Below, piece by piece: positions 1 to 64,000 of a stretch of 64,000 nucleotides of DNA (position 1 is its first letter; each line of letters starts with the position of its first letter). The stretch spans positions 1,488,001 through 1,552,000 of the forward strand of contig NZ_CP058910.1 of assembly GCF_013415885.1 (NCBI RefSeq). The letters are read 5' to 3'. Both the position numbers and the translations under genes were made by a program. This DNA comes from Halosimplex rubrum. Its GTDB lineage: Archaea; Halobacteriota; Halobacteria; Halobacteriales; Haloarculaceae. Below the pieces are notes generated by a model that had not been told where the DNA came from, made no database searches, and worked only from the letters and a program-made list of their open reading frames with translations.

Positions 1-432
1 AGATCCGTTCGTCGGGACGAACTGGACGACCTGCTCGAACTGTACCGGCAGCTCAACCCCGCCGACCCGGAACTGGCTCCCGAGGAGGTAGCGGGCCAGT
101 GGGACGAGATGATCGCCGACGCGGATCTCGACATCGTGGTCGTCGAGCACGACGGGCGGCTCGTCGCCACCTGCCTGCTGTCGGTGACGAAGAACCTGAC
201 GCGGGGCGCGCGACCGTTCGCGCTAGTCGAGAACGTGGTGACCCGCGAGGAGTATCGTGGGGAGGGATTCGGCACCCAGTGCGTCGAAGGGGCGGTCGAG
301 CGGGCGCGCGAACGCGGCTGCTACAAGGTGATGCTGCTGACCGGGTCCGACGAGGCGTGGACACACGAGTTCTACGAGTCCTGCGGGTTCGACTCGGAGG
401 CGAAGACGGGGTTCACGCTGGATCTACGGTGA
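1..432 (+). CDS. GNAT-family N-acetyltransferase (5' truncated by window edge)
   Basis: The reading frame is open from base 1 and ends with TGA at 430-432, so the N-terminus lies outside the window. The visible part has the GNAT fold pattern: a [15 protein letters not shown] strand pair, then [20 protein letters not shown], which contains the acetyl-CoA-binding R/Q-x-x-G-x-G/A loop (here YRGEGFG). A C-terminal strand with an aromatic CGF motif closes the fold. The family transfers an acetyl group from acetyl-CoA to an amine; the substrate cannot be told. An internal ATG at 109 is not the start, because good GNAT sequence precedes it. Confidence 0.85.
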
Positions 433-562
433 CGACGGGGAGGGGCAACGTGCGGTGGTGAGACGAGGTGCCGCCGAGCCGTTCGAGCGGGTGGCTCGGC
501 GTGGACAGCGACGGACGGGGCGTTCCGACGGGCTTTTGAACGCGCGCCGAGTTCGACCGGGT

Positions 563-949
563 ATGGCAGATTTCACGGTCGCCGTCTCCGACCCGGAGGA
601 CGGCCACACCTACCAGGTCGAGATCGACGGACAGGACGCCAACCGGTTCATCGGCCGCGAGATCGGTGAGGAAGTCGACGGCGGGAGCGTCGGGCTCTCG
701 GGCTACACCGTCGAGATCACCGGCGGCTCCGACGAGACCGGTCGCCCGATGCGCGACGACGTGCGCGGCACGGAACTCAAGCAGATCATGCTCGAAGGCG
801 GCACGGGCTACGAGCCGGGCCGCGACGGCGAGCGCAAGCGCGTCACCGTCCGCGGCCGCGAGGTCGGCGAGGCGACCCGCCAGATCAACGCCCGGATCGC
901 CGAGCGCGGCGGCGAGGACCCCGCCGAGCTGCTCGGCGACGACGAGTAA
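563..949 (+). CDS. rps6e: 30S ribosomal protein S6e
   Basis: A 128-residue protein starting [17 protein letters not shown], with the conserved block [12 protein letters not shown] and a [11 protein letters not shown] segment diagnostic of archaeal/eukaryotic eS6. It is a small-subunit ribosomal protein. I chose the ATG at 563 because family members start at this point; the frame stays open upstream to 455 but the added residues are arginine-rich noise. It stands alone rather than in a ribosomal operon, followed by a probable terminator. Confidence 0.93.
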
Positions 950-960
950 GTTCGCGACCG

Positions 961-992
961 GCCTCCGGTCGAGGCGACGCTGCGTTCTTTTT
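961..992 (+). terminator. Probable terminator of rps6e
   Basis: A 5-bp stem GCCTC/GAGGC (961-965 with 971-975) is followed by a T-rich run at 985-992, 12-40 bases after the S6e stop. In archaea the T-run is the main signal, so the hairpin may be incidental. Confidence 0.4.
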
Positions 993-1074
993 CGGCTCGC
1001 CGCGTGGTGCGTGTTGACTCGCGTCGCGAGACGCGTCCCCAACGACTTTCCTCGCCCCGCCGCTCCACCCGACG

Positions 1075-1287
1075 ATGGACTCGCTCGCGGGTCGACCGCT
1101 TCGGACGCTCGCGGATCGGCGGCTCCGGACGCTCGCGGTCGGTGACTCTCGGGCGCGACGGCGCCTGGTCCTGACGGTCGTCGGGCTGCTGGGAGCGGGA
1201 TCGGTCGCGTTCCTGCTCGAACTCCACGAGGGGCATCGACGCCGAGGAACTCACAGCACGATGTCGACGGCGACGAACGCCCCGTAA
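1075..1287 (+). CDS. Possible small membrane protein (uncertain)
   Basis: An ATG-initiated 70-codon frame. It encodes an Arg-rich N-terminus and one hydrophobic stretch (LVLTVVGLLGAGSVAFLL, about residues 31-48). Its last 37 bases overlap the 3' end of the convergent phosphate permease gene, and its C-terminal sequence looks like antisense of that gene. No family is recognised. It may be a chance ORF filling the gap between two convergent genes. Confidence 0.22.
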   Translation: MDSLAGRPLRTLADRRLRTLAVGDSRARRRLVLTVVGLLGAGSVAFLLELHEGHRRRGTHSTMSTATNAP

Positions 1288-2423
1288 CTGACCCCCAGCG
1301 CCAGCGCCAACGACCCCACCCAGGCGGCGACGGTCTTGGCCATCTTCTCGCGGCTGACGGCGTTGTTACCGGCGGCGTAGCCGCTCCCGATGATCGCGGA
1401 GACGATGATCTCGTTGAACGAGACGGGGATCCCGAAGAAGACGGCGGTCTGGGCGATGGCGAACGAGGGGATGAGCGCGGCGATCGACCGCCGGGGGCCC
1501 AGCGAGGAGTAGTCCTGCGAGATAGCCTTGATCATCCGCGGCGCGCCGGTCCAGGAGCCGATCAGGAGGCCGAGGCCACCGCCCAGCAGGACGGCGACGA
1601 TGGGGAGGTCGAACGGGTCCAGCAGGGGGACCAGCGGCCCGATCGCGAGGCCGACCTGGCTCCCCCCAGCGGAGAAGGCGACGAGGCCGCCGAGGACCAG
1701 CAGGAAGTGCCGCTGGCCGCGTTGGCTGTCCTCGCGCACGTCCCACCAGAGGGCGAAGGCGGTACAGGCGGCGACCAGCAGCGAGACGGTCGCGCCGACG
1801 GCGAGCGAGGGGCCGCCGATCGCGGCGACCGCAGAGGAGACGACGGAGGCCTGCTCGCCGGGCGGCCCGAGGAAGACGAACTCGACGTTGGCGAGGATGA
1901 TGCCGACGACGCCGGCGAGCGCGGGGACCGCCAGCCGCTCGGGGACGCCCTCGCTCCTGAGCAGGCGGGCGGTGGCGTAGGCGATGCCGCCGCCCACGAA
2001 CGGGACGGCGAGCCACAGCGCGGCGATCTGGCGGTACTTGGCCCACGCGGGGTCGCCCCCGAGCGCGAGGCCGACCCCGACGACCGCGCCGGTGACGGTG
2101 AACGCGGTGGCGATCGGGTAGCCCGCGAAGACGCCGATCGCGACCAGCGTCGCCGCGGTCAGCAGGCCGACCACGGCGGCGGTCGGCGAGAGCGTGACGC
2201 CGCGGATGAGTTCCTGTCCGACCGCCTCGGTGACGTTCGCGCCCTGAAAGACCGCGCCGGCCAGCCCGAGGATCCCGACGACGAAGCCGGCCCGCATCAC
2301 CGAGATCGCGTTGGCCCCGACCGCGGGTGCGAAGGGCGTCGACCCCGAGGAACCGGCGCCGATCGCCCACGCCATGAACAGACTCGCCAGAGCCGCGACC
2401 ACCAGTATCGCCAGCGATGCCAT
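1251..2423 (-). CDS. PiT-family inorganic phosphate permease
   Basis: A 390-residue multi-spanning membrane protein. The N-terminal half has the GANAISV signature of PiT transporters (residues about 36-42), and the inverted C-terminal repeat has the matching GYAAGNNAV motif, as expected for the duplicated PiT/Pho-4 fold. It would import phosphate using an ion gradient. No phosphate regulator or PhoU-like gene is adjacent. The DUF5828-like gene upstream on the same strand is separated by 84 bases, so co-transcription is possible. Confidence 0.9.
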   Translation of the reverse strand: MASLAILVVAALASLFMAWAIGAGSSGSTPFAPAVGANAISVMRAGFVVGILGLAGAVFQGANVTEAVGQELIRGVTLSPTAAVVGLLTAATLVAIGVFAGYPIATAFTVTGAVVGVGLALGGDPAWAKYRQIAALWLAVPFVGGGIAYATARLLRSEGVPERLAVPALAGVVGIILANVEFVFLGPPGEQASVVSSAVAAIGGPSLAVGATVSLLVAACTAFALWWDVREDSQRGQRHFLLVLGGLVAFSAGGSQVGLAIGPLVPLLDPFDLPIVAVLLGGGLGLLIGSWTGAPRMIKAISQDYSSLGPRRSIAALIPSFAIAQTAVFFGIPVSFNEIIVSAIIGSGYAAGNNAVSREKMAKTVAAWVGSLALALGVSYGAFVAVDIVL

Positions 2424-2507
2424 CTGCGGTCGGATAACGGCGGTTGGTATAATAGCCTGCCGACTGCGGTGCGGGACAGCGGAGGGAAACGGGTCGAGCG
2501 ACCCGAG

Positions 2508-3209
2508 TCAGGTCGTCTCGGAGTCGGCCTGGTCCCCCAGGTCGGGCGCCTCGACGCCCTCGGCGGCCTCGGCGGCGTCGGTGGCCTTCTCGGTGTCGAC
2601 GTGCCAGCGGTCGACCGTCGACTCGTAGTCGGCCAGTTTGTTCGAGACCTTGATCTTCAGGTCGTCGTCGTTGACGTTGATCTCGAAGACGTACTCCGGA
2701 CGGTCGTCGCCGTTGACCCGCTGGAGGTTCGCGCTGACGAGTTCGTTGTCGAAGTAGTAGGGCGCGATCTGGGTCATCACGTTGCGGTAGACCGCGTCCT
2801 CGACCTTCCGGACGGCCTTCCGACCGGCCGAGTCGGCCGCGCGGGCGACGTAGTCGAGGGACTCGCTCCACTTGTCGACGGCCGCGTCGGTGTCCTCGTC
2901 TTCGAGGTTCTCGTAGGATTCGGTGAGCTTCTCGCCGGCTTTCTGGAGGTCCTCGTCGGGGTCTTTCCCCGCCTTCTCGCCCTCTCCCTCCTCGACGCTG
3001 GCCTGGTCGGCGGTCTTCTCGTTGACGTCCTCGTCGAGCCGCTCGTGGCTCTTGGGCCGCCACTCGTCGAACTCGTCGAGGGCGGCCAGCGACACGTCGT
3101 CCTCGCCGTCCTCGCGCAGGTCCTTCAGCGCGCGGACGATGCGCTCGCCGTGTTCGACCGCGTCGACCCATCCCCCGCGGGTCTTGAAGCCGGAGACGCT
3201 CTCCTCCAT
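2508..3209 (-). CDS. Conserved haloarchaeal protein (DUF5828-like)
   Basis: A 233-residue, very acidic soluble protein starting MEESVSGFKTRGGW. Residues about 60-110 are a charged, probably helical segment (EKTADQASVEEGEGEKAGK). A more compact C-terminal part contains APYYFDNELVSANLQRV and YVFEINVNDDDLKIKV. From memory it resembles the haloarchaeal DUF5828 family; function is unknown. Its start codon overlaps the stop of the upstream small gene (TAATG), so the two are probably translationally coupled. Confidence 0.75.
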   Translation of the reverse strand: MEESVSGFKTRGGWVDAVEHGERIVRALKDLREDGEDDVSLAALDEFDEWRPKSHERLDEDVNEKTADQASVEEGEGEKAGKDPDEDLQKAGEKLTESYENLEDEDTDAAVDKWSESLDYVARAADSAGRKAVRKVEDAVYRNVMTQIAPYYFDNELVSANLQRVNGDDRPEYVFEINVNDDDLKIKVSNKLADYESTVDRWHVDTEKATDAAEAAEGVEAPDLGDQADSETT

Positions 3210-3430
3210 TATCGCCCGTAGGTGATCTTCGTCGCGACTCGGTCGATCCGGCGCTTCGCCCGGGCTATCAGGATCTGCGGTTTCGCGACGCGGCGCAGCT
3301 GGTCTTCGGGGACCTCGATGCGCGCGTCGCCGAACGGGTCGCGGTCGCCGTCGTCGTCGCCCTCGCTCGCGGCACTGACGACGCTGGTCATGCTACAGCG
3401 ACCGCACGCCTCGGTGTCTTTCGGAGCCAT
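3209..3430 (-). CDS. Small conserved haloarchaeal protein with a CxxC motif
   Basis: A 73-residue protein beginning MAPKDTEACGRCSMTSVVSAAS; the C-G-R-C pair may bind a metal or be redox-active. The C-terminal half is basic (ILIARAKRRIDRVATKITYGR), unusual in this acidic proteome and suggestive of nucleic-acid contact (inference). I place the start at 3430 rather than an upstream in-frame ATG because the CxxC segment directly follows this Met. It overlaps the next gene by one base (TAATG), forming a two-gene unit. No named function is recognised. Confidence 0.65.
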   Translation of the reverse strand: MAPKDTEACGRCSMTSVVSAASEGDDDGDRDPFGDARIEVPEDQLRRVAKPQILIARAKRRIDRVATKITYGR

Positions 3431-3573
3431 CGATTCAACGGTGGTTTGCACTCGTCGGGGTTAAAGGTTGCTTGGCGTGCGAATTCACGACAGGATCGAC
3501 CGCTGTCCTCGGATCCCGGCCGATGCGGGCAGCCTACTACCGACCGTCACCGGGGACGCGTTCCGGGGAGACG

Positions 3574-3579
3574 TTTTTA
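3574..3579 (+). promoter_or_regulatory. TATA box TTTTTA
   Basis: TTTTTA lies 25 bases before an ATG at 3604, the spacing of a leaderless haloarchaeal transcript. The start site therefore falls on a 24-codon leader frame rather than on the main gene at 3675. Confidence 0.5.
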
Positions 3580-3603
3580 CCGCCCCCGCCCGACGAGTGT
3601 GGT

Positions 3604-3678
3604 ATGAGATGCCACCACGTTTCCGCGGGTGGTCGGGGCGTCGGCGACGGCCGCGTCGCCGAGGGAGGCGAGCGATGA
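3604..3678 (+). CDS. Possible 24-residue leader peptide
   Basis: A short frame (MRCHHVSAGGRG...) starts exactly where a leaderless transcript from the TTTTTA box at 3574 should start. It ends in an ATGA overlap with the downstream gene (ATG 3675, TGA 3676-3678). Another ATG five bases on (3609) would instead extend the downstream protein by 22 Arg-rich residues. Which of the three ATGs is used cannot be settled from sequence alone. Confidence 0.35.
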   Translation: MRCHHVSAGGRGVGDGRVAEGGER

Positions 3679-4307
3679 GCGACCGCGGGGGACGCGACGG
3701 CGCGGGGGGCGGGAGCGCGGACCCGGACGAGGCGACCGCGACGGGCGAAGAGGCGCCCGAGGACGTGCCGGTCTGGGAGGACGAGTACGTCGAGCGGGTG
3801 AGCGGGCGGCTGCTGCACAACTTCGACCTGGAGAAAGAGCGAACGGTGGCGGGCGAGCCGTTCGCGCTGTACGGGCGGATGGACATCGAGAGCCGCAAGC
3901 AGCTGTTCCACGCGGCGCTGAACTACGCGAACCACGGCTCGACCGAGCACCTGTTCGTCGCCCGCCGGGACGGCGTCGGCGTCGCGGACCTGGAAGCGCT
4001 CGTCGAGTGGGCCCACGACCTGGCCGACGAGTGGATCGACGCCGACGAGGAACACTTCAGTACGGACTTCACGGTGGCGCTGGTCGTGCCGCGGATTCCC
4101 GAGGCGGTTCGCGAGTTCGTCGAGCGGTTCAAGGACCGGACGCTGATCAGGTACGGCTACTACGGTCACTACGAGGTGAACCTGGTCGTGGTGGCGCCCG
4201 AGCGCGAGGAGATCGCGACGAGTCGGGCGACGGACTTAGACCGGGCGTTCGCGCTGTGGGCCGAGCCGGAAGCGGAGTCGTCGGGACTCCTGAGTCGGCT
4301 GTTCTAG
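3675..4307 (+). CDS. Conserved haloarchaeal protein of unknown function (possibly DUF8052)
   Basis: A 210-residue soluble protein. After a disordered Gly/Asp/Glu-rich N-terminus (about 30 residues) comes a conserved core: WEDEYVERVSGRLLHNFDLE, YGRMDIESRKQLFHAALNYA and FSTDFTVALVVP. It recalls the haloarchaeal DUF8052 family (from memory, not checked). No catalytic motif is visible. Its stop codon overlaps the stop of convergent cstA (shared CTAG at 4304-4307). The start choice is discussed under the leader peptide. Confidence 0.7.
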   Translation: MSDRGGRDGAGGGSADPDEATATGEEAPEDVPVWEDEYVERVSGRLLHNFDLEKERTVAGEPFALYGRMDIESRKQLFHAALNYANHGSTEHLFVARRDGVGVADLEALVEWAHDLADEWIDADEEHFSTDFTVALVVPRIPEAVREFVERFKDRTLIRYGYYGHYEVNLVVVAPEREEIATSRATDLDRAFALWAEPEAESSGLLSRLF

Positions 4308-6169
4308 TCGTCGCCGGGTTCGACGCCGCCGCCCTCGGTGGAGCCGACGATGGCCTCGCGGTCGAGGCCGCCGCGGGCCTCCTTGACGTTGTCGTAGCTG
4401 AACCAGACGAGCCCGAAGATGAGCCCGACGAGCACCAGCGCGATGACGCTCTGGAGAGCGAGCGACGCGGCGCCGACGAGTCCGCTGTACTCGCCGGCCA
4501 CGAGTGCGGTCGGGTTGCGGTAGAGGCCGATGGTCGCGAGCGCGATGACGGTCACCGCGAGCATGAAGACCAGCGGCACGCCGGTGCTGACGAGCTGTTT
4601 GTTGTCGTCCCAGTTGGCGAGCCAGACGGTCGCGACCAGCAGCGCGAGCGCCGCGAGCGCCTGGTTGGCGCCGCCGAACAGCGGCCAGATGTTCGACCAC
4701 TGGCCGGAGGCGACGAGGAAGTAGCCCGCCAGCGAGAGGACGCCGGCGTTGACGTAGCGGTTGGTGACGGTGCGTTCGAGGTCGGTCTCGGGCGTGCCGA
4801 CGATCTCCTCGAGCATGTACCGACCCAGTCGCATCGCGGTGTCGGTGCTGGTCAGCAGGAAGCTGACGAACACGAGGCCGATGAACGTCGCCGCGGCGGT
4901 GACCCCGACGCCGAAGACCGTCAGCAGGGCGCCGCCGCCGGCGGGGAACGTGACGAGCGCGGAGCTGAGCGAGTCGCCCGCGCCGACGACCAGCGAGACG
5001 GCGAGGATCGCGGTGATCGCGAGCAGGCCCTCGCCGAGCATCCCGCCGTAGCCGATGAGCCGGGCGTCGCTCTCCCGGTCGAGTTGCTTCGCGGTCGTCC
5101 CCGAGGAGACCAGCGAGTGGAACCCGCTGATGGTCCCGCAGGCGATGGTGACGAACAGGAACGGGAACAGCGCCCCCAGTTCAGGGTGGATGAAGCCGGT
5201 CCAGCCGGGGATCTGCGTCGTCAGCGACGTGACCTGGACGCCCTCGATACCGGCCGAAGCGACGTTGATCGTGATGTCGGTGAAGCCGACGACCGTGCCG
5301 ACGATGGCGCCGAGGATCATGCCGCCGACGCCGACGTACAGCAGGCTGGAGGTGAGGAAGTCACGGGGCTGAAGCAGCACCCAGACGGGCAGGACGCTCG
5401 CGGCGAAGGCGTAGAGGACGGTCACGAGCACCCAGCCGGCCATGTTGGGGTTGGTCGCGCTCGCCATCGGGAGGAAGTCGCCGCTGCTCCCCAGCAGGAC
5501 GATCGTCTCGGCCGGCAGCCCCTCGCGGGCGAACAGCGCGACGGGGTACTCCAGGCCGACCCAGACGCCGCCGAACACCATCGCCACGAAGGCGACGGCG
5601 CCCGGCAGGAACGGGCCGTTCAGCTGGTAGAGGTACACCCCGAAGAGGATCGCCAGCGCGATGTAGACGAACGACGCCGTCGCCGTCCACGGGAAGGCGT
5701 CGAACACCAGCCCGATCAGGTAGGCGAAGGCGGCGATGACGAGGATGATCGTCAGGTACGCGAACCACAGCAGCATGTCCTTGCCGCGCTCGCCGACGTA
5801 CTGCCCGATGATGTACCCGATCGACTTGCCGTCGTGGCGGACGCTCGACGACAGCGACATGAAGTCGTGGACCGCGCCAAAGAGCGGGTTGCCGACCGCG
5901 ACCCAGACGACCGCCGGGATCCACCCGAACGCCGCGGCGGCCGTGATCGGCCCCGCGATCGGCGCCCCGCCCGCGATACTCGAGTAGTGGTGTCCCAGTA
6001 AGACCGGCTTTTTCGACGGGACGTACTCCTGTCCGTCGTCGTATTTATGTGCCGGTGTCTCTCGGTCGTCGTCGAGTTCGACGAACCGGGCCAGGTACCT
6101 CGAATACCCGAGATACCCCACCGAGAACGTTGCCAGTGCCGCTATCGCGAGCCACATCACCTGTACCAT
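4304..6169 (-). CDS. cstA: Carbon starvation protein CstA family transporter
   Basis: A 621-residue protein with about 16 hydrophobic segments. It contains the CstA hallmarks GHHYSSIAGGAPIAGPITAA (about residues 59-78), NPLFGAVHDFMSLSSSVRH and GTISGFHSLVSSGTTAKQL. CstA proteins import peptides or pyruvate when carbon is limiting. The length matches archaeal CstA forms. A GGTGA ribosome-binding site sits just upstream of the ATG, and an AT-rich promoter region lies at about 6190-6240. The extreme C-terminus is a short acidic tail. Confidence 0.93.
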   Translation of the reverse strand: MVQVMWLAIAALATFSVGYLGYSRYLARFVELDDDRETPAHKYDDGQEYVPSKKPVLLGHHYSSIAGGAPIAGPITAAAAFGWIPAVVWVAVGNPLFGAVHDFMSLSSSVRHDGKSIGYIIGQYVGERGKDMLLWFAYLTIILVIAAFAYLIGLVFDAFPWTATASFVYIALAILFGVYLYQLNGPFLPGAVAFVAMVFGGVWVGLEYPVALFAREGLPAETIVLLGSSGDFLPMASATNPNMAGWVLVTVLYAFAASVLPVWVLLQPRDFLTSSLLYVGVGGMILGAIVGTVVGFTDITINVASAGIEGVQVTSLTTQIPGWTGFIHPELGALFPFLFVTIACGTISGFHSLVSSGTTAKQLDRESDARLIGYGGMLGEGLLAITAILAVSLVVGAGDSLSSALVTFPAGGGALLTVFGVGVTAAATFIGLVFVSFLLTSTDTAMRLGRYMLEEIVGTPETDLERTVTNRYVNAGVLSLAGYFLVASGQWSNIWPLFGGANQALAALALLVATVWLANWDDNKQLVSTGVPLVFMLAVTVIALATIGLYRNPTALVAGEYSGLVGAASLALQSVIALVLVGLIFGLVWFSYDNVKEARGGLDREAIVGSTEGGGVEPGDD

Positions 6170-6368
6170 GTGTTGTCACCACACACCGTACATCACGAAA
6201 GAACACCATAAAACTTGAAGATTATGATATACTATATCCGACACTTACTGGACGTAAAACGGCGGTACGAGCGACCGTGTCAGGTCAGTGCGCGGTGCGA
6301 TACCTCCCTCGCGGGAGAGCGGTGTTCCCTGCGTTATGGATCCGGCGGCGAGCGCGGTCGGTCCCGTC

Positions 6369-7448
6369 TCACGCTTCGACGGACGCCGCGTCGACGTCGA
6401 CGGCGAGGTCGTCGGCCACCGCCGCGAGGAGGTCGCCTTTCACCTCGCGGACGCGCGACTCGATCTCGGCGACGACCGGTTCGTCGAACTCGCTCCGGAT
6501 CTCGTCGATCCGCTCGCGCTCGGTCGCGACGCGGTCGCGTAGCCACGTCGCGCCGCGGCCGCGCTCGTCGTCGTCGGGCGCGGGCGTCACCCTGTTGACG
6601 ACGAGCCCCTCCACCCCGAGGTCCTGCTCGGCCATCTCCGCGACCGCGCGCTCGGTCTCGCGGATCGACAGCTCGTCGGGGTTCACAACGAGGAAAAAGG
6701 CCGACTCCTCGCGCAGCGTCCGGCCGGCGAACTCGAAGCGCTCCTTGCGACCCTGCAGGTGGGCGATCAGCGGGTCCTCGTCGAGCTTCCGGCGGGCCTC
6801 CCGGCCGCCGACGGCCGCCTTCTCGAACAGGTCGACCGACTTCGTCCGCTTGGCGACGAGCCGTTCGATCCACCCTTCGAGGAACTCCGGCAGCGCGAGC
6901 AGCCGCAGCGTCCCGCCGGTCGGCGAGGTGTCGAAGACCACCCGGTCGTAGTCACCGCTCGCGGCGTCTACCGCTCGCTCGTTCCGAGGCGCTCCCTCCG
7001 GTCGCGCCTCGCTGCTCGCGGGTCGTCCCTCCCCGCTCGCACTGTCCGAGGCGTCTGACGACGCCTCGTCGCGCATGACCCGGACGAACCGGTCGAACAG
7101 CGCGGCCTCGTAGGCGCCCGGCGTCCGGTGGGCGAGTTCGATCTGGCGGTCGATCTCGTTGACGATGGCGGCGCTGACCTGCTCGTTCATGCGCTGGCGG
7201 ATCTCCCCCATGTGCCGTTCGACCTCCTCGTCGGGGTCTACTTCCATCGCCCACAGGCCCTCGTGGCCGTCGACCGCGCTCGGGTCGTCGTCGAAGGCCT
7301 GGTCGAACACGTCGGCGGTGCTGTGGGCCGGGTCCGTCGAGACGACGAGCGTGTCCAGCCCCGCCTCGGCGCACTTCAGCGCGTAGGCGCAGGAGACGGT
7401 CGTCTTGCCGACGCCGCCCTTCCCGCCGAAGAAGACGAACTTCTCCAC
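6369..7448 (-). CDS. ArsA/Get3-family anion-transporting ATPase
   Basis: A 359-residue P-loop ATPase. It begins with the deviant Walker A motif GGKGGVGKTT, followed by the switch I region DPAHSTADVF and the DTSPTGGTLRLL switch II block, which define the ArsA/Get3 family. Archaeal members resemble Get3 (tail-anchored protein targeting) as much as ArsA. I prefer the GTG at 7448: it gives VEKFVFFGGKGG and has GGAGG about 8 bases upstream. A GTG at 7523 would add 25 residues. A Ser/Ala/Glu/Arg-rich insert of about 38 residues (bases about 6960-7075) separates the MRDE and YDRVVFDTSPTGG motifs and includes one of the hairpin repeats. Confidence 0.9.
   Translation of the reverse strand: MEKFVFFGGKGGVGKTTVSCAYALKCAEAGLDTLVVSTDPAHSTADVFDQAFDDDPSAVDGHEGLWAMEVDPDEEVERHMGEIRQRMNEQVSAAIVNEIDRQIELAHRTPGAYEAALFDRFVRVMRDEASSDASDSASGEGRPASSEARPEGAPRNERAVDAASGDYDRVVFDTSPTGGTLRLLALPEFLEGWIERLVAKRTKSVDLFEKAAVGGREARRKLDEDPLIAHLQGRKERFEFAGRTLREESAFFLVVNPDELSIRETERAVAEMAEQDLGVEGLVVNRVTPAPDDDERGRGATWLRDRVATERERIDEIRSEFDEPVVAEIESRVREVKGDLLAAVADDLAVDVDAASVEA
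6985..7011. repeat. Hairpin module with 11-nt loop, inside the ArsA gene
   Basis: A perfect 8-bp stem CGAGGCGC/GCGCCTCG encloses the loop TCCCTCCGGTC. The same loop type recurs at 24.3-24.5, 59.4 and 61.7 kb. Here it is read in frame by the ArsA gene and encodes part of a low-complexity insert. A second 9-bp inverted repeat (7047-7055 with 7060-7068) lies in the same insert but has a different 4-nt loop. Confidence 0.7.
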
Positions 7449-7524
7449 GGTCAGGCCCTCCGTCGTCTCGCGGCGCTCGATCCGACGCCGCTCGGTCGGG
7501 TCCGTCGTCGGTCGACCCCCCACA

Positions 7525-7839
7525 TCAGTGGACGTGGTACTGCTGGCCCTTGCGTTCGAGCCACGACCCGCGGTCCCACATGCGCCGCTCCCAGGCCTCG
7601 AACTCCTCGGCGAGGTACGGCAGCAGTTCGACCGTGTAGTACGACACCGGGCTCGGGATGCCGAAGGCGTCGGCGAAACAGGCGAACAGGAACGTGTCCT
7701 CGACGTCCTCGGCCTCCTTCTCGATCTTCTCGAAGGAGGGGTGCTCGACCATCCCGTGATAGAGCCCGTGGAGCCACTCCTCGACCCACTCGCGGAACGA
7801 CGCGATACGCCGGGCGAGCGGCCGGCCGTCGTCTGTCAT
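7525..7839 (-). CDS. Small conserved protein upstream of the ArsA-type ATPase
   Basis: A 104-residue soluble protein beginning MTDDGRPLARRIASFREWVEEWLHGL. It is rich in aromatic and acidic residues, with a central FLFACFADAFGIPSPVSYYTVELLPYL segment split by helices, and ends in HVH. No catalytic motif or named family is recognised. It lies immediately upstream of the ArsA-type gene on the same strand; its TGA touches that gene's most upstream possible GTG start. This suggests a two-gene unit and perhaps a functional link (inference). Confidence 0.7.
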   Translation of the reverse strand: MTDDGRPLARRIASFREWVEEWLHGLYHGMVEHPSFEKIEKEAEDVEDTFLFACFADAFGIPSPVSYYTVELLPYLAEEFEAWERRMWDRGSWLERKGQQYHVH

Positions 7840-7926
7840 GAACGTTCGTAGTAGACCGTCGTACTTAAAGATGTCAGCGGCCCGCCGCGGCGGGCGTCGC
7901 CGACGGGCGCGGGGACGCCGCTCTAT

Positions 7927-8337
7927 CTACCCGAGGTCGTCGGCGAGACGGGCGAGCGCGCGGTCGAGTTCGCCCCGGCGCTTCCAGGCGGCGACGCGGT
8001 CCGTGACGGCCGCCAGCGGGAGCCCCAGGCCGACCCCGGAGGTCGCGGTGACGCGCGTGCCCTCGTCGTCGGCCGCCCAGGTGAGGTCGGTCCACATCTC
8101 GTCGAACGGGCCGGCGTCGCCGACCTGCTCGTATCGCAGTCCGGCCTCCCGGGGTTCGAACCGGAGGGCGACGCCGACGCCGCGGGCGCCCGCGGTCACG
8201 AAGGTCGCCTCGTCGCGCTCCTCGATGTCGAGCACTTCGAAGCTCCCCTCGTACTCGACGACGACGCTCGGTTCGAGCGCTCGGCGCACCTCGGCCGGCG
8301 TCGCGCCGACGAATCGCTCGACCGTGACTTCCCGCAT
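7927..8337 (-). CDS. SRPBCC (START-like) family protein
   Basis: A 136-residue protein with the SRPBCC pattern: an N-terminal strand MREVTVERFVGATPAEV, alternating strands with GLRYEQVGDAGPFDEMWTDLTW, and a long C-terminal helix. The fold makes a hydrophobic pocket used by polyketide cyclases, lipid carriers and coenzyme-Q-binding proteins; the ligand here is unknown. It is a single gene with no informative neighbour, divergent from the lipoprotein gene at 8530. Confidence 0.72.
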   Translation of the reverse strand: MREVTVERFVGATPAEVRRALEPSVVVEYEGSFEVLDIEERDEATFVTAGARGVGVALRFEPREAGLRYEQVGDAGPFDEMWTDLTWAADDEGTRVTATSGVGLGLPLAAVTDRVAAWKRRGELDRALARLADDLG

Positions 8338-8529
8338 CGACCCGTTCGTCGGGGCCGCGGGGCTTAAACGCTGGCCCGGTCCCCTACGGCGGGCGCGCCG
8401 TCGCGTCCGTCCGCCGGTCTCGCGGGGAAATCCTTACCAGCGGGGCGTCCGTTCGGTCGGAGACATGTGTGGGGTCCGAGTGCGCGACGGCGCGTCGAGC
8501 GGTGAGCGAACGGCGACGCGAGGGGTGCG

Positions 8530-9054
8530 ATGACCCGCGAGTCGCCCGACCGGACCGGCGCGGAGCGGGCGACCGACGGGTCGCCGGGGCTCACCCGCAG
8601 GGCGGCCCTGGCGGCGGTCGGCGCCGGGGCGGCGACGGGACTCGCGGGCTGTCTCGGCGGCGGCCGCGAAGAGATCGTCCTCACCGGGATGGAGCTGTAC
8701 AACTGGACCGGCGCCTCGATCACGGTCGAGGTCACCCTCTCGGCGGGCGGGTCGGAGCTGCTGGCGACGACCGAGACCGTCGCGAACGACTCGAGTACGC
8801 GGGTCACCCGCGACTGGTCGGGCGAGCCCGCCGCCTACCGCCTGCAGGTCGACGCCGTGGACGCCGACCTCGCCGTGGACGCGGACCTGCCGGACGGCAC
8901 CTGGCCCCGCGGGCGGTGCGCCTGGGCGGAGGTCGACTTCGGCAGCCCCAACCGCGAGCGCGAGCCCGGTGGCGCGACGGTAGCGTACTCGGCCAGTGCT
9001 CGCCTCCGCGAGAACGACGAGGGCCCCTTCGGCGAGCAGTGCCCCTCGGAGTGA
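8530..9054 (+). CDS. Tat-exported lipoprotein of unknown function
   Basis: A 174-residue protein with a classical haloarchaeal Tat-lipobox signal: twin arginine in LTRRAALAAVG, an Ala/Gly-rich core, then the lipobox LAGC at about residues 36-39. The mature part predicts as a single beta-sandwich-like domain with repeated Thr/Val strands and a late cysteine pair (GRCAWAE and GEQCPSE) that could form a disulphide. It would be anchored at the outer face of the membrane. No family is recognised. Confidence 0.72.
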   Translation: MTRESPDRTGAERATDGSPGLTRRAALAAVGAGAATGLAGCLGGGREEIVLTGMELYNWTGASITVEVTLSAGGSELLATTETVANDSSTRVTRDWSGEPAAYRLQVDAVDADLAVDADLPDGTWPRGRCAWAEVDFGSPNREREPGGATVAYSASARLRENDEGPFGEQCPSE

Positions 9055-9135
9055 CCGTCCCCTTCTCCCGGAGTCGGCCCTCAGTCGGCCGGGGGCGTGG
9101 GGTGTTTCAAGTGCGTCGACCGCCTACTCCCGACG

Positions 9136-9582
9136 ATGGCCGAGGACATTCCGCGCGAGAAGCCGATCCTGCTGTTCGACGGCGTCTGCAACCTCTGTAA
9201 CGGGTCGATCCAGTTCGTCATCGACCACGACCCCGAGGGCGTCTTCCGGTTCGCGCCGCTGCAATCGGACGCCGGCGAGCGGTTGCTGGACGACGTGGGC
9301 TTCGAGGACTACGACTTCGACACGTTCGTCCTCGTCGACGGCGACGACTACTACACGAAATCCGAGGCCGCGCTGCGGGTCGCGCGTGAGCTGGAGTTCC
9401 CCTGGTCGCTCGCGGGCGCGTTGCGCATCGTGCCGCGGCCGCTCCGGGACGTCGTCTACGATACGGTTGCGAGTCACCGTTACGCCGTGTTCGGCAAGAA
9501 GGCCCAGTGCATGATCCCCTCGCCGGAGATCCGCGAGCGGTTCGTCGAGATGAGCGCCGAGCGCGCCGAAGCCGACGACTGA
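9136..9582 (+). CDS. DCC-family thiol-disulphide oxidoreductase-like protein
   Basis: A 148-residue protein with the DCC (YuxK/DUF393) signature LLFDGVCNLCNGSIQFVIDHD, which includes the redox pair C-N-L-C, and the typical YTKSEAALRVARELEFPW block. Members are thought to have a thioredoxin-like fold; the physiological substrate is unknown. I chose the ATG at 9136 over an in-frame ATG at 9097 because family members begin close to the IPREKPILLFDG strand. Confidence 0.87.
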   Translation: MAEDIPREKPILLFDGVCNLCNGSIQFVIDHDPEGVFRFAPLQSDAGERLLDDVGFEDYDFDTFVLVDGDDYYTKSEAALRVARELEFPWSLAGALRIVPRPLRDVVYDTVASHRYAVFGKKAQCMIPSPEIRERFVEMSAERAEADD

Positions 9583-9928
9583 CGACCGAGCGCGGCGGCC
9601 CCAGTCGCCTTCGGGGCCGACCATCAGCACTCCCCGCAGTTCGCACTGCGAGGCGCCGTTTTCGACGCCCGCGAGCGCCGATCCGCTCTTCGTCCGCGCC
9701 GGAACCGACCGTCGCGTCGTCGCGGCTCTACCCCGCGCCCATCGGTCGGTCCGGCGCGGTGAGGGACGGTCTCCGCCCGCGTCACAGTTATGCCCGTGTA
9801 TCCCCAAACGCGGGTACCATCTCGACGGGTACGCGGGACGGGCGATCGAACATGTACGGGCACTATCCGCGGCGTGCGGACGGGCGGCGGCGACCGACCG
9901 ACGGCGGCGGTCGCGAGTCGACGCGGCA
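9583..9928. other. Intergenic stretch without a recognisable gene
   Basis: About 346 bases between the DCC protein and the flippase-like gene. The open frames on both strands are Arg/Pro-rich with no family signal. An A/T-richer patch (CACAGTTATG, about 9784-9793) could be promoter material. Nothing else is seen. Confidence 0.5.
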
Positions 9929-9940
9929 GTGGGTGGTCGC

Positions 9941-10996
9941 GTGAGTTCCGCGATCCACCGCTCGGAGCGCTCGCTCGGGCGCGCCGCGCGCAGGGCCTTG
10001 GCGGTGATCGCGACGCTGGCGGCCGTCGCCGGAGCGGTCGCGGTCGTCGGTCCCGGGGCGATACGGGCGGCGCTGGCCGGCGCGGACGCCGGGACGGTCG
10101 CGCTGGTCGCCGGCGTCGCGGTCGCGGTGCTACTCGCGCGCGGGCTCGCGCTCCGCGTCCTACTGGGTATTCTCGGCCACGACGCCCCGCTGACTCGCGT
10201 CCTCGGCGCGTACGTCGCGACGACGGTCGTCAGCACGGTCGTCCCCGGCGGGCAGGCGGGCGGTGCGCCGGTCAACGGCCTGCTCGTCGCGCGCTCCTCG
10301 GCGGCCGACTACGAGGACGGCGTCGCCGCGGTCGTCGCCGTCAGCGCCCTCACCAACGTCCTCGTCGGGGCGTTCGGCGTCGTCGGCGTCGTCGCGCTGC
10401 TCGCGACCGCGGACGCCGGTCACGTGGCCGGGCTCGCGTCCGCCGGCGTCGCCCTCGTGGCCCTGGCCGCGGCGGGCGCGGTCGGCCTCTGGCGGGTCCG
10501 CGACCGCGCGACCGAGCGGGGCGTCTCGCTGGCCGCCCGGCTCGCCGCCGCGCTCCGGATCGTCCCCCGCTTCACCCCGCCGGACCGGGCGGCCATCGCC
10601 GAACGGGTCGGCCGGTTTCGGACCGCACTGGCGCGCCTGCGCGGCGGGTCGCCCCGGCAACTCGCGACGCTCGTCGGCCTGCTCGCCGTCGCCCACGCGC
10701 TGACGATCGCCGCGCTGTGGCTCTCCTTCCGAGCGGTCGGCGAATCGGTCTCGGTCGGCGTCCTGCTGGCCGTGATCCCGGCGGCCGTCGCGGCGGCGGT
10801 CGTCCCCGCGCCGGGCGCCAGCGGCGTCGACGCGGCGCTCGTCGGTCTGCTCGCCGCCGGCACGACCGCCGTCGCTCCGGTCGCCGGCGCCGCCGTCCTC
10901 GTCTACCGCGTCGCCACGTCCGGTCCGACCCTGGTCGCCGGAACGAGCGCGGTCGCGGTGATGGCGTCGCTCGGCTGGTTCCGAGACGCCGACTGA
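9941..10996 (+). CDS. Lysylphosphatidylglycerol synthase TM-region/flippase-like membrane protein
   Basis: A 351-residue protein with about eight hydrophobic helices. The family signature VVSTVVPGGQAGGAPVN (about residues 86-102) marks the UPF0104/LPG_synthase_TM group, whose members are often annotated as flippase-like. The substrate is unknown. Two GTG starts lie in frame (9929 and 9941); neither has a strong ribosome-binding site and I picked the nearer one. The stop codon sits inside the first unit of a 19-bp tandem repeat. Confidence 0.8.
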   Translation: MSSAIHRSERSLGRAARRALAVIATLAAVAGAVAVVGPGAIRAALAGADAGTVALVAGVAVAVLLARGLALRVLLGILGHDAPLTRVLGAYVATTVVSTVVPGGQAGGAPVNGLLVARSSAADYEDGVAAVVAVSALTNVLVGAFGVVGVVALLATADAGHVAGLASAGVALVALAAAGAVGLWRVRDRATERGVSLAARLAAALRIVPRFTPPDRAAIAERVGRFRTALARLRGGSPRQLATLVGLLAVAHALTIAALWLSFRAVGESVSVGVLLAVIPAAVAAAVVPAPGASGVDAALVGLLAAGTTAVAPVAGAAVLVYRVATSGPTLVAGTSAVAVMASLGWFRDAD

Positions 10997-11050
10997 CGCC
11001 ACCGACGCCGACTGACGCCACCGACGCCGACTGACGCCACCGACGCCGAC
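10994..11050. repeat. Three perfect tandem copies of a 19-bp unit
   Basis: The unit TGACGCCACCGACGCCGAC is repeated head to tail at 10994-11012, 11013-11031 and 11032-11050. The first copy supplies the stop codon of the upstream membrane protein gene. The array ends ten bases from where the convergent reductase pseudogene loses homology, so it marks the rearrangement junction. Confidence 0.9.
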
Positions 11051-11059
11051 TGACGAGCC

Positions 11060-11479
11060 GCGCTCGCCGAAGACGAGGTGGGCGTCGCCGACGCCGACGC
11101 GGGCGTACTGCTTGACCATCGGGTAGATGGGGGTGATCCCGGTCCCGGTGGCGACGAAGACGGCGTCGCGGGCGAAGCTGCGGACGGAGAGGGTGCCGTC
11201 GACGGGTTCGACCTCGATCTCGTCGCCCGGCCGTCGCTCGTGCATGAACACGGAGCCGTTGCCGTCGTCGTAGCGCTTGATCGCGAGGACGAGCTCGTTC
11301 GTCCCGGGGAGGTTCGCGGCGGTGTACGGACGGGTCTCCTCGTCGCCGTCGAGTTCGAAGTGGACGGCGGTGTGTTGCCCGGGCTCGTAGCGAAAGCGGT
11401 GGTCCTCGGCGACCAGCCGGAACTGCTTCACGTCCGGTGTCATCCGATGCACGTCGGCGACGGTGACGGTGATAGACAT
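11060..11479 (-). pseudogene. Truncated FAD-binding ferredoxin/flavodoxin-NADP reductase family gene
   Basis: Starting at ATG 11479, the frame reads as an FNR-family protein. It has MSITVTVADVHRMTPDV, the flavin-binding motif RPYTAANLPG (the RxYS/T type), a GSVFMHERRPGDEIEV turn, and the nucleotide-binding loop FVATGTGITPIYPMV. Family-like sequence ends abruptly after VFGER at about 11060. The frame then runs through the 19-bp repeats and backwards through the neighbouring gene. Roughly the last 70-90 residues of the NAD(P)-binding domain are missing, so activity is unlikely. Confidence 0.8.
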
Positions 11480-11493
11480 GGGGAACCGCGCTA

Positions 11494-11572
11494 TAGTAGA
11501 ATTTGAAAGCGTTTGCTCGTCGACCGCGCGACTGCGTGCGGTCATCCGAGCGATGTCTTTCAAATTCTACTA
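11494..11572. repeat. 79-bp imperfect palindrome with 16-bp perfect arms
   Basis: The left arm TAGTAGAATTTGAAAG (11494-11509) is the exact reverse complement of the right arm at 11557-11572. Between them the 47 bases also pair in part: GCTCG with CGAGC, and GACCGC with GCGGTC. It lies between the start of the reductase pseudogene and the DUF211 gene. It could be a miniature inverted-repeat element or a large cruciform; no clear target duplication is visible. Confidence 0.85.
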
Positions 11573-11664
11573 CAGGAGTCGCCGACGGAACGACGTGCTG
11601 GCGACCCGACACCTGACGGTTCCTCTGGCCCGCACTTTTGTACGTCGCGGTCTGACGGCTCACC

Positions 11665-11955
11665 ATGGCACCCGTTCGCCGACTCGTCGTCGACGTGTTG
11701 AAACCGCACGACCCGCCGCTGCTCGCCTTTACCGAGCACCTGAGCGAGCTCGACTCCGTCGAGGGCGCGAGCACGTCGCTGGTCGAACTCGACCAGGAGG
11801 TCCAGAACGTGAAGATCACGCTCGAGGGCGAGGACCTGGACTTCGATGCCGTCGAGGCGGCCGTCGAGGACCTCAGCGGGACGGTCCACTCCGTCGACGA
11901 GGTGGCCTGTGGCGACTACGTCGTCGAGCACCGGCTCACGCCCCAGGACGGCTGA
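11665..11955 (+). CDS. DUF211 family protein
   Basis: A 96-residue ferredoxin-like-fold protein beginning MAPVRRLVVDVLKPHDPP, with the DUF211 core VEGASTSLVELDQEVQNVKITLEGEDL and GTVHSVDEVACGDYVV. The family is small, cytoplasmic and of unknown function. The following VIT1-like membrane protein gene starts two bases after this stop, so the two are surely co-transcribed. The pairing suggests a role as a sensor or accessory of that transporter (inference). Confidence 0.9.
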   Translation: MAPVRRLVVDVLKPHDPPLLAFTEHLSELDSVEGASTSLVELDQEVQNVKITLEGEDLDFDAVEAAVEDLSGTVHSVDEVACGDYVVEHRLTPQDG

Positions 11956-11957
11956 CC

Positions 11958-12536
11958 GTGTCCGTCCTCGACCGCGCCCGCCGCCTGCTCGGCAAGGAAG
12001 ACGTCCTCTCGATCGCCCGGCGGTACTTCGTCTCGAACGGCTTCGACGGGACGCTCACGGCGATCGGCGTCGTCGTCGGTGCGGTCCTCTCGGGCGTCCC
12101 CGACGGCGCGACGGTGATCAAGATCGGCGCCGGCGCGGCCGTCGGGCTGGGTACCTCGGCGGTCTGGAGCGTCTGGGAGATCGAGCGCGCCGAGACCCGC
12201 GCGGAGATCCGCCGCGTCGAGCGGGCGATGCTCACCGACCTCGACGACACGCGCATCCAGCGCGAGCAGAGCGGCGCCCGCGTCGTCCACGCGGCCGCCA
12301 GCGGCCTCGGCCCGCTCATCGGGATCGTCGTCCCCCTGATCCCCTTCTTCTTCGAGGGGACCGTCTTCTCGATGGTCGAGGCCGCGCTGGCTTCGGTCGC
12401 GCTGGGCGTCGGCGTCCTCGGCGCCTTCGGCGCGTACATGGGGTCGATCTCCGGCCAGCGCTGGTACGTCGCCGCCGCCCGGATGGGGCTGGCGGGCCTG
12501 GTCGTCGCCGTCATCAACGTCTTCCTGCCGGGGTGA
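11958..12536 (+). CDS. VIT1/CCC1-like membrane protein
   Basis: A 192-residue protein starting at GTG 11958, just after the DUF211 stop. It opens with the amphipathic segment FVSNGFDGTLTAIGVVVGAVLSG, which resembles the first helix of the VIT1/CCC1 vacuolar iron/manganese transporter family. A charged helical insert (EIERAETRAEIRRVERAM) and three more membrane helices follow. It is a shortened relative of the family; metal specificity, or even transport, is unproven. Confidence 0.72.
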   Translation: MSVLDRARRLLGKEDVLSIARRYFVSNGFDGTLTAIGVVVGAVLSGVPDGATVIKIGAGAAVGLGTSAVWSVWEIERAETRAEIRRVERAMLTDLDDTRIQREQSGARVVHAAASGLGPLIGIVVPLIPFFFEGTVFSMVEAALASVALGVGVLGAFGAYMGSISGQRWYVAAARMGLAGLVVAVINVFLPG

Positions 12537-12581
12537 CCGACGGCGCGAGCGAGGCGGTCACGCCGGCCGCGCGGCCCCGAC

Positions 12582-13031
12582 TCAATCGTTGACTGGCGAC
12601 TCCCGGCGGCCGGTGAACTCGTCGGGGTCGAGCCGGAAGAAGTCGAACGACACCATCCGCAGCGGCTCCTCGAACACGTCGACCAGCGGGATGTCGACCC
12701 GCTCCATCTCGGCGAGCGTCTCCGTCGCGATCCCCTCTTCGTCGACGTTCTGGAGCCGCCCGCGGGCGACCACGCTCCGCCAGCGCCCGTCCCCGTCGCC
12801 GTACGCGACGAACGTCACCGCTCTGCCCGACAGGTCCCCGGGGTCGTCCTCGTGACCGAGCGAAACCCGGAAGTGAAACACGCGACGTTCCGCGTCGTAG
12901 CCGTACGACACCGGGACGGCGTCCGGCGGTTCGTCCCCCTCCGTCGACAGCGAGAGCACTCCCGTCCCCCCGCTCCCCAGGAACTGGTCGACCGCCGCCG
13001 CATCCATCTCGACCTCCTCTGCGTCGGTCAT
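12582..13031 (-). CDS. Pyridoxamine 5'-phosphate oxidase-like flavin-binding protein
   Basis: A 149-residue split-barrel protein with the pattern FLGSGGTGVLSLSTEGDEPPDAVPVSYGYD, then FHFRVSLGHEDDP and WRSVVARGRLQNV, as in haloarchaeal PNPOx-like proteins that bind FMN or related cofactors. The true substrate is unknown; it is not likely to be the vitamin B6 enzyme itself. I chose the ATG at 13031 because family sequences begin a few residues before the first strand. It lies convergent to the VIT1-like gene and downstream of the P-type ATPase on the same strand. Confidence 0.8.
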   Translation of the reverse strand: MTDAEEVEMDAAAVDQFLGSGGTGVLSLSTEGDEPPDAVPVSYGYDAERRVFHFRVSLGHEDDPGDLSGRAVTFVAYGDGDGRWRSVVARGRLQNVDEEGIATETLAEMERVDIPLVDVFEEPLRMVSFDFFRLDPDEFTGRRESPVND

Positions 13032-13123
13032 ACAGACAGGTACGCACGTCGCGTTGTTAAGCCCGCCGCCGGCACCGTCGTCTCCGGCTGCTCTCCCACT
13101 GTCTCGTCGCTTCGCCCCCCTCG

Positions 13124-15838
13124 TTACGCGCCGCCCGGCCCCGTCTCCGGGGCCGCGTCCGCCGTCCCGTTCGGGTCGCGCAGGCGCCGGACGCCCACGG
13201 CCACGAGCAGGTACGCCGGGAGCGTGACCGCGAAGACGCCGGCGATGGTCCCCCAGTCGCCGACACCGAGCGCGACCGTGTCGAAGTACGCGGCCAGCGG
13301 GCTGTACAGGACGGCCAGCTGCAGGGCCAGCGAGCCCGCGACGGCGGCGAACAGCCAGCGGTTCGACAGCGTCGGCGTCTCCCGCAGCCAGCGGACGACG
13401 AACAGCTTCCCGAACTCCAGAACGACGAACGCGGTGAAGATCATCGTCCGGACGTAGGCGTCCACCTCGCCGGCGCCGTCGAGCAGGAGGGCCAGCAGCC
13501 CGAGCATGACGGCGGTCGTCACCGCTCCCGTGCCGCCGACGAGCCCGAGCATCGGCCGGTCGACGATGCCCCTGTCGGGTTCGCGCGGCGGCCGCTCCAT
13601 CACGTCGCCGCTCTCGGGGTCGGCCCCCAGCGCCAGCGCGGGCAGCCCGTCGGTCAGCAGGTTGATCCACAGCAGTTGAACCGCCGGGAGGACGAGATAC
13701 CCGCCGAGCGACGCGAGGAAGACGATCGCGACCTCGGCGACGTTGGCGCTCAGCAGGTAGGCGACGAACTTCCAGATGTTGTCGAAGATGGCTCGACCGC
13801 GCTGGACCGCCCGCGCGATGGTCGCGTAGTTGTCGTCGAGCAGGACCACGTCGCTGGCCTGTTTGGCCACGTCCGTCCCGCGGACGCCCATCGCGACGCC
13901 AACGTCGGCGTTTTTCAGCGCCGGCGCGTCGTTGACGCCGTCGCCGGTCATCGCCACGGTGCGGCCGTTCGCCTGCAACGCGCGCAACACACGGACCTTG
14001 TGCTCCGGGGAGGCACGCGCGAACACGTCGACCTCGCCGACCCGTTCGCGGAGTTCGTCGTCGCTCAGCCCCTCGATCTCCCGACCGTCGACCACGTCGC
14101 CGCCCAGCCCGAGTTCCGCGCCGATGGCCGCCGCGGTCCGGACGTTGTCGCCGGTGATCATCTTCACGTCGATGCCCGCCCGCCGGGTCCGCGCGACGGC
14201 GTCGGCCACTTCCTCGCGGGGCGGGTCGAGCATCCCGATCAGGCCGACGAACACCAGGTCGTCCAGGTCGTCGGCGCCGTCGAGTCCCCCCTCGCCATCG
14301 GCGTCGAACCCCCGACCGTCCTCGGTGTAGGCGACCGCGAGCACGCGCAGCGCGTCGTCGGCGAACGCGCGGGTCCGCTCGCGGACTCGCTCGGCGCCCG
14401 CCTCGTCCAGCTCGTCCGGACCGTCGTCGGTCAGCACGCGCGAGCACTTCTCGACGACCACCTCCGGCGCCCCCTTGACGTAGGCGCGGTCGCCGTGGAC
14501 CGTCCCCATCCACTTGCGTTCGGAGGAGAAGGGGATCTCGTCGGTCCTGGGGTGCCCCTCGCGGAGCGCGGCCACGTCGAAGCCACGGTCCTCGGCGGCC
14601 GCGACGAGCGCCCGCTCGGTCGGGTCGCCCTCCTCAGCGGTCGCGTCGTTGCAGAGTGCGCCCGCACGCAAGAGCAGGTCGACGCGGTCGCGTTCCGTCG
14701 CCGCCCCGCTCTCGACGGGGTCGGTCGCCGCCGTCGCGCCGCCGTTCGCGGCGGCCGTCCCCTCGCCCTCCGCGGCGGCCACCGCGTCGAAGTCGACGAC
14801 GCCGTCGTCGACCCACAGCCGGCTGACCGCCATCCGCCCTTCGGTGAGCGTACCCGTCTTGTCGGTACAGACCACGTCGACGGCGCCCAGGGCTTCGACC
14901 GCGGGCAACCGACGCACGAGGGCGTTCTCGTCGGCCATCCGCCGGACGCCCAGCGCGAGCGTCAGCGTCACGACGGCCGGGAGTCCCTCCGGGACGGCCG
15001 CGACGGCCAGCGATATCGCCGTCAGCGCCGTCTGTAGCGGCTCGACGCCGCGGAGCCAGAGCAGGGGAACGACCAGCGCCGCCAGCCCGACGACGCCCAG
15101 CCCCAGCGTCCGTCCGAGGTCGTCGAGCTCGGCCTGCAGCGGCGTCTCGGTCTCCTCCGTGTCGGCCAGCTGGCGCGCGATGGCGCCCACCTCGGTGTCC
15201 TCGCCGGTCGCGGTCACGACGAACGCCCCCCGGCCGCGGGTGACCGCCGTGGACTTGTAGCCCATCGACGACCGCTCGGCCAGCGGCGCGTCGGCGGCGA
15301 CCGGCTCGACCGACTTCGAGACCGGGAGGCTCTCGCCGGTCAGCGCCGCCTCGTCGACCTCCAGCCCCGTCGCCTCGACCAGCCGGCCGTCCGCCGGTAC
15401 CACGTCGCCGCCCGACAGTTCGACCACGTCGCCCGGGACCAGCTCGGTCGCCTCGACCTCGTCGGTCTCGCCGTCGCGGCGGACGACGGCGCTGGGCGCG
15501 GTGAGTTCCCGCAGCGATTCGAGGCTCTGCTCGGCGCGGTAGTCCTGGACGAACCCGAAGACGCCGTTGGCGACGACGATGACCGCGATGAGGACGGCGT
15601 CGACGGCGTGGCCGGCCCACACCGACAGCGCCGCGGCGGCGAGCAACACCCAGATGAGCCAGCTGTCGAACTGCGCGAGGAAGATGTCGACCGGCGAGCG
15701 GGCCGCACCGCGGGCGATCTCGTTCGGGCCGTGTTCGTCGCGCCGTTCGGCCGCTTCGGCCGCCGAGAGCCCCGACTCGTCGACCTCCGCGTCGGCGAGC
15801 GCCTCGTCGATCGACCGGCTGTGCTGGGGCTCTGTCAC
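13124..15838 (-). CDS. P-type cation-transporting ATPase (P2, calcium-pump-like)
   Basis: A 904-residue P-type ATPase. In order: an N-terminal cation-ATPase domain (about residues 1-70), the first membrane pair, the actuator loop with TGES, the phosphorylation motif DKTGTLTEG with Asp326, and the hinge [18 protein letters not shown]. The C-terminal six helices include [19 protein letters not shown], typical of P2 pumps for Ca2+ or Mn2+/Na+. It would use ATP to extrude a cation. An Ala/Glu-rich insert sits in the nucleotide domain. It is a single gene upstream of a PNPOx-like protein. Confidence 0.93.
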
Positions 15839-15973
15839 TGCCAGCGCCTTCTCGTTCCGGTCCTATCGGTGTTTGGTCGAGTCGGCGTTCGCGCGACCGC
15901 CCGAATCGCGGTCCCGAAACAGCACGGCGATGCGACTCCGTATTCAGCGGGCGTTACTCGCGCTCTCCGCAAA

Positions 15974-15978
15974 CTTAA
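15974..15978 (+). promoter_or_regulatory. TATA element of the HTH_10 regulator
   Basis: CTTAA in the context AAACTTAACT lies about 29 bases before the ATG at 16005, fitting a leaderless transcript. Confidence 0.45.
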
Positions 15979-16004
15979 CTGTGGGCGGGATCTGTCCCTG
16001 AACA

Positions 16005-16679
16005 ATGGCGATCACCACCGAATTCATTCTCAGCTCGCCCGTACTCCCACTCGTCAGTATCACTGAGCGACTCCCACCGAACGAGATTGAATGCACCCAC
16101 GCACTCTGTCTCCAGTCAGACGTTCGGATGTTCATCGTTCAGATCGACCCCGACGACGATGTTGCCGAAGCGGAACTCGTCGCGCTTGACGAGATCGAGG
16201 AGACGACCGTGCTCGGAGAGACGAGCGAAAAAGTCGTCTACAAACTCACTGTCGACATCGACGAGTCGGTCTCTGCGGCGTTCGATCCGGAACGCATCGA
16301 CGGGGCGCCCGTCGAACCGACGACCATCACGCCGGAGGGGTGGCACGAACGAAAGGTGTTCACGGACTTCGAGGCGTTTACCGAGTTCCGCGAGAGCTGT
16401 GAGGACAACGGGATCTCTTTCGACCTGCTCTCGATGACCCCCGATCCATCGCAGGCCGATGAAGTGTCACAGGACGGGCTGACGGACCGACAGCGAGAGG
16501 CGCTCACACTCGCAATCTCTCGTGGGTACTACGAGAGTCCCCGTCAGGTCACGACGGAAGCTCTCGCCGAGGAGATGGGTATCTCCCAGCCCTCTCTGTC
16601 CGGCCTCCTCCGCAGAGCAGAGCGCCGAGTGCTCACCGCCTCGCTCGATACTCGGGTTACCTTAAACACCCTCTCCTGA
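16005..16679 (+). CDS. Bacterio-opsin-activator-type (HTH_10) transcription regulator
   Basis: A 224-residue protein. The C-terminal third has the HTH_10 signature LTDRQREALTLAISRGYYESPRQVTTEALAEEMGIS, followed by the recognition-helix segment SLSGLLRRAERRVL. The N-terminal 150 residues form a sensor-like domain without PAS or GAF motifs. Codon usage is less GC-extreme than in its neighbours. It precedes and probably controls the SDR-MFS pair on the same strand (inference). Confidence 0.88.
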   Translation: MAITTEFILSSPVLPLVSITERLPPNEIECTHALCLQSDVRMFIVQIDPDDDVAEAELVALDEIEETTVLGETSEKVVYKLTVDIDESVSAAFDPERIDGAPVEPTTITPEGWHERKVFTDFEAFTEFRESCEDNGISFDLLSMTPDPSQADEVSQDGLTDRQREALTLAISRGYYESPRQVTTEALAEEMGISQPSLSGLLRRAERRVLTASLDTRVTLNTLS

Positions 16680-16720
16680 TAGGATCGGTTCTATTCAGTA
16701 CAGTGGCCTCGATTCGAGTG

Positions 16721-17581
16721 ATGCCATCAACGGCTGAGTCCGGGTGTGACGGACAGGTCTGGTTCATTACGGGTGCGAGCCGCGGTATGGGTCGTGAATT
16801 CGCCACAGCCGCTTTGGAAGCAGGACACGCTGTCGTGGCCACCGGCCGGGAGATCGACGCCGTGGCCGAGGCCGTCGGCGAGTCCGAGGATCTTCTGGTC
16901 GCGGAGTTGGACGTTACCGAGCCCGAAGACGCCGAGTCGGCAGCGCAGGCGGCCCTGGATCGGTTCGGCCGGATCGACGTGCTGGTCAACAACGCCGGCG
17001 TCTCGTACAAGGGCTTTTTCGAAGAGATGGAGATAGCGGAGATCAGACACCAACTGGAAGTGAATCTCTTCGGAGCGATGCGTGTCACCCGCGCTGTCCT
17101 CCCGGTCATGCGCGACCAGCGGTCTGGGCACGTCGTCTCCATTTCCTCGGGCGCGGGGCTACGGGGGTTCGGGTTCAGTTCGGCCTACGCCGCCTCGAAG
17201 CACGGGCTCGAGGGGTGGATGGACGCACTCCACGACGAGATCGAACCCTTCGGCATCGATACGACCGTTGTCAACCCGGGGTGGTTCCGAACGACCCTCC
17301 ATTCTGACCGATCGATGCCGTTCACTGACCCCGCGATCGACGACTACGACGAGCGACGCGCGGAGCAGATCGAATGGTGGGGGAAACAGGGTGGCCAACA
17401 GCCCAACGACCCGGCCGAACTCGCCGACGCGCTGGTCGAGATCGCTGCCGAGGACGACCCGCCGCGCCGGTTCGTCGCCGGTGAAGACGCGGTCGAACTC
17501 GCCGAGGGGAAAGCCGCCGGACTTCGCGAGCAGGTCGACGCGTATCGCGACCGTTCGACGTCGATGAGGTACGACACGTGA
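16721..17581 (+). CDS. Short-chain dehydrogenase/reductase
   Basis: A 286-residue classical SDR. It has the nucleotide-binding TGASRGMG motif, the NNAG motif, and the catalytic YxxxK as Tyr156-Ala-Ala-Ser-Lys160, with the preceding serine in VSISSGAG. It oxidises or reduces an alcohol/carbonyl with NAD(P). I place the start at ATG 16721 because it precedes the Rossmann strand by a normal distance; an in-frame GTG lies at 16703. It overlaps the MFS gene by GTGA, so the two are translated together. Confidence 0.92.
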   Translation: MPSTAESGCDGQVWFITGASRGMGREFATAALEAGHAVVATGREIDAVAEAVGESEDLLVAELDVTEPEDAESAAQAALDRFGRIDVLVNNAGVSYKGFFEEMEIAEIRHQLEVNLFGAMRVTRAVLPVMRDQRSGHVVSISSGAGLRGFGFSSAYAASKHGLEGWMDALHDEIEPFGIDTTVVNPGWFRTTLHSDRSMPFTDPAIDDYDERRAEQIEWWGKQGGQQPNDPAELADALVEIAAEDDPPRRFVAGEDAVELAEGKAAGLREQVDAYRDRSTSMRYDT

Positions 17582-18846
17582 GCGACTCGGAGATAGGGAC
17601 CGCGACTGCAACCGAGCCGTCAACCGCACGCCAACAGGCCATCGACTCCGCGCGGAGCTGGCTGCTCGTCGCGCTGGGCGTCTGCATGCTCACCACCATC
17701 TGGGGCGTCATATTCACGTTCACCGTCTACGCGGGTCGGCTCTCGACCGCGTTCGACCTCACTGGGCTACAGGCCTCGTCGGTCTTCTCGATCACGACGG
17801 CGGTGTTTCTGGTCTCGGGCGGCGTCTTCGGCGTAGTCGCCGCGCGATTCCCGCTGCGGCCGGTCGTCGCGGCCGCCGGTGTCGGTCTGGCGGTCGCCGC
17901 CGCCGGACTCGGGGCCGTCGACTCGTACGTCGGCGTCATCGCCGCGTTCGCGCTGCTCGGGACGGCCGGCGGCACGGCGTTCATCGTCGTCGTCTCGCTG
18001 GTCCCCCAGTGGTTCGACGCCCACGAGGGTACCGCGATGGGCATCACGATGGCCGGCAACGGGCTCGGCGTACTCATCGTCCCGTTCGCGTGGCTCTGGC
18101 TGTTCGACCGCGTGGACTTTCCCACCGCCTTCGCCGCCGTCGCCGGCGCGGCCGCGGTGGTCGTCATCCTGTCGAGTCTCGTCTTCCGGCGACCGCCCGG
18201 CCACTCCGAGACGACGAGCACTGTCGGCGTCGACTGGCTGCGCCGGCGGCTCGCCGACAGATCCTTCGTCGGCGCGGCGCTCGGCTACGGCTTGCTGTGG
18301 GGCTGGTACTACGTCCTCTCCTCACAACTGGTCGACATCCTCACGGGGAACGGCGTCGACGCCGCCGTCGCGGCGGGCGCGTTCGGGATCGTCGGTGGTG
18401 TCAGCATCGTCGCCCGCGTCGGCGGTGGCTTCGTCGGCGACCGCCTCGGGGCGCGCAACGTGTTCGCGGCCTGTGTCGCGCTCACCGCCGCGTGCGTCCT
18501 CGTGCTCCCGGCAGTCGGGTCGCGACCGGCGCTGTACGCCGTGCTGGTCGGCTTCGGTATCGGCAACGGGACCCTCGCCGCGCTCTGGTCACCGATCGTC
18601 CTCACGCGATTCGGTTCCGAGAACGCAACGGCGACCGTCGGCCTCCTCAACACCTCGACCGCCGGTGCGGCCTTCCTCTCGCCGCTCGCGATCAGCGCGC
18701 TTCGCGGCGTCACGGGCGGCTACACCGTCCCGCTCGTCGCCCTGGCGCTCGTCACCGCGGTCGGCGTCGCGCTCTTCCATTGGGGGACCGCCCCGGCGAG
18801 CGAACGGGGGGTACTTGAACGGGCTTTCAGGATAGCATCGGACTGA
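17578..18846 (+). CDS. MFS transporter (oxalate/formate antiporter-like)
   Basis: A 422-residue protein with twelve predicted helices. A central FRRPPGHSETTSTVGVDWLRRR cytoplasmic loop splits two six-helix halves, and GDRLGARNVF matches the conserved MFS loop. The general layout resembles monocarboxylate and oxalate/formate transporters. It starts at GTG 17578, overlapping the SDR stop. A carboxylic or hydroxy acid whose metabolism involves the SDR would be a sensible substrate (inference). Confidence 0.87.
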   Translation: MSDSEIGTATATEPSTARQQAIDSARSWLLVALGVCMLTTIWGVIFTFTVYAGRLSTAFDLTGLQASSVFSITTAVFLVSGGVFGVVAARFPLRPVVAAAGVGLAVAAAGLGAVDSYVGVIAAFALLGTAGGTAFIVVVSLVPQWFDAHEGTAMGITMAGNGLGVLIVPFAWLWLFDRVDFPTAFAAVAGAAAVVVILSSLVFRRPPGHSETTSTVGVDWLRRRLADRSFVGAALGYGLLWGWYYVLSSQLVDILTGNGVDAAVAAGAFGIVGGVSIVARVGGGFVGDRLGARNVFAACVALTAACVLVLPAVGSRPALYAVLVGFGIGNGTLAALWSPIVLTRFGSENATATVGLLNTSTAGAAFLSPLAISALRGVTGGYTVPLVALALVTAVGVALFHWGTAPASERGVLERAFRIASD

Positions 18847-18877
18847 AGGACGGACCCGCCCACGGTCTAGCCGAGCC

Positions 18878-19258
18878 ATGGACGTTACCAGCTTGCAGTC
18901 CGCCGACACCGAGGAGACGGACCATCCGGTACAGGTCGGGACGCCGCTCCTCTCGGAGGGAGTCGAGAGCGCCTTCGACGGAGTCTCGGTCGACGCCGCC
19001 GAAGTGACCTTCCGCCCGGGCGAGCGCACCAAGTTCCACGCCCACGCCGGGGTGCAGATCCTCTACGTCACCGAGGGCACGGGGACGATCGGCAACCGCG
19101 AGGAGGAACGCGAGGTTTCGGAAGGCGACCTGGTCGTCTTCGAGCCCGGCGAGGAGCACTGGCACGGGGCGAGCGAGGACGCCGACTCGGCGTTCAGCCA
19201 CGTCTACTTCCTCGCCGAGCCCGAGGACGGCGAACTGGCGATCCAGGAAGCCCCCTGA
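18878..19258 (+). CDS. Cupin-domain protein
   Basis: A 126-residue single-domain cupin. Motif 1 is visible as KFHAHAGVQILYVTEGTGTIG (His residues plus Glu as metal ligands) and motif 2 as EGDLVVFEPGEEHWHGAS. The pattern implies a bound metal; the reaction is unknown. It follows the SDR-MFS pair on the same strand after 31 bases and may belong to that unit. Confidence 0.88.
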   Translation: MDVTSLQSADTEETDHPVQVGTPLLSEGVESAFDGVSVDAAEVTFRPGERTKFHAHAGVQILYVTEGTGTIGNREEEREVSEGDLVVFEPGEEHWHGASEDADSAFSHVYFLAEPEDGELAIQEAP

Positions 19259-19587
19259 GCGGTCCACCGCGCTCGGCGCGCCGCGACGGACTCGGTGTTC
19301 CGTGCAGGAGTGGCAACGACAACGGCCGTACCCGACGATACCGCGGGGTACAGCCCCGCGACGTTCGTCGCCCCCTCGCCGCTCCGAAGCGGATTTTATA
19401 TCGCGGTATGTGATTTATGTCGTCTCCCGTCGAGCACTGGTGGCAGTCCATCCGCTCGCCGAGTGTGGTGTCGATCGGCCGTGAGCGGGCTGAAACGGCC
19501 CGACCGACGCGGATCGCGGTCGACTGACCCGGGACGAGCGGCCGCGCGACACCATCCTTTTTGTGCGAGCTCGTCAGTCGGGGAACC
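19259..19587. other. Intergenic region with one copy of the 27-bp motif
   Basis: No coding signal. Apart from the 27-bp motif at 19392-19418 the stretch is featureless. A T-rich patch just before 19565 is a likely promoter for the gene at 19588. Confidence 0.5.
19392..19418 (+). repeat. 27-bp motif, copy 1
   Basis: Core TATCGCGGTATGTGATTTAT preceded by GATTTTA. Two close relatives occur at 50179-50205 (+) and 51244-51270 (-). See the matching finding. Confidence 0.75.
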
Positions 19588-20841
19588 ATGGCGACGGCGA
19601 CCGAGGACCTGACGGAGCCGCACGTGCTCGCCCGGGCCAAGCGGCGGCTGTTCCCCGAGGACGGCGCCGAGGCCTACGCGGTCGTCGACACGCAGTTCGC
19701 CCGGGAGCGGTGGGTCGACCGCGCGACGATCGACGAGGCGGTCCGCGAGGCGCTGGCGCCGTTCAACCACGTTCGGGTCGGGTCGGGCTACCCCGACCTG
19801 GTGGGCGTACGGCCGCTCGACGACGACCTGCTGGCGGTCGACCGCTTGGGCGGCGAGCCGCCGCTGATCGCCGTCGAGGCGAAGGGGTACGCGGGCGGCG
19901 GCGTCGACACCGAGCGCGGCATCGTCCAGGCCCGGGACCGCCTCGGCGAGGCCAACGTCGCGTTTCTGGCCGCACCGAGCGCGGCGATCTCCCAGACCGA
20001 CCGCTCGCTGGCGAGAGAGTGCAACGTCGGCGTGCTCGCGGTCGACGGGGACGGCGACGTTCGAGCCCTCGAACGGCCCCGCGTGGTCGGCAACCGCACC
20101 GCCGACGCGGCGACGAGCATCCGCTTCCAGGCCAGCGCACAGGGCGTCGCCGGCAAGAGCTTCGGCCTCAACCACCCGAAGAACTACCTCGCCTACCCGC
20201 TGGCGGTCGCCCACGACCGCGACACCGAGACGGTGCTCGCCGAGCGAGTCGTCGGGGCGACCGACGCGGCCCGCGCGGGCGCCGCGTTCCTGAACCTCGT
20301 CGCCGTCGAACCCGACCGGACGACGCTGACGGCGCTCGGCAAGGAGGTCGTCCGCTTCGGGCTCGCGGAGTGCGGCAGCGTCGACGCCGCACTCGACGCC
20401 TTCGAGGCCTGGAAGCGCTCCCGAAAGCGCTTCTGCGAGGTCGCGCCGAAGTGGGGCCAGCTCGCCCGCCGTGTCGTCTACGCCTATCCGGCGACCGAGT
20501 TGCTCGTGACCGAACTCCAGTCGCTCCACGACGACGGCGAGCGCGACCCCACGCTCCGCGAGTTCGTCGAGTACCTGCACGAACTGCACCCGACGTTCAC
20601 CGTCGAGTTGTTCCTCCGCGGTGACGAGGGCGTTCGCGGCCGCGCGCTGACCGACGACGGCGACCTCCGGAGCGAGGTCCTGGCCGACGGCGACGCCTAC
20701 CACTCGCCGACCGTCTTCCAGCTGAAGGCGATGCTGTACCACGCCGGAATCGTCTCCGAACGCGGCAGCGAACCCCATCGGCTCGACCCCCGCGAGGACC
20801 GCTGGGCGCTGCGCCACGACGTGAGTCCCGTCCGCGAGTGA
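19588..20841 (+). CDS. Conserved protein with a putative PD-(D/E)XK nuclease core
   Basis: A 417-residue soluble protein with no family I can name. Residues about 63-105 read VGSGYPDLVGV, then LIAVEAKGYAGGG. This is the Pro-Asp followed by Glu-x-Lys on adjacent strands that typifies PD-(D/E)XK nucleases. The middle part (NHPKNYLAYPLAVAHDRD, then a Thr-rich TLTALGKEVVRFG helix pair) looks like a winged-helix DNA-binding region. The C-terminal third is helical. The start at ATG 19588 is the first Met with normal acidic sequence after it; a Met at 19561 is in frame. No methylase or other defence gene is adjacent. Confidence 0.75.
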   Translation: MATATEDLTEPHVLARAKRRLFPEDGAEAYAVVDTQFARERWVDRATIDEAVREALAPFNHVRVGSGYPDLVGVRPLDDDLLAVDRLGGEPPLIAVEAKGYAGGGVDTERGIVQARDRLGEANVAFLAAPSAAISQTDRSLARECNVGVLAVDGDGDVRALERPRVVGNRTADAATSIRFQASAQGVAGKSFGLNHPKNYLAYPLAVAHDRDTETVLAERVVGATDAARAGAAFLNLVAVEPDRTTLTALGKEVVRFGLAECGSVDAALDAFEAWKRSRKRFCEVAPKWGQLARRVVYAYPATELLVTELQSLHDDGERDPTLREFVEYLHELHPTFTVELFLRGDEGVRGRALTDDGDLRSEVLADGDAYHSPTVFQLKAMLYHAGIVSERGSEPHRLDPREDRWALRHDVSPVRE

Positions 20842-21236
20842 GTGCGCGGTCGACCGCCTCGGGACCGTGGCGCGTTCGCAACATCGTCTCACACCGCCGT
20901 CAGTTCTAAGTGCGGCCTCGGGATAGGTTCGGCCGAAGCGTTCTATGACCCGCCGGATCGTCGGTCGTCCGGTGTTCGACCCGCGCTCGCCGCCCGCGGC
21001 ACGAGCGGCCCGATAGCTGCAGCACTCGGGTTCGCGTCGCTCCGCTACGTTCCGTAGCCGCAGTCGCTCGGTCGAACACACACGCACATGCCGACATCTG
21101 CCGAGTCCCCTAGCCGGGGCTCGTTCACGCACGCATCGTATCGACGACAGTCGCATCGCTCGCGGTCGCCCCGACCGCTCGAACCTCCAGACGCGCCGCT
21201 CGACTCCGCCGCTCCGCCCGCTGGAGGTGGTCACCG
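20842..21236. other. Intergenic stretch without a recognisable gene
   Basis: About 395 bases with no supported ORF. The only clear signal is a Shine-Dalgarno-like GGAGGTGG at about 21222-21229 that serves the MFS gene at 21237. The rest is Arg/Ser-coding noise in every frame. Confidence 0.5.
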
Positions 21237-22595
21237 ATGACCACTGCTACCGAGACGGTCGAGTCCGACGACGCGGTAGGCAGTGAAGACACGACCGCCG
21301 CCCAGCCGTCGCTCTGGCGAAACCGCGACTTCCGCCGCTTTTTCGCCGGACAGTTCGTGACCAACGCCGGGGACAGCCTCTACAGCGTCGCGGTGGTGTG
21401 GCTCGTCTTCGAACTCAGCGGCTCGACGGTCCTCACTGGGATCGCCAACGCCGTGTTGTTGCTCCCGTGGCTCCTGCAGATCCTCGCCGGGCCGGTCGTC
21501 GACCGGCTCCCGCTACGACCCGTCCTCGTCGGGTCCCAACTGCTCCAGGGCGTCGTCGTCCTCGCGCTGCCGCTCGCGGCGGCGACCGGGAATCTGAGCG
21601 TCGGCATCATCTTCGCGGTCGTCCCGCTTCTGACGCTCGCGACGCTGCTGATGGCGCCGATGCAGGCGACGGTCGTCCCGCGGATCGTCCCCGACGAGCA
21701 GCTTTCGAACGCGAACTCCGCGCTGGCCACGGTCACGCTCGGCCTGGACATGATCTTCGACGCGCTCGGCGGCGCCGTCATCGCCGTCTTCGGCGCGACG
21801 GCGCTGTTCATCTTCGACGCGGGGACGTTCGTCCTCGCCGCCCTGCTGTTCGCCGGAGTCGCGGTGTCGCGGTCGGCCGGCGGCGACTCCGTCCGGGAAA
21901 CGGGCGGGGACGACCCCGACGCCAACGGCGAGTCGATCCTCGGCGCGTACGTCGCGGACCTGCGCGACGGGATCGAGGTGCTGCGCGGCACCGTCTTCGT
22001 CGAACTCGTGGTGACGACGGCGGTGGCGAACCTCGCGACGGGCGTGACGCTCGCGGTCCTGCCGGCCTACGGCGACGCGCTCGGCGGCCCCGCCGTCTAC
22101 GGAGCCTTGCTCGGCGCGCTCGGCGTCGGTCGGCTGGTCGGCTCGCTGCTCGCGCCGTACCTGGAGGGCGTCCCGTACGGCCGACTGCTGCTCGTCGGCA
22201 ACGCCGCCGGCGCCGTCTGCTGGCTCGGCGCGGTCGCCGCGCCGTCGCCCGCGCTCACCGTCGTCCTCTTCGGGCTCGCGTGGATCCCTGCGGGCGCCAG
22301 CGGCGTGCTCACGGCGACGCTCAACCAGACCGTCTTCCCGACTGACCTGCTCGGCCGCGTCTCGACGATCAAGGGGACCGCTTCCGGCGCGACGCTCCCC
22401 CTCGGATCGCTGGTCGGCGGCGTCGTCGCCGAACTGCTGGGAACGGCGACGACGGTCGGGCTGGCGGCGTTCGGGTTCGGGTTCACGGCGCTGTACCTGC
22501 TGGCTCGCCCGCGACTCCGGCGACTCCCGGCGGTCGCCGACGCCGACCCGGCCGCCTTCGGCGTGACGGTCGCGTCGGAGTCCGGGAGGGAGTGA
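21237..22595 (+). CDS. MFS transporter (EntS/MFS_3-like efflux type)
   Basis: A 452-residue, twelve-helix protein. The first helix region LWRNRDFRRFFAGQFVTNAGDSLYSVAVVWLVFEL is the hallmark of the MFS_3 group (enterobactin-exporter and macrolide-efflux relatives). A Gly/Asp-rich loop (GGDSVRETGGDDPDANGES) splits the halves. It probably exports a small molecule; the substrate cannot be guessed. GGAGGTGG about 8 bases before the ATG supports this start. Confidence 0.88.
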   Translation: MTTATETVESDDAVGSEDTTAAQPSLWRNRDFRRFFAGQFVTNAGDSLYSVAVVWLVFELSGSTVLTGIANAVLLLPWLLQILAGPVVDRLPLRPVLVGSQLLQGVVVLALPLAAATGNLSVGIIFAVVPLLTLATLLMAPMQATVVPRIVPDEQLSNANSALATVTLGLDMIFDALGGAVIAVFGATALFIFDAGTFVLAALLFAGVAVSRSAGGDSVRETGGDDPDANGESILGAYVADLRDGIEVLRGTVFVELVVTTAVANLATGVTLAVLPAYGDALGGPAVYGALLGALGVGRLVGSLLAPYLEGVPYGRLLLVGNAAGAVCWLGAVAAPSPALTVVLFGLAWIPAGASGVLTATLNQTVFPTDLLGRVSTIKGTASGATLPLGSLVGGVVAELLGTATTVGLAAFGFGFTALYLLARPRLRRLPAVADADPAAFGVTVASESGRE

Positions 22596-22679
22596 CGCCT
22601 GTACCCTGTCGCCGCCCCCCTCTCGCCCGTCGTGACGGACAAAGCACTTACTTCGGCCACCGCTCACCCGTAGACGAGC

Positions 22680-23327
22680 ATGCGCCCAGCCCACGCGGTC
22701 GCCCTCTGTGTCGTCGTCACGCTCGCCGGCTGCGCGACGTTCGGGGGACCGGCGACCGACACCGGCACCGAGACGCCGCCGGCCGAGTCCGCGACTCCCG
22801 CGGCCGGTCCGACCGCGGGACCGACGACCGCGGGGACGGAGACGCCGGTCCCGCTCGACCTCCCGGAGGGTATCGACCGTGACGAGGTGACGCCGGCGTG
22901 GGGGCTCTCGGAGGGCGACCGGGAGAGCTTCGAGGCCGCCCGCGGGGCCGACGAGTGGGTCGAACTGGAGTCCAGCGGAGCCGCCGAGACGTTCAACGAC
23001 CTCCGATACGTGTACGCTGACGGCCGAGTCTGGGAGGTCTGGTACACGTACGGGACGCCCGCGTATCTGGTCGACACCGGGAACGTGTCGGCCGACGAGC
23101 GCGTCGTCGCCTACGGGACCCTCTCGACGGAGCAACAGCGGCTGTTCGACCGGGTCCGCACGGGCTCCGGGTGTTGCCCGGGACCGGACCAGGAGGGCGT
23201 GGAGCTGCCGGCTACCGTCCGGTACGACGACGAGACCTACCTCGTCGAGTCGGGCACGCGGAGCTTCGCGCACGGCGCCATCGACGTCGACCCCTACGAG
23301 CCCCGGCGGACGGTCACCGAGGAGTGA
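22680..23327 (+). CDS. Secreted lipoprotein of unknown function
   Basis: A 215-residue protein with a short signal (MRPAHAVALCVVVTLAGC), lipobox LAGC with Cys18 and no twin arginine, so probably a Sec substrate. A Thr/Pro/Ala/Gly linker of about 45 residues (TDTGTETPPAESATPAAGP) leads to a mature domain rich in Tyr, Asp and Glu, with a CCPGPDQEG segment and strands VRYDDETYLVESG. No family is recognised. Confidence 0.72.
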   Translation: MRPAHAVALCVVVTLAGCATFGGPATDTGTETPPAESATPAAGPTAGPTTAGTETPVPLDLPEGIDRDEVTPAWGLSEGDRESFEAARGADEWVELESSGAAETFNDLRYVYADGRVWEVWYTYGTPAYLVDTGNVSADERVVAYGTLSTEQQRLFDRVRTGSGCCPGPDQEGVELPATVRYDDETYLVESGTRSFAHGAIDVDPYEPRRTVTEE

Positions 23328-23429
23328 GCCGACCCCCGTCGCCTCGCGGGCGCGACCGGCGGCGGACCGGATCCCGGCGCTTGCCGGTCCCGCGCTTTTG
23401 AGCCCGCTCGACGTATCTCGAACGGAACC

Positions 23430-23852
23430 ATGAACTTCGACGAGTTCACCGGGACGGTCCAGCACCGACTCGAACTACCCGGGACGGGGGAGGCCGTCCG
23501 CGCGACCCGCGCGACGCTGACGACGCTCGGCGAGCGGATCCAGGCGGGGGAGGCGACCGACCTCGCGGGCCCGCTCCCGATGGAGGTCGACTTCTATCTG
23601 ACCGGCGCCGTCGCCGAGCACGGCCAGCGCTTCGACTGGAACGAGTTCCTCGACCGCGTCGCCGAGCGGGAGGGCCAGACGGCGCCCGACGACCGGGCCG
23701 ACGTGGCCCACCACGCCCGGACGGTCGTCGCCGTGGCCGCCGAGGCGATACCGGCGGGACAGCTCGACCAGGTCCGCGACCAGTTGCCCGCCGACGAGGG
23801 GTGGGGGAACCTGTTCGAACTGGTCGAGGCCGACGGCGCGCAGGCGGAGTGA
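23430..23852 (+). CDS. DUF2267 domain protein
   Basis: A 140-residue helical protein matching the DUF2267 pattern: MNFDEFTGTVQHRLELPGTGEAVRATRATLTTLGERI, then AGPLPMEVDFYLTG and QLPADEGWGNLFEL. The domain spans nearly the whole length as two similar halves. Function is unknown. It is a single gene. Confidence 0.87.
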   Translation: MNFDEFTGTVQHRLELPGTGEAVRATRATLTTLGERIQAGEATDLAGPLPMEVDFYLTGAVAEHGQRFDWNEFLDRVAEREGQTAPDDRADVAHHARTVVAVAAEAIPAGQLDQVRDQLPADEGWGNLFELVEADGAQAE

Positions 23853-23938
23853 GCGCCGGCGGGCGACCCTCGGCCGACTTAACGCGGCCTCAGTGATCAG
23901 CGGTAAGCGCTAAGTGGGCGTCGTCCGAAGCCGGCAGT

Positions 23939-24235
23939 ATGTGGCGTTCTTCCCGACGGGGCCGCGACGAGGTGACCTGTATCGCCTGCGGCGACTCGGT
24001 CGCCCGTTCGGAAGCCCGGGAGTACGACAAGTTCGGCGACCGCTGGGAGCGGGCGGGCAAGGAGTTCGAGCACCTCTGCAAGCCCTGCGACCGCGAGCGC
24101 TGTCACCAGCCCCGCGGGAACCTCGAAGCCCTCCTCGAAGACGTGGAGACGGCCGCCGACGGTCGCGACCGCGACGCCTTCCTCGCCACCTACCTCGAAC
24201 TCGCCGAGCGAGCCGACTCCGTCGAGGAGCGGTAG
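23939..24235 (+). CDS. Small zinc-ribbon-like haloarchaeal protein (DUF7562-like)
   Basis: A 98-residue protein with two Cys pairs, VTCIACGDSV and LCKPCDRE, spaced to bind one zinc ion, followed by an acidic helical tail. From memory it resembles the haloarchaeal DUF7562 family. Such proteins may regulate or bind nucleic acid, but nothing here proves a function. A TATA-like CGCTAAGTG about 27 bases before the ATG fits a leaderless transcript. Confidence 0.72.
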   Translation: MWRSSRRGRDEVTCIACGDSVARSEAREYDKFGDRWERAGKEFEHLCKPCDRERCHQPRGNLEALLEDVETAADGRDRDAFLATYLELAERADSVEER

Positions 24236-24311
24236 CCGCTCCCGGACGCCGCTCGCTACTTCGAGGGCTCGTTTCGCTCTCGCCACGCGGCTCACGGCGC
24301 TTCGCGCCGAA

Positions 24312-24463
24312 AGACTCGCTCCGCTCGTCTCTCGAGCCCTGTCTCACTCCGTTCGACAGGACGCCGTTCGCATCGAGGTCTCCCTGCGGTCGACCTCGCA
24401 CTGCTCGCGGTTCCCTCCGGTCACCGCTCGCTGTTTCGAGGCTCTCACTGCGTTCGAGCCTCG
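24312..24463. repeat. Cluster of five hairpin modules with conserved 11-nt loops
   Basis: Five inverted repeats lie head to tail: 24312-24330, 24338-24360, 24374-24398, 24407-24427 and 24437-24463. Stems are 4, 6, 7, 5 and 8 bp with unrelated sequences, but each loop is 11 nt of the form TCnCTnCGnTC (for example TCACTCCGTTC, TCCCTGCGGTC, TCACTGCGTTC). The cluster fills the gap between the zinc-ribbon gene and the RNase R gene. Confidence 0.85.
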
Positions 24464-24507
24464 CCTACCACAGAAAGCCTATCTGTACCCTGGTCATAGC
24501 CCGCTAC

Positions 24508-25824
24508 ATGACTACCGAAGACGAGCAGGCCCAGGCCGGCACGGTCGAGGGCCAGGGCCCCGTCGAGATCGACGAGGAGATGGCCCGCCATCTCGAGAAC
24601 AAGCGCGAGGAGCTGTTCGAGAAGTTCGAGATCCGCGACGAGTTCCCCGCGGAAGTGATGCGCGAGGCCGAACAACGCACAGAGGGCGTCCAGGCGGAGA
24701 TCGAGGAGGAAGTCGACGAACGGCGCGACCTGCGGGACATGACGACCTGGACGACCGACCCGATCGACGCCCAGGACTTCGACGACGCCATCTCCGTCGA
24801 GAAACGGGACGACGAGTACGTCCTCTGGGTCCACATCGCCGACGTGACCCACTACGTCAACCCCGACACCGCGATGTGGGAGGAGGCCGTCGAGCGGGGC
24901 AACACCGTCTATCTCCCCGACTACACCATCCACATGCTGCCGCCGATCCTCGCCGAAACCGTGTGCTCGCTGGTCCCCAACGAGGACCGGCTGGCCCACA
25001 CCGTCGAGATGCACCTCGACCCCGAGACCCTCTCCTACGAGGACATCGACATCTACAAATCGGTCATCGAGTCGGACGCGCGGCTCACCTACTCCGAGGC
25101 CGAGGAGATCCTCGACGACCCCGCGAGCGCCGACGACCTGCTCGAAGACACCGAGGTAGACCTGGCCGAGAAGACCGAACTCGTCTGGGAGCTGGCCGAC
25201 CGGATGCACGAGCAGCGCAAGGAGGACGGGTCGCTCGTGCTCAACCCGGCCCGCGACCGCGCCCACACCATCATCGAGGAGTGCATGCTCAAGGCCAACA
25301 AGGCCGTCACGCACGAACTCATGTGGGACCGCGGGGTCGAAGCGATGTACCGCGTCCACCCCCAGCCCTCCCCCGACGAGTGGGACGAGGCGCTCCGGGA
25401 GATCCAGGATCTGGACGGCGTGTCGATCCCCGGCGACAAGTGGGACGACCCGCGCAAGGCCGTCAACGCGACGCTCGAAGAGGCCCCCGGTCGCCAGCTG
25501 AACAAGATCCAGCGGGCCGTGATGTTCGTGATGCCCCGCGCGAAGTACATGAGCGACCCCTTCGGCGGCCACCACGCGCTGAACTTCGAGATCTACGGCC
25601 ACTTCACCTCGCCCATCCGACGGCTGTCGGACCTGATCAACCACTGGATCGTCGCCACCAACGACGTGCCCGAGGACCTCCAGGCGCTGTGCAAGCACGC
25701 CTCCGACCAGCAGAAGGACGGCGAGCAGTGCGAACGCGAGTACAAGCAGTTCCTCGAAGAGGTCGGTCTCGACGCCCACGCCGTCAACAACCGCGGCATC
25801 GAAGTGATCGACGAGGAGGAGTAG
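24508..25824 (+). CDS. rnr: RNase R-like 3'-5' exoribonuclease (RNB domain only)
   Basis: A 438-residue protein, almost entirely an RNB catalytic domain. The active-site motif is TTDPIDAQDFDDAI, with three Asp residues for Mg2+ binding, and the C-terminal signature is HFTSPIRRLSDLINH. Bacterial RNase R/RNase II also carry cold-shock and S1 domains; both are absent here, as reported for haloarchaeal RNase R, which replaces the missing exosome. It would degrade RNA from the 3' end in the cytoplasm. The start at ATG 24508 follows an array of hairpin repeats. Confidence 0.9.
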   Translation: MTTEDEQAQAGTVEGQGPVEIDEEMARHLENKREELFEKFEIRDEFPAEVMREAEQRTEGVQAEIEEEVDERRDLRDMTTWTTDPIDAQDFDDAISVEKRDDEYVLWVHIADVTHYVNPDTAMWEEAVERGNTVYLPDYTIHMLPPILAETVCSLVPNEDRLAHTVEMHLDPETLSYEDIDIYKSVIESDARLTYSEAEEILDDPASADDLLEDTEVDLAEKTELVWELADRMHEQRKEDGSLVLNPARDRAHTIIEECMLKANKAVTHELMWDRGVEAMYRVHPQPSPDEWDEALREIQDLDGVSIPGDKWDDPRKAVNATLEEAPGRQLNKIQRAVMFVMPRAKYMSDPFGGHHALNFEIYGHFTSPIRRLSDLINHWIVATNDVPEDLQALCKHASDQQKDGEQCEREYKQFLEEVGLDAHAVNNRGIEVIDEEE

Positions 25825-25931
25825 CGCGGAGGGTGCGGTCCCGTCCAGTCGTCGCCGACATCCCCTCGATTCACGAACAGAAATTTCCTGCGCCAAACCT
25901 ATTTCCCCCGACCGACTGAACCGTCGTCCCG

Positions 25932-27947
25932 ATGACACAGTCGCCCACGCGACGCGGGTTCCTCGCCGGGGTCGCCGCGACCGCAGCGGCCACCGGGTCG
26001 GCGGCGGCGGCCCCCTCCGACGACGGTCCGCCCGCCGTCGACCCGTCCGGCCCCGGGCGTCCAGCCGCCCTGCAGGACGACGGCGGGGACACCGGTATCG
26101 AATCGCTGCTCGACGACCTCGTCGAGTCGAGCCTGGAGGGCCGGACGGCCTCGGGCGCGACCGTCGCCGTCGTCGCCGACGGCGAGGTGGCGCTCACGAA
26201 GGGCTACGGGGTCGCCGACCGCGAGAGCGAGCGGCCCGTCGACGCCTCCACGCCGTTCCGCGTCGGGTCGGTCTCGAAACCCGTCGTCGCGACGGCGCTG
26301 ATGGCTCGGATCCGGCGGGGGGATATCGACCTCGACGAACCCGTCGCGACGTACCTCGGCGCCGGGCTGGACGAGGCGGTCGGCTCGGCCACGCTCGCCG
26401 ACCTCGTGACCCATCGCGCGGGATACGAGATGTCCAACGAGGGGCTGTGGATCACCGACCCCGACGACCTGCGGCCGCTCCCCGAGGCGCTCCGGCGGTG
26501 GCGTCACGCTCGCGTCCGGCCGCCCGGTGAGGCGCCCGCCTACTCGAACTACGGCTACGCCGTCGCCGGGGGCGTCCTCGGAGCGGTCGCCGACGCGCCC
26601 TTTCACGAGGCGGTCGCCGCCGACCTGCTCGACCCGGTCGGGATGACCGCGAGTAGCTTCCGCCAGCCGCTCCCCGAGTCGCTGGCCGAGTCCCACGCGA
26701 CGGGGTACGGGCCCGGCAGCGTCTACGCCGACGGGGAGTTCCCCTACCTCGGCCTCGGTCCCGCGGGCGCGCTGTCGACGACGGCCGAGGACATGGCCCG
26801 GTTCGTGCAACTGCACCTGAACGACGGCGTCGTCGACGGCGAACAGGTCCTCCCCCCGGAGACCGTCGCGGCCTGCCAGCGCCAGTGGGCGACCGCTCAC
26901 GAGCGGCTGCCGGGGATGGCGTTCGGGTTCGTCGAGAGCGACTACGGCGACGTGCGGACGCTCCGGCACGACGGCGGGACGCCGTCGTTCTACAGCCACC
27001 TCCTGCTGGTCCCCGAGCGCGGCCTCGGGCTGTTCATCGCGTACAACGGCGCCGACGGCGGTGCCGCGGCCGGTGACGTGCTGGAGGGGTTCCGCTCGGA
27101 GTTGCTCCCCGACCCGGAGTCGGACTCGGATCCGGAGTCGAACTCGGGCGCCGATGGAGGGACGCTCTCGTCCGACGGCCGGCCGACGCGGGCCGACGAC
27201 CTCGGCGGCACCTACCGCTCGCTGCGTCGGTCGTGGGCCTGGCACGACCGGGTCACGACGACGCTGCAGGCCGGCACCGTCGAGGTGAGCGTCGCCGACG
27301 ACGGCGCGCTGGTCACGACGGGCGGGAGCGTGACGCGCCGGTGGGTCGAGGTCGAGCCGCTGGTCTTCGAACGCGTCGACGGGAGCGAACGGTTGGCCTT
27401 CGACACGGGGGCCGACGGCGAGACCATCGAGTACCTCCACCGCGGCGCGAACCCGACGACGGCGTACGGCCGCGTCGAGGGAGCCGACCGGCTCTCGCTG
27501 CACGCCGCGCTGACCGTCGTCTCCCTGCTCGGCCTGCTCTCGGCGGTGTTCGGGTGGCCGGCGGCCACCGCCGTCGGGTGGTACCGGTCCGGGGACGACG
27601 CCGCGGCGGACTCGCGGCGGTGGACCGACCGGCCGGCGGCGCTCGCGCGTACGGTCGCCGCCGGGGCCGCGGTCGCCGTCCTCGCCTTCCCGGTCGCGGC
27701 GCTCGTCCACCTCGCCGCGGCGCCGTTCGCCGTCCTGTCGGCGCCCCCGCTGACGTTCGCGGCCCTGTTCGCCCTGCCGATACTGGGACTGGCCGGGACC
27801 CTGGCAGCCGTCGGGTTCGCCGTCCGCTCGTGGACCGACGGCTACTGGGGGCCGATCGGCCGGGTCCACTACGCGCTGGTCGCCGCGTCGCTGGCCGTCG
27901 CCTGCTGGCTGCTGTGGTACTGGAACCTGCTCGTCCCGCCGCTGTGA
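25932..27947 (+). CDS. Tat-exported class C beta-lactamase-like serine hydrolase with C-terminal membrane domain
   Basis: A 671-residue protein. It has a twin-arginine signal (SPTRRGFLAGVAA), then a serine beta-lactamase-like domain (residues about 55-400) with the catalytic triad visible: Ser113-Val-Ser-Lys116, Tyr204-Ser-Asn206, and the HDGG motif at about His346. An acidic Ser/Asp/Pro linker (about residues 395-420) and a beta-rich region lead to four predicted membrane helices at the end. It would sit at the cell surface and act on an ester, amide or D-amino-acid peptide. The domain order matches haloarchaeal and bacterial PBP4/EstB relatives. Confidence 0.85.
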   Translation: MTQSPTRRGFLAGVAATAAATGSAAAAPSDDGPPAVDPSGPGRPAALQDDGGDTGIESLLDDLVESSLEGRTASGATVAVVADGEVALTKGYGVADRESERPVDASTPFRVGSVSKPVVATALMARIRRGDIDLDEPVATYLGAGLDEAVGSATLADLVTHRAGYEMSNEGLWITDPDDLRPLPEALRRWRHARVRPPGEAPAYSNYGYAVAGGVLGAVADAPFHEAVAADLLDPVGMTASSFRQPLPESLAESHATGYGPGSVYADGEFPYLGLGPAGALSTTAEDMARFVQLHLNDGVVDGEQVLPPETVAACQRQWATAHERLPGMAFGFVESDYGDVRTLRHDGGTPSFYSHLLLVPERGLGLFIAYNGADGGAAAGDVLEGFRSELLPDPESDSDPESNSGADGGTLSSDGRPTRADDLGGTYRSLRRSWAWHDRVTTTLQAGTVEVSVADDGALVTTGGSVTRRWVEVEPLVFERVDGSERLAFDTGADGETIEYLHRGANPTTAYGRVEGADRLSLHAALTVVSLLGLLSAVFGWPAATAVGWYRSGDDAAADSRRWTDRPAALARTVAAGAAVAVLAFPVAALVHLAAAPFAVLSAPPLTFAALFALPILGLAGTLAAVGFAVRSWTDGYWGPIGRVHYALVAASLAVACWLLWYWNLLVPPL

Positions 27948-28245
27948 CGGCGGTTCCGCCGGCTCTCCCGGTTCCGGCCGTCGGTCCGACTGACTCCCGG
28001 TCGAACCGGTCGCCGGCCCGCCCGAGTCCGCCCGACTCGTGCCCGAACTCTTAGACACGCCGAGAAGCGTCGAACGGAGCGTATCGGGTAGCAACGTGCG
28101 CCGTCCGACCTTCGATAGATACAAAAAATAATATACGAATATTCGAAGGAGGTTAAACGACTGTTCGAAGTGCGTTCGGAGAAATGATCTGGCATAACAT
28201 TTTAGTGGGGATCGCCCGTACGTGTAACTGAGAGGTGATGAACCG

Positions 28246-28476
28246 ATGTCGACCAGAGACAGGGCTCGACGCACACGGGAACACAGCGCAGCAGGCGGCC
28301 GGTTCTCCCGCTACGACCTCCTGCTACTGGTGATACCTGCGGCGTTCCTGCTGGCGCTCGTGGGATCGATCGTGTCGCCGCTCCCCGCGAGGGTGTTCGT
28401 GGCGGGGGCGTCCGTGGTCGGCGCGCTCGCCGTCGCGGACGGGCTGTTCGTCAATCCGCCCAAGCGCGGTCGCTGA
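28246..28476 (+). CDS. Small two-helix membrane protein
   Basis: A 76-residue protein: a basic N-terminus (STRDRARRTREH), two hydrophobic helices (LLLLVIPAAFLLALVGSIV and RVFVAGASVVGALAVADGLF), then a basic tail. A Shine-Dalgarno-like GAGGTGAT lies about 6 bases before the ATG, and the upstream 150 bases are AT-rich, so a real gene is likely. It precedes crtB on the same strand, but a separate promoter stands between them. Function is unknown. Confidence 0.68.
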   Translation: MSTRDRARRTREHSAAGGRFSRYDLLLLVIPAAFLLALVGSIVSPLPARVFVAGASVVGALAVADGLFVNPPKRGR

Positions 28477-28564
28477 CCGGCGCGGACGCTCGCGGTCGAA
28501 CCGTCACCAGTAACCGTCCCGCAGACACCGGCTACGGGGCGGTTCGCCGGACGCGGCGGTGACT

Positions 28565-28580
28565 CCCCAACCAGTTGGGG
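28565..28580. promoter_or_regulatory. Bat-type upstream activator palindrome before crtB
   Basis: A perfect dyad CCCCAAC-CA-GTTGGGG sits just before a TATA-like CTTATTTAA (28587-28595). It closely matches the haloarchaeal bop-regulon element ACCCnACTAGTTnGG as I remember it, with two differences. Confidence 0.55.
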
Positions 28581-28700
28581 TAGTTGCTTATTTAATCTCT
28601 CTCGAACATATAGATACGAACGGTCGGCCGGCGCTCTGACCTGTGGTGGTCCCCGCGACTCCGAGCGGGCTCTCTACGACCGGCGACCCCTCATCAAACA

Positions 28701-29681
28701 ATGCCAGCGAGCGACCAAGTCGATACGAGCAAGCAGATCCACAGGCGGACGGGGCGGACGTTCTACGCCGCCACGAAGCTCCTACCCGAGCGGGTCCGGG
28801 AGACGACGTACGTCCTCTACGCGTTCTTCCGGATCGCCGACGAGGTAGTGGACCGAACGGATGACCCCGACCCCCAGACCCAGCGGCGTCGGCTCGAAGC
28901 GATGCGAGCGGCCGCGCTGGGCGAGCCCGACCCGGGCGTCGACCTGACCGAAGACGAGCGAGCGGTCCTCGACGCGTTCCGGTCGCTGGCCGACCGGACG
29001 GGCATCGACGACAGCGAGATCGAGGTGTTCGTCGACGCGATGCTTCAGGACATCGAGACGGCCCGCTACCCCGCCTACGAGGACCTGGAGGGGTACATGC
29101 GCGGCTCGTCGGTCGCGGTCGCGAACATGATGATGGCCGCCATGGAGATGCCCGCGGAGGACCGCGAACAGGCCCGACCGCACGCCGAGGCCCTCGCCGA
29201 GGCGTTCCAGCTGACGAACTTCCTGCGGGACGTGCGCGAGGACATCCGCGACTACGGACGGGTGTACGTGCCGGGGGAGACTCTGGCGCGGTTCGACGTC
29301 GAGGAGTCCGACCTCGCCGAGGCGAACGTCACCGACGGGTTCGTCGCCGCGATGCGTCACGAACTGCAGCGGACCGAACGCCGCTACCGCGAGGGGGTCG
29401 CCGGCATCCGCATGCTCCCCGAGGACTGCCAGTTCGGCGTGCTCCTGGCGGCGGTGTTCTACGCGGAACACCACCGGCTCATCCGCGCTCGCGACTACGA
29501 CGTGCTGACCGAGACGCCCGAGCTCGGCCGGCTCCGACGGGGGTACCTGCTCGTCCGGACCTGGATCCACTGGCGGCGCCACCGCGACCCCGAGGCCACG
29601 TTCTACGCGGTCAGCGCCGTCTCGCCCGGCGGCGAGGGCGACGGCGTCGAGACCGACGGCGTCACGAGCCACGTCGCCTGA
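28701..29681 (+). CDS. crtB: Phytoene synthase (squalene/phytoene synthase family)
   Basis: A 326-residue prenyltransferase. Both Asp-rich diphosphate-binding motifs are present: FFRIADEVVDRTDD (D-x-x-x-D) and LTNFLRDVREDIRDYGRVYVP (D-x-x-x-D), with the family signature around the second. It condenses two geranylgeranyl diphosphates to phytoene, the first committed step toward the bacterioruberin carotenoids of haloarchaea. The C-terminal 40 residues form a Gly/Asp-rich tail. The strong upstream palindrome suggests control by a Bat-type regulator (light or low oxygen in Halobacterium). Confidence 0.92.
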   Translation: MPASDQVDTSKQIHRRTGRTFYAATKLLPERVRETTYVLYAFFRIADEVVDRTDDPDPQTQRRRLEAMRAAALGEPDPGVDLTEDERAVLDAFRSLADRTGIDDSEIEVFVDAMLQDIETARYPAYEDLEGYMRGSSVAVANMMMAAMEMPAEDREQARPHAEALAEAFQLTNFLRDVREDIRDYGRVYVPGETLARFDVEESDLAEANVTDGFVAAMRHELQRTERRYREGVAGIRMLPEDCQFGVLLAAVFYAEHHRLIRARDYDVLTETPELGRLRRGYLLVRTWIHWRRHRDPEATFYAVSAVSPGGEGDGVETDGVTSHVA

Positions 29682-29820
29682 GGCGTCCGCGGTCGGTTCG
29701 GTCGCTCGTGATTCTCCCGTCTCCCGGTGTCCGGACAGCGGCGGCTCCGCGGACAGCGCTCGCTCCGCCGATAGCGGCCGCTCCGGGTCGAAGCGACGCG
29801 AAAAGTGCGGTTCGCCGGGT

Positions 29821-30411
29821 CTACCGGCCGCGGTTCTCGTTGCTGGAGAGACTCGGCCGCGTGCGTTCGGAGCCCTTGCCGCGGTTGTTCAGGCCGCGGT
29901 TGCGGCGGCCGGCGCTGGTCAGCCCGCGCAGCGCGCGGTCGGTGTGCTGGTCCTCGCAGATCCACGAGAGGTCGTCGTCGTTCTCGATGGCGGGGTGTTC
30001 GGGGTCGACGAGGATCACTTCGAACCACTTCTGGCTGCCGTCCTGACCGACGGAGTAGGAGTTGAGCACGCGGAGGTTCGGGTAGACGCGGGTGGTGCGC
30101 TCCTCGGCGACGCGCTGGAGGTTCTTGCGGCGGGTGATCCGCGTGACGCCCTGGCGCTTCGACCGGCGACCGGCCGTGAAGCGCTGCTTGCGGGCACCGC
30201 CCTTGCGGATGGACGCACGGACGACCACGACGCCCTGCTTGGCCTTGTAGCCCAGCGAGCGCGCGCGGTCGAGACGGGTCGGGCGCTCGATGCGTTCGAG
30301 CGCGCCCTCCTCGCGCCAGTCCTGTTTTCGCTGCCACTGCAACTCCGCCAGCTTGCCGTCGTCCGGGTCCTTCCAGGCGTCCCGGATGTACGTGTAGAAG
30401 CTCTTTGCCAT
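29821..30411 (-). CDS. rpl15e: 50S ribosomal protein L15e
   Basis: A 196-residue protein starting MAKSFYTYIRDAWKDPDDGK, with the family blocks RARSLGYKAKQGVVVVR, GRRSKRQGV and RVLNSYSVGQDGSQKWFEVILVDP. It is a large-subunit ribosomal protein found in archaea and eukaryotes. Its start is unambiguous. It faces crtB convergently and TrmB divergently and is a single gene. Confidence 0.95.
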   Translation of the reverse strand: MAKSFYTYIRDAWKDPDDGKLAELQWQRKQDWREEGALERIERPTRLDRARSLGYKAKQGVVVVRASIRKGGARKQRFTAGRRSKRQGVTRITRRKNLQRVAEERTTRVYPNLRVLNSYSVGQDGSQKWFEVILVDPEHPAIENDDDLSWICEDQHTDRALRGLTSAGRRNRGLNNRGKGSERTRPSLSSNENRGR

Positions 30412-30658
30412 GGGTGTTCACCGCCGGGCGTTGCGTGGTTCAAGAGCGAGGCCCGCAGGGCCTCGACCGAGGCGGCGAAGCCGCCGAGGTGCGGGTGACT
30501 CGACACTCACATCCCGACCTGCACAGGCAGGCGCCCGCTGGTGCCCGACCGCCCAGCGAGTTACCCGCCAGTTACCCGTTCGCACCCTTAAGGGATCCGA
30601 ACTCCCGACGACGCGACCGCTTCGCGTGTCACTCCACCGATGCTTGTCATGCGAATAT

Positions 30659-30666
30659 TATTATAT
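30659..30666 (+). promoter_or_regulatory. TATA element of the TrmB-type regulator
   Basis: ATTATATT lies about 30 bases before the ATG at 30693 in an A/T-rich island (30655-30690). The distance fits a leaderless transcript. Confidence 0.5.
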
Positions 30667-30692
30667 TGGTGTATTATATTCCGTTAAACACG

Positions 30693-31763
30693 ATGGAACG
30701 GGACGAGATTCTGGGGGGACTGGAGGACGCGGGGTTGACCTCCTATCAGGCCGACGCGTATCTGACGCTGCTGGACATGGGGGTATCGCCGGCCGTGGAC
30801 GTGGCCCGGAACTGCTCGGTCCCGGTACCGCGTATCTACGACGTGCTGACTGAGTTAGAGCAGATGGCGTGCGTGGAGACGCTCGACCGGGAGACGCTGC
30901 ACGCTCGCGCGCGCGAGCCCGCGGAATTCGTTCAGGACCTCCACGAGAAGAGCGACCGGCTCTCGGCGGTCGCCGAGGAGATCGAGGACCGCTGGGAGGC
31001 GTCGCCGCTGGGGGACAACAAGATGAACGTGACCAAGCGGGTCGACACGGTCGTCGACCACGTCGAGGGGCTGATCCGCGAGGCGGACTCGACGGTCGAT
31101 CTGGCGCTGACAGACGAGCAGCTCGTCGCCTACGAGAGCGCGCTGACCGAGGCGATCGAGTCAGACGTGGTGGTGCGCGCGTCGGTCGTCCCGTCGGGGG
31201 AGGTGGGGATCGCGGACCACCCCGTCAGCGATGTCGTGACGGAGATCCGCGAGCGGCCGCTCCCCGGGCCGTTCTGCGCGCTCGTCGACCGGACGAAGGC
31301 CTGTCTCGCGCCGACCACGCGCATGCCCGAACCGTACGGCGTCGTGATCAACGACGACATCATCCCGTTTATCTTCCGATGGTACTTCCAGACCTGTCTC
31401 TGGGCGAACTGGGAGACGGTCTCGCGGTGTCGCGAGCGGCCGCCGGTGTACGTCTGCCTGGAGGAGTTCATCCGGGACGCCTACCCGCTGTGGTGGGACG
31501 ACGCCGTCGTCTCCGTGACGGTCCGCGGGATGGAGCCCGACTCCGGACGCGACCGGGTGGTGTCGGGCGTCCTCACCGATATCCGGTACTCCGCGCCGTC
31601 CGCACGCACCGGGCGTCGTCCCACGTTGACCGACCTCTCCGGCCGGGCGACGATCGTCCTCTGGACCCCCGAAGGGCGGTGCACGGTCGGCGGCTGGGGC
31701 GCGCTCCAGGAAGACCTCGAAGTCAAGCGCGTCACCGTGGACGGCGTCGAGTGGCTCGGCTGA
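30693..31763 (+). CDS. TrmB-family sugar-responsive transcription regulator
   Basis: A 356-residue regulator. An N-terminal TrmB-type winged helix has LTSYQADAYLTLLDMGVSPAVDVARNCSVPVPRIYDVLTELE (about residues 14-55). A coiled-coil-like linker (VQDLHEKSDRLSAVAEEIEDRW) and a large sensor domain follow. TrmB proteins bind sugars and switch genes for sugar uptake and glycolysis. It lies directly upstream of the glycoside hydrolase island on the same strand, so it is the best candidate for its pathway-specific regulator (inference). Confidence 0.85.
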   Translation: MERDEILGGLEDAGLTSYQADAYLTLLDMGVSPAVDVARNCSVPVPRIYDVLTELEQMACVETLDRETLHARAREPAEFVQDLHEKSDRLSAVAEEIEDRWEASPLGDNKMNVTKRVDTVVDHVEGLIREADSTVDLALTDEQLVAYESALTEAIESDVVVRASVVPSGEVGIADHPVSDVVTEIRERPLPGPFCALVDRTKACLAPTTRMPEPYGVVINDDIIPFIFRWYFQTCLWANWETVSRCRERPPVYVCLEEFIRDAYPLWWDDAVVSVTVRGMEPDSGRDRVVSGVLTDIRYSAPSARTGRRPTLTDLSGRATIVLWTPEGRCTVGGWGALQEDLEVKRVTVDGVEWLG

Positions 31764-32098
31764 CCGACCGTCCACCGCCTCGGCCGCTCGTCCGGTCCAC
31801 AAAACATCATTCAATTGTGTAATGCCATAATATAGTAATCGGGTGTAAAATACTTGTATTAACTGCTGTATAAACGATAGTGAAGTGGAGAGAACGTGCG
31901 GGACCGCCCCGTCTCGACGCCGAAACCTCGTTCGTCCGTTCGAGTCAAATCCGATATCTGTTCGAATACTTACTACGACTTGACTGTTTTCTTATATAGT
32001 TGTGCGATCCGTCTAATCGCTCGAATATGGGGTACTGGAGCGCTATAAAACGTTATTTTGAATTCGAGTAATTCATTATATCTCGGGCTAGAAAAACG

Positions 32099-32105
32099 TT
32101 TTATA
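32099..32105 (+). promoter_or_regulatory. Proximal TATA box of the hydrolase island
   Basis: TTTTATA within AACGTTTTATACCGG. A start site about 25 bases on would fall at the beginning of the 18-bp dyad, leaving a 5' leader with a GGAGGT ribosome-binding site before the first gene. Confidence 0.6.
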
Positions 32106-32127
32106 CCGGTCGTTCGATGTACGGTTC

Positions 32128-32145
32128 ACACACCGCACGGTGTGT
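32128..32145. promoter_or_regulatory. 18-bp perfect dyad before the first cellulase gene
   Basis: ACACACCG-CA-CGGTGTGT, two perfect 8-bp half-sites, lies between the TATA box (32099) and the ribosome-binding site GGAGGT (32149-32154). It is either a repressor operator or the 5' stem-loop of the mRNA leader. Confidence 0.6.
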
Positions 32146-32158
32146 ATCGGAGGTCGAA

Positions 32159-34078
32159 ATGACAAACAAGAAGCAACCCCCTGACGGGGGACGAGAGGCA
32201 TCGCAATCCAACGGTTCGAGCGTGGACGAGGGGGGACCGTCCCGCCGCACCTTCCTGAAGGGGACGGCTGCGGCCGGCGCGGTCGCGCTCGGTGTCGGCG
32301 CCGGCGCCGTCGGATCGGTGTCAGCGGGGATCCCGACCCCTCAGCTGCATCGCGACGGAAATCTGATCAAGGACCCGGACGGCAACGTCGTGACGCTTCG
32401 AGGGGTCAACATCGCCGACCCCAAGCGGATCAACGTCACCGCCCCGGCCCGTGGGAAAGACGCCGTGCAGGTGATCGACATGCTCACCGACGCGAGCAAC
32501 GGCTGGTACCCGCGGATGATCCGCGTCCCGGTCCAGCCCGTCGACATCGGCGAGTACGAGCCCGGCTCGGGCCCGCCGGTTCCGGCGTTCACCGAGGGCC
32601 AGCTGGAGAGCTACCTCACGAACCACCTCGACGAGGTCGTCCAGCGCTGCGCCGAGCGGGGCGTCTACTGCATCATCGACTACCACCGCCACCGCGACGT
32701 GCAGTGGGCCGAGGGCCAGGACGGCCCGGTCAACGCCGAACTCCAGGACGAGGTCGACATGTTCTGGGATATCGTCGCGCCGCGGTACGCCGAGGACTCG
32801 CACGTCCTCTACGAGGTGTACAACGAACCGACCGAGCCCGGGATGTGGGAGGACCCCACTACCACGCAGTGGGTCGCCGACATCTGGGACCTCTGGCTGG
32901 AGATGGCCCAGCCGTGGGTCGACACCATCCGGAGCCACGCCGACAACATGATCCTGATGGGGTCGCCCTCCTGGACCCAGAGCCCCGAGGGCGCGCTCGT
33001 CGAGGAGTTCGACGGCGAGGACATCGCCTACACCTACCACATCTATCCGGGGCACAACTCCAGCAGACAACAGAACTGGGAGGACGCCTCGATCAACGGC
33101 GAGGGCGTCGAGGGCGTCTACGAGCAGGCGCCGCTGTTCGTCACCGAGTTCGGCTGGGAGGAGGGCGGCGGCCAGTACATCGGCGGGACCGACGAGTTCG
33201 GGACGGCCTTCCACGACTTCCTCGAGCAGAGCCCGGCCATCCACTGGACGGCGTGGTGCGCCGACCCCGTCTGGCGCCCGGTCATGTTCGAGCGCCCGTT
33301 CGCCGACAACGCCGACGACTCCGTCGGCGACCCGTACAACGGTACGGTCCCCGAAGCCTGCTCGGACCTGCCGTGTGAGTGGTCGCTGACCACCGGCAGC
33401 GGCGCCATGGGCGACGACATCAAGAGCTGGCTCGAACAGTACCGCAACGACGGTATCCCCGGCGAGGGCACCGTGACGCCGCCGACGGACACGCCCACCC
33501 CGACGGACGAGCCGAACACGCCGACCGACGAACCGGAGACGCCGACCGACGAGCCGGACACCCCGACGGACGAACCGGACACCCCGACCGACGAGCCGGA
33601 CACCCCGACCGACGAGCCGGACACCCCGACGGACACGCCGGCTGCGGACGCGATGGTCGTCGACAATTACGACGGCAGTCCCGGCTGGTCGTCCCATCGT
33701 AACGATCTGGGCGAGTGGTGCGGCGCCGGGTCGTTCGAGAACGGCGGCGGCGAAGAGATGGACGGCGCGCTCGTGCTGGAGTACGACAACGGCGGCTGGT
33801 TCCAGGAGCAGATCAACGAGGACGTGTCGGACTACTCGACGCTGGTCTTCGAGATCAGCGGCGCGGACGGCGGCGAGGAGTCCGAGGTGCTGTTCGACAT
33901 GGGCGGGGTGCGGACGCTGCTCGCCAACGTCACCGACGACACCATCGGCACCAGCATGGGGACGGTGCGCGTCGACCTGGCGGCGGCGGGCGTCGACCGC
34001 TCGTCGCCCTCGGTCCGATTCAACTTCTGGCAAGGGGGAGCCAGCACGCTCGAACTCTCCGAGATCCGACTCGAATAG
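32159..34078 (+). CDS. Secreted GH5 cellulase-like enzyme with shared C-terminal module
   Basis: A 639-residue protein. The Tat signal has Arg29-Arg30 in SRRTFLKGTAA. The GH5 catalytic domain (residues about 63-440) starts IPTPQLHRDGNLIKDPDG and has IDYHRHRD, the acid/base Glu223 in YNEPTEP and the nucleophile Glu330 in VTEFGWEEG. A linker of six TDEP-type repeats (about residues 442-494) leads to the shared 140-residue module (about 497-639). It should hydrolyse beta-1,4-glucan outside the cell. The start at ATG 32159 is set by GGAGGT four bases away. It is the first gene of the enzyme run; the next starts 31 bases on. Confidence 0.88.
   Translation: MTNKKQPPDGGREASQSNGSSVDEGGPSRRTFLKGTAAAGAVALGVGAGAVGSVSAGIPTPQLHRDGNLIKDPDGNVVTLRGVNIADPKRINVTAPARGKDAVQVIDMLTDASNGWYPRMIRVPVQPVDIGEYEPGSGPPVPAFTEGQLESYLTNHLDEVVQRCAERGVYCIIDYHRHRDVQWAEGQDGPVNAELQDEVDMFWDIVAPRYAEDSHVLYEVYNEPTEPGMWEDPTTTQWVADIWDLWLEMAQPWVDTIRSHADNMILMGSPSWTQSPEGALVEEFDGEDIAYTYHIYPGHNSSRQQNWEDASINGEGVEGVYEQAPLFVTEFGWEEGGGQYIGGTDEFGTAFHDFLEQSPAIHWTAWCADPVWRPVMFERPFADNADDSVGDPYNGTVPEACSDLPCEWSLTTGSGAMGDDIKSWLEQYRNDGIPGEGTVTPPTDTPTPTDEPNTPTDEPETPTDEPDTPTDEPDTPTDEPDTPTDEPDTPTDTPAADAMVVDNYDGSPGWSSHRNDLGEWCGAGSFENGGGEEMDGALVLEYDNGGWFQEQINEDVSDYSTLVFEISGADGGEESEVLFDMGGVRTLLANVTDDTIGTSMGTVRVDLAAAGVDRSSPSVRFNFWQGGASTLELSEIRLE
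33484..33640. repeat. Tandem repeat encoding the acidic TDEPxTP linker
   Basis: Imperfect 21-bp units encode Thr-Asp-Glu-Pro-Asp/Glu-Thr-Pro six times. Similar arrays occur in the other enzymes (about 35560-35700, 37505-37590, 42060-42190, 46360-46498, 47650-47780) and in the remnant at 49078. Unit number varies, as expected from slippage or unequal recombination. The acid residues keep the linker soluble in high salt. Confidence 0.85.
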
Positions 34079-34109
34079 CCCGATAACCGAACCCACACCT
34101 CACGACACA

Positions 34110-36128
34110 ATGAGCGACAACGGCACACACGACGGCGCACAGACATCGAACGACGACGTATCGACCTCCGACTCGACAGGGAGCTTCTCCCGCCGGAGCG
34201 TCCTGAAGGCGACGGGGGCGGCCGCGGTCACGGCCGGCTTCGCCGAGGCCCTGACGGGCTCGGTCGCTGCGGTCGGGATCGACACCCCGCAGCTGCACCG
34301 CGACGGTAACAAGATCAAAGACCCCAGCGACAACGAGGTCATCCTCCGCGGGGTCAACATCGCCGACCCCGCCCGGCTGGCCCGCAGCTGGCGCGGCAAG
34401 GACTCCATGGGCGTCTTCGAGAAGGCGACCAGCACCGACGAGTCCGACGAGGGCGGCTGGTACAGCCGGATCATCCGGCTCCCGACCCAGCCCCAGGACA
34501 TCTCCAGCGCGTCGAACGACCTCAAGATGGTCCACGGCGACGACTGGGGCCCGCTCCTGCCCGGGCAGTTCGACGAGAGCGACATGGAGACGTACTTCTC
34601 GACGTACGTCGACCCCATCATCGACGCCGCCGAGGAGCAGGGGCTGTACGTGATGATCGACTATCACCGACACTTCCCCATCTTCCACCAGCCCCAGCAC
34701 GAGGAGGACCTGGGTGACTACCAGTGTGGGAACGAGTCGTTCCCCAACGACATCGGCTTCTGTGGCGAACGCGGCGTCCTCTGGAACTCCGAGGAGCAGG
34801 CCTCCGAACTCGACGGCTACACCGAGGAGTACGCGGAGGAGCTCGACCAGGAGCTGCACGACTACTGGAACTTCGTCGCGCCCCGCTACAGCGACCGCTC
34901 GCACGTCATCTACGACGTCTACAACGAGCCGACCGGTCCCTACGCCGGCGACTGGGGCACGCCCAACCGCGAGCCCAACGCCGGCGAGGACGCCGGCCAG
35001 GACACCGACGTGATGGCCCAGGAGTCCAAGCGCTACTGGGACATGTGGGTCGACCGAGCCCAGCCGTGGATCGACACGGTCCGCGAGCACGCCGACAACC
35101 TCCTGACCATCGGGTCGCCCCGCTGGAGCCAGTACACCTACTGGGCGCCCCAGAACGAGTTCCAGGGCGAGGACATCTGTTACTCGGGCCACGTCTACAC
35201 CCACGACGGCCTCCGGCCGCTGTCGGACTACTACGGGACGCCCGCCCAGGAGGTCCCCGTGTTCTTCAGCGAGTTCGGCTGGGCCGAGGGTGGCGGCAAG
35301 GACAACTTCTCGTTCCTCGAGGGCACGGCCGACGAGTACGCCGACGACTTCGAGTCGTTCATCGACGAGTACCCGGTCCACCCGATCTGCTGGAACTTCG
35401 ACCACACCTGGGAGCCCGCCTTCTTCCAGCACGACTCCAGCCAGGACGGGACCTGGGAGATCCACGACTACCAGTCCCGCCCCGGCCAGTGGTGGCAGGA
35501 CTACCTCGAACAGCACCGCAACGACGACCTGCCCAACCCCGACGAGAGCGACACCGAGACGGCGACGGCCACGCCGACTTCGACGCCGACGGCGACGCCG
35601 ACCGACGAGCCGAACACGCCGACGCCGACCGACGAGCCGAACACGCCGACGCCGACGGACACCCCGACGCCGACGGACGCGCCCGAGACGCCCACGGAGG
35701 GGATGACCGTCGACAACTACGACGGCGACCCCGGGTGGGACAGCCACCGCAACGATCTGGGCCAGTGGTGTGGCGCCGGCTCCTTCCAGAACGGCGGCGG
35801 CGAGGAGTCCGCGGGCGAGCTAATCTTGGAGTACGACAACGGCGGCTGGTTCCAGGAGCAGATCAACCAGGACATCAGCGACTACGACACGCTCGTGTTC
35901 ACCATCCGCGGCGCGAACGGTGGCGAGGAGTCCGAGGTGCTGTTCGACATGGGCGGGGTGCGGACCATGCTCTCGAACGTCACCGACGACTCCATCGGCA
36001 CGGGCGTGAGCGAGGTGCGCGTCGACATGGCGTCGGCGGGCATCGACCGCTCGTCGCCGTCCATCCGCTTGAACTTCTGGCAGGGCGGCAGTAGCACGCT
36101 CAGGATCAGCGGCATCCACCTGGAGTAA
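34110..36128 (+). CDS. Secreted GH5 cellulase-like enzyme, second paralogue
   Basis: A 672-residue protein. The Tat signal has Arg28-Arg29 (SFSRRSVLKATG). The GH5 domain (residues about 53-480) opens with IDTPQLHRDGNKIKDPS, close to its upstream neighbour, and carries the acid/base Glu273 in YNEPTGP and the nucleophile Glu388 in SEFGWAEGG. A Cys-containing insert (YQCGNESFPNDIGFCGERG) is specific to this copy and may form a disulphide. A Thr/Pro/Glu linker (about 487-530) precedes the shared module (about 532-672). It probably arose from its neighbour by duplication and shares the transcript. Confidence 0.88.
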   Translation: MSDNGTHDGAQTSNDDVSTSDSTGSFSRRSVLKATGAAAVTAGFAEALTGSVAAVGIDTPQLHRDGNKIKDPSDNEVILRGVNIADPARLARSWRGKDSMGVFEKATSTDESDEGGWYSRIIRLPTQPQDISSASNDLKMVHGDDWGPLLPGQFDESDMETYFSTYVDPIIDAAEEQGLYVMIDYHRHFPIFHQPQHEEDLGDYQCGNESFPNDIGFCGERGVLWNSEEQASELDGYTEEYAEELDQELHDYWNFVAPRYSDRSHVIYDVYNEPTGPYAGDWGTPNREPNAGEDAGQDTDVMAQESKRYWDMWVDRAQPWIDTVREHADNLLTIGSPRWSQYTYWAPQNEFQGEDICYSGHVYTHDGLRPLSDYYGTPAQEVPVFFSEFGWAEGGGKDNFSFLEGTADEYADDFESFIDEYPVHPICWNFDHTWEPAFFQHDSSQDGTWEIHDYQSRPGQWWQDYLEQHRNDDLPNPDESDTETATATPTSTPTATPTDEPNTPTPTDEPNTPTPTDTPTPTDAPETPTEGMTVDNYDGDPGWDSHRNDLGQWCGAGSFQNGGGEESAGELILEYDNGGWFQEQINQDISDYDTLVFTIRGANGGEESEVLFDMGGVRTMLSNVTDDSIGTGVSEVRVDMASAGIDRSSPSIRLNFWQGGSSTLRISGIHLE

Positions 36129-36545
36129 TCCGACGACCGCGGCGGTCGTCGGCGCCCGGGTCGGCCCGGACGCCGGGGGGCGACCACCGAGCGTTCGACA
36201 CGCGGACGGACCATGACAGGGAACGAGCACGCCGACGGGGACGACGGGAGACCGCGCGACCGCGGTACCGGGGGTACTGCGCCGGTCGCGCGGGCCGCAC
36301 CGACCGGACTGACCGTCGACGCCACCACCGCCGTCACGGCCGCGCTCTCGTGGTCGACGACGGCGCCGGCGAGGACCGACCACTACAGCGTCTATGTCGA
36401 CGGCACCAGGCGGGCCGAAACCGACCGGGGACGGACCCGCGCTCGCCGCGGTCGGGCGACACCGACCAGGGCGACCGAGCGACCGAGGAGCACAGCTAAC
36501 GGACCGACCGACGACGGGGCACGGCCCCGCGGCACACACGGACAC
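36129..36545. other. Spacer between the second GH5 gene and GH12, with an FN3-like remnant
   Basis: This is the only long gap (417 bases) inside the enzyme run. It contains no intact gene. An in-frame decayed fibronectin-like segment lies from about 36213 and is listed separately. No TATA box as clear as the one at 32099 is seen, so the downstream genes may still depend on read-through. Confidence 0.5.
36213..36545 (+). pseudogene. Decayed fibronectin type III-like segment upstream of GH12
   Basis: The frame is open and continuous with GH12. It reads PTGLTVDATTAVTAALSWST, then DHYSVYVDGTRRAET, and degenerates into Arg/Thr noise. Compare LSHYTVYLDGERVQE and LDHYVVSLDGSEDRT in the FN3 domains of the gene at 38045. 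The N-terminal half of an FN3 domain is thus recognisable but its C-terminal half is lost. An alternative is a longer GH12 protein starting at 36213, but then the Tat signal would be buried at about residue 153. Confidence 0.55.
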
Positions 36546-38048
36546 ATGACACGAGACGACGACACGACCGAACCGAGCGACGAACGCGCGGCCCCGCAGT
36601 CGAGCGAGGCCGAACCGACCGCACGGGGCGACGACCGCGCGGCCGACACGCCCCCGGGCGCCGCGAGCAGACGCAGCGTCCTCAAGGCGGGTGCCGCCCT
36701 CGGCGCCGGCGGCCTCGCCGTCGGGCTGGGCGACCGGGTGTCGGCGGCGAAGGTCGAGGAGATCTGCGACTCCAGCGACTACGGCGCCATCGAGGTCGCC
36801 GACGGGTTCTCGCTGATCGACAACCAGTGGGGCAACTCGGCGGCCGAGCAGTGCATCTGGCTCGACGAAGACGGCAGCTACGGCTACGACTTCGACGCCT
36901 CGGGCACCGGCGGCGGGATCAACTACCCGCAGGTGCTCGTCGGCACCAAGCCCTGGGGGTCGGACACCGGCGTCGCCGACTTCCCGGTGCGTCGGCGGAA
37001 CGTCGACGAGCTGACGATCGACGTCGAGGCCGACTACAGCGAGTCCGGCGGCGAGTGGGACTGGGCCGAGGAGTGGTGGCTGCTGGAGGAGCCCGTCGGC
37101 GAGGAGCCCGAGACCCACCAGTACGAGATCATGCTGCTGCTGGACTGGAACGACCAGCACGACCACGGCGGCGTCGAGGCCACGGGTCTCTGGACCGACC
37201 AGTACGGCAACACCGTCGACCACTGGGTGACCTACGGCGGCGGTGGCGGGACCAACGCGGAGTTCTACATCTTCCGGATCCAGGGCGGCCACGACGGCGG
37301 GAAGATCGACCTGAAACCGATCGTCGACTACCTCACCGACGAACACGGCGTCAGCAAGGACCTGTGGCTCTCCGGCATCGAACTCGGCAACGAGTACTGG
37401 CCCGGCTCGACCGGACAGACGACCTACGAGACCTTCGACGTGACCGTCAACGGCACTACTTACGCCAGCGGCTCCGGCGAGTCCGCGGACAACGGCGGCG
37501 ACACCGACACACCCACCCCTACCCAGCCGCCGACCGATACGCCGACGGACACGCCGACCGACGAACCGGACACACCCACGGACGATCCCGGGGGCGGCGA
37601 CGGCGGGGCGCCCGCCGACGCCCTCGTCGTGAACGACTACGACGGCGACCCGTCGTGGTCGGCCAGTCAGAACGATCTGGGCGAGTGGTGCGGCGCCGGG
37701 TCGTTCGAGAACGGAAGCGGCGAGGTCGTCGACGGCGCGCTCGTCTTAGAGTACGACAACGGCGGCTGGTTCCAGACGCAGATCAACCGCGACGTGAGCG
37801 ACTACGACGATCTGGTTCTGGGAATCAGCGGCGCGAACGGCGGGGAAGAATCGGAGGTGCTGTTCGACATGGGCGGCGTGCGGACCGTGCTCGCCGATGT
37901 CACCGACGACTCCATCGGGACGACCGCGAGCGATGTGCGCGTTGACCTGGCGTCGGCGGGCGTCGACCGCTCGTCGCCGTCGCTGCGACTGAACTTCTGG
38001 CAGGGCGGCAGTAGCACGCTGACCATCGAGGAGGTGCGTCTGGAATGA
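36546..38048 (+). CDS. Secreted GH12 endoglucanase-like enzyme with shared C-terminal module
   Basis: A 500-residue protein. The Tat signal has Arg42-Arg43 (ASRRSVLKAG). The GH12 jelly-roll domain (residues about 65-310) shows the Asn-x-Trp-Gly pattern (IDNQWGNSAAEQCIW), GGINYPQVLVGTKPWG, the likely nucleophile Glu194 in YEIMLLLDW, and the acid/base in the ELGNEYW segment, probably Glu283. A Thr/Pro/Asp linker precedes the shared module (about 358-500). GH12 enzymes cleave beta-1,4-glucan and related glucans. The ATG at 36546 is preferred over 36213 because it places the Tat motif normally. The stop overlaps the next start (ATGA). Confidence 0.87.
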   Translation: MTRDDDTTEPSDERAAPQSSEAEPTARGDDRAADTPPGAASRRSVLKAGAALGAGGLAVGLGDRVSAAKVEEICDSSDYGAIEVADGFSLIDNQWGNSAAEQCIWLDEDGSYGYDFDASGTGGGINYPQVLVGTKPWGSDTGVADFPVRRRNVDELTIDVEADYSESGGEWDWAEEWWLLEEPVGEEPETHQYEIMLLLDWNDQHDHGGVEATGLWTDQYGNTVDHWVTYGGGGGTNAEFYIFRIQGGHDGGKIDLKPIVDYLTDEHGVSKDLWLSGIELGNEYWPGSTGQTTYETFDVTVNGTTYASGSGESADNGGDTDTPTPTQPPTDTPTDTPTDEPDTPTDDPGGGDGGAPADALVVNDYDGDPSWSASQNDLGEWCGAGSFENGSGEVVDGALVLEYDNGGWFQTQINRDVSDYDDLVLGISGANGGEESEVLFDMGGVRTVLADVTDDSIGTTASDVRVDLASAGVDRSSPSLRLNFWQGGSSTLTIEEVRLE

Positions 38049-41020
38049 CGGACGAGTCATCGCCCGCCGACGCCTTCGACGGGACCAGCGAGGACGCCCG
38101 CGACGGCACCGCGACGGCGACCAGGCGGACAGCGTTGAAGACGATCGGCGCGGCGGCGGCCGGCGGGACGCTCCTGTCCGGCCGCGCGAGCGCGGGCGTG
38201 CCGACGCCCCGGCTGCACACCGACGGCAAGTGGATCCGCGATCCGCAGGGCAACGCGGTGCAGCTGCGCGGGATGGCGACCGCCGACCCCGCGTTCTACC
38301 GGCGTACCCACCCCAAGTCCTTCGAGGAGGTACTGCGGTGGGCGACCGACACCGAGCGGGGCTGGCACCCCAACGTCGTCCGCCTGCCGTTCACCCAGGA
38401 CAACGTCGCCCACTACGGCATCGACACCCTGATCTCCGAGTTCATCCGCCCTGCGGTGGACATTCTGGCCTCCCGAGACGTGTACGCGCTGGTAGACTTC
38501 CACCTCATCCGGCCCTACACGCAGGAAGCCACGGAGACGTACAACTCGGAGAACGAGGACACGCTCGACCCCATCGACGACGTGATGCGGAACTTCTGGA
38601 ACGCGGTCGCGCCGGAGTTTGCCGACGACGAGCACGTCGTCTACGAGCTGTTCAACGAGCCGACCCAGCCGACGATGTACGGCGACGACGAGGGCGCCTG
38701 GCAGACCTGGCGCGACGCGGCCCAGCCGTGGGTCGACCTCGTGCGCGGGCACGCGCCCGAGACGCCGATCGTCATCGGCTCGCCGCGATGGACCTCGGTG
38801 ACCCACATGGCGCCGGAGTACCCCTTCGAGGGGGAGAACCTGATCTACGCGGCCCACATCTACCCCGACAACGGCGCGCCCTCGGAGTTCGACCAGTACT
38901 ACGGCGAGCCGGCCAACGACGTGCCGGTCGTCGTCACGGAGTTCGGCTGGGACCCCGACGGCGGGAGCGTCGACCAGGGGACCACCTCCGGCTGGGGGGA
39001 GCCGTTCCGCCAGTGGGCGGAGGGCTACGCCAACATGGGCTGGATCTCCTGGTGTTTCGACGACTCGTGGGCGCCGACCTTCTTCGACTCGCCGGGCGAG
39101 GGCGCTGCCGAGCCCTGGACGCTCAAGACCGGCGCCGACCAGATGGGCGGGTACATCAAGACCTGGCTCGACGAGACGCAGTCCGACAGCGTCCCGGCGA
39201 GTCCCATCGACGACTCGATAGCGCCGCCGGCGCCGGCGAATCCGACGGTCTCGAACGCCACCGAGATCAGCGTCGACCTCTCGTGGGACGCGGTCACCGA
39301 CGAGGGCGAGGCCGGTCTCTCGCACTACACCGTCTATCTCGACGGCGAGCGGGTCCAGGAGGCACTGCCCGGCGCCACTACGACGACGGTCGCCGGGCTC
39401 TCGCCGGGGACGACCTACGAGTTCGCCGTCACCGCCGAGGACGACGCCGGCAACGAGTCCGACCCGGCGACCGTGGTCGCCGAGACGATCGCCCGCGACG
39501 CGGGGCAGTCGCCCTACAACGGCCCGCACACGCTGCCCGGGCGCGTCCAGGCCGAGGACTTCGACGAGGGCGGCCAGGGGGTCAGCTACTACGACACCAC
39601 CGCCGCCAACCAGGGCGGCGCTTCCTACCGCGACACGGCCGTCGACATCGGCACGTCGGCGAACACCGGCTACAACGTCGGCTACATCTCGACCGGCGAG
39701 TGGCTGGAGTACACCGTCCAGGTCGAGTCGGCGGGGTCGCGCACGACGCGGGTGAACGTCTCGGCCGGGTCTGGCGGCGGCGGGGCGCTCCGTATCTCAG
39801 TCGACGGCGAGACGCTGGCGACCCAGGACGTGTGGCAGACCGGCGGCTGGTCGAACTGGCAGACGATCCGCGTCGGCGACCTGGACCTGCCCGAAGGCGA
39901 GCACGTCGTCCGGGTCACCGCCGAGTCGGGCGCCTGGAACTTCGACTGGATCGAGTTCGGCGAGTCCGAGGGGAGCGCTGATACGACCGCCCCGCCGGCG
40001 CCGACGAATCTCTCGGTGACCGGGACGACCAGCACCTCCATCTCGGTCGACTGGGACGCCGTCACCGACACCGGCGGGAGCGGCCTCGAGAGCTACGCAG
40101 TCCACGTCGACGGCAGCGAGGTCCAGACGGTCGCCGCGGGGACTACCTCGGCGACGGTCGACGGGCTGTCGGCGGAGACGAGCTACACGGTCGCCGTCTC
40201 GGCGGTCGACGGCGCCGGCAACGAGTCGGCGATGACGAGCGCCTCAGCCACGACCGACGCCGCGGGCGACTCCACCGCGCCGTCGGCGCCCGCGAACCTC
40301 TCGGTGACGGGAACGTCGAGTTCGTCGGTGTCGGTCGGCTGGGACGCCGTCACCGATTCCGGCGGGAGCGGGCTGGACCACTACGTCGTTTCCCTCGACG
40401 GAAGCGAGGACCGGACGGTCGCGGCGGGCACCACGGCAGTCACCGTCGACGGGCTGTCGGCCGATAGCTCCTACGAGGTCGGCGTCGCGGCGGTCGACGG
40501 CGCGGGCAACGCCTCGGCGGTGGCGACCGTGACGGCGACGACCGACGCCAGCGACGACGGCGGCGGGAGCGACGGCGAGACGCCCGCCGACGCGATGGTC
40601 GTCGACGACTACGACGGCGATCCGGGCTGGTCGAGCCACCGCAACGACCTGGGGCAGTGGTGTGGCGCCGGGTCGTTCGCCAACGGCGGCGGCGAGGTCG
40701 AAGACGGCGCGCTCGTCCTCGAATACGACAACGGCGGCTGGTTCCAGGAGCAGATCAACGAGGACGTGTCGGGCTACTCGACGCTGGTGTTCGAGATCAG
40801 CGGTGCCTCGGGCGGCGAGGAGTCCGAGGTGCTGTTCGACATGGGCGGGGTGCGGACGATGCTCGCCAACGTCACCGACGACTCGATCGGCACGAGCACG
40901 AGCGACGTACGCGTCGACATGGAATCGGCGGGCGTCGACCGCTCGTCGCCCTCGGTGCGCTTGAACTTCTGGCAGGGCGGGGCCAGCACGCTCACGATCG
41001 AGGAGATACGGCTCGAATAG
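38045..41020 (+). CDS. Large secreted GH5 enzyme with FN3, CBM6 and shared module
   Basis: A 991-residue multidomain protein. The Tat signal has Arg27-Arg28 (TATRRTALKTIG). The GH5 domain (about 50-385) has the acid/base Glu205 in FNEPTQP and the nucleophile Glu299 in VTEFGWDPDGG. Then come FN3-1 (about 396-483), a CBM6-like domain (about 493-640; RVQAEDFDEGGQGVSYYDTT and STGEWLEYTV), FN3-2 (about 647-737), FN3-3 (about 743-833) and the shared module (about 847-991). FN3-2 and FN3-3 are nearly identical, a recent duplication. It likely binds and cleaves insoluble beta-glucan or hemicellulose. It has no TDEP linker; the FN3 domains do that job. Confidence 0.88.
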   Translation: MTDESSPADAFDGTSEDARDGTATATRRTALKTIGAAAAGGTLLSGRASAGVPTPRLHTDGKWIRDPQGNAVQLRGMATADPAFYRRTHPKSFEEVLRWATDTERGWHPNVVRLPFTQDNVAHYGIDTLISEFIRPAVDILASRDVYALVDFHLIRPYTQEATETYNSENEDTLDPIDDVMRNFWNAVAPEFADDEHVVYELFNEPTQPTMYGDDEGAWQTWRDAAQPWVDLVRGHAPETPIVIGSPRWTSVTHMAPEYPFEGENLIYAAHIYPDNGAPSEFDQYYGEPANDVPVVVTEFGWDPDGGSVDQGTTSGWGEPFRQWAEGYANMGWISWCFDDSWAPTFFDSPGEGAAEPWTLKTGADQMGGYIKTWLDETQSDSVPASPIDDSIAPPAPANPTVSNATEISVDLSWDAVTDEGEAGLSHYTVYLDGERVQEALPGATTTTVAGLSPGTTYEFAVTAEDDAGNESDPATVVAETIARDAGQSPYNGPHTLPGRVQAEDFDEGGQGVSYYDTTAANQGGASYRDTAVDIGTSANTGYNVGYISTGEWLEYTVQVESAGSRTTRVNVSAGSGGGGALRISVDGETLATQDVWQTGGWSNWQTIRVGDLDLPEGEHVVRVTAESGAWNFDWIEFGESEGSADTTAPPAPTNLSVTGTTSTSISVDWDAVTDTGGSGLESYAVHVDGSEVQTVAAGTTSATVDGLSAETSYTVAVSAVDGAGNESAMTSASATTDAAGDSTAPSAPANLSVTGTSSSSVSVGWDAVTDSGGSGLDHYVVSLDGSEDRTVAAGTTAVTVDGLSADSSYEVGVAAVDGAGNASAVATVTATTDASDDGGGSDGETPADAMVVDDYDGDPGWSSHRNDLGQWCGAGSFANGGGEVEDGALVLEYDNGGWFQEQINEDVSGYSTLVFEISGASGGEESEVLFDMGGVRTMLANVTDDSIGTSTSDVRVDMESAGVDRSSPSVRLNFWQGGASTLTIEEIRLE

Positions 41021-41099
41021 CGATGCGACGGACTCATCTCGGCTCTCGACCGCTCTCGCTTCGACGCGACGGCGGCCACAGGAGGGACTCCCGGAACAG

Positions 41100-42635
41100 A
41101 TGACAGCAAACGACCCGACACACGACACGGAGGAGTCACAGAACCGACCCGATCAGGCGCCGGCTCGAACGGCGGCCGACGACCAGCGCGCCGACCGATC
41201 GAGCGCGCTCTCCCGACGCGGCGTCCTGAAGACCGGTGCGGCGCTCGGCACGGGCGCACTCGCGGTCGGTCTGGGGGCGCAGGCGTCGGCGACCACGCCG
41301 ACGGACCCGTCGAACCTCGACCTGTATCTCCTGTTCGGCCAATCGAACATGGAGGGCCAGGGGACGATCGAACCGCAGGACCGGGAGACGAACGACCGGA
41401 TTCACGTCCTCGCGGACCTGGACTGTCCGAACCTCGAACGCGAGTACGGCGAGTGGTACCGCGCCGAACCCCCGCTCAACCGATGCTACGGGAACCTGGG
41501 TCCGGGGGATTACTTCGCGAAGACCATGATCGACGAGGTGCCCGAGGACAGGGGTATCGGCCTCGTCCCGGCGGCCGTCAGCGGAGCCGACATCAAGCTC
41601 TTCCAGAAGGGCGCGCCTATCGGACGAAACGGTCGCGACATCCCCTCGCAGTTCGACGGCGCCTACCAGTGGATGAGAGACCTCGCCGAGACGGCCCAGG
41701 AAGCCGGGACGTTCAAGGGCATCCTGTTCCACCAGGGCGAGACCGACACGGCAGACCAGCAGTGGACGGGCGACGTCCAGGGCATCGTCCAGAACCTCCG
41801 TTCCGACCTGGGGATCGGGACGGTCCCGTTCCTGGCCGGAGAGATGCTCTACGACTCCCAGGGCGGGTGCTGTGGTGCGCACAACTCCGAAGTCAACGAA
41901 CTCCCCGACGTGATCGCGAACGCCCACGTCGTTTCGGCCCAGGGGCTCGAAGGCCAGGACAACGCTCACTTCACCGCCGAAGCCTACCGGGAACTCGGCC
42001 GGCGCTACGCCGAGGAGATGCTCCGGCACGTCGACCCCGGCGGTGGTCCCGCGACCGGCACCCCCACGCCGACGGACGAACCGGAGACACCCACACCGAC
42101 CGACGAGCCCGAAACGCCCACATCGACGGACGAACCGGAGACGCCCACGTCCACCGACGAACCCGAGACGCCCACGCCGACGGACACGCCGGCGGCGGAC
42201 GCGATGGTCGTCGACGACTACGACGGCGATCCGGGCTGGTCGAGCCACCGCAACGACCTGGGGCAGTGGTGTGGCGCCGGGTCGTTCGCCAACGGGGGCG
42301 GCGAGGTCGTCGACGGCGCGCTGGTGCTGGAGTACGACAACGGCGGCTGGTTCCAGACGCAGATCAACCAGTCCGTCGAGGAGTACTCGACGCTGGTGTT
42401 CGAGGTCAGCGGCGCGGACGGCGGCGAGGAGTCCGAGGTGCTGTTCGACATGGGCGGGGTGCGGACGCTGCTCTCGAACGTCACCGACGACTCCGTCGGG
42501 ACGAGCACGTCGGAGGTGCGCGTCGACCTGGCGTCGGCGGGCATCGACCGCTCTGTGGGGGATCTCTCGGTGCGGCTCAACTTCTGGCAGGGCGGTAGCA
42601 GCGTCCTCGCGATCGGGGAGATACGGCTCGAATAG
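41100..42635 (+). CDS. Secreted CE6/SASA-type acetylesterase with shared module
   Basis: A 511-residue protein. The Tat signal has Arg39-Arg40 (LSRRGVLKTG). The SGNH-type esterase domain (about 70-320) has LLFGQSNMEGQG, with nucleophile Ser82, and the late Asp287-x-x-His290 in DNAHFTAEAY. A central FKGILFHQGETD block is typical of carbohydrate esterase family 6 and sialate acetylesterase-like proteins. It would remove acetyl groups from xylan or another polymer and so assist the GH10 enzyme. A TDEPET linker precedes the shared module (about 367-511). Confidence 0.87.
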   Translation: MTANDPTHDTEESQNRPDQAPARTAADDQRADRSSALSRRGVLKTGAALGTGALAVGLGAQASATTPTDPSNLDLYLLFGQSNMEGQGTIEPQDRETNDRIHVLADLDCPNLEREYGEWYRAEPPLNRCYGNLGPGDYFAKTMIDEVPEDRGIGLVPAAVSGADIKLFQKGAPIGRNGRDIPSQFDGAYQWMRDLAETAQEAGTFKGILFHQGETDTADQQWTGDVQGIVQNLRSDLGIGTVPFLAGEMLYDSQGGCCGAHNSEVNELPDVIANAHVVSAQGLEGQDNAHFTAEAYRELGRRYAEEMLRHVDPGGGPATGTPTPTDEPETPTPTDEPETPTSTDEPETPTSTDEPETPTPTDTPAADAMVVDDYDGDPGWSSHRNDLGQWCGAGSFANGGGEVVDGALVLEYDNGGWFQTQINQSVEEYSTLVFEVSGADGGEESEVLFDMGGVRTLLSNVTDDSVGTSTSEVRVDLASAGIDRSVGDLSVRLNFWQGGSSVLAIGEIRLE

Positions 42636-42669
42636 CGCGCGAACCGGACCAAAGGCACACACGGAACCC

Positions 42670-45300
42670 ATGACGAACGACGACACACACGAGACGGGAG
42701 AGACGGAGCGAACAGACACGGCGGCCACCGACGCGTCGGCCGACGGCGACGAGGTCGCGGCGGCGCTGGCGTCGATGGACCGCCGGGACTACCTGAAGGC
42801 GTCGCTGGCCGCTGCGGCGATGGCCGGCCTCGGCGGTGCGGCGAGCGGGACTGCGGCCGCCGAGACGGCCGACACCTCGAAGACGGTGGACGAGCGCATC
42901 CAGGAACACCGGGCGGGCGACCTCGAAGTGGTCGTCGAGAACCCCGACGGCTCGGCGGTCTCGGGCGCGGAGGTCTCGGTCTCCCAGCAGGAACACGCGT
43001 TCGGCTTCGGGACGGCGGTCAACGCCGACACGCTGATCAACCAGTCCGGCGAGGGCGACAACTATCGCCAGTACATCCCGGAGCTGTTCAACAAGGCGGT
43101 GATGGAGAACCGCCACAAGTGGGACTTCTTCGAGAACGAGCGGGCGCTGGCCGACGAGGCGACCGACTGGATCCTCGACCAGGGGCTGGACATGCGCGGG
43201 CACGTCTGCCTGTGGGGCCGCGAGGACGTGGCGGCCATCCCCGCTGACGTCAACACGGCCATCGACGACAACGACGCCGAGACGATCCGCGACCGCTCGA
43301 TGGCCCACATCGAGGAGATAATCACCCACTACGGCGACGACTTCACCGAGTGGGAGGTCGTCAACGAGGCGATGCACGCCTATCAGATGCAGATCGGCGT
43401 CTACGGCGACCAGATCGACACGGAAGAGCCCTGGACCGGCGAGGTCGTCCCGTGGACCTCCCAGCTTTTGGCCGACTGGTACGACGAGGCCGAGTCGGTC
43501 ATCGACGAGAACGACCTCGACCTCGGGATCGCGGTCAACGACTTCAACCAGTTCCCCTACGCCTACACCGACAGCCGCTACGAGTCCGAGATCGACCACA
43601 TCAACAGCAACGCCGTCCAGCTCGACACCGTCGGGCTCCAGGCCCACGTCGCCGCTCGCACCGGCGAGTTCAACAGCAACTCCAGCCCGGACGGCCGCAT
43701 CGACGCCGGCCAGGTCGCCGCGGAGATGAACAAGTGGGCCGACCACGGCGCGCGCCTGAAGATCACGGAGTTCGACACGTACAACGGCAGCGACTGGAAC
43801 TCCGACGAGGAGCGCGCCCAGATGCTGGAGAACTACTTGCGGGGCGCCTTTTCCCACCCCGGCTGCGACGACTTCATCATGTGGGGGTTCTGGGACGGCC
43901 GCCACTGGGAGAACGAGGCCCCCCTGTTCTATCAGGACTGGTCGCAGAAGCCGGCCTACGACGTGTGGACCGGGCTGGTGTACGACGAGTGGTGGACCGA
44001 CGACAGCGGGACGACCGACGGCTCGGGCGCCTACGCGACGACGGCGTTCCTCGGCGACCACGAGGTCACCGTCAGCACCGACAGCGCGGAGACGACGGAG
44101 ACGGTCTCGGTGTCCGAGGCCTCGGGCACGACGACGGTCACCGTCACCGTCGAGGGCGACGGCGGCGAGACGGGGGACACCCAGCCGCCGTCGGTGCCGG
44201 AGACCCTCTCGGTGTCGTCGACGACCGACTCGACGGTCACCGTCACCTGGGACGGCGTCTCCGACAACGGCTCGTCGGGGCTCTCGGCGTACGTCGTCTG
44301 GGTCGACGGGACCGAGGACCAGACGGTCGGTGCGGGCATGACGACGGCGACCGTCGAGGGGCTCTCGCCGGAGACGAGCTACACGGTCGGCGTCACGGCG
44401 GTCGACGGTGCGGGCAACGAGTCTGACGCCGCGACGGTCTCGGCGACGACCGCGGCGAGCGACGACGGCGACGACGGCGACGATGGCACCGACCAGCCGG
44501 CCGGCGACGCGCTGGTCGTCCACGAGTTCGACGGGAACGCGTATCCCGGCTCGAACGACCTGGGCAACTGGGCCGACGGGGGGAGCTTCGCCAACGGCGG
44601 CGGAAGCGGCGAGGTCGCCGACGGCGCGCTCCGCCTGGAGTACGACAACGCCGGCTGGATGGGCTCGAACGTCGCCCGGTCGATCGCCGACCGACCGACG
44701 CTACATCTCCGCGTCCGCGGCGACTCGGGCGGCGAGGAGAGCGACTTCACCGTCCAGGTCGGCGGCGCGAGCGACGTGCTCGCGACCGTCACCGACGACA
44801 CCATCGGTACCGAGTGGTCGACGGTCACCGTCGACCTCGAGGCGATGGGCGCCGACCTGGACAACCCCCAGTCCGTTCGCCTGAACTTCTGGCAGGGCGC
44901 CTCCGGTGCCGTCGAGATCGACCGCATCGCCCTCCGCGGCCCCGACGCCGGTTCCGGTGACGGCTCGGACGGCTCGGACGGCTCGGACGGCTCGGATGGA
45001 TCGGACGGTTCGGACGGCTCCGATGGCGACTCGGGCAGTAGCGGCGACCTGATCGCGGAGATCGACCCGAGCGCGACCGCGGCGTCGGTCGGCGAGCGGG
45101 TCACCTTCCGCGTCACGGACACCACCGACTCGGGCCACTGGATCGACTCGCTGTCTTGGAGTCTGGGCAACGGCGAGTCGGCCAGCGGCTGGTACGCCGA
45201 GACGACCTACGACGCGGCGGGCACCTACGCGGTCGAACTGACCGCGACGAACGACGAGGGCGCCTCGACCACCGACACGGTCGAGATCACGATCGCCTGA
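42670..45300 (+). CDS. Secreted GH10 xylanase-like enzyme with FN3, divergent shared module and PKD domain
   Basis: An 876-residue protein. The Tat signal has Arg38-Arg39 (MDRRDYLKAS). A small N-terminal beta domain (about 80-115; EVVVENPDGSAVSGAEVSVS) leads to the GH10 barrel (about 115-440), with RGHVCLWG, the acid/base Glu233 in WEVVNEAMHA and the nucleophile Glu367 in ITEFDTYN. Then follow FN3 (about 504-594), the second subtype of the shared module (about 612-757), a Gly-Ser-Asp repeat linker (about 760-792) and a PKD-like domain to the end. It should cleave beta-1,4-xylan. It is the only protein here in which the module is internal. Confidence 0.87.
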   Translation: MTNDDTHETGETERTDTAATDASADGDEVAAALASMDRRDYLKASLAAAAMAGLGGAASGTAAAETADTSKTVDERIQEHRAGDLEVVVENPDGSAVSGAEVSVSQQEHAFGFGTAVNADTLINQSGEGDNYRQYIPELFNKAVMENRHKWDFFENERALADEATDWILDQGLDMRGHVCLWGREDVAAIPADVNTAIDDNDAETIRDRSMAHIEEIITHYGDDFTEWEVVNEAMHAYQMQIGVYGDQIDTEEPWTGEVVPWTSQLLADWYDEAESVIDENDLDLGIAVNDFNQFPYAYTDSRYESEIDHINSNAVQLDTVGLQAHVAARTGEFNSNSSPDGRIDAGQVAAEMNKWADHGARLKITEFDTYNGSDWNSDEERAQMLENYLRGAFSHPGCDDFIMWGFWDGRHWENEAPLFYQDWSQKPAYDVWTGLVYDEWWTDDSGTTDGSGAYATTAFLGDHEVTVSTDSAETTETVSVSEASGTTTVTVTVEGDGGETGDTQPPSVPETLSVSSTTDSTVTVTWDGVSDNGSSGLSAYVVWVDGTEDQTVGAGMTTATVEGLSPETSYTVGVTAVDGAGNESDAATVSATTAASDDGDDGDDGTDQPAGDALVVHEFDGNAYPGSNDLGNWADGGSFANGGGSGEVADGALRLEYDNAGWMGSNVARSIADRPTLHLRVRGDSGGEESDFTVQVGGASDVLATVTDDTIGTEWSTVTVDLEAMGADLDNPQSVRLNFWQGASGAVEIDRIALRGPDAGSGDGSDGSDGSDGSDGSDGSDGSDGDSGSSGDLIAEIDPSATAASVGERVTFRVTDTTDSGHWIDSLSWSLGNGESASGWYAETTYDAAGTYAVELTATNDEGASTTDTVEITIA
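44955..45045. repeat. Simple repeat encoding a Gly-Ser-Asp linker
   Basis: Nine-base units (GGCTCGGAC and variants) encode seven or more Gly-Ser-Asp triplets between the module and the PKD domain of the GH10 protein. A slippage-prone acidic linker, different in sequence from the TDEP linkers around it. Confidence 0.85.
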
Positions 45301-45328
45301 CGACCGCGACACGATACGACAGAGACCC

Positions 45329-46933
45329 ATGCACTCCGACGACTCACCACGACAGGCACAGGACGACGAACAGCGACGCGATCGGGCGGACGACGCCGCG
45401 ACCGGCGGGACCCAGCGACGGACGGTCCTGCGGGCGCTCGGGGGCGGCGTGGCCCTCGGCGCGGTCGGCACGCTCGGCGCGGAAGTGTCGACGGCGACCG
45501 GCGCCGACCTCGGCGACGGCGTGAACCTCATGCCGCCGTACTACTGTAGCGGCGACCAGGACCTGGGCTGGGACCTGATGGACGAGTATCCGGACATCGA
45601 GACGGTCCGCATCGAGATCGAGCCCCCGTCGATGGGCGAGAGCCAGTCCACGATGGACGACGCCAAGCGGTGGATCGACGAGGCCCACGAGCACGGGTAC
45701 GACGTTCTGGCGACGTACCACCACCATCCGCACAACGGCTCGGCCGACCCGGCCCACCTCCAGAACGCGGCCGACTGGTGGGTCGAACACTACGACTACC
45801 TCTCGCAGGACGCCGAGTTCACGATCAACATGATGAACGAGTGGGGCAACCACCAGGTGACCGCCGACGAGTACGCCTCGGCGTACGACGAGGCGCTCTC
45901 GACCGTCCGCGACGGGACGAGCTACTCGGGACCCATCGTCTGTGACGCGCCGGGGTGGGGCCAGGGGACCTATCGGCTCGCCGACGCCGTCGAGTCGATC
46001 GGCGACGACGACCTGATCCTCTCGGCGCACGTCTACCCCGTCGGCTGGAACGCGACGACGGGCGAGTACCTCGCCGCCGAGGACCTGGACGTCCTGGAGG
46101 AGACGGACTACCCCTGCATGGTCGGGGAGTTCGGCAGTATGCCCCAGAACAGCGACGGCGACGCCGACTGGTCGGCCATCATCGACCACGCCAACGAGCT
46201 GGGCTGGCCGGTCGTCGGCTGGTCCTGGAACGGCGACGGCGGCGGCATGAACATGGCCGACCCCTACTGGGGCGACGACTGTTCGGCCGACAGCTACTCG
46301 ACGAGCGACTACTTCCCGGTCGTCTACGACAAGCTCGGCGACGGCAGGACGACGACGGACACGCCCACCGCCACCCCGACGGACGAACCGGACACGCCGA
46401 CCGACGAGCCGGAGACGCCGACCGACGAGCCGGAGACGCCGACCGACGAGCCGGAGACGCCGACCGACGAGCCGGACACGCCGACGGACACGCCGGCGAG
46501 CGACGCGCTGGTCGTCGACGACTACGACGGCGACCCCGGCTGGGCGTCCCATCGGAACGATCTCGGGCAGTGGTGCGGCGCCGGTTCCTTCGAGAACGGC
46601 GGCGGCGAGGAGACCGGCGGCGCGCTCGTCTTAGAGTACGACAACGGCGGCTGGTTCCAGACGCAGATCAACCGGTCGGTGAGCGACTACGACGACCTGG
46701 TGATCCGCGTCAGCGGCGCGAACGGCGGCGAGGAGTCGGAGGTGCTGTTCGACATGGGCGGGGTGCGGACCATGCTCGCCGACGTCACCGACGACTCGAT
46801 CGGCACGAGCGCGAGCGAGGTGCGCGTCGACATGGAAGCGGCGGGCGTCGACCGCTCGTCGCCGTCGGTGCGCTTGAACTTCTGGCAGGGCGGCAGTAGC
46901 ACGCTCGAGATCGGAGGGATACGGCTGGAGTAG
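45329..46933 (+). CDS. Secreted GH5 mannanase-like enzyme with shared module
   Basis: A 534-residue protein. The Tat signal has Arg30-Arg31 (TQRRTVLRALGG). A compact GH5 barrel (about 55-340) has the acid/base Glu171 in NMMNEWG and the nucleophile Glu267 in MVGEFGSM. Tryptophan-rich WSWNGDGGGMNM follows, a pattern I associate with GH5 subfamily 8 beta-mannanases. This GH5 is distinct from the three cellulase-like copies. A five-unit TDEPET linker (about 346-390) and the shared module (about 392-534) complete it. It is the last gene of the tight run; a promoter-like region follows. Confidence 0.85.
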   Translation: MHSDDSPRQAQDDEQRRDRADDAATGGTQRRTVLRALGGGVALGAVGTLGAEVSTATGADLGDGVNLMPPYYCSGDQDLGWDLMDEYPDIETVRIEIEPPSMGESQSTMDDAKRWIDEAHEHGYDVLATYHHHPHNGSADPAHLQNAADWWVEHYDYLSQDAEFTINMMNEWGNHQVTADEYASAYDEALSTVRDGTSYSGPIVCDAPGWGQGTYRLADAVESIGDDDLILSAHVYPVGWNATTGEYLAAEDLDVLEETDYPCMVGEFGSMPQNSDGDADWSAIIDHANELGWPVVGWSWNGDGGGMNMADPYWGDDCSADSYSTSDYFPVVYDKLGDGRTTTDTPTATPTDEPDTPTDEPETPTDEPETPTDEPETPTDEPDTPTDTPASDALVVDDYDGDPGWASHRNDLGQWCGAGSFENGGGEETGGALVLEYDNGGWFQTQINRSVSDYDDLVIRVSGANGGEESEVLFDMGGVRTMLADVTDDSIGTSASEVRVDMEAAGVDRSSPSVRLNFWQGGSSTLEIGGIRLE

Positions 46934-47084
46934 GCGCTTCGCCCCCACGCTCACGTTCCCTGGGTTTCCACGCCCCGATCGACGCGTTTCGGACCGCGCC
47001 GCGCAGCGCGGTTCGCCCGCTGTCGGGTCCGCCGGGACCCGAAGAGATTAGCGTTTCGCAAAAATTATTTTTCTATTCGTTAAC

Positions 47085-47090
47085 TTTAAC
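47085..47090 (+). promoter_or_regulatory. Separate promoter of the secreted unknown-domain protein
   Basis: TTTAAC in a strongly A/T-rich island (about 47058-47095) lies about 30 bases before the ATG at 47118. The last protein of the island can therefore be transcribed on its own. Confidence 0.5.
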
Positions 47091-47117
47091 AGCTATCGGT
47101 CGTATGTGTACTCTGCA

Positions 47118-48977
47118 ATGGTAGATAGACGAACCGTACTGAAGGGGGGGGGCATCGCATTCGGAAGCCTGGGCCTGGTGTCGACGGTGCTGGGCCAGGA
47201 GTCCGCGCTGGTCGTCCACGAGTTCGACGGGGGGACGTATCCCGGGTCGAACGACCTGGGCAACTGGGCCGGCGCGGGGAGTTTCGCCAACGGCGACGGG
47301 AGCGGCGAGGTCGCCGACGGCGCGTTGCGGCTGGCGTACGACAACGCCGGCTGGTTCGCGAGCAACGTCGGCCAGTCGGTCGCCGACCACGGTCACCTGA
47401 CGATGCGAGTCCGGGGGGACTCGGGCGGCGAGGAGAGCGACTTCCTGGTCGATATCGGGGGCGCCAGGGGGCTACTGTCGAATCTCACCGACGACACCAT
47501 CGGCACGGAGTGGTCGACCGTCTCGGTCGACCTCTCGGCGGCCGGCGCCGACCCGGAGAACCCGAAGGCCGTTCGGTTCAACTTCTGGCAGGGCGCCTCC
47601 GGCGCGGTCGAGATCGACCGCATCGCGTTCACGAGCGACGGCGAGGCGCCGCCGTCGACCGCGACGGCGACGCCGACACCCGACCCGTCGACACCGACGG
47701 ACGCGCCCGACGACGAGACGCCGACGGACACACCCACCGACGAACCCGACGACGAGACGCCGACGGACGCGCCCGACGACGGCGGGAGCACCTGGGACGT
47801 GCCGTTCCCCGAGCGGCCGCCCGAACCGGACTCGCTGCCGGCGGCCTCGGCGATCACCGAGAGCACGACGGTCGCGGAGCTGTGCGAACACTTCGACGAC
47901 CCCTACTACGTGCCGCGGGACTTCACGGACTACCTGCCGGGCGAGACGGGCTCGAAGCTCCAGGAGTGGACCGACTCCGAGAAGGCCGAGGAGTTCGATT
48001 ACGACGTGAGCGCCGTCGAGGAGAGCGCCGGCGACGGCTCGCTGACGCTCGGCCAGCTCGGTACGCAGGCGCTGCCGTACGTGAAACAGTTGGCCGAGCA
48101 CGACTTCCCGGCCCACGCGACGGTGAAGCTACTGCCGCGGCTGGCGCTGCTGCCCGACGAGGAGGAGGACCCCGGCGTCCACGACGAGCCCTCGACGGTC
48201 TGGTCGGAGACCGCGGGACCGACCGCGGCCACCAACGACCCCGACCAGCTGATCCAGGACCGCTGGCCGACGGACGCGCGGACCTACCAGCCGATGGAGG
48301 TCCGCGTGCGCGACCGCGCTCACGACCAGCCCCAGTACGACGACAGCCGCGAGTGGGCGAGCTCCGGGAGCATCTCTGACTCCTTCTACAACGACGAGAC
48401 GAACCCGGTACTCGACGCCGCCGCCGAGAAGGTCCACCCGGCGACGGGCGAGTCGCTCGGCGGCGACGGCTTCACCGCCAACGCGCCCATGGAGGCGGAG
48501 ATCCGGATCCACGAGACCGGCGGGGGCTACCTCAACCAGTACATCAAGCTGAAAAACACCAGCGAGGTGCCGTACTTCCAGGACGCCGCGGTCATCTGGT
48601 GGCTCGGCCCCTCGGGGAACGCCTCGAACCTCTCGGACGGCCACTGGAACAACCCCCACCGGCCGAGCGCGTCGCTGGGCCACCCCCAGCGCGACGTGAT
48701 CGAGGTGAACCACCCCGACTACACCGATCTGTCGGTGTACGCCGTTCGCCTGGCCAACCACGACGAACCGTACCACATGCGGACGATCTACCCCGGCCAG
48801 AGCGTCGCCATGGAGATCGGCACGCCCCGCGACGGCAGCGCGTGGTCGAGCAGCGCCGAACGGCAGGATATGGTCGACACGATGCTCGACTCGCTGCACG
48901 TCGAACTGGAGACGGACCTGAACCGCAACGACCCGATCGTCGACGCCATCGACCTGACGTACCGCGTGCCGAACTGA
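47118..48977 (+). CDS. Secreted protein with N-terminal shared module and large unknown domain
   Basis: A 619-residue protein. The Tat signal has Arg4-Arg5 (VDRRTVLKGGG). Unlike the others it carries the module at the N-terminus (about 28-176), of the same subtype as in the GH10 protein (VVHEFDG, then GSNDLGNWAG). An acidic TDEP/DDETPT linker (about 180-228) leads to a region of about 390 residues that matches no family I know. That region has a beta-rich block (EAEIRIHETGGGYLNQYIKLKNTSEVPYF) and many Trp, Asn and His residues near DAAVIWWLGPSGN. It may be a new enzyme or adhesin on the polysaccharide. Confidence 0.85.
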   Translation: MVDRRTVLKGGGIAFGSLGLVSTVLGQESALVVHEFDGGTYPGSNDLGNWAGAGSFANGDGSGEVADGALRLAYDNAGWFASNVGQSVADHGHLTMRVRGDSGGEESDFLVDIGGARGLLSNLTDDTIGTEWSTVSVDLSAAGADPENPKAVRFNFWQGASGAVEIDRIAFTSDGEAPPSTATATPTPDPSTPTDAPDDETPTDTPTDEPDDETPTDAPDDGGSTWDVPFPERPPEPDSLPAASAITESTTVAELCEHFDDPYYVPRDFTDYLPGETGSKLQEWTDSEKAEEFDYDVSAVEESAGDGSLTLGQLGTQALPYVKQLAEHDFPAHATVKLLPRLALLPDEEEDPGVHDEPSTVWSETAGPTAATNDPDQLIQDRWPTDARTYQPMEVRVRDRAHDQPQYDDSREWASSGSISDSFYNDETNPVLDAAAEKVHPATGESLGGDGFTANAPMEAEIRIHETGGGYLNQYIKLKNTSEVPYFQDAAVIWWLGPSGNASNLSDGHWNNPHRPSASLGHPQRDVIEVNHPDYTDLSVYAVRLANHDEPYHMRTIYPGQSVAMEIGTPRDGSAWSSSAERQDMVDTMLDSLHVELETDLNRNDPIVDAIDLTYRVPN

Positions 48978-49077
48978 CCGCGGTCGCTCTCGAACCGACC
49001 GCGGCGGTTCCCGAACCGACCGAAACCGTTCCCTGTCGCCGTCCCCGCCCGCGACCGCGGCGTCGCGGCCCCCGACC

Positions 49078-49341
49078 GTGACGCCGACCGCCACGCCTGC
49101 GGACACCCCGACGCCCAGCGGCCCCACGTCGACGCCGACACCGACAGACGCGCCGAGTACGTCCTATGAACAGATCGACCGCGACGTGAGCGACGACTCG
49201 ACCGGCGCCTCCTTCTCGGAGGTCGCCGTCGACACGGAGTCGCCGAGCGTCGACCGGACCTCGTCGACCCTCTCGCTACGATTGAACTTCTGGCAGGGCG
49301 GGGCCAGCACGCTCCGAGTCGACGGCGTCCGCCTGGCGTAG
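49078..49341 (+). pseudogene. Remnant of a linker plus shared module
   Basis: The 87-codon frame holds a Thr/Pro linker (TPTDAPSTSYEQIDRDVS). It jumps directly to the end of the module: SEVAVDTESPSVDRTSS, then SLRLNFWQGGASTL and VRLA. The N-terminal part (the WCGAGSFENGGG and YDNGGW region) and the middle (EVLFDMGGVR) are missing, and no signal or catalytic domain is left. It is what remains of a ninth member of the family after deletion. Confidence 0.75.
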
Positions 49342-49492
49342 CGTCGTCGTCGCTTCTCGCGCTCGGTGGGACCGACTCGCCGGTCCTCATTCGACGAGGT
49401 TTCCCACTCGCCGAGAACGGTTCTCGGTCGGAGAGAACAGCCTGTCGGGTATATACTCCGAACCGGCGTCTGTCCAGATAGAGGTCAACACA

Positions 49493-50056
49493 ATGGCAAC
49501 GACCACCCCCGGCGTCAACGAGTTCGAGAGCGAGATCGGCGGCATCACGGTCCGCGGGAAAGCCCACAGCCTGTCGGCGTGGTTCGTGCTGGCGCTGCGG
49601 CTCATGATGGGCTACGCGTTCCTGTACTCGGGCGCGACGAAGATCCTCGAGGGCGGATTCGCCGCCGACGGCTATCTCGTCCACTCGGCCGCGACCAACG
49701 GTAACCCCCTGGCCGACGCCTTCCTCTGGATGGGGACGACCGACTGGTTCGTCGCGTTCGCGAACGTGGCCGTCCCGTGGGGGGAGGTCCTCATCGGCCT
49801 GGGCCTGCTCGTCGGTGCGCTCGTCCGCCTCGCGGCCCTGTTCGGCGCGCTCATGATGGCCCTGTTCTACTTCGGGAACTGGGAGGTCGCCCACGGGGTC
49901 ATCAACGGCGACTTCGCCTACATGCTCGTGTTCCTCGCCGTCGCCGCCTTCGGCGCCGGCCGGATCCTCGGGCTGGACGCGCTCGTCGAACGCTACGAGG
50001 TCGGTGGGCAAGCGCTGATCGAGCGCTACCCGCGCCTGCGCTACGTCCTCGGCTGA
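49493..50056 (+). CDS. DoxX-family membrane protein
   Basis: A 187-residue protein with four hydrophobic helices and the family pattern LALRLMMGYAFLYSGATKILEGGF at the start of the membrane part and EVLIGLGLLVGALVRLAALFGALMM in the middle. DoxX/DoxD proteins are linked to quinone-dependent thiosulphate oxidation or redox stress, but most haloarchaeal copies have no proven role. A 30-residue N-terminal extension is soluble. It stands alone after the hydrolase island. Confidence 0.88.
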   Translation: MATTTPGVNEFESEIGGITVRGKAHSLSAWFVLALRLMMGYAFLYSGATKILEGGFAADGYLVHSAATNGNPLADAFLWMGTTDWFVAFANVAVPWGEVLIGLGLLVGALVRLAALFGALMMALFYFGNWEVAHGVINGDFAYMLVFLAVAAFGAGRILGLDALVERYEVGGQALIERYPRLRYVLG

Positions 50057-50178
50057 CGCCGGGGGCGAGTCGGTCCGAGTGTCCGAGCCCGCCTGTTTTT
50101 TCGCTCGCGGATCCGAGATGTCGTCCGAGAGGCTTCGTCTCCCCGAATTCTGTGGGCGTGCGTCGACAGGGCAGATTA

Positions 50179-50205
50179 GATTTGGTATCGCGATATACGA
50201 TTTAT
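50179..50205 (+). repeat. 27-bp motif, copy 2
   Basis: Core TATCGCGATATACGATTTAT preceded by GATTTGG. It lies between two convergent genes (DoxX and RIO2), so it does not look like a promoter for either. Confidence 0.75.
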
Positions 50206-50277
50206 CTGCCCGAGATGCTAACGGAGGTTCCGTCGGAATTCGTCGGACAGAATGCTGCGGACCGGCCGAGAACGGAC

Positions 50278-51186
50278 TTATTCGGCGAACTCGGCGACCG
50301 ACTCGAACGAATCGTCGGCGAGCGCCCCGGCGAGGGCGGGCACGTCGACCTCGTCGACGTGACTGGGGTACTTGCGGGCGAAGTAGCCGACGAGGTTCTC
50401 CACGTCGCGTTCGAGGAGTTCGCGGGCGTTCTCGTGGTCGGTGGGGACGGCCTGTGGCCAGTCGAAGACGACGACGCCCTCTTCGGTGACGAAGACGTTG
50501 TACTCGCTCATGTCGGCGTGGACGTACCCCTCGGCGTAGGCGGTCGCCATCTCCGCGAGGATCAGCTCCATGACGGGGATCACCTGGGCGTCGGTGAGCT
50601 TCGTCCGGGAGAGCTCGACGCCGTCGACTTTCTCCATGACGAGGGCGTGGCGGTTGTGGTCGACCGGCTGGGGGACCGACACGTCGGGGTACAGCGATTC
50701 GAGGGCGTCGTACTCGCGCTCGGCGGCCTTGCGCGCGGTGTACTGCCAGGAGACGTGGTCCCGATCCGAGGTGTAGTCGCGCTCTTTCATCACCTCGCGG
50801 AAGTTGGTGTAGCCCTCGCGGTGGTACTTCAGCGCGAGCGGGCGATAGGACCGGACTTCGTACACGTCGCTCTCCTTGCCGACGCCCAGGGGCGCGCCGA
50901 CGCCGTCGAAGGTCTCCCGCTCGGCGAAGGTGTGCAACGCGAGCGCGTCGTACCCCTCGAAGGTGAGCTTGAACCCCTCGTACTGGATGGTCTTGCGCTC
51001 GACCAGCCCGCGGTCCTCACAGCGGTCCAGCCGGTAGTCCACGTCCTCGGCCGACAGGCGGGTGTACTCGGGGAGCGTCTCGCGGTCGACGTACTCCGAG
51101 AAGCGCATCCCCTGTTCGACCCCCGAGAGCAGATAGAAGTCCTCGGCTTCGAGGTCGGCTATCACGGACGCCACGTTCTGGACCAT
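50278..51186 (-). CDS. rio2: RIO2-type serine/threonine protein kinase
   Basis: A 302-residue protein. An N-terminal winged helix (about 1-90; MVQNVASVIADLEAEDFYLLSGVEQGM, ends in FEGYDALALHTF) is joined to a RIO kinase domain with the nucleotide loop LGVGKESDVYEV, the catalytic loop HADMSEYNVF and the metal-binding VFDWPQ. RIO2 acts in maturation of the small ribosomal subunit. The start at ATG 51186 gives the standard RIO2 N-terminus; the longer frame to 51321 crosses the 27-bp motif and is not needed. Confidence 0.93.
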   Translation of the reverse strand: MVQNVASVIADLEAEDFYLLSGVEQGMRFSEYVDRETLPEYTRLSAEDVDYRLDRCEDRGLVERKTIQYEGFKLTFEGYDALALHTFAERETFDGVGAPLGVGKESDVYEVRSYRPLALKYHREGYTNFREVMKERDYTSDRDHVSWQYTARKAAEREYDALESLYPDVSVPQPVDHNRHALVMEKVDGVELSRTKLTDAQVIPVMELILAEMATAYAEGYVHADMSEYNVFVTEEGVVVFDWPQAVPTDHENARELLERDVENLVGYFARKYPSHVDEVDVPALAGALADDSFESVAEFAE

Positions 51187-51243
51187 TACTCGCCCGTACT
51201 CCGTCGATAGGGAAAAGCCCGACGCGTCGGCCGCGACCGGGCG

Positions 51244-51270
51244 ATAAATCACATAACGCGATATCGAATC
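51244..51270 (-). repeat. 27-bp motif, copy 3 (inverted)
   Basis: On the minus strand the core reads TATCGCGTTATGTGATTTAT preceded by GATTCGA. It ends 57 bases upstream of the RIO2 start and points toward it, so it may be part of the RIO2 promoter. Confidence 0.75.
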
Positions 51271-51475
51271 GTTCCCGGGCCGCCCGGATGACCGCTCTGG
51301 ACGGTCGACCGCACGGGACACCGATCGCCCGTTCGCGATCGCCGGAGCCCGGACTCGATGAGCGGAATCGTCGTTTCCCAGGCCCGAACGGCCGAACGAG
51401 CTGGCCGAAAATATTGTGAAGAAATTTTTCCACCAGAAATTATTTCAAGGGGTGGCGCACAGTAGGGCACGGATC

Positions 51476-53644
51476 ATGGTAGTTAATCACGAGGGTAACG
51501 AGGCGGACGGCGAGTCGACGGACGGGGTCTCGCGTCGTCGGTACGCGCAGGTGATCGCGGGGCTGGGCGCGGCGGGGCTGGCCGGCTGTCCGAGCGAGGG
51601 CGGGTCGACGGCGACACCGCTCGGGTCGAGCGACGACACGGTGGAACCGATCGAGCCCGAGAACACGGCGTCCGACGGGTCGGAGAACACGGCGGCACCG
51701 ACGGCGACCGACCGCGAGCCGGTCGTCGACACGATCGCCTTCGCCCACGCGAACTCGCCGGACGTGTTCGACTGGAACCCGTGGACGCCCCAGGACAACA
51801 CCGCCGGCGACCTGTGGATGTCGGACCTCCACGGGCTCCGAAACGTCCACACGACGAACCTGTCCTACAGCGGGACGACGATCCCCACGCCGCACAAGCC
51901 CGACCACGAGGAGATCGAGGTCATGACGTGGATCGCGAGTACCGATGTCGAGCCCCCCTACGACTGGTACGACCACCACGACGACCGCTCGGCCTATTGG
52001 AACGGTGACGCCCACGACGCGGTCGCCCGCGAGAAACACAACCACGTCGAGTTCTTCCAGGCCGGGAACAAGTTCACCGAGGGCGCGACGTTCAACCAGC
52101 AGGCGGAGGACCAGTGGACGCTCCACCAGTGGACCGACAAGGGGTCGGTCCCGGCCCAGGAGCCGGACCCGACGGCGAGCAACATTCTGGAGACGTACGC
52201 GGGGCCGGTCGACGGCGACCCGCCGCTGCACCCGTCGTTCACGGAGCCGTACCTGGAGCAGTACCGCGACGCGGGGTCGCGCGACCGGGCGACGGCGGTG
52301 ACCGACGAGGTCAAGAGCGACCGCGTCTCGCTCGACCGCATCGCGCTGGCGGGCGGGACCGACGAGTATCTCGCAGGCACGGGGCCCTACCGGCTGGAGT
52401 CGATGGACGACGTGGGCTCCGAGCGGATGATCCTCCGGCTCGACCCGGAGCACCCCAACGCCGGGCACACCAACGTCGAGAACCTCGCGATCTACTGGGC
52501 GGAGGGCGACCGCGCCCAGACGCTGAAGACCGAGGGCGTACTGGACGTGAACGTCGGGGACGTCTCGCCCGGCGCGTCGCTGAACCGCGAGGTGCTGCCC
52601 GACTACATGCAGGAGTTCACGCGGTGGCTGCGCGCCACGGGCGGGGACATGTGGAAGTTCAACTGGAACAACCCGCACCTCCAGAACCTGTGGGTCCGCC
52701 GGGCCTTAGTCGAGGCCGTCGACTGGAACGCCGTCTCCGCCAACGGCTGGGGTCAGGGCGGCGCCCAGCCGCTCGCCCACGACACGTTCCTGCTGGACGC
52801 CCAGTCGGAGGCGGTCTTCTCCGAGGAGTTCCTCGACGGCCTGCACGCCTACTCGCGGGGGTCGAACACGGAGGCGGCCACCGAGTACATGAACCGCGCG
52901 GGGTACACGAGGCAGGGCGGCCAGTGGGTCGACCCGACGGGTAACGCCGCCGAGATCGACCTGTTCGCCACGTCGACGATCCCCGAACACGTCCAGGCGG
53001 CCCAGACGATCCGGGCGAACCTGGCCAACTGGGGCTTCGGCGTGAACCTCTCGACGCAGGGGTGGTCGACGTGGTCGAACAACTTAGACCCCAACGGCGG
53101 GCTGAACTACGAGACCTCGCTGTACTGGCACGGCGACCCGTACGTCTTCCAGTACTACCACGACGTGGGCGCCTGGTGGGACGAGACGCTCGTCGCCGGC
53201 AGTCCCACCTCGTCGGACCCGATCGAGGCCAAGCCCGAGGACACCGTCGACACCCAGGGCAAACCGATCGTCCAGCAGGTGCCCGACGAACCCGGTGCCT
53301 TCGAGGCGCCCGACGAGGCCGGCAAGGCCCCCGATCTGGACGACGCCACCGAGGTCAACCTCGTCGAGACCGTCAACGCGATCCGCCAGCCGGGCAACAG
53401 CGAGGCCGAGCGCCAGCAGCTCTACCGCACCTGCGCGAAGTACTACAACTTCTACGTCCCGCACTTCCCGTTCCACCAGTACATGCAGGGGTCGTTCGGC
53501 AACGTCCGCGACTTCGACTGGCCCGGTTCTTCGGCGCGGGCGTTCGACTACGAGCACTCGTTCGGTATCGAGAACGTGCTCGTGCTCGGCGGGATCGCAC
53601 AGGCCAGCTACGACACCGAGTTCGAACCGCCGGAGGAGGGATGA
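51476..53644 (+). CDS. Tat-lipoprotein, extracellular solute-binding protein family 5
   Basis: A 722-residue lipoprotein. The signal has VSRRRYAQVIAG and the lipobox LAGC, followed by a Thr/Glu/Ser linker. The mature part has the family 5 (DppA/OppA) features: GTGPYRLESMDDVG in the middle, ALVEAVDWNAV, and a C-terminal half with Tyr/Trp-rich binding segments. It would bind a peptide or, as in some archaeal CbtA-type relatives, cello-oligosaccharides. No permease or ATPase genes lie nearby. The ATG at 51476 gives a normal signal; an in-frame start at 51416 would put 20 extra residues before it. Confidence 0.85.
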   Translation: MVVNHEGNEADGESTDGVSRRRYAQVIAGLGAAGLAGCPSEGGSTATPLGSSDDTVEPIEPENTASDGSENTAAPTATDREPVVDTIAFAHANSPDVFDWNPWTPQDNTAGDLWMSDLHGLRNVHTTNLSYSGTTIPTPHKPDHEEIEVMTWIASTDVEPPYDWYDHHDDRSAYWNGDAHDAVAREKHNHVEFFQAGNKFTEGATFNQQAEDQWTLHQWTDKGSVPAQEPDPTASNILETYAGPVDGDPPLHPSFTEPYLEQYRDAGSRDRATAVTDEVKSDRVSLDRIALAGGTDEYLAGTGPYRLESMDDVGSERMILRLDPEHPNAGHTNVENLAIYWAEGDRAQTLKTEGVLDVNVGDVSPGASLNREVLPDYMQEFTRWLRATGGDMWKFNWNNPHLQNLWVRRALVEAVDWNAVSANGWGQGGAQPLAHDTFLLDAQSEAVFSEEFLDGLHAYSRGSNTEAATEYMNRAGYTRQGGQWVDPTGNAAEIDLFATSTIPEHVQAAQTIRANLANWGFGVNLSTQGWSTWSNNLDPNGGLNYETSLYWHGDPYVFQYYHDVGAWWDETLVAGSPTSSDPIEAKPEDTVDTQGKPIVQQVPDEPGAFEAPDEAGKAPDLDDATEVNLVETVNAIRQPGNSEAERQQLYRTCAKYYNFYVPHFPFHQYMQGSFGNVRDFDWPGSSARAFDYEHSFGIENVLVLGGIAQASYDTEFEPPEEG

Positions 53645-53819
53645 CCATGTAACGGCGCCCTCGTCGCCGGGCCCGGCGTCCGGCCGGGCGACCGGTACGA
53701 CACTCCTTGTCACGAGGTTTCCGGCGACCGCGCCGCGCCGTCGCTCCCACCCTCGCGGTCGCCGGGGCGGCTCCCGCCGAACAACACACGGATTACTCGC
53801 GAGCGAGATATCGACACAA

Positions 53820-54869
53820 ATGGACTCCGACGACGCGGCGCTGCGCGAACAGTTGCGGGTGTTCGGGCTCTCGGACAACGAGATCAACACGTACTTCGCG
53901 CTGCTGGAACTGGGCGAGGCGACGACCAGCGCCGTCGCCGACGAGGCGGGCGTCACCCAGCGGTCGGTGTACAACATCGTCGAGCGCCTCGAAGCGCGGG
54001 GGCTCGTGCGGGTCAACGACCACGCCTCGCCGACGACGATCCGCGCGCTCCCGCCGCGGGAGGCGATGGCCGACATCTCCGAGCGCATCGACGCGATGAC
54101 GCCCGAACTCGAGGAGCGCTTCACCGAGACCCGGCCCCGCACCTCGGAGATCGAGATGGCGAAATCCCGGCGGAAGGCGCTCAAGAACCTGCGCGAGGAC
54201 ATCGAGAGCGCCGAGTCGGAGGTGCTGGTCTCGGTGCCGGCGGACGTGGTCCCCGAGATCGGCGAGGCGTTGCGCGCGGCCCGCGAGCGCGGGGCGCTCG
54301 TCCTCCTGTTGGTCGGCGAGGTCGCGGACGTCGGCGGGGCGGCCGACCGCTACGCGGACCTGGCGACGGCCGTCCGCTGCTGGGGCGGCGAGATGGCGTT
54401 CGCCTACGCCGCCGACGACGAGCGGGCGATGATCGGCAGCCCCGAGGTGTTCGACGGCGCCTACTTCGAGGAGGGGGTCGTCTGGGTGTCCGAGTGGGGA
54501 CTGACCGGCGCCGTCATCGCCACGTTCCTCGGCGCCTACTGGCCGTTCCCGCGGGAGGTCCACGTGGCCGACCCGGTCGAGCTGCCGGCGACGTTCGAGT
54601 GGTTCCGCCGCGCGACGTTCGCCGCCGCTCGCCACCGCGAGGCGGGCGCGGAGTTGCGCGCAGCAATCGAGACGGAGTCCGGCGAGCGGATCGAGGGCCG
54701 CGTCCGCGAGGTGCGCCAGGCGCTGGTCGACCCGGTCACCAACGAGTTCACCCTGGAGAACAGCCTCGTCGTCGACACCGGCGAGCGGAGCGTCAGCGTC
54801 GGCGCGCCGGGCGGCTACCTCGAAGACTACCGCGGCACGTCCGTCCGACTCCGGCCGGTCGAGGACTGA
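53820..54869 (+). CDS. TrmB-family transcription regulator
   Basis: A 349-residue protein. The N-terminal winged helix contains LSDNEINTYFALLELGEATTSAVADEAGVTQRSVYNIVERLE (about residues 17-58). A helical linker, a sensor domain with phospholipase D-like strands (SEVLVSVPADVVPEI) and a C-terminal beta domain follow. It lies 175 bases after the solute-binding protein on the same strand and probably controls it, by sensing the imported sugar (inference). Confidence 0.86.
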   Translation: MDSDDAALREQLRVFGLSDNEINTYFALLELGEATTSAVADEAGVTQRSVYNIVERLEARGLVRVNDHASPTTIRALPPREAMADISERIDAMTPELEERFTETRPRTSEIEMAKSRRKALKNLREDIESAESEVLVSVPADVVPEIGEALRAARERGALVLLLVGEVADVGGAADRYADLATAVRCWGGEMAFAYAADDERAMIGSPEVFDGAYFEEGVVWVSEWGLTGAVIATFLGAYWPFPREVHVADPVELPATFEWFRRATFAAARHREAGAELRAAIETESGERIEGRVREVRQALVDPVTNEFTLENSLVVDTGERSVSVGAPGGYLEDYRGTSVRLRPVED

Positions 54870-54902
54870 GCGCGCGGGACGACGCGGTTCGCGGTCGCCG
54901 AA

Positions 54903-55286
54903 TCACTCGCCGGCGACGGCCTCGACGGCCGCCATCGCGTCTTTCTCGTCGGCGTCCGCGCCGAGCCACTCGTCGGCCCACCCCTCGATGGCGTCGAAGA
55001 CGGGACAGAGCGATTCGCCCTTCGCGGTCAGCGAGTAGAACGTCGCGACGGGGGCGTCCTCCTCGAGCCGGCGGTCGACCAGGTCCAGCTCCTGCAGGTC
55101 GTCGAGCACGCGCGAGAGCGTGCGCGAGCTCGCGCCGGTCGAGCGTTTGAGCTCGTTGAACCGCTGCTCGCCGTCCTGGAGGTCGTACAGCACCACCAGC
55201 CGCCACTGCGATCCGATCTGTTCGAGGGAGTCGACTACTGGACAGGCCTCGGGGTTCGCCGCTTCGGAGTTCGCGTCGGTCGCCAT
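54903..55286 (-). CDS. HxlR-family winged-helix regulator
   Basis: A 127-residue protein. The HxlR signature is clear: ACPVVDSLEQIGSQWRLVVLYDLQDGEQRFNELKRSTGASSRTLSRVLDDLQELDLVDRR, with the leading cysteine (Cys near residue 14) that in some members senses electrophiles or oxidants. It is divergent from a DoxX gene, the usual HxlR target arrangement. A perfect GTTCGT-TC-ACGAAC dyad 35 bases upstream is a candidate binding site. I chose ATG 55286 over 55313 because it is closer to the conserved region. Confidence 0.9.
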   Translation of the reverse strand: MATDANSEAANPEACPVVDSLEQIGSQWRLVVLYDLQDGEQRFNELKRSTGASSRTLSRVLDDLQELDLVDRRLEEDAPVATFYSLTAKGESLCPVFDAIEGWADEWLGADADEKDAMAAVEAVAGE

Positions 55287-55320
55287 GTGCTTCCCCGTAC
55301 TCCGCCCACCCACTTAGGTA

Positions 55321-55334
55321 GTTCGTTCACGAAC
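55321..55334. promoter_or_regulatory. Perfect dyad, candidate HxlR operator
   Basis: GTTCGT-TC-ACGAAC, two 6-bp half-sites, lies upstream of hxlR and about 110-120 bases before the divergent DoxX unit's TATA box. Confidence 0.5.
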
Positions 55335-55475
55335 CCGGTATCACCGAGACACCTGGATCCGGATGCCGTCACGGATCGCTCGGGTCGACTCCGCTATCGC
55401 CCGGTAACACGGCCGTCCCCCGGTGACACCAATGTCAGATAACGCATATTTGTATGGGGACTGTACGTGCTCTCG

Positions 55476-55550
55476 ATGTCAGAGGCACGCGTTCACGACG
55501 ACGGCACGGACGACGAACACGCCGCGGTCAGACTCGGGGTGATGGCCTGA
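55476..55550 (+). CDS. Possible 24-residue leader peptide of the DoxX gene
   Basis: ATG 55476 lies about 28 bases after the TATA-like CATATTTG (55445-55452), as for a leaderless message. The frame (MSEARVHDDGTDDEH...) ends with TGA at 55548-55550 in a TGATG overlap with the DoxX start. Either this small peptide is made and couples translation, or the DoxX gene is reached by reinitiation. Confidence 0.4.
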   Translation: MSEARVHDDGTDDEHAAVRLGVMA

Positions 55551-55969
55551 TGGTCGCCGAGTCGGCGGCGGGCGAGGTGATATTCCTGGTCGCTCGCCTG
55601 CTGTTCGGCGGCGTCCTCGCGTTCATGGGGATCAACCACTTCTCGGGCGTCGAGGGGCTGGCCGGGTATGCCGAAATGAAGGGGATCCCCGCGCCGACGT
55701 TCTCGGTGATCGCCTCGGGCGTGGTGCTCGTCCTCGGCGGAGTCGGGGTCGCGCTCGGCGCCGCGCCGGTGCTTTCGGCCGGCGCGCTGGCGACGTTCCT
55801 GCTGGTCTCGGCGGTGACGATGCACGACTTCTGGGCGGTCCCCGACGACCAGACCCAGGACGAGATGACCGGCTTCCTGAAGAACGTCGCGCTGGCGGGC
55901 GGTGCGCTCGGGTTCCTCGCGCTCGGCGGGCAGGCGTGGCCCTACGCGGTCGGCGTCGGGCTCTTCTAA
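55550..55969 (+). CDS. DoxX-family membrane protein
   Basis: A 139-residue protein with four predicted helices and the DoxX pattern FLVARLLFGGVLAFMGINHFSGVEGLAGYAEMKGIPAP, then MHDFWAVPDDQTQDEMTGFLKNVALAGG. The family is tied to quinone-dependent redox functions, mostly by inference. Divergent HxlR suggests control by oxidative or electrophile stress. The start at ATG 55550 follows the first helix rule; longer frames upstream give no membrane sequence. Confidence 0.87.
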   Translation: MVAESAAGEVIFLVARLLFGGVLAFMGINHFSGVEGLAGYAEMKGIPAPTFSVIASGVVLVLGGVGVALGAAPVLSAGALATFLLVSAVTMHDFWAVPDDQTQDEMTGFLKNVALAGGALGFLALGGQAWPYAVGVGLF

Positions 55970-56035
55970 AACGGATCGCCGGCGGTGTCGGTTCGACGGT
56001 GTGGTCGGTCGTTTAGGCACTCCTCGACACTTCCT

Positions 56036-57727
56036 TCACCGATCCACGTCGCCCATGATGGGGTCGAGGCTGCCGATGGTGGCGATGAGGTCGGCGACGA
56101 ACTCGCCGCGGGCGGCCGCCTCCAGTGCGGAGAGGTTCGAGAAAGAGGGGCCGCGGATCTTGAAGCGAGCGGGCTCGTCCGTGCCGTCCGCGCGGATGTA
56201 GATGCCGAGTTCGCCTTTCGCGGACTCGACGGCCCGGTAGATCTCCGTGTCGGGGTCGGGCCGCAGCGTCCGGGGAACGTTGGCCTGGACGGTGCGGTCG
56301 GCCTCGGGCCACTCCTCCAGCAGGTCGACGCACTGCTCGACGATCCGGGCGGACTGTTCTATCTCGCGCAGGCGCACGAGCACGCGCGCGTAGTTGTCGC
56401 CGCCCTCGGCGGTGACCACGTCCCAGTCCAGTTCGGGGTAGTAGCCGTAGGGGTCGTCGCGCCGGAGGTCGTAGTCGACGCCCGAGCCGCGGGCGACCGG
56501 GCCGGTACAGCCGTTTTCCTTCGCGGTCTCGGCGGATAACTCGCCGGTGTCGACGGTCCGAAGCTGGAAGACCTCGTTGCTGGTCAACAGATCGTGGTAC
56601 TCGGCGAGCCGTTCGGGCAGGTCGTCGACGAACTCGCGGATCTCGGCGAAGAACTCGTCGCGGGGGTCGGGCAGGTCCCAGGCCACCCCACCCAGTCGGA
56701 AGTAGTTGAACATCAGCCGCTGGCCGGTCAGGTCCTCCAGGACCGACTGGATGCGCTCGCGCTCTTTGATCGCGTACATGAACGAGGCGGTGAACTCGCC
56801 GATCACGTCCAGCGCGTAGGTGCCCACCGCGAGGAAGTGCCCGAGCAGTCGCGACAGTTCGGCGCTCATCGTCCGGATGACCTGGGCGTACTCCGGCACG
56901 TCGATGTCGGCCAGATCCTCGGCGACGCGGGCGTAGGCCCACTCGTTGCAGAGGCCGGCACCGGTCCAGTCCCACCGGTCGGGGTAGGGCATGATCTGGT
57001 GGCGGTAGGTGCCCTGCTGGCACATCTGCTCCTCGCAGCGGTGGATGTAGCCGATATCCGGAGTCACCTCGGCGACGCGCTCGCCGTCGAGCGTGGCGCC
57101 GACGCGGAGCACGCCGTGGGTCGCCGGGTGGTGCGGCCCGAGGTTGACGTACATCGTGTCGCCGTCGCGGTGGTCGTCGGCCAGCGGGTTCTCGTGCTCG
57201 CGGAAGGGCACGATCTGCGGCTCTTCGCCGCCGAAATCCGGGTCGAGCGGGTGGCCCTGCCAGGTCTCGGGCAGGAGGATCCGCCGCAGGTCGGGATGGT
57301 CGTCGTACTCGATGCCGACGAGGTCGTAGGCCTCCCGCTCGTGCCAGTCGGCGGTCGGGTACACCGGCGCCGCGCTCTCCTGTTCGGGATCGGCGGCGGG
57401 GGTCGGGACGACGACGGAGAGTTCGCGCTGGGGGTCGTCGTAACTGCGGAGGTGATAGATCGACTCGTAGCGGTCGCCGTAGGCCTGGCCGGTGACGCAG
57501 GCGCAGTGGTCGAAGCCCGCCCGGTCGCGCAGCGCCGACAGCACCGCCTGCACGCGGTCGGCCCGGACGACGAGCGCCGGGGCGTTCAGGTGCTGTTCGG
57601 TGTCGGTGACGGCGCCGTCGGGGACGACCGCCAGTGCTTCGTCGAGGGGCGACTCGGCGTCGGCCGGTGCGAGCGACGCGGGGGCCGTCCCCCCGGTCTC
57701 GCCCACCTGTCGCTGCCGTTGGTCCAT
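56036..57727 (-). CDS. nuoCD: NuoCD fusion, respiratory complex I-like subunit
   Basis: A 563-residue protein. The N-terminal NuoC-like domain (about 25-180) has WHEREAYDLVGIEYDDHPDLRRILLPE. The NuoD domain (about 190-563) has NLGPHHPATHGVLRV, DIGYIHRCEEQM, and the C-terminal RFKIRGPSFSNLSAL and DPIMGDVDR. In complex I these subunits form part of the quinone-reduction chamber on the cytoplasmic side. Such fusions are normal in haloarchaea, but they usually sit in an A-B-CD-H-I-J-K-L-M-N cluster; here there is no other nuo gene. I chose ATG 57727 over a GTG at 57769. Confidence 0.93.
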   Translation of the reverse strand: MDQRQRQVGETGGTAPASLAPADAESPLDEALAVVPDGAVTDTEQHLNAPALVVRADRVQAVLSALRDRAGFDHCACVTGQAYGDRYESIYHLRSYDDPQRELSVVVPTPAADPEQESAAPVYPTADWHEREAYDLVGIEYDDHPDLRRILLPETWQGHPLDPDFGGEEPQIVPFREHENPLADDHRDGDTMYVNLGPHHPATHGVLRVGATLDGERVAEVTPDIGYIHRCEEQMCQQGTYRHQIMPYPDRWDWTGAGLCNEWAYARVAEDLADIDVPEYAQVIRTMSAELSRLLGHFLAVGTYALDVIGEFTASFMYAIKERERIQSVLEDLTGQRLMFNYFRLGGVAWDLPDPRDEFFAEIREFVDDLPERLAEYHDLLTSNEVFQLRTVDTGELSAETAKENGCTGPVARGSGVDYDLRRDDPYGYYPELDWDVVTAEGGDNYARVLVRLREIEQSARIVEQCVDLLEEWPEADRTVQANVPRTLRPDPDTEIYRAVESAKGELGIYIRADGTDEPARFKIRGPSFSNLSALEAAARGEFVADLIATIGSLDPIMGDVDR

Positions 57728-57812
57728 ACGCGCCGTTGGCGCGGTCGGACAATCGCCGTTGGGCCTCACGAGTGGGCAGGATTTAAGTCAGCGCGGTGAA
57801 ACCGATCGCGCG

Positions 57813-58478
57813 ATGCGGTACCTGCGCGTCGCGGTCCACCAGGAGCCGGCCGTGCGACACCCGATGCACCAGTTCGTCGTCGAGCAGGAGGGGTACACTG
57901 TCTCGCGGCTGCTCCAGTACAACACGTCGCTGGCGGAGGAACCGGCCTTCCTGTTCCACGTCGACGGTGACCCCGCCCCCTACGAGCCGGTCCTCGACGA
58001 GGTCGAGAGCGTGTCGACCTACGAGATATCCCGGTGTCCCGACGACACGTTCTACCTCTACGTCCGCGAGACGATCCCCGAACACAGTCAGGACTTCGTC
58101 GGGGCGTTCACCCAGCCTGGGCTGGTCGGGCTGATGCCGGTCGAGTACCGGGCCGACGGGACCGTCCGGCTGACCGCCGTCGGACCGGCCGAGATGCTCC
58201 AGACGGCCGTCGACGAGACGCCCGACGGGATGGACGCCGAAGTGCTGGAGATCGGGGAGTACGACGCCCGGCGGCTGGACGCCGGCAGCGACCTGACCGA
58301 CCGGCAGTTCGAGGCCGTCCTCGCGGCCGTCGACTGCGGCTACTACGAGACGCCCAGCGAGGGCAGCGTCGCGGACGTGGGCGAGCGCCTCGACTGTGCC
58401 CCCGGCACCGCCGCCGAACTCTTGCGTCGGGCCGAGCGCTCGGTCATGAAAAACGTCGTCTCCACGGGACCGTTCTGA
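57813..58478 (+). CDS. Bacterio-opsin-activator-type (HTH_10) transcription regulator
   Basis: A 221-residue protein. The C-terminal HTH_10 domain reads LTDRQFEAVLAAVDCGYYETPSEGSVADVGERLDCAPGTAAELLRRAERSVM. The N-terminal part is a variable sensor region with alternating strands (FLFHVDGDPAPYEPVL). TTTAAG at 57782-57787 lies 27-30 bases before the ATG, fitting a leaderless transcript. Divergent from the lone nuoCD gene, it may regulate it (inference). Confidence 0.88.
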   Translation: MRYLRVAVHQEPAVRHPMHQFVVEQEGYTVSRLLQYNTSLAEEPAFLFHVDGDPAPYEPVLDEVESVSTYEISRCPDDTFYLYVRETIPEHSQDFVGAFTQPGLVGLMPVEYRADGTVRLTAVGPAEMLQTAVDETPDGMDAEVLEIGEYDARRLDAGSDLTDRQFEAVLAAVDCGYYETPSEGSVADVGERLDCAPGTAAELLRRAERSVMKNVVSTGPF

Positions 58479-58551
58479 ACCGACCGGGCCGCTCGGAGTC
58501 GTCGGACCTGACGAACGCAACCGATTTCCTGCGACCGTCCCAACCCAGGAT

Positions 58552-59361
58552 ATGAGCCTGGCCGACCGGGAGTGGCGGCTGATCGCCGAGGAGTCCCGTT
58601 CGGGGCCGCTGAACATGGCGCTGGACGAGGTCGCCGCTGAATCGGCCGCCGAAGACGGAACTCGCACGCTGCGCGTCTACCGCTGGGCGCCCAGCACGCT
58701 CTCGCTGGGCTACCACCAGGACCCCGAAACGATCGACTGGGACTACTGCGACCGGGAGGGGGTCACGGTCACCCGCCGGCCCACCGGCGGCGGCGCGATC
58801 TACCACGACGACTTCGGCGACATCTCCTACTCGGTCGTCGCCCCGGCCGAGGAACTCCCCGGCGATCTGCTGGAGTCCTACGAGTTGCTCTGCGAGCCGC
58901 TGCTGGACGCCTTCGAGCGGATGGGCGTCGACGCCCGCTTCGCCGACGAGGAGCGGCCGGCGGTGTACGAACCGGCGTGTTACCTGCGGGCGCTCCACCC
59001 CGCCCACGACGTGGTCGCCGGCGACGGCCGGAAGATCTCGGGCAACGCCCAGTACCGCCGGAAGGACGCGGTCGTCCAGCACGGGTCGATCACGTTCTCG
59101 CGGACGACTGACCGGCATCTGGATTGTTTCGCCGACCCCGACGCTACTGCCGCCGAGTTCGACGAACGGGTGACGAGCGTCCGCGAGCAGACCGGGATGG
59201 GTCGAGCCGAGACTGTCGCGGAGTTGGAAGAAGCGCTCCGCTCGTGGGTCGATGCCCACGAGGGAACGTGGTCGGACGAGGAGTTGTCGCGAGCGCGTGG
59301 GCGGGCCCGCGAGAAGTTCGAGACCGACGAGTGGACGCGCGAGGGCGACGACCCCCTGTGA
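58552..59361 (+). CDS. Lipoate-protein ligase A family protein
   Basis: A 269-residue protein with the LplA/BPL fold signature VTRRPTGGGAIYHDDFGDISYSVV and the lysine-bearing GRKISGNAQYRRKDAVVQHGSI. Family members attach lipoate or a related acyl group to 2-oxoacid dehydrogenase or GcvH proteins. The C-terminal accessory-like helices (EEALRSWVDAHEGTW) follow. The start at ATG 58552 is the first Met and gives a normal length. Confidence 0.9.
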   Translation: MSLADREWRLIAEESRSGPLNMALDEVAAESAAEDGTRTLRVYRWAPSTLSLGYHQDPETIDWDYCDREGVTVTRRPTGGGAIYHDDFGDISYSVVAPAEELPGDLLESYELLCEPLLDAFERMGVDARFADEERPAVYEPACYLRALHPAHDVVAGDGRKISGNAQYRRKDAVVQHGSITFSRTTDRHLDCFADPDATAAEFDERVTSVREQTGMGRAETVAELEEALRSWVDAHEGTWSDEELSRARGRAREKFETDEWTREGDDPL

Positions 59362-59428
59362 GGGCGGTGGGCTGGTGGTGCGGGTCTCGCTACTCCTCGC
59401 GGGCCGCTCCGCTCCCCGCTCGGATGTC

Positions 59429-59455
59429 GGAGACGCTCACTTCGCTCGCGTCTCC
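59429..59455. repeat. Hairpin module with 11-nt loop
   Basis: An 8-bp stem GGAGACGC/GCGTCTCC encloses TCACTTCGCTC. It ends one base before the stop codon of the convergent aminopeptidase gene. Same family as the array at 24.3 kb. Confidence 0.7.
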
Positions 59456-60556
59456 CTACTCCTCGAACCCGTCTTCGAACCTGAATGTGCCGTCGCGCTG
59501 GACGACTTCGCCGTCGACCTCGATGAACGACTCGTCGTTCATGTCGACGATCATGTCCATGTGCATCGCCGAGTCGTTGCCTTCCACGTCGCCGTCGTCG
59601 GGGACGTTCTCCTCGATGGTGCGGCCCAGGGCCATGTGGACGGTGTCGCCCATCTTCTCGTCGAACAGCATGTTGTAGGTGAAGCGGTCGATGTCGCGGT
59701 TCATCCCGATACCTAGCTCGCCCAGTCGTCTCGCACCGGGGTCGGTGTCGAGGACGGCGGCGAGCACCTCCTCGTTTTTCGCCGCCTCGAACTCGACGAC
59801 TTCGCCGTCCTCGAAGACGAGGCGCACGTCCTCGACCTCCCGTCCCTGGGCCATCAGCGGCATGTCGAACAGCACCTCCCCCTCGACGCTGTCGGGGACG
59901 GGCGCGGTGAACACCTCGCCGCCGGGGAGGTTCTTCTCGGCGTAGTCGTTGGCGGGCACCATCCCCTCGACGGACATGGTCACGTCGGTGGTGTCCCCGG
60001 AGACGATCCGGACCTCGCTGGCCCCGTCCAGGATCTCGACCATCTGGGCCTGGAACTCGCGCTGTTCGTCCCAGTCTTTGGTGACGGCGTCGTAGACGAA
60101 GTCGGCGTACGCCTCGGTGGACATCTCGGCGTCCTGGGCGTTGCCCGTGGCGGGGTACTGGGTGCCCACCCAGCGCTTGCTCATGATCTCGTCTTGGATC
60201 GGCTTCATGATCTTCCCGTAGGCGGCGTTCTTCTCGGGCGGCACGTCGCCCCGCTCGTGGGTGTTGCTCGACGCGCGGATCGAGATCGCCACGTCGATCT
60301 CCTCGACCATCGCCCGGAGCGCGGCCGGCGGCTCGTCGTAGTCCTCGGGGTCCATCGCCCGCATGAACGCTCGGCTGGCGCGACTGCTCCCGATGCGCGT
60401 GACGCTGTTGGCGCCGCGCTCGCCGATGCGCCGCTGGAGGGCGACGACCAGGTCCTCCGCCTCGGGCGAGGCCGAGATAAGCACCTCGTCGTCGGCTTCG
60501 ATCCCGACCGAGTGGTCGACGATGACGTCCGCGTGGTCCTCGACTCTGGGGTCCAT
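59456..60556 (-). CDS. M29-family aminopeptidase
   Basis: A 366-residue protein matching the M29 (thermophilic aminopeptidase) family. The metal-binding region of the C-terminal half includes ELGIGMNRDIDRFTYNMLFDEKMGDTVHMALG, with Glu, His and Asp ligands, and NDSAMHMDMIVDMN. The N-terminal half has the usual EVLISASPEAEDLVVALQRRI. It cleaves N-terminal residues from peptides in the cytoplasm using two divalent metals. The ATG at 60556 gives a normal N-terminus. It is a single gene. Confidence 0.92.
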   Translation of the reverse strand: MDPRVEDHADVIVDHSVGIEADDEVLISASPEAEDLVVALQRRIGERGANSVTRIGSSRASRAFMRAMDPEDYDEPPAALRAMVEEIDVAISIRASSNTHERGDVPPEKNAAYGKIMKPIQDEIMSKRWVGTQYPATGNAQDAEMSTEAYADFVYDAVTKDWDEQREFQAQMVEILDGASEVRIVSGDTTDVTMSVEGMVPANDYAEKNLPGGEVFTAPVPDSVEGEVLFDMPLMAQGREVEDVRLVFEDGEVVEFEAAKNEEVLAAVLDTDPGARRLGELGIGMNRDIDRFTYNMLFDEKMGDTVHMALGRTIEENVPDDGDVEGNDSAMHMDMIVDMNDESFIEVDGEVVQRDGTFRFEDGFEE

Positions 60557-60703
60557 ACCGTCGGATCGTCCGGCAGCCCGTTAACAGTTCCTCGACGGAC
60601 CGCTCCCTGTCGCCGTCGATCGTCCTGAACCGGTCCGTGGGGAGTCGTTACCCCCGATGTTGAGGTCGCCGACCCAACCGTCGCGAGCGCCTACGGAGAG
60701 ACG

Positions 60704-61657
60704 ATGGATATCGCAGATGACATCGCGGCGGAGATCGGCGACACACCGCTCGTCAGACTGGACTCGTTCGCCGACAACCTCGCGGGCAAGGTCGAGTCGT
60801 TCAACCCCGCCGGCTCGGTGAAAGACCGCATCGGCGCGGCCATGCTCGACCGCGCCGAGCGCATGGGCCACCTCGACGAGGCCGACCTGGTCGTCGAGGC
60901 GACCTCCGGCAACACGGGCATCGGGCTGGCGACGGCCTGCGCCGCTCGCGGCTACGACCTCGTGCTGACGATGCCCGAGTCGATGAGCGAGGAACGCCGC
61001 GCGTTGCTGTCGGCGCTCGGTGCCGAGGTCGTGCTCACCCCCGCCGACGGCGGGATGGACGGCGCCATCGAGGCCGCCGAGACCATCGCCGACGAGCGGG
61101 ACGGCGTCGTCGCCAGCCAGTTCGAGAACATCGCCAACCCCGAAGCTCACCGCTCGACGACCGGCCCCGAAATCTACGAGGACACCGACGGCGAGGTCGA
61201 CGCCTTCGTCGCCGGCGTCGGGACGGGCGGAACGATCACCGGCGTCTCCGAGTACCTCAAGGAGGAGCGAGGGGCCGACGTGGAGAGCGTCGCCGTCGAA
61301 CCCGCCGACTCGCCCGTGCTCTCGGGCGGCGACGCCGGGTCGCACTCGATCCAGGGGATCGGCGCCGGGTTCGTCCCCGAGATCCTGCGGACCGAACTGG
61401 TCGACGAGGTCCGCACCGTCGAACACGAGCGGGCGGTCGAGACGACCCGCAAGCTCGCCCGCGAGGAGGGGATCCTGACCGGCGTCTCCGCCGGCGCCGC
61501 GCTGGCCGCGGCGAGCGAGGTCGCCCGCGAGCGCCCGGACGACCTGGTGGTCGTCGTCCTCCCCGACACCGGCGAGCGCTACCTCTCGACGGACCTCTAC
61601 GAACCGGCCACCGTCAGCCACTGGGAGGCGAACGAACCCGCCCCCGCCGACGACTGA
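60704..61657 (+). CDS. PLP-dependent cysteine synthase family protein
   Basis: A 317-residue enzyme starting [19 protein letters not shown]. The pyridoxal phosphate lysine lies in [12 protein letters not shown], the substrate loop is [12 protein letters not shown], and the phosphate-binding loop is [15 protein letters not shown]. It makes cysteine from O-acetylserine or O-phosphoserine and sulphide; cystathionine beta-synthase activity is an alternative within the fold. The length is standard for CysK/CysM. Confidence 0.92.
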
Positions 61658-61726
61658 GACCGGGCGATCTTCCTTTTCGGCGCGCGCTGTCGCGCGCTTT
61701 CATGCGCGCGACGAAACTGCGCGAGG

Positions 61727-61751
61727 GATGAGCGACCGTAGGGAGCGAATC
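61727..61751. repeat. Degenerate hairpin module (minus orientation)
   Basis: On the minus strand the loop is TCCCTACGGTC, matching the TCnCTnCGnTC consensus. The flanking 7-bp arms pair at five of seven positions. Confidence 0.45.
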
Positions 61752-61906
61752 GGCTGGGGAGGTGTGTGGCTGTTTGCGGTGCTGTGCGGGACGGTGCTGT
61801 CCTGGCGGACTGAAAGGGCGAGGCGCGCTCGCGTTCACTTCAGTCGTCTGGGCGGGCCACTATTCGAGCGAGTCGTGCGAGCGAGAATATCCCGCCTCAG
61901 CGACCG

Positions 61907-62041
61907 CGAGCGCGTCGAGGGCTTTCAGTGCTTGCTGTCGTCTGCGGTCACCTCGATTCAGAGCGAGCGCGTCGAGGGCTTTCAGTGCTTGCTGTCGTCT
62001 GCGGTCACCTCGATTCAGAGCGAGCGCGTCGAGGGCTTTCA
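61907..62041. repeat. 57-bp tandem repeat, two full copies plus 21 bp
   Basis: Perfect copies at 61907-61963 and 61964-62020, with a partial third to 62041. The unit begins CGAGCGCGTCGAGGGCTTTC. 57 is divisible by three, so frames stay open; on the minus strand it would encode KALDALALNRGDRRRQQAL twice. Coding is doubtful, because nothing else supports a gene. Confidence 0.9.
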
Positions 62042-62124
62042 CCGGTAGCCGTCGAGCACAGTAATCGATCCAGCTAGCCAGCGTGCCGAGAATCTCCACC
62101 GTCCACGAACGACAACAGAACCAG

Positions 62125-62922
62125 CTACTTCACCCGGCCGACGGTGACGAAGAAGGGGACCGTCTCGGTGCGGACGTACGCCTCCTCGCCCATCTGGTCG
62201 ACCACATCGCGGCCCATCGCGCGCCAGGCCGAGCGCAGGTCGTCGTACTCGCCCTCCGACGTATCCCCGGACAGGATCGTCTCGCGGTCGTCGGCCAGCC
62301 CCTCGCCGGTCACTTTCCTGCGGGCGGCCTCGACGGCGGCCTCGGAGTAGGGCGGCGCCACCACGCGCTCGTGGTCGTACCGGCGGGTCGACACCACCTC
62401 CAGCCCGGCCGCCTCGAACACCCCCCGAGCGCCGGCGCCGAGGGTCACGTCCGTCTCGACGCCGTCGAGGAATCGCTCGCGGGCGCGGCGGGCCAGCGGC
62501 GGTTCGGCGTCGACGGTCGAGTCCACCGTGACCGCGCCGTTGTCAGGCTCGACGGCCGCGACCAGGTCCGAGGAGACGCGGGCGAACTCCGCGACCGCCT
62601 CGGCGGGGTCGGGGAGGTTGATCAGCAGCGCCTGGCAGACGACCAGGTCGAACGCGTCGGCGCGGAAGGGGAGACGCGTCGCGTCGGCGCGGACGACGGG
62701 TCCCACCTCGCTCGCGGCGGCGAGCAGCCGCGGGTCGGCGTCGGCGCCGACGACCTCTGCGCCGCTCTCCGCGGCGAGGACGCGGGTGAGTTCGCCCGTC
62801 CCGCAGCCCACGTCGAGGACTCGCTCGCGGGTCGCGAGGTCGAGATCCGTCAGGGCTTCGCGGGAGTCGGCCCACATGCCCTCGCGGGTCGTCTCCAGGT
62901 AGTCGGCGCTGAACTCTCGCAC
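62125..62922 (-). CDS. Class I SAM-dependent methyltransferase
   Basis: A 265-residue protein. Motif I is RVLDVGCGTGELTRVLA (about 34-50), the acidic end of strand 2 is EVVGADADPRLL, motif II/III is RADAFDLVVCQALLINLPDP, and the post-motif region is regular. The substrate is not predictable; many haloarchaeal copies are generic. The start at ATG 62922 is the first Met; a long C-terminal region (about 190-265) may bind the substrate. Confidence 0.9.
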   Translation of the reverse strand: MREFSADYLETTREGMWADSREALTDLDLATRERVLDVGCGTGELTRVLAAESGAEVVGADADPRLLAAASEVGPVVRADATRLPFRADAFDLVVCQALLINLPDPAEAVAEFARVSSDLVAAVEPDNGAVTVDSTVDAEPPLARRARERFLDGVETDVTLGAGARGVFEAAGLEVVSTRRYDHERVVAPPYSEAAVEAARRKVTGEGLADDRETILSGDTSEGEYDDLRSAWRAMGRDVVDQMGEEAYVRTETVPFFVTVGRVK

Positions 62923-62990
62923 TGACCGTTCGTTCGCCCCCGCGGCCGCATAGGCGCGTCGGTCGACGGCGGTCGGTCCGCCCCAGCCGG

Positions 62991-64000
62991 CTACTCGACG
63001 TCGCGTTCGTAGAGCCAGCCGGCGCCGAGCGCGTCGGCGATGGCCTTCGGGTCGTCGACGTGGGGGGCCACGAGCGACCCGGGCGTGTCGTCGTGCTCGA
63101 CCTCGTCGGGGTCGGGGACGGTGAACTGCAGTTCCGGGCTCCGGTCGCCGCGGTCGAACTCGACGGTGGCGGTGTCGAACGTCCGGTCGACGAGGTCGGT
63201 CTCGACGGCGACGCTCCGTACGTCGTCGCGCTCGATCCGCTGCTGGGGCTCGTCGAACAGCGTGTCGTAGGCGACGAGGACGCCGTCGTAACAGCGGTAC
63301 TCCAGCGGGCCGTACCTGAGATAGCGAGTGGCGGCTCGGAGCGTCCCGAACGCGACGACGACGGCGATGGGAACCGCCGCGAGCCGAAGCGCGAAGACCG
63401 CGAGGAACGCGGCGACGGCGTAGAGAAAGACGACGGTGCTGGTCAGGGTGTAGAGGATCCCGCGGTAGAGCGCGTCGGCGACGGCGACCGCTCGCGAGGG
63501 GCGGGCGCGGAGGAGGGGGTCGCCGTCGGGTTCGACGACCGGTTCGGGTTCGATCTCGGTCTCCTTGCTGCCGTAGAGTCGGTAGAAGACGCCCCGCCTG
63601 TCGGGGTCGCGTTCGACCTGTATCGTCCGGAGGTCGTAGACGAGCTTGCCGGCGACGATCAGCGCCAGCACCGCCCCGCTGTCGACGCCGGAGGGACCGG
63701 CGACGAACAGGAGCGTGCCGACGCCGAAGACGTACTTAAACGGGGCCAGGACGACGGACCGCGGGGAGTGGTCGCGGTAGCCGCCGTCGCGGAAGTAGTC
63801 GGCGGCGGTCTCGACGCCGCGGGCGGCGAAGACGCCGACGCCACCGAGCAGCATCTGCCCGGTGGTCTCGGCCGTGATCGTCGGGTCCGCGAGCGCGAAC
63901 ATGAGGAACGCCGCGCCGAGCTCTATCGGCGCGAGGAGGACCACGAGCGTGACGAGCGTCGGTAGGTTTCGGAGGTACACCGGCGGGAGCGGTCCCGGGA
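62991..64000 (-). CDS. Membrane protein with PH-like domain, 5' end possibly outside the window
   Basis: The N-terminal half has four hydrophobic helices (LPTLVTLVVLLAPIELGAAFLMFAL, LLFVAGPSGVDSGAVLALIVAGKLVYDL and others) with RDGGYRDHSPRSVVLAPFKYV between them, recalling DUF6498 proteins. A second helix pair leads to a beta-rich C-terminal part (LEYRCYDGVLVAYDTLFDEPQQRIERDDVRSVAVE) that looks like a bacterial PH-like domain. The frame has a GTG at 63980 but stays open to the end of the window, so the true start is unknown. Confidence 0.65.
   Translation of the reverse strand, partial: PGPLPPVYLRNLPTLVTLVVLLAPIELGAAFLMFALADPTITAETTGQMLLGGVGVFAARGVETAADYFRDGGYRDHSPRSVVLAPFKYVFGVGTLLFVAGPSGVDSGAVLALIVAGKLVYDLRTIQVERDPDRRGVFYRLYGSKETEIEPEPVVEPDGDPLLRARPSRAVAVADALYRGILYTLTSTVVFLYAVAAFLAVFALRLAAVPIAVVVAFGTLRAATRYLRYGPLEYRCYDGVLVAYDTLFDEPQQRIERDDVRSVAVETDLVDRTFDTATVEFDRGDRSPELQFTVPDPDEVEHDDTPGSLVAPHVDDPKAIADALGAGWLYERDVE

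Follow-up and report, generated by a model that had tools for sequence, protein, structure and literature searches.

How secreted haloarchaeal cellulases stay on insoluble cellulose in saturated brine is little understood, and haloarchaeal polysaccharide hydrolysis in general is almost unknown (PMC10267330). The window analysed in the present work, a stretch of 64,000 nucleotides from Halosimplex rubrum (1488001-1552000 of the genome contig), contains a haloarchaeal cellulose-utilisation island of eight consecutive genes on the same (+) strand (positions 32159-48977), in each of which a domain of some 145 residues is encoded once. The question raised by this locus is what a domain shared by all the proteins of such an island does for them. 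The island genes encode TAT-type secreted proteins, which are named below by the start positions of their genes, and the island is flanked by a TrmB-family sugar-responsive regulator (30693..31760, +) and by an SBP_bac_5 solute-binding protein of an ABC transporter (51416..53641, +) that may serve in the uptake of cello-oligosaccharides.

Six copies of the module, which constitute subtype A, are C-terminal and run up to the stop codon without a membrane anchor behind them, while the other two (subtype B) are internal or N-terminal. All of them lie on the + strand, and their partners have been identified using Pfam. Subtype A ends four GH5 proteins, viz. 32159-34078 (module at 33641..34075), 34110-36128 (35691..36125), 38045-41020, which has the architecture GH5-FN3-CBM6-FN3-FN3 (40583..41017), and the mannanase-like protein 45329-46933 (46496..46930); it also ends the GH12 protein 36213-38048 (37611..38045) and the CE6-like esterase 41100-42635 (42192..42632), which matches SASA, the Pfam family covering CE6. 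Subtype B is found inside a GH10-FN3-module-PKD protein at about 42670-45300 (44497..44934) and at the N-terminus of the 47118-48977 protein (47196..47636), where it precedes a domain referred to here as X. The modules are joined to the enzymes mostly via flexible T/P/D/E-rich linkers, and in the 38045 protein a CBM_6/CBM_35_2 match at residues 531-639 represents a domain separate from the module. The first-pass annotation of this DNA had described one domain that ends six enzymes (three GH5 cellulase-like, GH12, CE6 and GH5 mannanase-like) and a second subtype that is internal in the GH10 protein and N-terminal in the 47118 protein; the domain is present at all of these places and Pfam agrees with the enzyme families named. 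The sequence motifs that it quoted recur in every copy, with a single exception: the 34110 protein has T in place of the first V of V-V-x-x-[YF]-D-G.

The alignment of the eight copies contains 49 invariant columns and has a mean column identity of 75%. When one copy was used as a query against its own genome (4.48 Mb, one contig), the other seven were recovered at E values of 3.5e-80 to 1.9e-35, and beyond the eight modules nothing convincing was found in this genome except a truncated ninth copy (49180..49341, +); chance similarity of the eight modules is thus excluded. The truncated copy consists of a T/P linker followed by only the last C-terminal strands of the module and lies just past the 47118 gene. 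It is probably the remnant of a deleted gene, and it probably also set the end coordinate, 49341, of the first-pass annotation. Another broken copy was observed in genome G274 (C1:1316723-1316938), and in the assembly of Halosimplex carlsbadense modules are split over two frames (L042:2-3055/L042:2727-2951 and L050:2-1366/L050:1176-1400), due to either assembly error or frameshift.

Comparisons of the module with known families by sequence gave no family at its curated cut-off in Pfam or NCBIfam, and nothing plausible among PDB sequences when profiles of 8 and 59 module rows were used; the 59-sequence profile recovered no CBM (carbohydrate-binding module) chain from PDB at E<=10, including those of DdCBM8 (7t7y), CBM29-1 and CBM29-2. 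The 59 members when scanned singly produced sub-threshold hits only, the plausible ones all belonging to one fold superfamily, with best E values of 0.0047 for CBM11, 0.034 for a mannanase galactose-binding domain, 0.1 for CIA30 and 0.13 for CBM30. Hits to CBM11 (PF03425, cut-off 27 bits) were seen in 4 of the 59 members, the 41100 protein scoring 14.8 bits (E 0.03), and neither CBM11 nor CBM30 (PF21582, cut-off 27 bits) reached its cut-off over the module in the window or in 59 related genomes. CBM_6/CBM_35_2 was not matched by any of 59 isolated modules. We regard as noise a DUF2125 hit in the 47118 protein, whose 20.4 bits fall short of the 24.2 required, as well as the CBM60 hits of seven members, and PDB profile matches to 7y9n (a spike S2/5HB-H2 construct), Rab12 and a tape-measure protein had low scores and were biologically implausible.

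The AlphaFold2 model of the 38045 copy (pLDDT 96.6, pTM 0.90) is nearly all beta and is predicted to form a beta-jelly-roll. Its neighbours, found with Foldseek and VIA-align, superpose on it over 121-131 residues at 2.2-2.7 Å with 12-20% identity. The predicted model thus has an independent fold of known CBM type (CBM8, 30, 11 and 29 at Z 11-14), and the module is, as is required of a CBM, a contiguous non-catalytic domain within carbohydrate-active enzymes, being fused to GH5, GH10, GH12, SASA/CE6 and PL14. Proteins of the same fold that do not bind sugars are also matched (CIA30/NDUFAF1 at Z 11.4, reelin at Z 10.7), and therefore the fold alone is no proof of sugar binding. The HMM and structure-prediction checks that the first-pass annotation had proposed, with no Pfam, NCBIfam or PDB sequence match at cut-off and a model nearest to CBM8, CBM30, CBM11 and CBM29, uphold as a candidate its suggestion of a new CBM family. 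Its remark that the CBM family is not assignable by eye holds at the level of sequence, although its superfamily, that of the galactose-binding-like jelly rolls, is identifiable. We have found no named CBM family for the module in the literature, where CAZy numbering had extended up to CBM112 by May 2026 (PMC13357471) and where a 2024 paper labels proteins of a homologous Natronoglomus cluster as 'galactose-binding-like domain' (PMC10963439). The module is accordingly a candidate for a family of its own by sequence within its fold class, as judged against Pfam, NCBIfam and PDB; its fold and mode of action are already known in kind, and it is the sequence family that is nameless in Pfam and NCBIfam.

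The conservation of individual residues in 93 homologues points to where a ligand could be bound (residue numbers are those of the 38045 copy). W26 (96% W), Y48 (99% Y), W53 (94% W) and W130 (92% W) are highly conserved, N21, G52, G77, G78, E79, T104 and G117 are almost invariant, and W16 is W in 76% of the homologues and otherwise mostly Y in distant members. Near W130, the polar residues R126, N128 and Q131 are conserved in the main group and variable in the distant members and in the copy from Nonomuraea described below. Strand alternation and conservation within the stretch 124-130 suggest that V125, L127 and F129 point inward and that R126, N128 and W130 share one exposed face. Conserved aromatics combined with variable polar residues form the pattern that would be expected of an aromatic platform with lineage-specific hydrogen-bonding residues. 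Ligand contacts in DdCBM8 are made by W572, W574, Y600 and Q686, a set matching the aromatic platform of CBM29-2 (PMC9079177), and the conserved aromatics W26, Y48, W53 and W130 of the module can be set beside these four, the residue correspondence being putative. The tight conservation of W26, Y48 and W130 could be partly structural.

The first-pass annotation had treated the module as a feature of the eight island proteins, and it is indeed common to all eight, but it is also widespread in cellulolytic haloarchaea. Strong matches (E below 1e-9) are present in 19 of 391 Halobacteria genomes, often in 5-11 copies each, and matches at E<=0.01 in 25 of the 391, several of these being marginal fragments. 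The named bearers are Halosimplex, Halocatena, Actinarchaeum, Natronoglomus, Halovivax and unclassified Halobacteriales, together with a genome (G002) taken as that of Halococcoides cellulosivorans HArcel1, for which growth on cellulose has been demonstrated (PMC10267330). Across the bearers, the linker-attached partners of the module are almost exclusively carbohydrate-active enzymes, and in genome G344 it accompanies PL14, FN3 and a dockerin-like tail. A phylum-wide scan of archaea beyond the class yielded two marginal fragments and nothing more, and a search for viral relatives found none. The sole bacterial homologue in the plasmid collection searched is from the actinobacterium Nonomuraea gerenzanensis (39% identity over 97% of the module, E 1e-16), where the module lies on the C-terminal side of an FN3 domain and the protein also matches DUF4832. 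The window copies are acidic (D+E 15-19%, K+R 4-6%) and the Nonomuraea copy is not (D+E 7%, K+R 5%), which is the difference to be expected if a single fold has adapted to salt.

The relationships among the copies suggest that modules may have moved between partners. The six copies of subtype A share 72-86% mutual identity and the two of subtype B 74%, with 45-54% between the subtypes, whereas in their catalytic domains the three GH5 cellulase-like proteins are only 29-37% identical to one another. Identical DNA tracts are shared by the modules of 38045 and 41100 (98 nt), 32159 and 41100 (68 nt), and 36213 and 45329 (57 nt). Among the 63 modules placed in a tree, those of a single species often cluster despite having different catalytic partners (viz. 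H. salinum GH5a/GH5b; H. aquaticum GH5a/b/c; the H. aquaticum GH10 and X copies; YIM A00010), these within-species clusters having moderate support (SH-aLRT about 80-95), while the GH12, GH5 mannanase-like and GH5b copies track their catalytic partner across species. Hence, the identical tracts of up to 98 nt and the species-wise clustering suggest gene conversion or module exchange, and the history of the module, as far as it can be read from these sequences, appears to be one of vertical descent mixed with such events.

We consider it probable that the module is a galactose-binding-like beta-jelly-roll CBM on secreted enzymes, with a beta-1,4-linked plant polysaccharide as its ligand, an aromatic binding site and a role in fibre targeting, and that it represents its own family by sequence. 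From the shared domain, the diversity of its partners and the distribution observed, and from the predicted fold, we infer the ligand, the binding face and the targeting role. The ligand would most likely be cellulose or amorphous glucan, possibly glucomannan, contacted by the candidate exposed aromatics W16, W26, W53 and W130 of the 38045 copy, with R126, N128 and Q131 as polar helpers that vary between subfamilies. Each enzyme would thus carry its own fibre-binding module, by which endoglucanases, xylanase, mannanase-like enzyme and esterase may be held to a common plant fibre. Since GH5 and GH12 partners are in the majority and proven cellulose users are among the bearers (PMC10267330), the ligand shared by the modules is most probably cellulose or a related beta-1,4-glucan; alternatively, they may bind xylan or mannan, or subtypes A and B may differ in ligand.

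Other explanations of the module differ in its family membership or in its function. It might belong to an already established CAZy family with this fold (CBM8, CBM11, CBM29, CBM30, or one that has no Pfam model or structure), having diverged and gone unrecognised, a reading that we regard as unlikely, though by no means negligible. Such membership would account for the closest folds being those of CBM8 (Z 14.4), CBM30 (Z 13.3), CBM11 and CBM29 (both Z 11.6) and for the scattered sub-threshold CBM11 and CBM30 HMM hits, but these two families stay below their cut-offs in the window, in 59 module relatives and in 59 related genomes, the 59-sequence profile brings up no PDB CBM at E<=10, and the aligned identity is 12-20%. 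It is improbable that the module has no affinity for sugars and instead has a structural role, stabilises the proteins or mediates protein-protein interactions, in the manner of CIA30: the match to CIA30/NDUFAF1 (Z 11.4) and one weak CIA30 HMM hit speak for such a role, but the module is almost always linker-joined to carbohydrate-active enzymes and its aromatics are conserved on putative surface strands.

The first-pass annotation had also entertained binding to the cell surface, in which case the module would be a cell-surface or S-layer retention domain holding the enzymes on the archaeal cell. A domain that is common to every enzyme of one island and stands last in 6 of 8 proteins is anchor-like; however, the module also occurs in N-terminal and internal positions, it is found in the actinobacterium Nonomuraea, whose envelope differs, its predicted fold lies among CBMs, and some module proteins have a dockerin-like tail, which is a separate attachment device. 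These observations disfavour surface retention relative to substrate binding, and we consider it very improbable.

The X domain, which is the partner of the subtype B module in the 47118 protein (395 aa; 47790..48974, +), belongs to a conserved haloarchaeal family with no match in Pfam or PDB. Of 382 haloarchaeal genomes, at least 39 have homologues of it, the most distant at 38% identity, and these share the invariant H/D-rich motifs GHPQRD, HD-x-PY-x-MRT and HVE; structure prediction from four near-identical sequences reached a pLDDT of 35. The X domain and the module consistently go together, either fused in one protein or as a pair.

Archaea were already known to have dockerin and cohesin domains, and some bearers of the module among more distant haloarchaea carry it in association with them. 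A gene pair is kept in genomes G062, G077, G104, G105, G264, G321, G344 and G002, in which a small protein consisting of the module and an EF-hand dockerin-like region is encoded beside a module-X gene homologous to the 47118 gene; such stand-alone module-dockerin proteins, each adjoining a module-X gene, are located at L084:8281-8997, L083:7474-8562, L102:14019-14786, L101:6521-7297 and L097:6425-7435. Their dockerin-like tail is above the Pfam Dockerin_1 cut-off in G077 and G321 and below it in others, and at the G077 and G321 loci examined the adjacent GH5 and GH9 enzymes have Dockerin_1 matches, some just under cut-off. The Halococcoides genome G002 has 67 Dockerin_1 matches and two adjacent cohesin genes, one for a secreted protein with cohesin and dockerin (L096:3220-4728) and one for a cohesin with a C-terminal hydrophobic segment (L096:4737-5363); this pair looks like the scaffold plus anchor of a cellulosome-like system. 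In other bearers, proteins with a single cohesin end in hydrophobic, PGF-like anchors, and the genome of the window has no Dockerin_1 or Cohesin match. Two published studies took the dockerins as substrate-binding and left cohesins unmentioned (PMC10963439; PMC13260240), and a third mentions neither domain (PMC10267330).

Tentatively, and with considerable doubt, we suggest that the module is a shared targeting part of haloarchaeal cellulase systems of two forms. In one, it is fused to each enzyme (Halosimplex-like, with no detectable dockerin or cohesin); in the other (Halococcoides and members of another family, f3, that includes Natronoglomus), a small module-dockerin protein also bears it, next to enzymes that have dockerins, and membrane-anchored cohesins lie elsewhere in the genome; this would be an archaeal cellulosome-like arrangement with the CBM as a plug-in subunit. 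The dockerin-borne arrangement is a lead rather than a finding, and the distribution of the fused and dockerin-borne forms opens cellulosome-like assembly in archaea to direct test. If the module binds, it is likely to provide a new CAZy family and a salt-stable cellulose-binding tag, and annotation could flag targeting domains in many haloarchaeal GH5, GH10 and GH12 enzymes now read as being without them.

One of the closest known systems is the mannan/glucan cluster of Natronoglomus mannanivorans, which holds members of the module family (L058; L102 of genome G344) and in which 'Gal-db/Dock1' genes have been drawn, the gene-to-ORF correspondence being presumptive (PMC10963439); the annotation there is at the superfamily level only, without a proposed CBM family (PMC10963439). 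The best structural match of the module is CBM8 from a Dictyostelium GH9 endoglucanase (DdCBM8, 7t7y; 131 residues at 2.2 Å), with 12% aligned identity, this being a match of the predicted model with putative residue equivalence. DdCBM8 binds insoluble cellulose and soluble glucomannan via three aromatics and a Gln (PMC9079177). CBM30 of Cel9D-Cel44B from C. thermocellum (2c24/1wmx), which is also attached to a cellulase, has the best Foldseek E-value (128 residues at 2.4 Å, 20% aligned identity) and differs in that its Pfam cut-off is missed by the module. CBM11 of Lic26A-Cel5E (1v0a/6r31) has 14% aligned identity with the module, which falls below its Pfam threshold of 27 bits, and CBM29 of Piromyces (1gwk/1w8u), which aligns over 121 residues at 12-13% identity and was not hit by sequence, uses an aromatic platform to bind mannan and cellulose oligomers (PMC9079177). 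The work describing DdCBM8 recognises CBM11, CBM30 and CBM29 as structural neighbours of CBM8 (PMC9079177), and the haloarchaeal module, by its predicted fold, thus joins that group.
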